From Synechococcales cyanobacterium M55_K2018_004 (GTDB taxonomy: Bacteria; Cyanobacteriota; Cyanobacteriia; Elainellales; Elainellaceae), in contig DVEB01000153.1 in NCBI GenBank assembly GCA_015295905.1, forward strand, positions 1-36,970: a DNA stretch of 36,970 nt. The letters run 5' to 3'. The position numbers and the translations under genes were made by a program. Each line of letters opens with the position of its first letter. The stretch's first letter is position 1. Under the pieces are notes generated by a model that worked only from the letters and a program-made list of their open reading frames with translations, was not told the DNA's origin and ran no database searches. Below are positions 1 to 36,970 of the stretch, one piece after another.

Positions 1-69
1 AACCCTTGCTATTCCGTGCGCGTCGCGCACGGAATAGCAAGGGTTTCAGCTTATCTGGAATTCACGTTA
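1..69. repeat. Hairpin mobile element (MITE-like), copy A, cut by window start
   Basis: This is the right half of a repeat also found at 13145-13270 and 36754-36879. Positions 1-22 and 24-45 form a perfect 22-bp inverted repeat around one base. The right terminal repeat, CTTATCTGGAATTCACGTTA, lies at 50-69. The left half lies outside the window. Confidence 0.75.
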
Positions 70-120
70 GCAGTAGGATGTTTGCACCCTGTGGGTACGA
101 GCATCCTACTGCTAATTTTT
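67..120 (+). terminator. Stem-loop followed by a T run, possible terminator
   Basis: A 14-bp perfect inverted repeat (67-80 with 102-115) is followed on the plus strand by TTTTT. It overlaps the last three bases of repeat copy A, so it may be part of a composite repeat rather than a terminator of a gene outside the window. Confidence 0.4.
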
Positions 121-205
121 ATACTGAGAATTGCTGACGCACTCCAGTAGCGTGCTTCAGGTTTAGGCACCGCTCCAGCTTGACGGTTAGATCCCTAAAG
201 ACTCA

Positions 206-252
206 AAAAGCAAAGTCCCGCAGGTTCCACTTAACCTACGGGACTTTGCTTA
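206..252 (-). terminator. Rho-independent terminator of tRNA-Glu
   Basis: Read on the minus strand, a long stem (arms about 209-224 and 233-250, one mismatch) is followed by a T run just downstream of the tRNA-Glu 3' end. Confidence 0.7.
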
Positions 253-266
253 ACCAGTGAGCTCTA

Positions 267-339
267 TACCCCCAGGGGAATTCGAATCCCCGTCGCCTCC
301 GTGAAAGGGAGGTGTCCTAGGCCTCTAGACGATGGGGGC
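267..339 (-). tRNA. trnE: tRNA-Glu (anticodon UUC)
   Basis: The minus strand folds as a 73-nt tRNA. It has an acceptor stem starting GCCCCCA, the D-arm motif CGTCTAGAGG, the anticodon loop CTTTCAC carrying TTC, and a T-arm with GGGGATTCGAATTCCCC. It closely resembles cyanobacterial and plastid tRNA-Glu, including the G1-U72 pair and discriminator A. In these organisms tRNA-Glu also feeds tetrapyrrole synthesis. CCA is not encoded. Confidence 0.95.
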
Positions 340-436
340 GCGTTGCTCACCTTAATTAATCTAAGGAATTCTGAAGCTAATGTCAACACCCTCAATTCAT
401 TTTCTTGCAAGTTTGAGACGTTGATGGAGTGGAGGG

Positions 437-724
437 CTAGGCCAAGTCGTTGGAGTTGCGGAGTCGAATGAGTTGGCGGCGCATCTGAGGAGATGCTTCC
501 ACTTCAGGAATTTCCTCAGCAGTAACATAGACCTGGAGCGGTTCCAGGTACTCATCTGCGCCACAGGCAAAGGCATCTAATAGTAGTTCAAGCAGTTGTT
601 CGCGATCGCCCAGAGCTTTTTTCTCTTCCAGTAGACGGAACTTCAGGCGGATCTCACAATCGTAAACGCCGACCTCAGCGGGTGCAGACTGATAGGAAAC
701 AGGATTTGATTTCATGAGCAACAA
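437..724 (-). CDS. Small conserved cyanobacterial protein, possibly Npun_R1517-like regulator family
   Basis: This encodes a soluble, acidic protein of 95 aa, or 92 aa if the ATG at 715 is used. It has no signal peptide or membrane segment. The central run KFRLLEEKKALGDREQLLEL and the C-terminal ASPQMRRQLIRLRN block resemble, from memory, a small cyanobacterial family annotated as heterocyst-differentiation-related regulators (Npun_R1517 type). I cannot confirm that by search. It stands alone between tRNA-Glu and a long gene-free stretch. Coding style and conserved blocks make it likely to be real. The molecular function is unknown, and the family name should not be read as proof of heterocysts in this organism. 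Confidence 0.7.
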   Translation of the reverse strand: MLLMKSNPVSYQSAPAEVGVYDCEIRLKFRLLEEKKALGDREQLLELLLDAFACGADEYLEPLQVYVTAEEIPEVEASPQMRRQLIRLRNSNDLA

Positions 725-1517
725 CAGCCCCTTTTGCCGTGAAAGTCAATGAGCACGATCAAGCAGGAAATCGTTTCAATCGCAGATCAAAGACAGACCA
801 TTTGCTAGTGGTTGTCTTTAGTTCAGTGTGTTGTGGGCGAGAGAAGATCAAAATTAGAGAAAACGCAGGACTTTTGTCTATCTACTCCTTAACGTAGCAT
901 TCCCCAAAATGGTTATGAATCCGCTAACTAGCGGAAGTAAAATAGCCACGGAATACAGGAGTAAACACTTTAATTTGAGTTAATGATTTTGAGTGAAAAG
1001 AGTTGTCTTTTTATCAAGTAAACATTCCATGAATACCTTGAAGATACTGATAAGACCATGTTTTCGGCGTGCTTAATATTAAGTTGATTTTAGGTTTTAA
1101 GCTCACTTTATTTCCTCTTAAGGCCACGTTTATAATTTATTTGCGTAGTTTTACGAGGATCAATTAGAAATCAATACTCTGTATTTCTTCAAGCAAAGAG
1201 ACTGAGCATATCATGGTTGCAAAAGTAACCTGATTAAAGTCTTTTCTTCGGTTTTTTCGGGGCATTACTGGCGCTTCATGATTTTGTGTCGGTATATGCA
1301 GGGTGTCCACACAAAATTGTGAGGTTCAGCGATGCCCTCCAGGGGGGCGGCCAAAGTCATGCAGCGTGGTTTTCCCAGACTTTGGCTGTCACGACCTCGG
1401 AGACCAAGCAGTGTTTGAATTGCTTAAACGCTCTGCGTTCATGGGGCGCAGTACGCGAGTCATGTACTTCCTGCCCGAAATTCAGAAGCGCCAAGCTATG
1501 GGAGTAGTGAAGCGTAG
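725..1517. other. Gene-free, partly AT-rich stretch
   Basis: No convincing gene is visible. Two overlapping short frames at 1286-1545 on the plus strand have no recognisable domain. The left part (about 880-1200) is AT-rich and could hold the promoter of the minus-strand gene ending at 437. Confidence 0.4.
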
Positions 1518-1820
1518 CTACTCAACTTCTGTTGGCTCATACTGAGTACAGCCGCTACAGGGGCCGAGCGGATTAACTGCACAACGAACATAGCTCGAGC
1601 GGGCATTATATCGACAAGTCAAGTCTCCAATGATAAACCCAAGACCTTCGACATACTGCTGTTCGGGGTCAAGCCGCAGGGGAGGCAGCGTCCGACTGGC
1701 AACCGATTCCACTGCAAGGCGAAACCGCTCCTGGGCGCGGGCATCGGCCTGCCGCAAAAGCCACAGGGAGAATAGGGAGGGGGTAAGACCAAGGAGCAGG
1801 ATAAACAGAGCCTCTAGCAC
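1518..1820 (-). CDS. Small membrane-anchored cyanobacterial protein (DUF6464-like)
   Basis: This encodes a 100-aa protein. An N-terminal hydrophobic segment (residues 1-22) is followed by a charged linker and a C-terminal domain with four cysteines (C69, C80, C88, C91) in the context GDLTCRYNARSSYVRC...GPCSGC. The cysteine spacing suggests a small metal or Fe-S site, or a disulfide-stabilised knob. From memory it fits a cyanobacteria-specific domain of unknown function (DUF6464). It has no operon partner, as sppA begins about 400 bp away on the same strand. The function is unknown. Confidence 0.7.
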   Translation of the reverse strand: MLEALFILLLGLTPSLFSLWLLRQADARAQERFRLAVESVASRTLPPLRLDPEQQYVEGLGFIIGDLTCRYNARSSYVRCAVNPLGPCSGCTQYEPTEVE

Positions 1821-2242
1821 AGGTTTATGGTTGAAGAAACGTCACCCAGGGGATGCCAGCAATTCTCAGGAGGAAAACTATGGAAATCTGAAATGAGAGG
1901 TTCCCATTCTGCGGTCAGGAAACTCCCATTTCAGGCGTAATTTTAGCCGGCTAGGGATGGACTAAAGTGACACCTGAACTCCATCAGTAAGATTGCTGCA
2001 TGAATGCCCTCATTATTTCTCAAAAAAACCTGAGTCGGCAAGCACTATCGCTGATAGACGTTTGAATCTCAAGTCTGGACTAGTATCGTGCTACTTGATG
2101 AGAGACCGTCACGTAGCACAAAATCCCGCTGGTTATGGGGTTGAGTGGTGTGGTCACAGACCACACCATTGCAAGCAGCTATATGCCAGAAGTCTAATAC
2201 ACAAGACGTCTAGTTTTTTGCGGTTCAAATTTCAGCATGTCC
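1821..2242. other. Intergenic region with a short palindrome
   Basis: No gene is supported. A 10-bp inverted repeat with a 3-base loop (TGGTGTGGTC at 2146-2155, partner 2159-2168) lies downstream of sppA. It could help end sppA transcription, but there is no T run. Confidence 0.35.
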
Positions 2243-4054
2243 CTACCGGATTTCAAACTTGAAGGGTAAGCGGCTGTAAGTGTCCACTGGATCATCTAAG
2301 GCCAACAGGGGTTGGAGATTTGCTTGGAGTTGCTGGAGTTGTAGCGTGAGGACGTCGGAGTGCTGCTGGGTGTGCAGCGACAGACGGCTGAACAGGGACT
2401 CAAAGAGTTGCTCTTCAAAGGAGCGAGTCTTGGGATATTCTTCAAGCTGCCAATCATCGCCCAGTTTGGCGGCTTTAGCTGCAGCCTGGATCGCCGCTTC
2501 AATGCCTCCTAACCGATCCACCAGTCCCAAGCTCTTGGCATCAACTCCGGACCAGACGCGTCCCTGGGCGATCGCCTCCACTTGCTGAACTTTGAGGGGG
2601 CGGTGTTTAGCGACGGTATTCAGGAAGTTCTGGTAGATACGGTCAACAATTCGTTGCTGGATTGCCAGTTCTGCCGCAGTGCGGGGGCGGGTAATCGTGT
2701 TCATATCGGCGAACCGACCCGTTTTTACCACTTCCCAGGTAATGCCATTCTGATTGGCAATTTTTTGGAAGTTGGGTAGAACCCCGTAGACTCCGATAGA
2801 ACCCGTAATCGTGTTAGGAGAGGCAAAGATTTCCGTTGCCGAGGCAGCAATCTGGTAGCCGCCAGAGGCGGCAATGCTGCCCAGCGACACAATGACGGGC
2901 TTGACTTGACGAGTCAGCAGCACCTCTCGGGCGATGACATCGGAGGCGATGGCGCTGCCACCAGGACTGTTGATCCGTAGCACAATTGCTTTGACATTTT
3001 CGTCAGTCCGCAATTCACGCAGCAATCGAGCAAAGCGGTTGCCGCCGATCAGTCCTGGTCCTCCGCGTCCGTTCACAATATCGCCCTCGGCATAGACCAG
3101 TGCAATGTGGTTGTCGCTCGTGGTTTCATCGCCTGCACGAGCAACCTCTGCGTATTCTGCCAGACTGATTTGGCGGAAGGTTTCCTGGTCGTCCTTTTCC
3201 TCCGTCAGCTTTTGGAGTTCTTTAAGCACTTCATCAGGATAAGCGACGCGATCGATCAAGCCATTTGCTTTGGCTTGATCTGCCATTAGCAGCCCTTGAT
3301 TATCGGCGATCGCCTGCAATTTCTGAGGAGTCAGCTTACGGCTTTGAGCTGTCGTTGTGAGCACTTCATTCCACAGATCCGCTAGCAAGTTTTGGGTTTG
3401 CTGCCGGTCTTCCGGGCTGCTGCTGGTGCGTGTAAAGGGTTCAACCGCCGATTTATACCGGCCTGCCCGGACAACCTGGATACCCACTCCATACTTCTCT
3501 AGGGCACCTGCAAAGAACATCATCTCTGAGCGCAAGCCGTTCATCTCCAGTAGACCAGCCGGGTTGAGCAGGATGGTGTTCGCAACAGAAGCCAGATAGT
3601 AGTCACGCTCTGACCACTCCATGTCGTAGGCGAGGATAGGCTTGCCCAACTTGCGGAACTCCTGCAACGCCTCCCGCAGTTCGCGCAGGCTGGCAAACCC
3701 TGCCCCTGACTCTGCATTGACGCTGCCGTGTATGTACAGTCCAACAATGCGATCATCGTGGGCAGCTGCGCGGATGGCCTCGATAGCGTGGCGGAGGGGC
3801 AAAACATCTTCCGGCAATTGCCCAGACAGAACCTCGGCAATCACCAAGCTGGGATCTAGGTCTGCGGTCGTGTCGCTGATCGCTTGCGAAAGGTCAAACT
3901 CTAGCACCGTCTTATCTTCGACGATGGGTTTCGACTCCAGGCTGGCGGTGGTGGCGATCGCCCCTAACAGGAACAGCAGTCCCCCCAGTCCTAGAAAGGA
4001 AAACAGGATGAGGCCAGTGATGGTTGCTAGGACAGTTTTCAGGAAGTCACGCAT
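2243..4054 (-). CDS. sppA: Signal peptide peptidase SppA, 67-kDa type
   Basis: This encodes a membrane-bound serine protease of 603 aa, the usual length of the long two-domain SppA form. It degrades leftover signal peptides; in cyanobacteria a paralogue has been linked to antenna turnover. Residues 6-33 form a membrane anchor. Residues 50-300 and 316-560 are the two S49 repeats. The Ser/Lys dyad is visible as K201 in GRYKSAVEPF (N-terminal repeat) and S397 in IAASGGY (C-terminal repeat). The substrate-loop motif INSPGGSA lies at 361-368. The start ATG directly precedes the hydrophobic anchor, which supports it. It appears monocistronic. Confidence 0.95.
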   Translation of the reverse strand: MRDFLKTVLATITGLILFSFLGLGGLLFLLGAIATTASLESKPIVEDKTVLEFDLSQAISDTTADLDPSLVIAEVLSGQLPEDVLPLRHAIEAIRAAAHDDRIVGLYIHGSVNAESGAGFASLRELREALQEFRKLGKPILAYDMEWSERDYYLASVANTILLNPAGLLEMNGLRSEMMFFAGALEKYGVGIQVVRAGRYKSAVEPFTRTSSSPEDRQQTQNLLADLWNEVLTTTAQSRKLTPQKLQAIADNQGLLMADQAKANGLIDRVAYPDEVLKELQKLTEEKDDQETFRQISLAEYAEVARAGDETTSDNHIALVYAEGDIVNGRGGPGLIGGNRFARLLRELRTDENVKAIVLRINSPGGSAIASDVIAREVLLTRQVKPVIVSLGSIAASGGYQIAASATEIFASPNTITGSIGVYGVLPNFQKIANQNGITWEVVKTGRFADMNTITRPRTAAELAIQQRIVDRIYQNFLNTVAKHRPLKVQQVEAIAQGRVWSGVDAKSLGLVDRLGGIEAAIQAAAKAAKLGDDWQLEEYPKTRSFEEQLFESLFSRLSLHTQQHSDVLTLQLQQLQANLQPLLALDDPVDTYSRLPFKFEIR

Positions 4055-4419
4055 GCGAGGGAGGGAGAAAGTTTAGTTCCAGTGTAGTCAGTGGGGTTGG
4101 GAATAGGCCAGCTTTGAGGGGGGGGATTTAACCTCGGTTCGGGTTGAGAGCATGTTGGCATACCGTGCACCGCGCGGTGCTCCAAAACCCTTACCATGCC
4201 CGTCGCGCCCAGAAAATACAGACAATTAAAACTAGGGGTTCAGCGGATCTCGAATTTACCTGATTTAGAGTACCCAGGCAGGGCTGGGGCGGTATCGGGG
4301 GAATGGGGATTAGCCCGGCTGTGGCTGTCAAGTAGCCACGAGGGGGGGTAGACTTTGTGCCTACAAGTGGGCAACGTCCCCCCAACCCTCATGTGTTGTC
4401 CTAGTTTTTGGAATTGGTA
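4055..4419. other. Intergenic region with a degraded hairpin repeat
   Basis: No gene is supported. Around 4155-4210 the sequence ACCGTGCACCGCGCGGTGC followed by CCAAAACCCTTACCATGCCC resembles the core of the hairpin elements at 13145 and 36754 with decayed arms. It may be a relic copy. Confidence 0.35.
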
Positions 4420-5502
4420 TTAAACCTGTCGTAACACGCCGTCGTTCCTTAATGCTGATAACGTTGTGCTGCCTGTGCAGAAGAGGACGGTTTTAAGTTC
4501 GGTGACAAGGGCGATCGCCAGTTCGTCTAAGGCGGCTTCTGATTGGGAAGCGGCCTGCAGGAAAGGCAAGGCAAGACCCGCCACGTCAGCACCGAGGGCG
4601 ATCGCCTTGGCGGCGTCTAGGCCGTTGCGCAGCCCCCCGGACGCAATCAGGGGAATGTGTGGGGCGATCGCTCGAATCGAGGTGAGGCACTCTGCCGTAG
4701 GGATGCCCCAGTTGGCGAAGGTTTGGCCAAGACGACGCTGGAGCGGGTCCTTGGCGCGTTCACTTTCCACTTTTGCCCAGGAGGTGCCGCCTGCACCTGC
4801 CACGTCAATGGCGCTGACCCCTGCCTCAATCAAGCGTTTGGCCATGACAGCGGAGATGCCGTTGCCAACTTCTTTAGCGATCACGGGGACAGGGAGCGTT
4901 TTGCAAAGGGCTTCGATTTTGGCTAGCAGACCACTAAAGTTGCGATCGCCCCTTGTCTGCACGGCCTCCTGCAGCGGATTGAGGTGGAGAATGAGGGCAT
5001 CAGCGGCCAGCCAGTCCACCACTCGACGACACTCCTCCAGGCCATAGTCGTAATTGAGTTGTACGGCGCCCAAGTTGGCAAACAGCAGGATGTCTGGCGC
5101 AACCGAGCGGACGGCAAAGGTAGAAACAACGTCTGGTTTCTCGATCGCCACCCGCTGAGAACCGACCCCCATGGCAAACTGGTAGCGCTGGGCCAGCTCT
5201 GCGAGGCGAAAGTTAATTTGTTGAGCCAGATCGGTGCCCCCCGTCATGGAAGAGATGAGTAACGGCGCGCCTAGTGATTTACCCAGAAATTGGGTGGTCA
5301 GGTCAAGGCTATCCCAGTCCATTTCTGGCAGGCAGCAGTGGGTAAAACGGTACTGTTCAAAGCCGCTGGTGGTTTGCCGAAACTGCACATCTGCTTCAAG
5401 GCAGACGCGGATGTGTTCGGCTTTGCGGTTTTGCGTGACGATGGCTTCGGCGGCAGTGGCTTTGGCGATCGCTGGGATCAGGGGAGAACTGGATGGATTC
5501 AC
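4420..5502 (-). CDS. fni: Type 2 isopentenyl-diphosphate isomerase (FMN-dependent)
   Basis: This encodes a 360-aa enzyme interconverting IPP and DMAPP for carotenoid, phytol and quinone side-chain synthesis; cyanobacteria use the flavin (type 2) enzyme. Visible family marks are [21 protein letters not shown] near the N-terminus, SSMTGGT (flavin region), the [11 protein letters not shown] segment carrying the conserved Gln, the GAGGTSW loop, and the C-terminal phosphate-binding [20 protein letters not shown]. The length is normal. It is divergent from hom with about 150 bp between the starts, and this gap must hold both promoters. No oddities were seen. Confidence 0.95.
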
Positions 5503-5648
5503 AGATGGTTATGAAATGAGCTTCAAAGGACGTACCTGCCTAGTTTCCCACGGTTATGGCCGCCAGACAAAAATGGGAGGACTGCCATAAATTCGCAGTC
5601 CCCCCCCTACAATTGGGAAGTGATCTTTCGCATAAGTGGACTGAGGCT

Positions 5649-6977
5649 GTGGCGTTTAAAGTTGGGCTGTTGGGTTTGGGGACTGTGGGGTCGGGGACGG
5701 CGCAAATTTTGCGAGACCCGGAATTGCGGAGTCCTCTCTTGAAAGAGATTGAAATTGCACAGGTGGGGGTGCGATCGCTCGCCAAGCCCCGTGCTGTAGA
5801 GTTTTCCCCAGCCATCATGACCACAGACCTAGAGGCCATCGTCACCAATCCTGAAATTGATATTGTGGTGGAGGTGATTGGGGGGCTGGAACCAGCCCGA
5901 TCGCTGATTTTGAAGGCGATCGCCCACGGCAAGCATGTGGTCACTGCCAACAAAGCAGTGATTGCCCGCTACAGCGAAGAAATTTTTGATGCGGCCAATG
6001 AAGCCGGGGTCTACGTCATGATTGAGGCAGCGGTGGCCGGGGGGATCCCGGTGATCCAGCCGTTGAAGCAGACCCTCAGCGTCAACCGCATCCACCGCAT
6101 TATGGGGATCGTTAATGGCACGACGAACTATATCCTGACACGCATGGCCCAGGAAGGGGCCGATTTTGCTGATGTGTTGGCCGAGGCCCAGCAGCTTGGC
6201 TATGCGGAAGCTGACCCAACTGCGGATGTGGATGGTCTGGACGCAGCGGATAAGATTGCCATCCTGGCTTCCTTGGCCTTTGGCGGACGCATCAAGCTGC
6301 CAGAAGTCTACTGTGAGGGCATTCGTCAAGTCAGTGCTGCCGACATTGCCTACGCTGAGCGCCTAGGCTTTGTGATTAAACTAGTTGCTACTGCAATGCG
6401 CGAGGGGCCTAAGTTTGAGGGAGATACTACCGACCATTTGCAGGTACGCGTCCACCCTACCCTATTGCCGAAAAGTCATCCGCTCGCGAGCATCAACGAT
6501 GTGTTTAACGCGGTGTTGGTCGAAGGGGATCCCGTCGGTGAGGTGATGTTTTTTGGCCGGGGAGCAGGAATGGGGCCAACTGCTAGCTCCGTTGTGTCAG
6601 ATATTCAAAATATTGTGGCGTTGCTGAAGTCCTACAATGGTCAGCATACAGCAGCAAACCCCACGCCGCTGCATCCGTTACTAGCCTGTGTGCATGAGCA
6701 CTACTGCACCATCAGCCCGATGGAAGAAGTCAACACTCGCTTCTATGCGCGAGTGTTGACGCGCGATATGCCGGGGGTCATTGGTAAGGTGGGAACCTGT
6801 TTCGGCAATCACGACGTGAGCCTCGAATCAGTGGTGCAGATTGGTTTCCAGGGGGAATTTGCTGAAATTGTGGTGGTCACTCACAATGTGCGAGAGGGCA
6901 ACTTCCGCAGTGCGTTAGATGAGTTGCGGTCGTTTGATGCCGTGGCAGAAATTGCCAGTGTGTTGCGAGTGCTGTAG
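5649..6977 (+). CDS. hom: Homoserine dehydrogenase
   Basis: This encodes a 442-aa enzyme reducing aspartate semialdehyde to homoserine on the way to threonine and methionine. The N-terminal Rossmann fold carries GLLGLGTVGSGTAQIL (residues 6-21 from the chosen start), followed by TANKAVIARY. The catalytic segment is ADPTADVDGLDAADKIAILA with the conserved lysine. A C-terminal ACT domain (RDMPGVIGKVGTCFGNHDVSLESV) suggests allosteric control by threonine. I chose the GTG at 5649, because an upstream ATG at 5556 would add 31 residues with no family resemblance and run into the likely promoter region shared with fni. Confidence 0.93.
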   Translation: MAFKVGLLGLGTVGSGTAQILRDPELRSPLLKEIEIAQVGVRSLAKPRAVEFSPAIMTTDLEAIVTNPEIDIVVEVIGGLEPARSLILKAIAHGKHVVTANKAVIARYSEEIFDAANEAGVYVMIEAAVAGGIPVIQPLKQTLSVNRIHRIMGIVNGTTNYILTRMAQEGADFADVLAEAQQLGYAEADPTADVDGLDAADKIAILASLAFGGRIKLPEVYCEGIRQVSAADIAYAERLGFVIKLVATAMREGPKFEGDTTDHLQVRVHPTLLPKSHPLASINDVFNAVLVEGDPVGEVMFFGRGAGMGPTASSVVSDIQNIVALLKSYNGQHTAANPTPLHPLLACVHEHYCTISPMEEVNTRFYARVLTRDMPGVIGKVGTCFGNHDVSLESVVQIGFQGEFAEIVVVTHNVREGNFRSALDELRSFDAVAEIASVLRVL

Positions 6978-8226
6978 TGCTGCACTGTGAAGTAGAGGGC
7001 ATCTGGAGATGAATAGTGACTGAGGGGCACACTTTATGCACCCCTTGGTCATCATTCATCCTCTCTTGGGGAGAAGCAAGAGGCCGGTGGTTCAAAACCA
7101 CGGGGGAGGGGCGATCACCCCTCCCTGAGACGAGCGTTACAAAGTACATGGTTTTGTAAACATCTTTGCGGTGGTTTGTGACTCAGCATAGGATTCATAA
7201 CAGAACGAAATCTAGAATGAATTGATCCCTGCGAATTTTGGCAAGGATCAAGTGAACTTTGGGTTAGAGTTGCTTGAACTAGTTGCAGCCTTGAGTACAT
7301 CAAATACCCAGACCTTCACGGAATGCACTCATTTTTGTCTAGGGGAAATGATGGTTTTTTCGGCAATTGTCACCTGAAAAATACTTGTTATTACTCCCAA
7401 TTCAATGACTTGAACAGGATAGGCTGATTCTTTCCTTTGAAAGTTTAAAGCTCTATCAAACTTGTTTAAAGAAGAGAAAGGTTTTTGTGAAAGAGGGTTT
7501 CAAAATGAGAGCGATCGCCCCTCCTTCTCCGCGATTGTCATTACGAAAACATGCTCAAAAGCCTGTGAAAACCAGGCTCCAGAAGATCTAATAAGATGCG
7601 ATGTATTTTTTTAGAAGCAGTAAATAAGCGATCGTAGGACGAGTTTCAAACGAGTTGACTTCTTAAGGATTACTTAATAGGCTGCCTGGAAATTGCTTGA
7701 ATAAGTTTGAAGACAATGCTTTCGCAGATTCTTATCAGCATTGAATAACGATCGTTTGTGATGAGGTTTACCTTTGTGATTGATACTTTGTTACAGGGAT
7801 GACGTTTCTTTTCAAAAGGCTTTCATAGAATAACGATGGAAATAAAAGAGGACTTTGAAATAGGACTTCCAGCTTACAACCGCTCAGTTTACGCCGATAT
7901 ACTTGATGGAAGTTCTGCAAAGATTCTCTTGATTTCTAACAGAAACCCGAAACGAGTTCTTTGAGAGGCTATTCAGCGTGAATCGTGATTCATCAGAAAA
8001 CCTAGTCTATTGATCACGGTTCTGAGCACGGTTCACTCTACCCCAGCTCAACGGAATGAGTCGTTACAAGAAACCAATCACCCCACGATTCGCAACACTG
8101 TTGGGGAGTTGACCAAAAGGGCGATCGCCCCAACAGTTTGAATTTGAATTTGTGACTGCGATCGCACAGAGCTACGAGATTGTTACCAGCGGTGGATTGG
8201 TTGTTCAGACGGTTTTCGGGCAGATC

Positions 8227-8238
8227 AAACGCCATTTA
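8227..8238 (-). promoter_or_regulatory. Shared 12-mer upstream of second nifH
   Basis: AAACGCCATTTA (TAAATGGCGTTT on the minus strand) lies about 113 bp before the nifH start. The same 12-mer occurs at 16539-16550 and as an inverted pair at 26089-26131 upstream of the other nifH. All copies are intergenic. The role is not known. Confidence 0.4.
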
Positions 8239-8317
8239 CGCAGTCGTAGATTTTTATCACTGCAACGAGATTTGCCGGATAGCCGGAGGTTTCTGCATGG
8301 GTCATTTTCTGACCTGA

Positions 8318-9175
<858 letters not shown>

Positions 9176-9237
9176 GGAATCGTCTGGGAATGGTTTGGAG
9201 GGCGCTCTTCCCTCTAACCCTGCTCAGGCCAACGCAG

Positions 9238-9316
9238 GACACCCGGTGTGGCAACGAGCGAATGAGAAAGACTTAAGATTGCGTGTGCGATCGCCTCTTG
9301 AGCACCGGGTGTCTTT
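9238..9316 (+). promoter_or_regulatory. Stem-loop between nifH and nifD (second cluster)
   Basis: GACACCCGGTG (9238-9248) pairs perfectly with CACCGGGTGTC (9303-9313) and is followed by TTTCCCTT. Such a stem between nifH and nifD can protect the nifH transcript or terminate part of transcription, giving more Fe protein than MoFe protein. The effect here is inferred. Confidence 0.45.
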
Positions 9317-9472
9317 CCCTTCAACAACGAGTTCACTCAACAATAAGTTCACTCAAAAGTCTACACAATTATTGTGACTCCAATCGCAAACCAGTTATCG
9401 CCTTCATGAATTGATTGTTCTGAATGATCACCATTACTGGTGTGGATTGGATACCCTAAAAGGAGACTGATC

Positions 9473-11101
9473 ATGTCGGATGAAAGACTCACCGCATCAG
9501 AAGCTTTGAAGTTAGACAAAGCACCGCTGAACAACCAGGAAACGGCTGTCGAAGAAATGGTTTCCGTTTATCCTGGCAAGGTTTCAAAGAAACGCAGCAA
9601 GCATATCATCATTCGCAACGACCAACCCAACCAGCCCATCGAAGCAAACGTCAGAACCGTTCCAGGCATTATCACCCAACGCCACTGTGCCTACGCAGGC
9701 TGTAAAGGGGTGGTGGTGGGGCCATTCGGGGATGTGCTCCACATTACCCACGGTCCGGTTGGTTGTTCCTATTACACCTGGATGACCCGACGTAACCTAT
9801 TTATGCCGCGTGAAGATGGCAAAAATTTCATGCACTACTGTGCAACCACCGACATGCAAGAGTCTGACATTGTGTTTGGCGGCGTCAATAAATTGCGGCA
9901 AGCAATCCAGGAAGGTTACGATACGTTCAAACCCAATGCCATCACCGTCTGTGCTACCTGTCCAGTCGGGCTGATTGGGGATGACATTCAGGCTGTTGCC
10001 AAAGAAATGACCGAGAAATTGGGAATTTCTGTAGTTGCCTTTAACTGCGAAGGCTACAAAGGCGTTTCCCAATCTGCCGGACACCACATCGCCAACAATG
10101 GATTTTTCAAGCACTGGGTTGGCACTGCTGACGAAGAAACACCGATTGAAGGATTCACCGTCAACCTATTGGGCGAATACAACATCGGTGGCGACTCCTG
10201 GGAAATTGAACGAGTCTTGAAGAAGTGCGGTATTAAAGTCGTGGCAACCTTTAGCGGTGATGGTTATTACGACGATACCACCCGTGCCCACTTGGCAAAA
10301 CTCAACCTTGTCATGTGCCACCGCTCCATCAACTACATGGCAGAAATGATGGAGAAAAAATACGGGATTCCCTGGATTAAGGTGCAATTCATCGGTGTGC
10401 AAGCCTTCACTAAAACTCTTCGTAAGATTGCCCAGTTCTTTGACGACCCAGACCTCACGGCTCGCATTGAAGCGGTGATCGAAGAAGAAGTGGCTCCCGT
10501 TGAAGCAGAACTGGCTCCGATTCGGGAACGGCTAAAAGGTAAAACGGCCATCTTGTTTGTAGGGGGGTCGCGTGCCCACCACTATCAAGACGTATTCGCA
10601 GACCTAGGCATCAAGACAATTGCCGCCGGCTACGAATTTGCTCACCGAGACGACTACGAAGGGCGACAGGTGCTTCCCACTCTCAAGATTGATGCAGACT
10701 CTCGCAATATTGAAGAACTGCACGTCGAACGTGACCCTGACCACTACAACCCACCCAAACCGGAGGAAGTGCTGGAGTGGATGAAGGCGGAAGGATTGAT
10801 CGGGAAGTACGATGGCATGATTCCAGACATGGGTGAAGGAACACTGGTGATTGACGATGTTTCGCACCATGAACTGGAGATTTTGATCAAACGCTTCCAG
10901 CCCGACATCATCGGTTCTGGCATCAAAGACAAGTATGTGATTGAGAAATGGGGGGTGCCCTGCAAACAACTGCACAACTATGACTACGGTGGTCCATTCG
11001 CCGGATTCAAAGGCGCAGTCAACTTTGCCAAGGACATTGATATGCGAATCAACGGCCCGGCCTGGAAACATATTGCAACGCCGTGGAAAAAGGCCAAGTA
11101 A
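9473..11101 (+). CDS. nifD: Nitrogenase MoFe protein alpha chain, clostridial type with insertion
   Basis: This encodes the 542-aa alpha subunit binding FeMo-cofactor and half of each P-cluster. P-cluster cysteines are C72, C98 and C163. Cofactor ligands are C282 (LNLVMCHRS) and H501 (QLHNYDY). Q200 and H204 lie in VSQSAGHH, and R367 in VGGSR. This is a Mo-type site, not the V- or Fe-only type. Compared with the NifD at 23522-25018 it has about 51 extra residues between DDY (393-395) and GTL (456-458), with the run EFAHRDDYEGRQVLPTLKID that I recall from C. pasteurianum NifD. The residue before the first P-cluster cysteine is H71, where Gly is usual. I chose the start at 9473 for its AAAGGAGA site; an in-frame ATG at 9440 has none. 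Confidence 0.95.
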   Translation: MSDERLTASEALKLDKAPLNNQETAVEEMVSVYPGKVSKKRSKHIIIRNDQPNQPIEANVRTVPGIITQRHCAYAGCKGVVVGPFGDVLHITHGPVGCSYYTWMTRRNLFMPREDGKNFMHYCATTDMQESDIVFGGVNKLRQAIQEGYDTFKPNAITVCATCPVGLIGDDIQAVAKEMTEKLGISVVAFNCEGYKGVSQSAGHHIANNGFFKHWVGTADEETPIEGFTVNLLGEYNIGGDSWEIERVLKKCGIKVVATFSGDGYYDDTTRAHLAKLNLVMCHRSINYMAEMMEKKYGIPWIKVQFIGVQAFTKTLRKIAQFFDDPDLTARIEAVIEEEVAPVEAELAPIRERLKGKTAILFVGGSRAHHYQDVFADLGIKTIAAGYEFAHRDDYEGRQVLPTLKIDADSRNIEELHVERDPDHYNPPKPEEVLEWMKAEGLIGKYDGMIPDMGEGTLVIDDVSHHELEILIKRFQPDIIGSGIKDKYVIEKWGVPCKQLHNYDYGGPFAGFKGAVNFAKDIDMRINGPAWKHIATPWKKAK

Positions 11102-11174
11102 ACGCGCATGTCGATGAGAAATGCAACCTCTCATCGACATCAACTCCCCATTGACACCACAAAGGAGAAGGCAA

Positions 11175-12551
11175 ATGTTAGAAGCCACCCCGAAAGAAAT
11201 TGTTAAACGTGAAGCACTGAGAATTAACCCAGCGAAGACCTGCCAGCCGATTGGGGCGATGTATGCCGCGTTGGGAATTCACAACTGCTTGCCCCATTCC
11301 CACGGTTCGCAAGGGTGTTGTTCATTCCACCGATCGCACTTAACCCGTCACTACCGTGAACCCATCATGGCCGCCACTAGTTCCTTTACGGAAGGTGCAT
11401 CGGTGTTTGGTGGTGGTCCCAACCTACGACAATCAATCAACACCATCTTCACGGTCTACAATCCCGATGTGATTGCGGTCAGCACCACTTGCCTATCAGA
11501 AACGATTGGGGATGATATCCCCACCTACATCCAACAGGCTAAGGAAGAAGATGGTTACGTGCCTGAAGGCAAGTATGTGATCCACTGCAACACGCCTAGT
11601 TATGTGGGTTCGCACATTACTGGATGGTCGAACATGGTGACGGGTATGGTGAAATACCTGTCCGAGAAAGAGGAACCAAAGCAACAATTGAACGTGATTC
11701 CTGGTTATGTGGAACCATCGGATACGCGGGAGATCAAACGGTTACTCAAACAACTAGCTGTTGATGCGATCGTCTTTCCAGACACGTCAGATGTAGTCGA
11801 TACACCCCAGACGGGAACCTATCGCATGTTCCCCAAAGGTGGCACAACCGTTGAACAATTGAAGAGGACTGGAGACAGTGTTGCGACGATTGCCTGTGGT
11901 CTATTCACGAGTGAGCAGCCGGCTCAAGCCCTGGAAGCTAAGTGTCAGGTTCCCTATCAGGTCGTCGATCTTCCCATTGGTCTACAGGCCACAGACCGCT
12001 TTGTGCAGACGGTGATGGAGTGGACCGGCGCCGTTCCTCCAGAGGAGGTCGAAGATGAACGCGGTCGCCTAGTCGATATCATGACGGATATGCAGCAATA
12101 CCTCTACGGCAGGCGCGTCGCGGTGTATGGCGACCCAGACCAGTTGGTTGCACTGACGGAATTTCTGGTTACCTGTGGCATGAAACCGGTGTACGTGATT
12201 ACGGGGAGTCCGGTAGGCAAACGCTTTGAAGAACGAGTCCACGAGATTGTGAAGGACTGGGTTCCTGATGCGGTGGTTGCTCAAGATGCAGACCTGTTCT
12301 ACCTACACCAGCTGATCAAGAATGATCCCGTGGATCTGTTGATCGGTAACGAGTACGGCAAATACATCGGACGTGCCGAGGATATTCCACTGGTTCGCTT
12401 TGGTTTCCCAATTCTTGACCGGATTGGTCACAGCTACTTCCCAACGGTTGGCTACCAGGGTGGCATTTATTTACTCTGCAACATCCTGAATACCATCCTG
12501 GAACGGCTGGATCGGGATGCAACGGATGAAACGATTGAGTTGGTTCGGTAA
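11175..12551 (+). CDS. nifK: Nitrogenase MoFe protein beta chain, clostridial short type
   Basis: This encodes the 458-aa beta subunit. P-cluster cysteines are C23 (AKTCQP), C48 (GSQGCC) and C106 (STTCLSET). The serine of TPSYVGSHITG is kept. It is about 50 residues shorter than the cyanobacterial NifK in this window because the N-terminal arm is missing. That is the length and layout of C. pasteurianum NifK (MLDATPKEIV... from memory; here MLEATPKEIV). A long alpha insertion with a short beta N-terminus is the known pairing in clostridial MoFe protein, so both halves agree. The start at 11175 has AAAGGAGAAGG just upstream. An ATG at 11121 would overlap the nifD-nifK spacer without a ribosome site. 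Confidence 0.95.
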   Translation: MLEATPKEIVKREALRINPAKTCQPIGAMYAALGIHNCLPHSHGSQGCCSFHRSHLTRHYREPIMAATSSFTEGASVFGGGPNLRQSINTIFTVYNPDVIAVSTTCLSETIGDDIPTYIQQAKEEDGYVPEGKYVIHCNTPSYVGSHITGWSNMVTGMVKYLSEKEEPKQQLNVIPGYVEPSDTREIKRLLKQLAVDAIVFPDTSDVVDTPQTGTYRMFPKGGTTVEQLKRTGDSVATIACGLFTSEQPAQALEAKCQVPYQVVDLPIGLQATDRFVQTVMEWTGAVPPEEVEDERGRLVDIMTDMQQYLYGRRVAVYGDPDQLVALTEFLVTCGMKPVYVITGSPVGKRFEERVHEIVKDWVPDAVVAQDADLFYLHQLIKNDPVDLLIGNEYGKYIGRAEDIPLVRFGFPILDRIGHSYFPTVGYQGGIYLLCNILNTILERLDRDATDETIELVR

Positions 12552-12661
12552 GGGGTGGGCGATCGCCATCACACCAGTTTGGATTTTCGATCTTGGATTT
12601 TGGATTGAAGGTTCAGGGGTGGGTGGCGATCGCTAACTAAAAAGGATTCTGGAGGGACATT

Positions 12662-12976
12662 ATGCGTAAGCCAAATCACCATATCTTCGTATGCGCCAGC
12701 TTCCGGCTCACCGGGGAAGCCAAGGGGGCTTGCCAGAAGAAGCATTCCACTGATCTGATGCAGTATTTGACAAGTGAACTGAGCGATCGCGGTATGGACG
12801 ACGTGACAGTTTCGACGACGGGATGTTTAAGTCTCTGTGATAATGGGCCAGTCATGCTCGTTTATCCAGACAACTACTGGTATGGTAATGTCAATGAGGA
12901 GGGAATTGATCGAATTCTAGACGCCTTAGAAGAAAACCAAGCATCTGAGGAAGACTTACTCACCTTTGCAGGATAG
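12662..12976 (+). CDS. Thioredoxin-like [2Fe-2S] ferredoxin, C. pasteurianum 2Fe type
   Basis: This encodes a 104-aa electron carrier. Ligand cysteines are C11, C24, C55 and C59, in the arrangement of the thioredoxin-fold ferredoxins (C. pasteurianum 2Fe ferredoxin, Azotobacter Shethna protein I). The opening KPNHHIFVCASFRL and the later YPDNYWYGNV closely match the clostridial protein as I remember it (HHIFVCTSCRL, VWYGNV). That ferredoxin is known to associate with the MoFe protein. The residue matching clostridial Cys14 is Phe. A strong GGAGGG site precedes the ATG. It lies 110 bp after nifK on the same strand, so it is probably the dedicated partner of this nitrogenase. Confidence 0.9.
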   Translation: MRKPNHHIFVCASFRLTGEAKGACQKKHSTDLMQYLTSELSDRGMDDVTVSTTGCLSLCDNGPVMLVYPDNYWYGNVNEEGIDRILDALEENQASEEDLLTFAG

Positions 12977-13038
12977 GCCGCCTCGGGGAGTAGAGGCCTG
13001 GTTTTGAAACAGACAAGCCAACGTAGAATGCAACCTTT

Positions 13039-13069
13039 GGCATTGAGAGGAAACTTTCAATGCCTTTCT
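13039..13069 (+). terminator. Probable terminator of the second nif cluster
   Basis: GGCATTGAGAG (13039-13049) pairs with CTTTCAATGCC (13054-13064) with one mismatch and a GAAA loop. TTTCT follows. It lies 62 bp after the ferredoxin stop. Confidence 0.45.
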
Positions 13070-13144
13070 AATGTTTGGTTGATCGCTCCCATGCTCTTCC
13101 CTAGAACGATTGGCTGGGTCGCAGGCGCAGCCCGCAACCTAACC

Positions 13145-13270
13145 AAACGTCAGTTCTTGTTAAGCGGGTTTTGGGTCATCGGGCCGGGCGCGGTGACCCA
13201 AAACCCTTGCTGTTCCGGGCGCGTCGCGCCCGGAACAGCAAGGGTTTCAGCTTATCCCGAATTCACGTTA
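13145..13270. mobile_element. MITE-like hairpin element, copy B (complete)
   Basis: This is a 126-bp element with no coding capacity. The ends are AAACGTCAGTTCTTGTTAAG and, inverted, TAACGTGAATTCGGGATAAG. Inside are two stems: a 13-bp arm pair ending in GGGTCA/TGACCC, and a perfect 23+1+23 palindrome (13201-13223 with 13225-13247). It has the same length and layout as copy C at 36754-36879. No clear target-site duplication was seen. Confidence 0.75.
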
Positions 13271-13361
13271 AGAATCCTAAGAAACGCGATGTGTGAATTC
13301 AGCCATGCCATTCAATCCATGCACTTGCTTGGGGCTGTGGCTTCGCCTCGCGGCCCCGAAT

Positions 13362-14444
13362 TTAGGACGGAAAGAACCGGAGCAGTGGATCGGTAATTGT
13401 CAGGCTGACCCGTGTGCCGGGGGCAACTGCCTTGCTTGCGGTCGTCCTCACATACAGTCGTTTGCCGCTATCGGTGACCACAGTGTAGCGATACTCTCGG
13501 CCCAGAAATTGGCGATCGCTCACCGTTGCCTGCCCGTGTTCATCTGGCTGGACTTGCAACACTTCCTGACGGATCATGAGTTCACCCTTGAGGCCAGGCA
13601 TTTCAGCATGGTTGCAGGCCGTCTGACAACTGCATTGCACCTGGCTTTTCTCAAGATGACACAGTTCCGTGCTCCAGCCTGAAGCCTCCTGAGTTGCAGG
13701 CAGAAAATTGGCCTGGGTGACAAACTCTGCCACAAAGCGTGAACTAGGCTGACGGTAAATATCCTCAGGCGTGCCCCACTGTTCAAGGCGACCCTGCCGC
13801 ATCACAGCGACTCGATCGGCGATCGCCATAGCCTCTTCCTGATCGTGGGTAACAAACACGGCTGAGGTCTGAGTTGCCTTGAGAATTTCGCGGATTTCTT
13901 GACGCAAGTAAAGTCGCACCTGCACATCCAGATTACTCAGCGGCTCATCCAGCAGCACTAGGGTAGGACGGGGAGCGAGTGCCCGGGCCAAGGCAACCCG
14001 CTGTTGTTGACCACCGGAGAGCTGGTGCGGGTAGCACGACTCCTTGCCTTGCAGGTTGACCAGGGCGATCGCCTCTGCCACTCGTTCTTGGGCTGCCTTA
14101 CCCAAGAGGGTTGTCTGTTTCAGACCAAAGGCAATATTTTCAGCAACGGTGAGGTGGGGAAACAGCGCAAAATCCTGAAACACCATACCAATGGAACGAC
14201 GTTCCGGTGCAATGCACCTTCCCGGTTGAGCCGCCACCTGACCCGCCAGCAAAATGCTTCCCTGCGTGGGTGCTTCAAACCCAGCAATTAGCCGCAGTAG
14301 GGTGGTTTTGCCGCAACCCGATGGCCCCAACAGGGCGAGAATTTCACCCGGGCTAAGGGTGAGCGTTACGCCAGCGACCGCAGGCAGGTCATTGGCAGAA
14401 AACTGTTTGGTGACCCGATCGAGATGCAAGATAGGAGCGGACAT
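13362..14444 (-). CDS. futC: Fe(III) ABC transporter ATPase, FutC/FbpC type
   Basis: This 360-aa ATP-binding subunit powers periplasmic-binding-protein-dependent iron import together with the divergent permease at 14840. It has Walker A GPSGCGKT (40-47), signature LSGGQQQR (142-149), Walker B LVLLDEP (162-168) and switch H200 in FVTHDQEEAM. The C-terminal TOBE-like part (from about 245) contains an unusual cysteine group C262, C271, C273 and C277, which could be a metal site. The protein resembles FutC/FbpC more than ModC or CysA. No substrate-binding protein (FutA) gene is in the window. The start is divergent from futB across 395 bp. Iron demand of nitrogenase makes the position sensible. 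Confidence 0.88.
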   Translation of the reverse strand: MSAPILHLDRVTKQFSANDLPAVAGVTLTLSPGEILALLGPSGCGKTTLLRLIAGFEAPTQGSILLAGQVAAQPGRCIAPERRSIGMVFQDFALFPHLTVAENIAFGLKQTTLLGKAAQERVAEAIALVNLQGKESCYPHQLSGGQQQRVALARALAPRPTLVLLDEPLSNLDVQVRLYLRQEIREILKATQTSAVFVTHDQEEAMAIADRVAVMRQGRLEQWGTPEDIYRQPSSRFVAEFVTQANFLPATQEASGWSTELCHLEKSQVQCSCQTACNHAEMPGLKGELMIRQEVLQVQPDEHGQATVSDRQFLGREYRYTVVTDSGKRLYVRTTASKAVAPGTRVSLTITDPLLRFFPS

Positions 14445-14539
14445 GATAACGCCTAGGAAACGTGAGCAAGGGAAACGTGACTAAAACGGGACTGAATTAA
14501 AAGCTGGACTCTATAAAAAGACCGTGACTACTCAGGCCA

Positions 14540-14650
14540 TGAACGGCCCTCATCGCCTATCCCCTTTTCCCAAATTTGGGAGAAGGGAAACTGGAACGGA
14601 TTGAAGTCCCTCTCCCTCTTTGGGAGAGGGATTTAGGGTGAGGGAGGGCT
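14540..14650. repeat. Cyanobacterial dispersed repeat between futC and futB
   Basis: The gap between futC and futB holds CCCAAATTTGGGAGAAGGG and then CCCTCTCCCTCTTTGGGAGA, followed by GGGATTTAGGGTGAGGGAGG. These inverted CCCTCTCCC/GGGAGAGGG blocks are typical of short dispersed intergenic repeats in cyanobacteria. Promoters of both genes must lie in the same gap. Confidence 0.5.
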
Positions 14651-14839
14651 AAGTCGTCACAAAAGACCTTTTGTATTTTTGCAAATTGTTCTCAACAAAG
14701 CAAACCTAGATTTGAGGAAAGTCCTACTGCAAAGATTCAGCGGCGATCGCTCTTAATACTCCTGTGCTCCGCTGGCATGGGCGCAGTTTCCATCAAACAA
14801 GGATGCTAAAATTTTGCATTAGTCTATTCCGTGCGCCTC

Positions 14840-16531
14840 ATGCAAACGACTCCCCAAGACACTCCTCCCCACCCCCCGCAGGTGCCAGCAGGGTCGCCCC
14901 GAATTCCTGGTCTCGATGTCTGGACGCTCGGAGTGGGGGCGATCGCACTGCTGATCGCGTCGCCTGTGGTAGTCGTGCTCAGCAGTGTTTTTGTCAGTTC
15001 CGGCGATGTCTGGAGTCACTTGGCCAGTACCGTGTTAGGGACGTATATCCGCAATTCACTGCTGTTGATGGTGGGGGTTGGCCTCAGCGTGGTGGGGGTT
15101 GGGGTGGCGACAGCATGGCTCGTGACGATGTGTCGCTTTCCTGCCAGTCGCTGGCTAGAGTGGGCGCTGCTGCTGCCGCTGGCGGCCCCGGCCTACATCC
15201 TCGCCTATGTCTACACCGAGTTGTTGGACTACTACGGCCCGGTGCAGGCTGCCCTGCGGGCAGTGTTTGGTTGGCAGCGGGCACAGGACTATTGGTTTCC
15301 CAATGTGCGATCGCTCCCCGGTGCGATTGTGTTATTCACCTTCACGCTCTATCCCTACGTCTACCTGCTGGTGCGGGTGGCGTTTCTGGAACAATCAGTC
15401 TGCACACTGGAGGCCAGCCGAGTGCTGGGCTGTTCGCCTTGGCAAAGTTTCTGGCGGGTGGCGGTGCCGTTGGCGCGTCCGGCGATCGCCGCTGGCACTG
15501 CCCTTGCTCTGATGGAGACCCTGAGCGACTATGGCACAGTGGCTTACTTTGGGGTGGATACGTTTACAACCGGCATCTATCGCACCTGGTTTGGCATGGG
15601 CGATCGCCCCGCCGCGTCGCAGTTGGCTGCTGTGCTGATGCTGTTTGTGGCGGCGTTGGTGTTCCTAGAACAATGGTTTCGACGACAGGCTCGGTTTTAC
15701 CAGGCGCGCGGCACACACCAGCAAATGCCTCGCTATCAATTGCGCGGCTGGCGGGGAGTGATCGCCCTGCTGGTTTGTCTCCTGCCGCTGATCCTGGGGT
15801 TTCTGCTGCCGGCTGCCTTCCTGCTCCAGATGGCGCTGCAAAATCTCGCCCAGTTCAGTGAAGCCCGGTTCTGGAGCTTTGCAAGCAATAGCCTGCTGCT
15901 GGCAGGAATCACAGCGTTTATCGGGGTCGCGATCGCTCTACTCATCGCCTATGGTGTGCGCTTACGTCCTAGTGGGCCGATGCTGCTCTCCACCCGCTTG
16001 GCAGCGATGGGCTATGCCATTCCGGGATCAGTGATTGCGGTGGGGGTGCTAGTGCCATTGGGGGCGTTCGATAATGCGCTAGATGCTTGGATGCAGCGCC
16101 AGTTTGGCATCTCGACGGGACTATTGCTGAGTGGAACAATCGCCGCCTTAGTGTTTGCCTACCTGGTGCGCTTCTTGGCCGTCGCCTTAAACACCGTAGA
16201 GGCCAGCTTGGGGCGGATCAAGCCAAGTCTGGATGATGCGGCGCGGTCGCTGGGCCAAAACCCCTTCGGCACCCTGCGCCATGTCCATGCGCCCTTAATG
16301 GCAAGCGGGTTGTTAACTGCTGGCCTGCTGGTGTTTGTGGATGTCATGAAGGAACTGCCAGCAACACTGATCGTGCGTCCGTTTAACTTTGATACGCTAG
16401 CAGTGCGTGTCTACCAACTCGCCTCCGATGAACGATTGGTGGAAGCAGCAGCCCCTGCCTTGGCGATTGTCCTTGTTGGCATCCTGCCTGTGATCTTGCT
16501 CAGTCGGCAAATTGCGCGATCGCGCCTCTGA
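14840..16531 (+). CDS. futB: Fe(III) ABC transporter permease, FutB/FbpB type
   Basis: This encodes an inner-membrane permease of 563 aa built from two fused transmembrane modules, as in FbpB/FutB. Each half ends with an EAA loop that contacts the ATPase: EASRVLGCSPWQSFWRVAVP in the first, and DAARSLGQNPFGTLRHVHAP in the second. About a dozen hydrophobic segments are visible. The N-terminal 25 residues are proline-rich and cytosolic. The ATG at 14840 is chosen; a GTG three codons earlier is possible, and neither has a good ribosome site. With FutC it would form the membrane complex. It could in principle carry another ligand, but the FbpB-like fused architecture favours ferric iron. Confidence 0.88.
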   Translation: MQTTPQDTPPHPPQVPAGSPRIPGLDVWTLGVGAIALLIASPVVVVLSSVFVSSGDVWSHLASTVLGTYIRNSLLLMVGVGLSVVGVGVATAWLVTMCRFPASRWLEWALLLPLAAPAYILAYVYTELLDYYGPVQAALRAVFGWQRAQDYWFPNVRSLPGAIVLFTFTLYPYVYLLVRVAFLEQSVCTLEASRVLGCSPWQSFWRVAVPLARPAIAAGTALALMETLSDYGTVAYFGVDTFTTGIYRTWFGMGDRPAASQLAAVLMLFVAALVFLEQWFRRQARFYQARGTHQQMPRYQLRGWRGVIALLVCLLPLILGFLLPAAFLLQMALQNLAQFSEARFWSFASNSLLLAGITAFIGVAIALLIAYGVRLRPSGPMLLSTRLAAMGYAIPGSVIAVGVLVPLGAFDNALDAWMQRQFGISTGLLLSGTIAALVFAYLVRFLAVALNTVEASLGRIKPSLDDAARSLGQNPFGTLRHVHAPLMASGLLTAGLLVFVDVMKELPATLIVRPFNFDTLAVRVYQLASDERLVEAAAPALAIVLVGILPVILLSRQIARSRL

Positions 16532-16538
16532 TCAAAGC

Positions 16539-16550
16539 TAAATGGCGTTT
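16539..16550 (+). promoter_or_regulatory. Shared 12-mer TAAATGGCGTTT after futB
   Basis: This is identical to sequences upstream of both nifH genes (8227-8238, 26089-26100 and 26120-26131). Here it lies between futB and the pentapeptide-repeat gene. Unknown role. Confidence 0.35.
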
Positions 16551-16601
16551 TCTGGTTAGACCCATTCCTTCGGTAATCATCCTCCATTGACATGCATTGA
16601 T

Positions 16602-17099
16602 ATGACCACCTTAAGCAAACCCATGGCTGTCCTAATGGTCTGCACGCTAGTGGCAACCCTTGCCAGTTGTGCTGCCCCTGACCCCCAACAAAAACTCCTA
16701 GAAACAAAAGACTGTGTGGAGTGCGACCTGAAAGGCAAGGACTTGAGCCAGAAAGACCTGAGTCAGGCTGTGCTGAACCGGGTTGACCTGAGCGGAGCCA
16801 ACCTGAGTGGGGCTAACCTCAGCGAAGCCCTACTGGACACAGCGAACCTCAGTACTGCAAATCTCAGCGGTGCGAATTTAACGAAGGCAGCGTTAACCTC
16901 AGCCAACCTCAGCGGTGCCAATTTGAGTGGGGCCAATCTGGAAGGTGCGTTTTTGAGAAATGCCGACCTCACTGGCGCAGACTTAACGGGGGCAAATTTG
17001 ACCAATAGTGACCTTAAGGACGCCAAAGTCGATGGTGCAAAACTAGAGGGTGCCACGTTGAAAGGAACGCTGATGCCCGACGGATCGGTGAAAAACTAG
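16602..17099 (+). CDS. Pentapeptide-repeat lipoprotein
   Basis: This encodes a 165-aa exported protein. Residues 1-22 form a lipoprotein signal with lipobox LASC (acylated C23). From about residue 44 there are about 20 tandem A(N/D)LSG-type pentapeptides (ANLSGANLSGANLSEALL and so on), which fold as a right-handed quadrilateral beta-helix. This is a common cyanobacterial family of unknown function. The lipid anchor places this one at the thylakoid lumen or periplasmic membrane face. It lies 70 bp after futB on the same strand and might be cotranscribed with it. The ATG at 16602 gives a normal signal peptide; one at 16587 would add five residues. Confidence 0.88.
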   Translation: MTTLSKPMAVLMVCTLVATLASCAAPDPQQKLLETKDCVECDLKGKDLSQKDLSQAVLNRVDLSGANLSGANLSEALLDTANLSTANLSGANLTKAALTSANLSGANLSGANLEGAFLRNADLTGADLTGANLTNSDLKDAKVDGAKLEGATLKGTLMPDGSVKN

Positions 17100-17149
17100 G
17101 AGGAGCTTTTGGCAAAATCCTTGCCCAAGCAGGAATGGATTCTTCGAAA

Positions 17150-17220
17150 AGCGGGCGGCGGGAATCGAACCCGCATCAATAGCTTGGAAGGCTATAGTTT
17201 TACCACTAAACTACGCCCGC
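17150..17220 (-). tRNA. trnG: tRNA-Gly (anticodon UCC)
   Basis: The minus strand folds as a 71-nt tRNA: acceptor stem GCGGGCG/CGCCCGC, D-arm with TAGTGGTAAAAC, anticodon loop CTTCCAA carrying TCC, and T-arm GCGGGTTCGATTCCCGC. CCA is not encoded. Confidence 0.95.
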
Positions 17221-17678
17221 AATGGAACAGAACACCTGTTGCAGGAAGGAATGTTGCAGGAAGGAAGACATCCCTTTCGGCTTATCTAGGTTAACACAGG
17301 TTTAGTTGTCTGTGAAACAGTTGAGCCAGATTTTTTCGGACAGTAGTCCGGTCACGTTTGTCCCGAATCGCCCTCCTCCCCCGGTCTCCTTCGCCCTGTT
17401 TGGGTGTAAGAGAGCTGGGTCAAGGTTTTTCTAAGACCGACTCCATTGGTTATTGAGCTGGTTTGTGGTGGTGTAAAACTGCGCAGCGCACGTTTTACAC
17501 CACCACAAACTGCTGCTAGACAGACAGATTCCGCCTCATGCTTCAATGCACCGCTGCGAATGCAACCGCCACTAGCCCTAGAAACCTCCCTCTGGCAGGC
17601 CAAAATCGCCAATCCCAAGCCAAAATCGAGAATCGAGAGGACAGGCTGTCTGTGGGCGTTTAGGCGGTGCAAGCAGTT
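17221..17678. repeat. Intergenic region with a 19-bp inverted repeat
   Basis: No gene is supported. GTTTGTGGTGGTGTAAAAC (17461-17479) pairs perfectly with 17492-17510. The flank around 17426-17455 (GACCGACTCC and GGTTATTGAG) recurs inverted at the window end (36942-36970), so this is a second dispersed repeat family. Confidence 0.5.
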
Positions 17679-17900
17679 TCATGCAACGGGTTGCGTTTCA
17701 GCGTGTTTGCCGGCAGGCTTATCGACGTGAAGCGTGCCTCCCACTGACCAGTTTTCGCGCTCAAACTCATCAATGTGAATCGTGACCCATTCAGGTTTTG
17801 TCCCCAAAACCTCCACTAGGGTTGCTGTGAGCGCTTGAGCCAATTCACGTTTTTTGTCAACTGAGTGGCCTTTAGCAATTTGAAGGGTCAGGAATGGCAT
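17679..17900 (-). CDS. 4-oxalocrotonate tautomerase-like protein
   Basis: This encodes a 73-aa member of the small tautomerase superfamily. After removal of Met the catalytic Pro1 begins PFLTLQIAKG, followed by the usual KRELAQALTATLVEVLG helix and a beta-strand VTIHIDEFERENWSVGG. The C-terminal tail is a little longer than in the 62-residue classic enzymes. The natural substrate cannot be inferred. It starts 41 bp after the cysK stop on the same strand, so it is probably cotranscribed with cysK at the far end of the nif region. Confidence 0.85.
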   Translation of the reverse strand: MPFLTLQIAKGHSVDKKRELAQALTATLVEVLGTKPEWVTIHIDEFERENWSVGGTLHVDKPAGKHAETQPVA

Positions 17901-17941
17901 AAGACCTCCTTTTTGTCGGTATCACATAACACCTTGCAGGT

Positions 17942-18925
17942 TTAATGGGCGGGGACGAGTTCAGGTGCAGGGAGGGTGGTTGCGGGAGCAGGATCATCCT
18001 GGAAGAGGGCGGTGCTGAGGTAGCGTTCGCCAAAGCTGGGTTGGATCATGACAATCAGCTTGCCAGCATTGTCAGGACGTTTTGCGACTTGAATCGCTGC
18101 GCAAAGATTGGCACCGGAGGAAATACCCGACAGCAACCCTTCTTCTCTGGCTAAACGGCGACCATAGGCGATCGCCTCCTCGTTGCTTACCTGCACAATC
18201 TCATCCAGCAAATCGGTCCGCAGCACATCGGGCACAAACCCTGCACCAATGCCCTGGATCTTATGAGGGCCGGGTTGTCCGCCAGAGAGGACGGGGCTGT
18301 GGACGGGTTCAACGGCGATCGCCCTAAATTCGGGTTTGCGCGCCTTGATCACCTCCGCAATGCCAGTAATCGTGCCGCCTGTACCAACGCCTGCCACCAC
18401 GATGTCGACTTGGCCGTCGGTGTCTTTCCAGATTTCCTCTGCTGTTGTTTGCCGGTGAATTTCAGGGTTGGCCGGGTTCTTGAATTGCTGCGGCATAAAG
18501 GCATTCGGAATCGAGGCAGCCAGTTCCTCGGCGTGGGCGATCGCCCCTTTCATCCCTAAATTGCCAGGTGTGAGCACCAGTTCTGCACCGTAGGCTTTGA
18601 GCATGGCCCGACGTTCCAGACTCATGGTCTCAGGCATCGTCAAGATGATGCGATAGCCCTTTGCCGCCGCAACCATCGCCAGAGCAATCCCCGTGTTGCC
18701 CGATGTTGGCTCAACGATGACCGTCTTACCTGGTTCAAGCAACCCTGCCGCTTCGGCAGCGCGGATCATGTTCATGCCAATTCGATCTTTGACCGATGCA
18801 GCGGGGTTCATGCCCTCAAGTTTCACCACGATCTGGGCGACACAGCCTTCAGCCTGGGGAATACGATTGAGGCGAACCAGGGGAGTGCGTCCAATGAGTT
18901 CGGTAACGTCGTTGGCAATTTGCAT
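17942..18925 (-). CDS. cysK: Cysteine synthase A (O-acetylserine sulfhydrylase)
   Basis: This 327-aa PLP enzyme makes cysteine from O-acetylserine and sulfide. K46 in [11 protein letters not shown] is the PLP lysine. [10 protein letters not shown] binds the substrate carboxylate, [10 protein letters not shown] holds the cofactor phosphate, and GISSGAN is the C-terminal loop. The length is normal with a short Pro/Ala tail. It lies downstream of the nif operon on the same strand, about 890 bp after the start of the [2Fe-2S] protein. Its product is the sulfur donor used by NifS, so the position fits. There is a 303-bp gap upstream of it, so it may have its own promoter. A housekeeping role cannot be excluded. 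Confidence 0.93.
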
Positions 18926-19228
18926 GGGCTTAACTCCGAAGCGCAGAAAAATCGTGGGTGTTGCAATTCAAAATCGGTATCTTTCTAGTGTGAATGAAAA
19001 TGCAACCTCACTGGGAAAACACCATACTTTTTTAATCTCAGCGGTGTGAACAGTAGCCAATCCAACGGTTTCGCTTTCTCACGCTAAATGTTTGCTGCTT
19101 TCATCAAACATCCCTGCGATCGCTGTCATTTAAACTGTGATTTTAGATCTGTGATTTTAGATTGCAAAGGGCTTCCCTCGTTGCTACCTAAAACTATTCG
19201 TTGAAGTCTTCAGCCAAGCGTGGAGGTT
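18926..19228. other. Intergenic region upstream of cysK
   Basis: No gene is visible. A tandem-like TGTGATTTTAGAT occurs twice around 19137-19161. This gap could carry the cysK promoter. Confidence 0.35.
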
Positions 19229-19813
19229 TTATTCATCCCATGCTTGGCAAGAGCCTTGATGAGAACAGTGCAAGGCTTCGATCAAGTTGGCGATTGCTTC
19301 GGGTTCCATGCCACTCAGCCGCTTTTTCCCAGGGAGCATCACCATGTTGGGAGCCAAAGAGCATTTCCCCAGACAACCCGTTTCTTCAAAGACGACCATC
19401 TGGTGCAGGTTGCGATCGCGCAACACCTGTTCCAACTGCTTGTGACGTTTCTTCCCTCCCTGCTTCTGACAGCCCGACTTATAGCAAACTTTGACCGTGA
19501 CCGTTTTGCCTGGGCGGACGACCTCTGACTCACGCCTGGCGTGTTCTAGGCAAGACACCCGTCTGACTTGAGCGGCTTTGAGCATGGCCGAGCCAGCCCG
19601 ACTCACGCACTGACTCCCCTGAACCAAGATGCGATCGCCCCGATGCAAGGTTGTGCCCACTGAGGCCCGAGCTGCTTTGGTGAGCTTGATGCAAAACTGG
19701 CGATCGTCGCAGGCCATCCAAAGGAATTTCAGCTTGTGGCCTTCCATCTCAAACCCGAGAAATTGCCCTTCAAGCTGAAACGGTTCAGTGGAGTCAGGTT
19801 TCGATTTGCTCAT
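19229..19813 (-). CDS. (2Fe-2S) thioredoxin-like ferredoxin-domain protein
   Basis: This encodes a 194-aa protein. Residues 1-95 form an N-terminal domain with no domain I recognise (LEGQFLGFEMEGHKLKFLWM...). The C-terminal part (105-182) is a thioredoxin-like [2Fe-2S] ferredoxin domain with likely ligands C110, C115, C147 and C151 (VKVCYKSGC ... TGCLGKC). Three more cysteines follow or precede in less conserved places. It starts 33 bp after the nifT stop, so it is in the nif operon and probably an electron carrier or Fe-S helper for nitrogen fixation. I chose the ATG at 19813, because upstream frame sequence overlaps nifT and looks non-coding. Confidence 0.85.
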   Translation of the reverse strand: MSKSKPDSTEPFQLEGQFLGFEMEGHKLKFLWMACDDRQFCIKLTKAARASVGTTLHRGDRILVQGSQCVSRAGSAMLKAAQVRRVSCLEHARRESEVVRPGKTVTVKVCYKSGCQKQGGKKRHKQLEQVLRDRNLHQMVVFEETGCLGKCSLAPNMVMLPGKKRLSGMEPEAIANLIEALHCSHQGSCQAWDE

Positions 19814-19845
19814 GATTGTGTCGAGGACTGCTAAACACTCAGATA

Positions 19846-20052
19846 CTACGCGAGTCTTTTGGCTTCGATGGTGAATGGCAGGCGAGTCCCTTCTTGCCAG
19901 GCGGGCACTTCTAACTCCCAACCGTTGGCTAGAGTATAGATAAACCCGTTCTCACCATTATCCACTTGCTTAACCACTTCTTCTTCTAGATCTTTCTTGG
20001 CCACGTAGACCACAAGATGACCCAATTTATTTTCACGCAGCATAACTTTCAT
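19846..20052 (-). CDS. nifT: NifT
   Basis: This encodes a 68-aa protein. MKVMLRENKLGHLVVYVAKKDLEE and FIYTLANGWELEVP match the small NifT/FixU family found next to nifZ or nifK in most diazotrophs. Its biochemical role is not established, and mutants usually have mild phenotypes. It has no cysteines or membrane segment. A purine-rich GAGGAA lies before the ATG. It is placed between nifZ and the [2Fe-2S] protein. Confidence 0.93.
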   Translation of the reverse strand: MKVMLRENKLGHLVVYVAKKDLEEEVVKQVDNGENGFIYTLANGWELEVPAWQEGTRLPFTIEAKRLA

Positions 20053-20114
20053 AGCTGTTCCTCAATAACTTCCTGAATGACTCATGCCCAATTTCAAAAA
20101 CTAGGGTGACAGAT

Positions 20115-20163
20115 GGGGGGCAAGGGGCAACGCCCCCACACAAAGGGGGCACCCTTGTCCCCC
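20115..20163. repeat. Nested GC-rich hairpin between nifZ and nifT
   Basis: The outer arms at 20115-20126 and 20152-20163 pair at 11 of 12 positions. An inner GCCCCC/GGGGGC pair lies at 20132-20150. It could influence the nifT end of the message. Confidence 0.45.
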
Positions 20164-20218
20164 GGCTTCACGTACTCTACAGTTGCCACCTCAAGCGTAT
20201 GAGAGAGGCCGATCAGAC

Positions 20219-20512
20219 TCAAACACTCGTTGTTTCTGCTGGAATGCCCTCAATCACTTCAGCCGACTCTAGTTCCTTGCTCCGACATCCCACAACATAG
20301 CCCGTCTTCAGGAAATGGACAGCAAAAATGTAGTATTGCTGAAGAAACGTACCAATGCTGATGACGTAACCCGTGTCGCCTTTCTTGGCTAGGATTTCAC
20401 CAATCTCTTTCCCTGGAAAGGTGCCATCATTGCGAATGAGTTTTTTGACACGCACCTTTTCCCCAATGTCGAAGATGGGTGGTGCATCAATTTCAATTTC
20501 ATCGGATCGCAT
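20219..20512 (-). CDS. nifZ: NifZ
   Basis: This encodes a 97-aa protein with the NifZ domain: PPIFDIGEKVRVKKLIRNDG, then GDTGYVISIGTFLQQYYIFAVHFL and VGCRSKELE. NifZ helps the second P-cluster of the MoFe protein mature. The start at 20512 overlaps the nifV stop by 14 bases, with GGAGGAGT inside nifV as its ribosome site. That indicates translational coupling. An ATG seven codons upstream lies deeper in nifV and is less likely. Confidence 0.93.
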   Translation of the reverse strand: MRSDEIEIDAPPIFDIGEKVRVKKLIRNDGTFPGKEIGEILAKKGDTGYVISIGTFLQQYYIFAVHFLKTGYVVGCRSKELESAEVIEGIPAETTSV

Positions 20513-21632
20513 GGGGACTCCTCCGCTCAGCAACTAGGTTTAAAAGTTCATCGGTCGTCAGGCTGCGCTTCAGTTGCACAGATAGGTGTCGCACTTGGTC
20601 TAGCAGGGATTGGGCCTCGGTGGGTTCGAGGGAAATGCCGTTTTGCTGCAACACATTGAGGACGAGATGGCGTCCTGAATGTTTGCCAATCACCAGGCGA
20701 TGCTCCTGTCCCACCTCTTCTGGGGCGAAGGGTTCGTAGCTGACTGGATTTTTGAGGATGCCGTCTGCATGGATACCCGCTTCGTGGGCAAAGGCATTGG
20801 CTCCAACGATCGCCTTCCAGGGAGGGAGAGAACTGCCTGAAGCCTGTGACACGAGCCGCGAGACTTCGGGCAAACGCCGAGTATCAATTCCCAATTTGAT
20901 CCCGTAGAGTTGTTTCAGGGCAACAACAACCTCTTCTAGGGCCGCATTACCTGCCCTCTCACCCAAACCATTCACGGTAGTATTCACCGATTTTGCCCCC
21001 GCTTTAATTCCTGCCAGGGCATTGGCCGTTGCCAAGCCTAGATCGTTATGCGTGTGCATCTCGATGGGAATGGACAGCATCTCCACTAGACGATTGACCT
21101 TCTGGTAGGTGCTGAAGGGATCAAGAATGCCAACTGTGTCACAAAATCGGAAGCGAGAGGCGCCACATTCCTGGGCAAAGTGGGCGGCATCTAGCAAGAA
21201 GCCTTCATCGGCTCTAGAGGAATCTTCGCCGCCGACCGAGACGTAGAGGCCGTGGTCGAGGGCATAGGCGATCGCATCCCTAAGGCGCTCCAGCATCCTG
21301 CGCCAGTGCCCCTGAAACTTGACTGCAATTTGCACATCTGAGACGGGAATAGAAAGATGCACCCGCTTCAGGCCACAGGCCACCGAGGCTGCAATATCAG
21401 AAATCACAGCCCGGTTCCAACCAAGCAACTGAGCGTTGAGGCCTAGATCGACAATCGTACGAATCGCCTGTTGTTCCTCTTCTCCCATTGCGGGGATGCC
21501 GATTTCTAGCTCGTGGACGCCAATCATATCCAAGAGCTGGGCGATCGCCACCTTTTCCTCTAGCGTGAAGGCCACACCCGCAGCCTGTTCGCCATCTCGC
21601 AGCGTCGTATCGTTGATCTGGATATTGTTCAT
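20499..21632 (-). CDS. nifV: Homocitrate synthase NifV
   Basis: This encodes a 377-aa enzyme condensing acetyl-CoA with 2-oxoglutarate to make homocitrate, the organic ligand of FeMo-cofactor. The HMGL-like TIM barrel begins INDTTLRDGEQAAGVAF (metal-binding Asp and catalytic residues). EMHTHNDLGLATANALAG carries the HxH metal ligands, and NTTVNGLGERAGNAALEEVV is the family signature. The C-terminal region GIHADGILKNPVSYEPF is also present. The start at 21632 is preferred over 21662 because it lies just before the barrel and has a purine-rich GAGAG upstream. Being next to nifK is normal for Leptolyngbya-type clusters. Confidence 0.94.
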   Translation of the reverse strand: MNNIQINDTTLRDGEQAAGVAFTLEEKVAIAQLLDMIGVHELEIGIPAMGEEEQQAIRTIVDLGLNAQLLGWNRAVISDIAASVACGLKRVHLSIPVSDVQIAVKFQGHWRRMLERLRDAIAYALDHGLYVSVGGEDSSRADEGFLLDAAHFAQECGASRFRFCDTVGILDPFSTYQKVNRLVEMLSIPIEMHTHNDLGLATANALAGIKAGAKSVNTTVNGLGERAGNAALEEVVVALKQLYGIKLGIDTRRLPEVSRLVSQASGSSLPPWKAIVGANAFAHEAGIHADGILKNPVSYEPFAPEEVGQEHRLVIGKHSGRHLVLNVLQQNGISLEPTEAQSLLDQVRHLSVQLKRSLTTDELLNLVAERRSPHAIR

Positions 21633-21779
21633 CACCCGCTCTCTGATCTCGATAAACCCCATAAATAGCGCGATTTTCTTGAGGAAAGAGACGTTGCCAG
21701 AAATGTCTTAAGAGCACTCGCAACGTCTCGAAAAGGAACGTAATCTGTCTCAATCAGTTTGCACAGGAATTCATGATTT

Positions 21780-21862
21780 GATCCCCCTAGCCCCCCCTTG
21801 AATCAGGGGGGAACTAGCAGATTGGGAAGTCCCCCTGATCAAGGGGGATTTTGGGGGATTGC
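21780..21862. repeat. Dispersed CCCCCT/AGGGGG repeat between nifK and nifV
   Basis: Alternating GATCCCCCTAGCCCCCCTTG, AATCAGGGGGGAACTAG and CCCCCTGATCAAGGGGGATT blocks form overlapping inverted repeats. This is a common short intergenic repeat type in filamentous cyanobacteria. It lies right after the nifK stop and could act as a 3' barrier or attenuator. Confidence 0.55.
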
Positions 21863-23401
21863 CTAGCGAATTAGGTCGTAGGAAATATCCGTCTTCGCAG
21901 GAATGATCGTGTTGCGATCGAGTTCATCCAGAACGGTGTTCACCACCCAATTCAGGATGTTAATCGTGCCTTGGTAGCCGTAGGTGGCGTAACGGTGCAG
22001 GTGATGACGATCGAAGATGGGATAGCCAATCCGCACCATTGGGGTGTGGGTGTCGCGCCACAGGTACTTACCGTAGGAGTTCCCGATAAAGAAGTCTACG
22101 GGTTCTGTGAAGAGCAGGGAGCGCATATGCCACAAATCCTTGCCACCGTAGATGGTTGCGCCTGCGCCGAAGGGGCTAGAATCGAGCAGCGCCCGCAGTT
22201 CTGCCTCAAACTCCTCATTGCTGTTGGTGACCACAATGTGAATTGGTTCAGCACCGACCTCTAGCAGGAATTGGGTCAGACCAATCACGAGATCGGGGTC
22301 ACCATAGTACGCAACGCGCTTGCCATGCAACCAAGCTTGGGAGTCAGTTAGAGCGTCTACAGCGCGTCCCCGCTCAGCTTCCAGTTCAGCAGGAATGGGC
22401 TTACCCGTCAGAGCCGAGAGCTTCATCAGGAACTCGTCTGTGCCACGAATGCCCACGGGACGAGTCACAAAGGTCTTTTGTCCCCATGTCTGTTCGATGT
22501 ATTCCCGTGTCTTGACCGTAGAGTAAGCTTGGAAAGCGATCGTTGCCTCGGCATTAATCGAGTCTGCTGCATCTTCCAGCGTTGTGCCACCAACGTACAT
22601 CTTGAACTCACCGTCGTTGGGAGAATCGAGATAATCAGAGTTGTCGGCCAACAGCGTGTAGTCTACCCCCATCAACCCAGCAATGCGCTTAATTTCGCGC
22701 AGATTGCCGACGTAGGTCTCAAAACCAGGGATGAAGTTGATCTTGCCGTTTGTGGTTTCTTTTTTCTTGCCTTCCGTCAGGTTACTCAAGATGCCCTTCA
22801 ACATGTTGTCGTAGCCCGTGATGTGGGAGCCGACAAAGCTAGGAGTATGTGCGTAGGGAACAGGAAAGTCTTTAGGAACAGAGCCTTCCTCTTTGGAAGC
22901 CTTAATAAACGCTCCCAAGTCATCCCCAATCACCTCTGCCATGCAGGTGGTGCAAAGGGCGATCATCTTAGGCTTATAGAGGTTGTAGGCGGTTGCCAAG
23001 CCCTCTTTCATGTTGTTAAGTCCGCCGAAGACTGCCGCATCTTCCGTCATACTGGAGGAAACCGCAGAGAAGGGTTCCTTGAAGTGGCGGGTAAAGTGGG
23101 AGCGGAAGTAAGCCACACAGCCCTGGGACCCATGCACAAACGGCAGCGTTCCTTCAAAACCAACCGCTGCTAGAATTGCACCCAGGGGTTGGCACGCTTT
23201 TGCCGGGTTAACAGTGAGGGCTTCCCGTGCAAAGTTCTTTTCCCGATATTCCCAGGTCTTTGTCCATTCAGCAACGCGGGCCACTTCATCGGGGTCATGC
23301 CCGCCTTCAAACTGTTTCTTGTTGGCAAACAGTTCTTGATACTCGTCCTGGTGGAACAACTCGGCGTGGTCTTTGATCTTATTGACGTCGTTCTGAGCCA
23401 T
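21863..23401 (-). CDS. nifK: Nitrogenase MoFe protein beta chain, cyanobacterial type
   Basis: This encodes a 512-aa beta subunit, the exact length usual for cyanobacteria. P-cluster cysteines are C70 (AKACQP), C95 ([12 protein letters not shown]) and C153 ([12 protein letters not shown]). Ser in [13 protein letters not shown] is present. The long N-terminal arm (1-60), absent from the beta chain at 11175-12551, is present. The start at 23401 (MAQNDVNK) is chosen because the longer frame to 23464 runs through a hairpin in the nifD-nifK spacer. It is paired with the nifD upstream. Confidence 0.96.
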
Positions 23402-23447
23402 AATTTTTCTCGCTTTGAGGGAATTGGGTAGGAGGAGAGAATTGCAA

Positions 23448-23513
23448 AACGTGATGCAACGCATCCTAAAAAACCTAGGATTTTCAGAACGTGATGCAAC
23501 GCATCACGTTCTG
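23448..23513 (-). promoter_or_regulatory. Double hairpin in the nifD-nifK spacer
   Basis: CAGAACGTGATGC (23485-23497) pairs perfectly with 23501-23513. A second small stem, ATCCTA/TAGGAT, lies at 23463-23484. AACGTGATGCAACGCATC occurs twice (near 23448 and 23488). The spacer could set the nifD to nifK ratio through RNA processing. Confidence 0.45.
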
Positions 23514-23521
23514 ACAGTCAC

Positions 23522-25018
23522 CTATTTCTTCCAGGGCGCACCAATCAAGCTCCAAGTTGGGCTGTTGAGAGCCATGTCCATATCGCGGGCGAAGATAGCG
23601 AAACCATCGTAGCCGTGGTACGGGCCGGAGTAATCCCAGGAGTGCATCTGGCGGAAAGGCAGCGCCATCTTCTGGAAGACATACTTCTCTTTGATGCCAG
23701 AAGCAATTAGGTCAGGCTTCAGGGCTTTGACGAATTCCTCAAATTCGTAGGCAGAAACATCGTCGTAGATCAACGTGCCATTCTCGATGTAGTGAGTTGT
23801 GCGCTTGTAGTCGTCGTTGTGAGCGAATTCATACCCAGTTCCAACGAGGCGCATTCCTAGGTCGTGGAATGCAGGCACAACGTGACGCGGACGCAGACCA
23901 CCCACCATCAGGGCGACCGTCTTACCTTCCAGACGTGGACGGTATTTTTCCAGTACGGCCTGGGTCTGGGCTTCGTATTTGGCGATCACTTCTTCCGCTT
24001 TTTGCTGAATGGTTTCGTCAAACCTCGAAGCAATTTCCCGCAGAGATTCCGCAATCTTGGTGGGGCCGAAGAAGTTGTATTCCAACCAGGGAATGCCGTA
24101 AGCTTCTTCCATGTGGCGGCTGATGTAGTTCATCGAGCGGTAGCAGTGCACCAAGTTCAGCTTCACCGTTGGGGTCAGCATCATTTCATTCAGGGTGCCA
24201 TCTCCAGACCACTGGGCTACCACGCGCAGGCCAATTTCTTCTAGCAGAATGCGACTTGACCAGGCATCGCCACCGATGTTGTAGTCTCCAATGATGGCGA
24301 CATCATAGGGGGTTGACTCAGCTTTGAGGGTGCCATCTTTCAACGCTTTGTCAGCTTTGGGGAAGACCCAGTCCCGCACAGTGTCGTTGGCGATGTGGTG
24401 TCCGAGGGATTGCGACACACCCCGGAACCCTTCGCAGCGAACAGGAACAACGGTCTTGCCAATTTCCCGAGAGGATTTTTTGGCGACGGCTTCGATGTCA
24501 TCCCCAATCAGACCAATCGGACATTCAGATTGAATGGAAATACCCCGATTGAGGGGGAAGAGTTCTTCCAATTCGGTGATGAGTTTGGCTAGTTTTTTGT
24601 CACCCCCGAACACAATATCTCTTTCCTGGAAGTCGGAGGTGAACTGCATCGTACCAAAGCTATCAACACCAGTCGTACCAATGTAATAGTTCCGACGACC
24701 AGACCAGGAGTAGTAACCACAACCCACGGGACCATGACTGATGTGGATCATGTCTTTGATCGGTCCCCAAACCACACCTTTTGATCCGGCGTAGGCACAG
24801 CCACGGGTGGTCATGGAACCGGGAACGGACTTGATGTTGGACTTAACGCCGCAATCTGGTTTGCCTTCTTCGTAAACGTTGAGGTGCTTCTCCCGCTTTT
24901 TCTTAGATTTCTCAGGATAGGCTTCGAGGACTTCTTTGATCAGTTCTTTAGTTGCGGCAACGGGTTGCTGAGGAGCGGCAGTTACTTCGCTTAATGTCGC
25001 AGATTCAGGAGGGGTCAT
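23522..25018 (-). CDS. nifD: Nitrogenase MoFe protein alpha chain, cyanobacterial type
   Basis: This encodes a 498-aa alpha subunit. P-cluster cysteines are C74, C100 and C166. FeMo-cofactor ligands are C292 (LNLVHCYRS) and H459 (RQMHSWDY). The catalytic pocket shows Q203 and H207 in VSQSLGHH and R376 in VGGLRPRH. There is no insertion between DDY and GTL, in contrast to the other NifD. The gene is intact; there is no nifD excision element as in heterocystous strains. A 13-bp stem-loop separates it from nifH. Confidence 0.97.
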
Positions 25019-25090
25019 AGGCTGTCTCTACAGATTTCAGAATGGAGTAGGCGGAGAAGAGAAGGAGAGTTGATTTTGGGCTTTAGAGTT

Positions 25091-25131
25091 TGGATTTTGG
25101 ATTTTTGATGCCATCGCCAATCCAAAATCCA
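25091..25131 (-). promoter_or_regulatory. Stem-loop between nifH and nifD (main operon)
   Basis: TGGATTTTGGATT (25091-25103) pairs perfectly with AATCCAAAATCCA (25119-25131), in the 126-bp gap. Stem-loops at this place in other diazotrophs stabilise an abundant nifH-only transcript; that role here is inferred. Confidence 0.5.
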
Positions 25132-25144
25132 GCATTCAACCGGG

Positions 25145-26394
<1,250 letters not shown>

Positions 26395-27285
26395 CTAGAT
26401 TGCTTCAACCACTAAACTGGGTAGGACTCGTTCCTGTAAGCGAGCTTCGATCGCAATCTTCAGGGTGGCGGTGCTGCTGGAGCAGGAACCACATGCACCT
26501 TTGAGCGAGACTAGGACGCGATCGCCCTCGACATCAAACAGTTCCACATCGCCACCATCGGCAAGCAGCACAGGACGCACTTCTTCAGCTAGAACTTGTT
26601 GGATCAGGGCAATTTTTTGGACGGTGGTGAGGGGGCGAGTCGCCTTTTCTTGGGAAACGGCAATTTCTGCGGCAAGTTTGACGGGCATAGCAGCAACTTC
26701 GGCCTGCACTTCTGCAATTAAATCTTCAATGTCTGTCAGACAGGTGCCACACCCCCCTCCTGCTTTTACGTAATTGGTGACCTGTTCCGCAGTGGTCAGA
26801 TTGTTTTCGATAATGACGCGACGAATTTTTGCATCACTGATGCCAAAACAACTACAGATGAGTTTGCCGTCGTCATCGTCGTGTTGCTCAACTTCAATGC
26901 CGCGGTATTTATAGATAGCAGCTTCTAGAGCTTCCTGCCCCATCACCGAACAGTGCATTTTTGCTTCAGGCAATCCACCGAGATAGTCAGCAATATCTTT
27001 GTTGCTCACGTTCAGTGCTTCATCTAAGGTCATGCCTTTGATCATTTCGGTTAACGCTGAAGAAGAGGCAATCGCACTGGTACAGCCAAAGGTTTGGAAG
27101 CGAGCATCTAAAATTCGATCTTCGGCAATATCAATTTTGAGATGTAATCTCAATGCATCACCGCAGGCAATACTGCCCACTTCACCAAAAACCGTTGCAA
27201 TTCCTTCTTCGTTCGACGCTTCAATCACCCCTTGATTTTTGGGGTTATAGAAGAGCTCCATTACTTTTTCGGTATAGTCCCACAT
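26395..27285 (-). CDS. nifU: Fe-S scaffold protein NifU
   Basis: This 296-aa modular scaffold builds Fe-S clusters for nitrogenase with sulfur from NifS. The N-terminal IscU-like domain has C41, C68 and C112. A central domain binds a permanent [2Fe-2S] cluster through C144, C146, C179 and C182 (ICSCFG ... GGGCGTC). The C-terminal Nfu domain has CGSC (C265, C268). All cluster ligands are present. The start at 27285 (MWDYTEKVM) is the family start. The longer frame to 27354 translates through the nifS-nifU hairpin and is rejected. It is downstream of nifS. Confidence 0.96.
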   Translation of the reverse strand: MWDYTEKVMELFYNPKNQGVIEASNEEGIATVFGEVGSIACGDALRLHLKIDIAEDRILDARFQTFGCTSAIASSSALTEMIKGMTLDEALNVSNKDIADYLGGLPEAKMHCSVMGQEALEAAIYKYRGIEVEQHDDDDGKLICSCFGISDAKIRRVIIENNLTTAEQVTNYVKAGGGCGTCLTDIEDLIAEVQAEVAAMPVKLAAEIAVSQEKATRPLTTVQKIALIQQVLAEEVRPVLLADGGDVELFDVEGDRVLVSLKGACGSCSSSTATLKIAIEARLQERVLPSLVVEAI

Positions 27286-27318
27286 GGTTGTTGTTTCAGA
27301 ATGAAGGGTGGATTCTTT

Positions 27319-27357
27319 GTGATGTGCAATGTGTGCTTTGTACACATTGCACATCGC
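27319..27357 (-). promoter_or_regulatory. Long hairpin between nifS and nifU
   Basis: GATGTGCAATGTGT (27321-27334) pairs perfectly with ACACATTGCACATC (27342-27355). The stem extends by two more pairs to a TTT loop. It fills most of the 87-bp spacer and could be an RNA processing or stabilising element. Confidence 0.45.
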
Positions 27358-27372
27358 TAAAATTGCAAATCA

Positions 27373-28569
27373 CTAAACAAGTACTTCTTCTCGACCTTGT
27401 AACCAATCAGCTTCGTCACTGTTAAAGGGTGAGATAGCTCGCAGGTTTTCGACAATTCCAGGTAACACGTCTAGAACACGATCGATTTCTGCATCGGTGG
27501 TAAAGCGCGACAGGCTGAACCGAATGGAACCATGCAGGATGGTGTAGGGCAGTCCCATGGCACGTAGAACGTGGGATGGTTCAAGGGAACCAGAGGTGCA
27601 GGCAGAACCGGAGGAAGCGCAGATGCCGTGTTTGTTGAGCATCAGCAAAATTGCTTCACCTTCGATGTATTTGAAGCCAATATTTGTGGTATTTGGCAGG
27701 CGATTTTTGGGATGACCGTTGACTTCGGTGTTGGGGATGGTAGTAAGAATTGTTTGTTCGAGGCGATCGCGCAATCGTTGTTCCCGTCCTGTATATTTCA
27801 GTTCAAAGCTGGCAATTTCAGCCGCTTTACCAAGTCCGATAATGCCGGGAACATTCTCGGTTCCGGCTCTGCGCCCGCGTTCCTGGTGGCCGCCTAGCAG
27901 CAATGGCCGGAAGCGGAAACCTTTACGGATGTAGAGCGCACCGACTCCCTTGGGCGCATGGAGTTTGTGACCAGAGATGGTCATCATGTCCACGGTGCTG
28001 GTCTTCATATTCAGGGGTAATTTCCCTGCTACCTGCACCGCATCAACGTGGACAGTGGCTCCGTAGCCCTTGGCGATCGCTCCAATCGTTTCAATTGGGA
28101 AAACAACCCCTGTTTCGTTGTTGGCATACATGATTGTGACGAGGGCGGTGTCTCCCGTCAGGGCCGCTTCCAGTTCCATCAGGTCAAGCATTCCCTGACG
28201 GTCAACCGACAAATAGGTGACTCGATACCCCTGCTTTTCCAACTGTTTGCATACATTCAAAACACAGGGATGTTCGACCTGTGTGGTGATAATGTGACGG
28301 CGATCGGGCTGGGCAGCGAGGGCAGCACGAATTGCCGTGTTATTCCCCTCTGTCCCACAACTAGTAAACACAATTTCGGACGCTTCCTCTGCACCAAATA
28401 GGGTGGCAACCTGCTCACGAGCTTCCTTCAGGGCTTTGCCGACCTGCCCACCAAACGAGTGCATCGAAGAGGGATTGCCGTACAACTCGGTCAAATAAGG
28501 CAGCATGGCCTCCAAAACGGCAGGATCAACCTTTGTGGTGGCATTGTTATCGAGATAAATCACCGTCAT
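27373..28569 (-). CDS. nifS: Cysteine desulfurase NifS
   Basis: This 398-aa PLP enzyme takes sulfur from cysteine for NifU. It begins IYLDNNATTKVDPAVLEAM. It has H100 in QVEHPCV, K202 in TISGHKLHAPKG (PLP Schiff base) and the persulfide cysteine C324 in ASSGSACTSGSLEPSHV. The length is normal. It lies between fdxN and nifU. Confidence 0.96.
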   Translation of the reverse strand: MTVIYLDNNATTKVDPAVLEAMLPYLTELYGNPSSMHSFGGQVGKALKEAREQVATLFGAEEASEIVFTSCGTEGNNTAIRAALAAQPDRRHIITTQVEHPCVLNVCKQLEKQGYRVTYLSVDRQGMLDLMELEAALTGDTALVTIMYANNETGVVFPIETIGAIAKGYGATVHVDAVQVAGKLPLNMKTSTVDMMTISGHKLHAPKGVGALYIRKGFRFRPLLLGGHQERGRRAGTENVPGIIGLGKAAEIASFELKYTGREQRLRDRLEQTILTTIPNTEVNGHPKNRLPNTTNIGFKYIEGEAILLMLNKHGICASSGSACTSGSLEPSHVLRAMGLPYTILHGSIRFSLSRFTTDAEIDRVLDVLPGIVENLRAISPFNSDEADWLQGREEVLV

Positions 28570-28673
28570 AGCGCTGTCTCTTGAGAGGACGTAAATAGGA
28601 AGGAAGATTGAGAGGGCGATCGCACTCAGCCTAACGACTCAAAAATTGGTGAGTGGTATGAACTCCAGTGCTA

Positions 28674-29027
28674 CTACCGTGCTGTTTCAGTTGTCACTTG
28701 CCGCGAGTGGATTTGGCTTGCAATTCGCTGGGAATATCTGTCAAACCATTGCTCCCAATAGACTGCTTGTTCTGCGGTGCGAAGCCTCGAAACTAAGCGG
28801 TTATATTTCACAAACCAGCGACTCCAAAACTCCTGGATATCAGGAATGCAGCCATCGTTGGTGGGGCAAACTGCCATGCATTGAGGCACACTATACATTC
28901 CAGCACAGTTATTACAAAGGCTCTGATCAATCCAGAAAGTATTGCCAGTTTTTTGAACAGCACCTGTAGGGCAGTGGGTCTGACAACGACTACATCCAAT
29001 ACATTGACTCGTGATGGTGTAAGACAT
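28674..29027 (-). CDS. fdxN: 2[4Fe-4S] ferredoxin FdxN
   Basis: This encodes a 117-aa bacterial-type ferredoxin. Cluster ligands are C9, C12, C15 and C19 (CIGCSRCQTHCP), then C38, C41, C50 and C54 (CNNCAGMYSVPQCMAVCP), the second with the longer loop seen in NifB-linked ferredoxins. The C-terminal half is a helical tail rich in Trp and Arg, normal for cyanobacterial FdxN. It probably delivers electrons to NifB. The gene is uninterrupted, so there is no fdxN excision element. The ATG at 29027 gives the family start MSYTITSQCIGC; eight extra codons are possible upstream. Confidence 0.93.
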   Translation of the reverse strand: MSYTITSQCIGCSRCQTHCPTGAVQKTGNTFWIDQSLCNNCAGMYSVPQCMAVCPTNDGCIPDIQEFWSRWFVKYNRLVSRLRTAEQAVYWEQWFDRYSQRIASQIHSRQVTTETAR

Positions 29028-29146
29028 AGCTTCACTCCGAAAAAGGATCAAGATTGAACAACGATCCTAGAGAAGAAAGATAGGTCATAAAATTTAAGAA
29101 AAGAAGGAGGCAAATTTTATGACCTATCTGTCAGCAATCCAATGTT

Positions 29147-30631
29147 TCAGAATGTACGTTTCAGAATGTGCTCGTCATAGAACTCACGAGCCACTTTTTC
29201 AATCACATCGTAAGCTTCAACCACTTGCAGACCTGCTTCCCGCAGTTCAGCCTTCGGACACTCACCCACTTTGGAAACAAGGATGGCCTTGCAGTCTGCG
29301 ATCGCCTTGATTACATACTCCAACGTTGCATCTTCACCATATCCACCTTGGCAATACTGGTCTACCTTGCGGTGTCCGACAAATTTTGCTTCGTTGGCAT
29401 CTACTTCAAAGATCTGGAATTCCTTCGCGTGACCAAAGTGTTGGTTCACGAGTCCACCCCCCTTGGTTGCAACTGCCACCAGGATTTTGGGACTATCCTT
29501 AACGCGCTCTGTCGGCTTCACTTTTGCCTTCGCAGCCTTAATTTCCTCCTTAAATTTCTCAATCCCTGCATGAACTTCCTGGCGCAGTTCCAGGTCATAC
29601 TGCGATTCCATGGCCATGAACTTGTCTTTGGTGAATTCCTGCGAACGGTCTTCACCCAACAGACCCACCGCATCTGCTCGACACTGCCGACAGTGGCGCA
29701 TCATCTTCATGTTGCTGTCAGCACACTTATCTTGGAGCGCCTTCAGTTCCTTCGGAGTGGGACCACGCTGTCCAGTCAGACCAAAGTGTGTACCATGTTC
29801 CGGTGCCGAGATCAACGGCATGATGTTGTGCAGAAATGCACCCTTCTCACGAATGACATGATCTACTTCGACCAAGTGTTCATCATTGATGCCAGGAATC
29901 ATCACCGAGTTTACTTTGCATAGGATGTCTGCTTCCTTCAAGGCTTGCAGACCTTCCATTTGCCGTTCATGCAAAATCTTAGTGGCTTCCAGTCCCTTAT
30001 ACCGCTTCCGTCGGTAGTGCACCCAAGGATAAATTTTTGTCCCGATTTCTGGATCAACCATGTTGATCGTAATCGTTACGTGATCCACATTCAGTTGCTT
30101 GATCCGTTCCACGTAGTCGGGCAACATCAATCCATTGGTGGAAAGGCACAGTTTGATGTCGGGTGCTTTCTCGGCAATCAACTCAAAGGTGCGGAAGGTT
30201 TTCTCTGGGTTTGCCAATGGATCTCCGGGCCCTGCAATCCCCAAAACGGTCATCTGAGGGATCTTGCCAGCAATTACCAGTACCTTGTGGGCAGCCTCTT
30301 CCGGCGTCAACAACTCACTCACTACACCAGGCCGACTTTCGTTGGCACAGTCATATTTACGGTTGCAGTAATTACATTGAATATTACAGGCAGGAGCCAC
30401 TGCAACGTGCATCCGGGCGTAGTGATGATGAGCTTCTTCGCTGTAGCAAGGGTGCTTTTCAATCCGTTGACGAAGCCGCTCGTCCATCTGCGGAACCGCA
30501 TTGGGGTTGGTGCTACAACCACAACTGCTGTCCGATTTTTTGGCGATCGCATCACTCTTGGTTGACTCGGTCACGATGGGTAGCTCAGTCACAGGCGGTG
30601 CCTGGAGAGCAGTAATGGGTGGTGGTGTCAT
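29147..30631 (-). CDS. nifB: FeMo-cofactor biosynthesis protein NifB
   Basis: This 494-aa radical SAM enzyme makes NifB-co, the 8Fe-9S-carbide core of FeMo-cofactor. The radical SAM cluster is C82, C86 and C89 ([12 protein letters not shown]), with C37 and C39 in SSCGCS upstream. The C-terminal domain from about residue 380 is NifX/NafY-like ([23 protein letters not shown]) and binds cofactor. I chose the ATG at 30631 (MTPPPIT), the start I recall in cyanobacterial NifB; the frame opens at 30712. It is the first gene of the operon and the only nifB in the window, so both nitrogenases would depend on it. Confidence 0.95.
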
Positions 30632-31639
30632 CGAATGAATTTCCGGAGCGACAGGGTGTTGTTGCGCCTGGGAGAGGGCGATCGCACAGACAGAGCGATC
30701 TTCTCCACCCACTCCACCTCATCTCTTGAGGAACCCCAGTCAGGGAATGAATGGGTTGGGTTCCAGTGAATTTAGAGCATGTAGTGTTTGGCGTTATGAA
30801 CGTTATACCAATCGCAGTTCAAGGGAAAATTTTGAGGGCGTGAATAGGATTTATTTGATTGATTAGTGCTGTACTCAAACAACAAAACCCACGATATTCG
30901 TGGGTTTAAACTTTATTTCGGGTGCAGGAGCAAGTATTTTCTTAAGTAGGTGCAAGTATTTGTGAGAGCAAGGATCGTGTATTCCTGTACTCACCTAGAT
31001 CTCTCTCAAATCAAGGGTTTCAAATCATTTAGTATTATTAGTGACAAACTTAAACTGTACTCAAATGAGGTATTGATGATGCACTTTGCAGCGGTTTTTT
31101 GAGTGTAATTTTTGAAAAAAGGGGAGCACTGATTTATCAAACTCCCCAGAAAATTTTCCGGAATTCATTCTGTATCTAAAATAGCATTTCTTCTCCGAGA
31201 AAGTTGATCTTCGACACCATTTAATTTAACTTTACAAGCCTCAGGGGATTGCCGGTATCTGTGCGTACAGAATATGAGGCGATCGCTCCTCTAGTTTCCA
31301 CCCAAAAAATAGTTTCCACCCAAAAAAGCCAACTTCTTCCTTCACTCCAAATCCCTTAATGATTCATCCCTCGCACCCGCCCCACCTACCCCGTCTAGGC
31401 ATTGCTGATTTAACCAGGCTGATGTAACCAGTGATTGTTTGAGTGAGGGGCGCACTCCGTGCGCCCCTCACTCAAACAATCATATTTGGATTAAGCAACG
31501 CCCCCCACCTACCAACAAAAATTGCCCAACTCTCCCCCTCCAGTGCCGCATTCTTTGGTAAAACTGATGGACGGTGACTTGTATCAGATCAATTCAGATC
31601 TATCTTTGTTGATTGGCGTTGATTGGCGATCGCTCTCCC
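30632..31639. promoter_or_regulatory. Control region of the main nif operon
   Basis: About 1 kb lies between nifB and the opposite-facing glycosidase gene. It contains TGTACTCA three times (30870-30877, 30986-30993, 31056-31063), read TGAGTACA towards nifB. GCAAGTATTT occurs twice, 22 bp apart (30930-30939, 30952-30961). A 10-bp hairpin lies at 30885-30907, and a 24-bp palindrome at 31432-31482. CnfR is the known activator of nif genes in Leptolyngbya boryana and would be the first candidate to bind here. I cannot assign its site by eye. nifP and cnfR are not present. Confidence 0.5.
31432..31482. repeat. 24-bp perfect palindrome
   Basis: Arms 31432-31455 and 31459-31482 (core GGGGCGCAC/GTGCGCCCC) flank the loop TCC. 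It could be a dispersed repeat or a bidirectional terminator, although no T run follows. Confidence 0.6.
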
Positions 31640-32938
31640 ATGCTTCGTATGACATTACATTGGTCGGGTCAACACTGGAGGCAGCACTCCAACCGATATG
31701 CTGTCTGGAAAACCCTCAAATACGTCATCCTATTTGGGTTGACCGCACTGCTGGCCCTCGTCTTTTCTGGATGCCTGAACTTGGCGGCAATGGAGCTTCC
31801 GCCGGTTGCGCCAACCCAGCGCTCCTTCCAGGAAATTCGAGGTGTCTGGTTTACCACCAATGACATTGATGTCATGCGCGATCACAACCGCTTGCAGGAA
31901 GCGATCGATCAGCTCGCCCAACTTAACTTCAACACGATTTATGTCGTCGTGTGGAATTCTGGGTATGTGTTATACCCCAGTCCGGTTGCCCAGCAGGCCC
32001 GCATTCAGCCCTTTGTGCGGCGAGGTTTGCAGGGACAGGATATGTTGGCAGACTTGATCACCTTGGCCCATCGCCGCGGTCTGCTGGTCATTCCCTGGTT
32101 TGAATTTGGCTTCATGGCTCCCCCCATCTCAGAGTTGACCGAGAACTATCCCCAGTGGCTCACCCAGCGACAGGATGGCAGCCAAACCTCAATGAGTGCT
32201 GCCGGAGAGGTTGCGTGGCTCAACCCCTTTCATCCCCAGGTGCAACAATTTTTCAGCGATCTAGTGCTAGAAGTCCTGCGTCGATACAACGTCGATGGGG
32301 TTCAGTTTGATGACCACATGGCCCTGCCTGTCGAGTTTGGCTACGATCGCTTCACAACCGATCTGTATCGACAGGAGACCCAACAAGACCCACCCACGAA
32401 TCCGCGAGACCCCGCCTGGGTGAGTTGGCGAGCCAACAAAATCACTGAATTCATGGCAAACCTTTATCAAGCGGTAAAAGCCCAAAAATCCTCAGCAATG
32501 TTTTCAGTCTCCCCCAATCCCTACAACGTTGCCTACAACTCCTTCCTGCAAGACTGGCTGACTTGGGTGCGGCAGGGCATTGTGGATGAACTCATTGTGC
32601 AAGTCTATCGCTCTGACCTCCACAGCTTTGTTGAGCAAATCAATCGTCCAGAGATTCAAGAGACGCAACAAAAAATACCAACTGGTGTCGGAATTTTGAC
32701 TGGCTTACGCAACCGTCCCGTGCCTATGCGATTGATTCAACACAAAGTTAGGGAAGCCCGTTATTTCGGGTTGGGGGTTTCGTTTTTCTTCTACGAGAGC
32801 CTTTGGGATGAAGCCGCAGAACCCGCCATAGAAAGACAGTCCAGCTTTCGGTCGCTGTTTCCCTACCCTGCCGTGCGCGGAAGATCAAGAGTATTGGGGC
32901 ATCACGCAGTGCCCCAACAGCCGCTTAACCCGAACTGA
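31640..32938 (+). CDS. Glycoside hydrolase-like (GHL10/DUF187) lipoprotein
   Basis: This encodes a 432-aa exported protein. A hydrophobic segment (about residues 27-45) ends in a lipobox FSGC. The mature part starts EIRGVWFTTNDIDVM and runs through a TIM barrel: LNFNTIYVVVWNSGYVLYPS, then LVIPWFEFGF, VDGVQFDDHM and SVSPNPYNVAY. That is the GHL10 family (YngK-like), predicted to cut cell-wall or surface glycans. The Asp pair in QFDDH is a likely catalytic site. The last about 20 residues are encoded by a half-copy of the hairpin repeat, whose terminal repeat supplies the stop codon. It is divergent from nifB. Confidence 0.87.
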   Translation: MLRMTLHWSGQHWRQHSNRYAVWKTLKYVILFGLTALLALVFSGCLNLAAMELPPVAPTQRSFQEIRGVWFTTNDIDVMRDHNRLQEAIDQLAQLNFNTIYVVVWNSGYVLYPSPVAQQARIQPFVRRGLQGQDMLADLITLAHRRGLLVIPWFEFGFMAPPISELTENYPQWLTQRQDGSQTSMSAAGEVAWLNPFHPQVQQFFSDLVLEVLRRYNVDGVQFDDHMALPVEFGYDRFTTDLYRQETQQDPPTNPRDPAWVSWRANKITEFMANLYQAVKAQKSSAMFSVSPNPYNVAYNSFLQDWLTWVRQGIVDELIVQVYRSDLHSFVEQINRPEIQETQQKIPTGVGILTGLRNRPVPMRLIQHKVREARYFGLGVSFFFYESLWDEAAEPAIERQSSFRSLFPYPAVRGRSRVLGHHAVPQQPLNPN

Positions 32939-32943
32939 CGTTA
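32894..32943. mobile_element. Half copy of the hairpin element (copy D), inside the gene end
   Basis: CTTAACCCGAACTGACGTTA (32924-32943) is the inverted left end of the element seen at 13145 and 36754. Next to it is a stem, TTGGGGCA/TGCCCCAA (32894-32917). The other end is not recognisable. Confidence 0.55.
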
Positions 32944-33246
32944 GTAGTAGACATTTCCGTTCGGATGCTTGAAAAATCGGTATGACGGCTTCATCCCAAA
33001 CAGCGTGGGTGGCCCTCCATAGGCGTCAATGCAAATTGCAAGATCACCGTTGGGCAACGTATCGTAACGATCAACCTGAAAGCGCACAGGGTAGCCGTTC
33101 ACATGGCGCTCGATCAATGGCTGTGCCTCTGCATCGCGATCAAGGTCTTGGTAGGGCGATCGCTCAAGTTCGCGACCAATCTGCTCAATCTCAGCCTGGA
33201 GCAGGCTCCAGTGGCGCTGGTAATGCGTCAACCAGTCAAAAACCAT
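32941..33246 (-). CDS. Hypothetical protein
   Basis: This encodes a 101-aa protein without signal peptide or membrane segment. The N-terminal half is helical (HYQRHWSLLQAEIEQIGRELE). The C-terminal half looks like beta structure with PNGDLAICIDAYGG and MKPSYRFFKHPNGNVYY. I do not recognise the family. It is convergent with the glycosidase gene, with stops two bases apart, and lies 35 bp downstream of the next minus-strand gene, so it is probably cotranscribed with the two nuclease-like genes. Confidence 0.65.
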   Translation of the reverse strand: MVFDWLTHYQRHWSLLQAEIEQIGRELERSPYQDLDRDAEAQPLIERHVNGYPVRFQVDRYDTLPNGDLAICIDAYGGPPTLFGMKPSYRFFKHPNGNVYY

Positions 33247-33281
33247 GGTTCAATCAGCAATGCCCAATCGGCAACACTGCA

Positions 33282-33608
33282 CTAGTCTTTCAGGTTTGGC
33301 TCTGCTTTGCGGCGAGCATTTGTCAACACAAGTTCAAACTCCCAATTGGGCAATTGCTTCACCGACTCACTGATCCGTCGTAGGTCGTCGGGGCCGTTGA
33401 GCGTTAGGCTTTCACGCGATCGCACCTCGGCTGCAACCGTGCGATCACCCTTCCTGGCGACTAAATCAAGGGAACAGTCGGCCAAGGAGGGGGGCAAGTC
33501 TTGCGGCGAGGGGTTCAAGATCACGTCGTAGCCTCGCTGACGATATTCGTTCGCAAGCCTGAGCAATCTTCGGTGCTCTAGTGAACTGCGTTGTTCTGAG
33601 TGACTCAT
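33282..33608 (-). CDS. Putative restriction-endonuclease-like protein (AHJR/PD-(D/E)XK type)
   Basis: This encodes a 108-aa protein. RLLRLANEYRQRGYDVILNP is followed by SLDLVARKGDRTVAAEVRSR, an arrangement (Asp in a strand, then E-V-R in the next) like the PD-(D/E)XK nuclease core. From memory it resembles the small AHJR-like family. The lysine of the classical E-x-K is replaced by Arg (EVR), so activity is uncertain. It is 23 bp downstream of the RusA-like gene on the same strand. Confidence 0.6.
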   Translation of the reverse strand: MSHSEQRSSLEHRRLLRLANEYRQRGYDVILNPSPQDLPPSLADCSLDLVARKGDRTVAAEVRSRESLTLNGPDDLRRISESVKQLPNWEFELVLTNARRKAEPNLKD

Positions 33609-33631
33609 ACCGATGACTCTCGCGCTCCACC

Positions 33632-34045
33632 TCAGTTTAGGTCTAACGGATCAGGGGCGATCTCAATCCTAACATGGAGAAATTCTTCCCCCTTACAAAA
33701 CCCCTCCGCCAGCGCTGGCGACATCCCCTTGACACGAAAAGACCCATTCAAATTACGGCGACGACTGACAAAATCCGTAATTTGATAATCATCGACATAG
33801 AGGACTCCATTAAACGCATCCCGAATTGGCTTCACAATGTTGTCACTATCGGGCACGCCTGATTCATCGAGGGCATCGTAGTAATGCGTAATCACCACCT
33901 TAAGGGACTCACCCAAAGGAGGACGGTTTGCCCAAAAGCTTTGAGCAACCTTGCGCACCTTTTCCTTCCAAGCTTGCAGACGCTTTTTGTCCTTCGTTTG
34001 GTGGGAAACAGGTTTACCAATGATGACAAATTCAATCGGTAGCAC
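33632..34045 (-). CDS. RusA-like Holliday junction resolvase
   Basis: This encodes a 137-aa endonuclease. The RusA core is clear: VPDSDNIVKPIRDAFNGVLY with D66, D68, N69 and K72, then VDDYQI with D85/D86. The length is normal. RusA proteins cut Holliday junctions and are often of phage origin, but chromosomal copies are common in cyanobacteria. No other phage genes are nearby. It is the first gene of a three-gene minus-strand group. Confidence 0.9.
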   Translation of the reverse strand: MLPIEFVIIGKPVSHQTKDKKRLQAWKEKVRKVAQSFWANRPPLGESLKVVITHYYDALDESGVPDSDNIVKPIRDAFNGVLYVDDYQITDFVSRRRNLNGSFRVKGMSPALAEGFCKGEEFLHVRIEIAPDPLDLN

Positions 34046-34406
34046 CGGAAGAGTCTCGTAGAAAGGTTGTCAGTTAGTGGTGAACTAGCGGTGCAAAGCA
34101 ATGAATATGCCCTTCAAGAGTGTCTTCTTCAAGCCCCAAGAGAGCAACCCCAAGGCCAAGACTGGCAATTGTCCTACTTCCATAGTAAGTGTGTTCTAGC
34201 TCCTTTGCCAAAGACGGACAAATCCCCTGCAAAAGTTGCCGACCTACTCCCAAAATGACCGTTTCGGCTCAAAATTTCCTCACCATCACGTCACTCGCTA
34301 TAGTGATGAATGCTGGTTTATCGATTTTGGGTTCCAGGTTTTAGGGTTGGGCTTCGTGCGGGTGTTCACGCCTCCTCCCCTACTTCCTCCTCCCTCTTCC
34401 ATTCCT
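34046..34406. other. Intergenic region between RusA-like gene and tex
   Basis: No gene is supported. It must hold divergent promoters for both genes. The frame of tex stays open upstream to 34236, but that part (HHHVTRYSDECWFIDFGF...) does not look like Tex. Confidence 0.4.
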
Positions 34407-36701
34407 ATGCTCAACATCCCTCAAATTCTTGCGACTGAACTTTCCCTTAAACCCTTCCAGGTCACCAACACCCTCGAACTCCTCGCAGAGGGGGCGACAA
34501 TCCCCTTCATTGCGCGTTATCGGAAGGAGCGAACGGGAGAATTGAACGAAATTCAACTGCGGGAACTGGCGGATCGGTTTGCCTACCTGACGGAGCTAGA
34601 GGAGCGCAAAGCCACGATTTTGAGGGCGATCGCCGATCAAGGTAAGCTGACCGATGCCTTGCAGCAGCAGATCGAAAACTGCCGGCTCAAACCAGAGCTT
34701 GAAGACCTCTACCTGCCCTACAAACCCAAGCGTCGTACCAGGGCCACGATCGCCCGTGAACGTGGGCTAGAACCCCTAGCCGCTTGGATTGCAGCGCTCA
34801 ATGTTCCTGAGGCGGCAGCAGTAGACTTGGAGGCAGAAGCGGCCAAATATATCGACAGCGAAAAGGGGGTGAAGACGGCGGCAGAAGCGCTGCAGGGCGC
34901 GTCGGATATCTTGGCAGAAACCATAGCAGACCGGGCCGAACTACGGGCCTATCTGCGGCAATTTTTGAGCGAAACTGGTGTGTTTGTGTCCGCCGTCAAA
35001 TCAGAGTTTCCCGAAGGCACCACCAAGTTTGAGATGTACCGCAACTACCAGGCAAGCGTGAGGGCGATCGCCCCTCACAACCTGCTGGCCCTACTGCGGG
35101 GGGAAACCGAGGGAGTGCTGACCCTCGACCTCCGGTTTGATGAAGACCAAGTGCAGGCTTATCTAGCATCGGCGGTGCTGAGAGCAAAGGCAAAACCCGT
35201 GCGTGCGTTTTACCAGGCCATGCTCAAGGATGCCTTTAACCGCCTGATGAAGCCATCGCTCACCAGTGAAGTCATCGCCGAGAAAAAAGCTTGGGCCGAT
35301 CTGGAATCGATCAAGACCTTTGAAGCGAATTTGCGTGAATTACTCCTCGCTGCCCCGGCAGGCATGAGGCCCACGCTGGCGATTGATCCAGGCTTTCGGA
35401 CGGGGTGCAAAGTTGCAGTGATCGACCAGACCGGAAAATTTTTGGAATATCAGGCAATCTTTCCCCACAGTGGGGAGGCCCAACGTGAAAAAGCAACTCA
35501 GATAGTGTGCCGCCTTATCCAGCACTATCAGATTGAACTGATTGCTATTGGCAATGGCACGGCTAGCCGTGAAACGGCTGCCTTTGTTGCAGCCGTGGTG
35601 AAGGATCTAGAGCGGCAACCGATCCAGGTGATTGTGAATGAATCCGGTGCCTCTATTTATTCGGCCAGCGAGGTGGCGATCGCCGAGTTCCCTGACCTCG
35701 ATGTCACCGTGCGGGGGGCCATCAGCATCGGACGAAGATTGCAAGACCCGCTAGCAGAGCTGGTTAAAATTGACCCAAAATCCATTGGGGTCGGGCAGTA
35801 TCAACACGATGTGGATCAAAAGCTGTTAAAACGGAAACTAGACGAAACGGTTGAAAGCTGCGTCAACTATGTGGGAGTTGATCTGAATACTGCCTCCAAA
35901 GAACTCTTGAGTTACGTTTCAGGGATTAATTCAACAGTTGCTAGTAACATCGTGGCCTATCGCAATGCAAACGGCCCCTTCAAGCGTCGCCAGGATCTGC
36001 TAAAAGTGCCTAAGCTTGGCCCCAAAGCTTTCGAGCAGGCGGCAGGCTTTTTGCGAATTCGCAACGGAGAAAACCCCCTTGATAACACGGCGGTGCACCC
36101 AGAGAGCTATGGTGTGGTGGAGGCGATCGCCCAAGACCTCAACGTCAGCCTCCATCAGATCACAACCGTCACCGAGAGAATTAAAACCGTCGATCTGAAA
36201 CGCTACGTCACCGCAACCGTGGGTGAACCCACCCTACGCGACATCCTCAAAGAACTGGAAAAGCCAGGACGCGACCCCCGCGCCCAGTTTGTCTACGCCA
36301 CCTTCAAAGAAGGCGTCCACGACATCCGTGATCTGAAAGTCGGCATGGAACTGGAAGGGGTTGTTACCAACGTCGCCAACTTCGGAGCCTTTGTAGACAT
36401 CGGCGTACACCAAGATGGATTAGTCCATGTCTCGCAGATGGCCGACCGCTTTATCCGCGACCCCAAGGAAGTGGTGAAGGTCGGTCAGGTGGTAAAGGTG
36501 CGTGTGGTGGAGGTCAATGAAACGTTGAAACGGATTGGGCTATCGATGCGATCGCCCGACACCCCTCAAGCAGACCGACGAACCCACAAAACAGTCGATC
36601 CGGCAAGCGGCGTTGCCCAGCGAGACGGCAACGCTTCCCGCCGCCGCGAAAAAGCCCCTTCCCTTGAAGATTTGCAGGCTAAATTCAACCGCAAGCGCTA
36701 A
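34407..36701 (+). CDS. tex: Tex-family RNA-binding transcription accessory protein
   Basis: This encodes a 764-aa protein, the usual Tex length. The N-terminal helical domain starts LNIPQILATELSLKPFQVTN. The YqgF-like RNase H fold lies around PTLAIDPGFRTGCKVAVID. Helix-hairpin-helix repeats follow (RRQDLLKVPKLGPKAFEQAAGF). The C-terminal S1 domain is GMELEGVVTNVANFGAFVDI through IGLSMRSP, and a basic tail follows. Tex binds nucleic acids and affects transcription and RNA decay; its exact role in cyanobacteria is not established. I use the ATG at 34407, since the in-frame ATG at 34236 would add 57 unrelated residues. Confidence 0.93.
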   Translation: MLNIPQILATELSLKPFQVTNTLELLAEGATIPFIARYRKERTGELNEIQLRELADRFAYLTELEERKATILRAIADQGKLTDALQQQIENCRLKPELEDLYLPYKPKRRTRATIARERGLEPLAAWIAALNVPEAAAVDLEAEAAKYIDSEKGVKTAAEALQGASDILAETIADRAELRAYLRQFLSETGVFVSAVKSEFPEGTTKFEMYRNYQASVRAIAPHNLLALLRGETEGVLTLDLRFDEDQVQAYLASAVLRAKAKPVRAFYQAMLKDAFNRLMKPSLTSEVIAEKKAWADLESIKTFEANLRELLLAAPAGMRPTLAIDPGFRTGCKVAVIDQTGKFLEYQAIFPHSGEAQREKATQIVCRLIQHYQIELIAIGNGTASRETAAFVAAVVKDLERQPIQVIVNESGASIYSASEVAIAEFPDLDVTVRGAISIGRRLQDPLAELVKIDPKSIGVGQYQHDVDQKLLKRKLDETVESCVNYVGVDLNTASKELLSYVSGINSTVASNIVAYRNANGPFKRRQDLLKVPKLGPKAFEQAAGFLRIRNGENPLDNTAVHPESYGVVEAIAQDLNVSLHQITTVTERIKTVDLKRYVTATVGEPTLRDILKELEKPGRDPRAQFVYATFKEGVHDIRDLKVGMELEGVVTNVANFGAFVDIGVHQDGLVHVSQMADRFIRDPKEVVKVGQVVKVRVVEVNETLKRIGLSMRSPDTPQADRRTHKTVDPASGVAQRDGNASRRREKAPSLEDLQAKFNRKR

Positions 36702-36753
36702 ACGACCCGGATCACACTGACTTTGCAAGCTCAAATATTTGATATTTTTTGGA

Positions 36754-36879
36754 TAACGTCAGTTTTGGTTAAGAGGGGTTTGGGTCACCGCGCCCAGTGC
36801 GGTGACCCAAACCCCTTGCTTTTCCATGCGCGATGCGCACGGAAAAGCAAGGGGTTCAGCTTATCCCGAATTCACGCTT
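36754..36879. mobile_element. MITE-like hairpin element, copy C (complete)
   Basis: This 126-bp element begins TAACGTCAGTTTTGGTTAAG, and its right end (36860-36879) differs from the other copies only in the last bases. It has two internal stems: GGTTTGGGTCACCGC/GCGGTGACCCAAACC, and a palindrome over 36812-36855 with one mismatch. It lies 52 bp after tex and may double as its terminator. Confidence 0.75.
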
Positions 36880-36929
36880 TGATATTTTCTGACCTGGTCT
36901 GATACAGAATCCGTCTGTAAAGTAGCAGT

Positions 36930-36970
36930 TTGTCGTGGTGTAAACCGACTCAATAACCGACGGAGTCGGT
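36930..36970. repeat. Partial second-family repeat at window end
   Basis: GTTTGTCGTGGTGTAAACCG, then CTCAATAACC and GGAGTCGGT match, in rearranged and inverted order, the repeat around 17426-17510. The element continues beyond the window. Confidence 0.5.

Follow-up and report, generated by a model that had tools for sequence, protein, structure and literature searches.

Among the described relatives of the ferredoxin treated here, the 2Fe ferredoxin of Clostridium pasteurianum has a mobile cysteine, Cys14, and ligand swapping in this protein was reportedly described by Golinelli in 1996 and again in 1998. The protein interacts with the MoFe protein of nitrogenase (Golinelli 1997, described in PMC8561814), docks on it via Glu31, Glu34 and Glu38, and is encoded in an anf cluster (both as presented in PMC8561814). 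Shethna protein I (FeSI) of Azotobacter vinelandii (PDB 5abr) has the same thioredoxin-like [2Fe-2S] fold and its gene is located in a nif cluster; in the account given in PMC8561814 it is without the docking glutamates and did not cross-link to MoFe. The ferredoxin of Aquifex aeolicus (PDB 1f37/1m2a), a bacterium that the same source describes as not fixing nitrogen (PMC8561814), also has four cysteine ligands. Thioredoxin-like [2Fe-2S] ferredoxins follow a common spacing rule, Cys-X10-12-Cys-X29-34-Cys-X3-Cys (PMC11138216).

At the level of operons, Coleofasciculus and Sodalinema are reported to have acquired desulfo-type nif genes from sulfate reducers, and one of the genes in Figure 2 of that paper is, according to its legend, 'Fd, ferredoxin, 2Fe-2S', i.e. 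a 2Fe-2S ferredoxin in an operon of the type described below (PMC12694226). A 2021 study of 179 cyanobacteria reported no acquisition of nif genes from other phyla and cites an earlier contrary report (PMC8071049). The nif cluster of Nitratidesulfovibrio vulgaris (NZ_CP116248.1) is ordered nifH-I-I-D-K-fd-E-N-B, with a Phe14 ferredoxin directly behind nifK, as in our case. The desulfo-type operons of Sodalinema, Coleofasciculus and N. vulgaris keep nifI1/I2 and nifENB, whereas ours consists only of H-D-K-fd and stands beside a cyanobacterial nif set.

The DNA analysed (henceforth the window) is a stretch of 36,970 nucleotides from Synechococcales cyanobacterium M55_K2018_004, whose genome (5.01 Mb, 362 contigs) is 99.98% complete. 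Its features of interest are as follows.

8351–9175, plus strand: nifH of the desulfo-type set, 274 aa, above the NCBIfam cut-off
9176–9439, plus strand: gap of 264 bp between nifH and nifD, in which nifI1/nifI2 were not found
9440–11101, plus strand: nifD of the clostridial/desulfo type, 553 aa, above the NCBIfam cut-off, nearest relatives of the clostridial/desulfo type
11121–12551, plus strand: nifK of the clostridial/desulfo type, 476 aa, above the NCBIfam cut-off
12662–12976, plus strand: fd, gene of a thioredoxin-like [2Fe-2S] ferredoxin of 104 aa, from the ORF as read, the PF01257 profile and the predicted fold
20219–20533: nifZ, from Pfam
20499–30712, minus strand: host cyanobacterial-type set of nifB, nifS, nifU, nifH, nifD, nifK and nifV, convergent to the desulfo-type set

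In the host set, H, D and K were named by profile and B, S, U and V by eye together with phmmer matches to relatives. The ferredoxin gene starts 110 bp behind the stop of nifK on the same strand and is the last gene of nifH-nifD-nifK-fd. Hydrococcus rivularis has a desulfo-type NifH with 91% identity to that of this set, whose NifD in turn shares 53–84% identity (best segment) with the NifD of 80 named loci from Cyanobacteria, Deltaproteobacteria, Verrucomicrobia and others. Compared with the cyanobacterial-type proteins encoded on the other strand of the window, identity is 44% for NifD and 42% for NifK. Four cysteines of the desulfo-type NifD (C87, C113, C178, C297) are conserved in 40–41 of 41 aligned relatives and three of NifK (C42, C67, C125) in all 41; we take both sets to be metal ligands. 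Extra cysteines (C92 and C267 of NifD, C57 and C68 of NifK) are likewise found in 38–41 of the 41 clostridial/desulfo-type relatives, at positions where the window's cyanobacterial-type NifD and NifK carry Ser, Ile, Thr and Val; C92 of NifD and C57 and C68 of NifK are near cysteines that we regard as P-cluster ligands.

No NtcA-like GTA-N8-TAC site was found before the first nifH (the window has two matches elsewhere, with 2.17 expected by chance). Scans of positions 7100–13400 gave 2 promoter-like sites, where shuffled sequence gave 6.4, and 9 terminator-like sites, where it gave 6.9, and a search of phage records gave only two weak matches. Behind fd there is a perfect inverted repeat (13201–13247, 23-base arms, 1-base loop) that may be a terminator or a small mobile repeat. 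Adjoining the desulfo-type set, an ABC-transporter ATPase gene (13362–14444, minus strand) is divergent from that of a double-length permease (14831–16531, plus strand); the best NCBIfam matches of this pair were of phosphonate, polyamine, iron and molybdate kinds, none shown above cut-off. Near the host nif set, a 230-aa protein (19229–19921, minus strand) has a C-terminal thioredoxin-like [2Fe-2S] domain, and ORFs resembling it occur in Microseira and Hydrococcus.

The fd ORF was read directly: it has an ATG start with GGAGG just upstream and a TAG stop, and encodes exactly four cysteines (Cys11, Cys24, Cys55, Cys59) and a phenylalanine at residue 14, as an earlier note on this DNA had stated. 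The ligand spacing, Cys11-X12-Cys24-X30-Cys55-X3-Cys59, fits the rule of the PF01257 family, whose profile the protein matches at 31.2 bits (gathering cut-off 24.8). An AlphaFold2 monomer model, with a mean pLDDT of 83 but only 66 over residues 11–20, has 1m2b, 1m2d and 1m2a as its top PDB matches and 5abr at rank 7 (TM about 0.8). By profile, ligand pattern and modelled fold the protein is a thioredoxin-like [2Fe-2S] ferredoxin, with predicted cluster binding.

The same note had matched it to the C. pasteurianum ferredoxin, which stands as homology and fails as membership of that type. The two proteins belong to a common fold family, have the same four ligands and the loop residues S13, R15, G18 and G22, and are 41% identical over 93 residues when compared with a C. 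pasteurianum sequence entered by hand. However, the clostridial equivalog profile NF041612 (fdxn_Clost, cut-off 150) gives the window protein 88.3 bits, as opposed to 211.8 for that hand-entered sequence. The differences include Phe14 for Cys14, Asp, Gln and Ser for Glu31, Glu34 and Glu38, and one residue fewer before Cys55. The FeSI profile NF041613 (fdxn_Azotob, cut-off 195) is matched at 63.7 bits; FeSI itself has a CxQNRP loop with Asn14 and falls outside the nif-linked Phe14 rows in our tree. The Aquifex ferredoxin, with the same fold (TM about 0.8), has Asp14.

Residue 14 was compared over sequences gathered by similarity to the window ferredoxin or to its NifD, identical trimmed starts being merged, a sampling under which the share of Phe14 may run high. 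Phe is present in 85 of 96 distinct nif-linked sequences, the others having Ala (6), Ser (2), Tyr, Val or Ile (1 each) and never Cys, while the 19 unlinked sequences have Gln (9), Glu (5), Gly (2), Ser, Thr or Cys (1 each) and never Phe. The raw count, 85/98 nif-linked and 0/18 unlinked, preceded the re-filing of two rows: L151 (FeSI-like, Ser14, near nifV/nifW) was left out of the nif-linked set and L210 (Glu14, with only a nifS-like ORF 3.4 kb away) was placed among the unlinked ones. The Fisher value for these counts takes no account of kinship among the rows. The state at this position (Phe or other) changes about four times on the ferredoxin tree, and Phe14 is therefore a branch marker and not the outcome of 85 independent events. 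It is part of a wider signature, S13, F14, Y35, E39, D42 and E79, each found in 85–94 of the 96 nif-linked rows but in no more than 26% of the 19 unlinked ones; all six are present in the window protein. A search of the open-access literature, mostly at listing level, found no report of this Phe14 signature.

On the clostridial side, replacing C by F at position 14 of NF041612 costs 3.6 bits and by A 2.2 (17 further letters, 2.0 to 4.1), as against 4.6 bits for F and 3.7 for A at the ligand positions 11 and 24, and by these profile costs Cys14 is common in the clostridial branch, though probably not universal there. In the nif-linked branch Phe14 is the norm, and in our sample, which comprises no Clostridia genomes, the sequences give no sign of Cys14 at any stage of the window lineage. 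A lineage-specific loss was rejected as an account of Phe14, given Phe in most nif-linked relatives and Cys in none, with polarity unproven in this sample.

The coupling of the ferredoxin to clostridial-type nitrogenase genes, which the earlier note had proposed, was borne out for its close homologues. At E ≤ 1e-12, homologues occur in 13 of 386 genomes of the cyanobacterial phylum; immediately upstream of each of the seven strong ones (E ≤ 4.7e-39, counting that of the window) is a desulfo-type nifK, and none of the six weak ones (E 1.2e-18 to 6.6e-14) has a match to the window Nif proteins within the 4–20 kb around it. Conversely, desulfo-type nifK (E ≤ 1e-150) was found in 4 of 388 genomes of the cyanobacterial class, each time with a ferredoxin behind it. 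In Desulfobacterota, 59 of 395 genomes have a homologue (60 places), and 52 of the 53 places scoring 77 bits or more are inside nif clusters, compared with 0/7 below 77 bits (a lone nifS-like ORF 3.4 kb away not being counted). A distribution mainly away from nif genes, which had been named as the evidence that would tell against a specific partnership, is thus seen among the weak matches and not among the close ones; the window genome itself has weaker homologues away from nif genes on two other contigs (C296 and C80; E between about 1e-7 and 1e-6). The nif coupling of the strong homologues is real and largely known already.

The position within the cluster is more variable. As to whether the gene always follows clostridial-type nifK, it does so in the cyanobacteria examined but not elsewhere, where it often comes after nifB. 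In the 52 Desulfobacterota clusters the nearest nif gene is an upstream nifK in 19 and nifK with a NifB-like ORF in between in 16, an upstream nifH or nifI in 8 (mostly with nifE downstream) and an upstream nifB in 8; the last place has nifE downstream and nothing assigned upstream. The intervening NifB-like ORF scores about 180 bits to N. vulgaris NifB in the two clusters in which it was examined. Of the 80 named loci, which were selected for the similarity of their NifD, 40 hold the ferredoxin (one is cut by a contig end), 33 of them behind nifB, 6 behind nifK and 1 before nifH, while 11 extend past nifB without a ferredoxin in the stretch and 29 are too short to tell. These 11 loci, together with the whole genome of Desulfacinum infernum, in which no ferredoxin match was found at E ≤ 1e-6, indicate that the ferredoxin is not essential.

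Over 41 of 42 hand-listed clusters, ferredoxin distances correlated with those of NifK (r = 0.70; 0 of 2000 permutations as high) and of NifD (0.61), NifK and NifD themselves giving 0.92. The nearest non-cyanobacterial rows for NifK and NifD are from Desulfobacterota (a Desulfomonile MAG and N. vulgaris), and for the ferredoxin from Fibrobacterota and a Spirochaete, a mismatch of phyla that may be noise with about 100 residues. The ferredoxin tree, built from 91 columns for 119 rows and with stars on 22 of its 116 inner branches, served for broad grouping only. Two Fibrobacterota rows fall among the cyanobacterial ones and four cyanobacterial rows stand apart, i.e. there is no single cyanobacterial clade; C. 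pasteurianum comes out next to two long-branched unlinked rows, a placement on which we do not rely. Given this tree and the different phyla of the nearest relatives, a joint transfer of fd with HDK out of a single sulfate reducer is not demonstrated.

The window genome holds two each of NifH, NifD and NifK, but a single NifE and a single NifN, both on contig C342, and a single nifB; a desulfo-type nifEN or a second nifB was not found in it. An ORF for a plant-type ferredoxin, which looks to us like fdxH, is near the host nifEN. For nifI1 the genome gave only a distant match on another contig (E 3e-12), of a strength typical of ordinary PII proteins and similar to what Microseira and Hydrococcus give, and nifI2, searched in the fetched loci, was not found at the window locus. 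All nine other cyanobacterial desulfo-type clusters in which the relevant part is visible keep nifI1/I2, nifE and nifN, with nifB visible in eight (one is cut); nifI is absent from many clusters in Verrucomicrobia, Planctomycetota and Actinobacteria. Both types of nitrogenase occur in Hydrococcus rivularis, where the desulfo-type cluster is complete. Microseira wollei (NIES-4236) also has both types, and its desulfo-type nifK and fd are still open, but a transposase-like ORF interrupts its desulfo-type nifD at about residue 107; in our view this ORF resembles an IS200/IS605-type TnpB. No second NifH was found in its genome at E ≤ 1e-60, and with nifD interrupted as well it was not counted as a second minimal case. 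The window is the sole intact case seen of a set reduced to H, D, K and fd, and no report of such a set was found in the open-access literature, again searched mostly at listing level.

We consider it likely that the window gene belongs, as an ordinary member, to the nif-linked Phe14 branch, that it is carried with desulfo-type nifHDK and that its product acts as an accessory redox partner docking there. The set would be of the kind that some cyanobacteria reportedly acquired from sulfate reducers. The ferredoxin, a four-cysteine [2Fe-2S] protein and by analogy a dimer, would dock on the desulfo-type NifDK or on its complex with NifH, and might serve in one-electron buffering or in P-cluster or oxidative adjustment. 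As the main electron donor to NifH, the plant-type ferredoxin near the host nifEN is a likelier candidate than the window protein. The cell presumably uses the desulfo-type set; if it works, it must borrow its cofactor from the host NifB and NifEN. A MoFe partnership is plausible, with the known molecular basis of docking not conserved: in place of the C. pasteurianum glutamate triad the window protein has D31, Q34 and S38, and none of the 96 nif-linked sequences has all three positions acidic (one acidic in 51, none in 45). Residues of the same helix are conserved in the branch (Y35 in 94, E39 in 88 and D42 in 87 of the 96) and could form an alternative docking face.

A role in assembly, in which the ferredoxin would supply electrons for FeMo-cofactor maturation on NifB/NifEN and its cyanobacterial place with HDK would reflect operon history, seems to us rather unlikely. 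It would account for the position after nifB in most ferredoxin-bearing named loci, for the frequent neighbourhood of nifE or nifB in Desulfobacterota, and for the place of A. vinelandii FeSI after the nifENX genes (PMC8561814). In the window genome, however, fd is intact behind nifK with no desulfo-type nifEN or second nifB found. Being the one accessory gene kept, it favours a role at NifHDK over cofactor assembly, as far as a single case goes.

Most of the carriers identified come from groups usually regarded as anaerobes, which argues against a protective protein that would bind NifDK/NifH in the manner of FeSII under O2 or oxidant stress and hold them in an inactive, shielded complex. We regard such a function as improbable, although the cyanobacterial hosts make oxygen and thioredoxin-like ferredoxins have been suggested to act as redox switches (PMC11138216); FeSII is, besides, of the adrenodoxin type and has another fold (PMC11301756). 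About as improbable is the view of fd as a passenger in a decaying acquired set, for which Microseira wollei, with about the first 107 residues of NifD missing, no second NifH found and K and fd open, is the model; in the window all four genes, H, D, K and fd, run to full length, and those cysteines that we take to be metal ligands are conserved. The remaining reading, that of the earlier note, in which a C. pasteurianum-type ferredoxin lost its mobile Cys14, is very improbable: the two proteins do have S13, R15, G18 and G22 in common and NF041612 scores the window protein 4.2 bits higher with Cys14 than with Phe14, but nif-linked relatives have Phe in 85/96 and Cys in 0/96, and the two solved relatives have Asn and Asp.

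The nif-linked ferredoxins are a known but poorly understood set, of which the window gene is an ordinary member, and the survey corrects the reading of its Phe14 as a loss. The Phe14 signature provides a simple marker that separates the nif-linked branch from the remaining ferredoxins, and the H-D-K-fd set of the window is a natural minimal case for asking what the ferredoxin does. It is possible, though we hold this with more doubt than confidence, that the Phe14-type ferredoxins are a distinct functional subfamily acting at desulfo/clostridial-type NifHDK, and that fd was the sole accessory gene that the trimmed operon had to keep. If so, a foreign nitrogenase would be able to run on the single NifB/NifEN of its host, but not without its own [2Fe-2S] partner.
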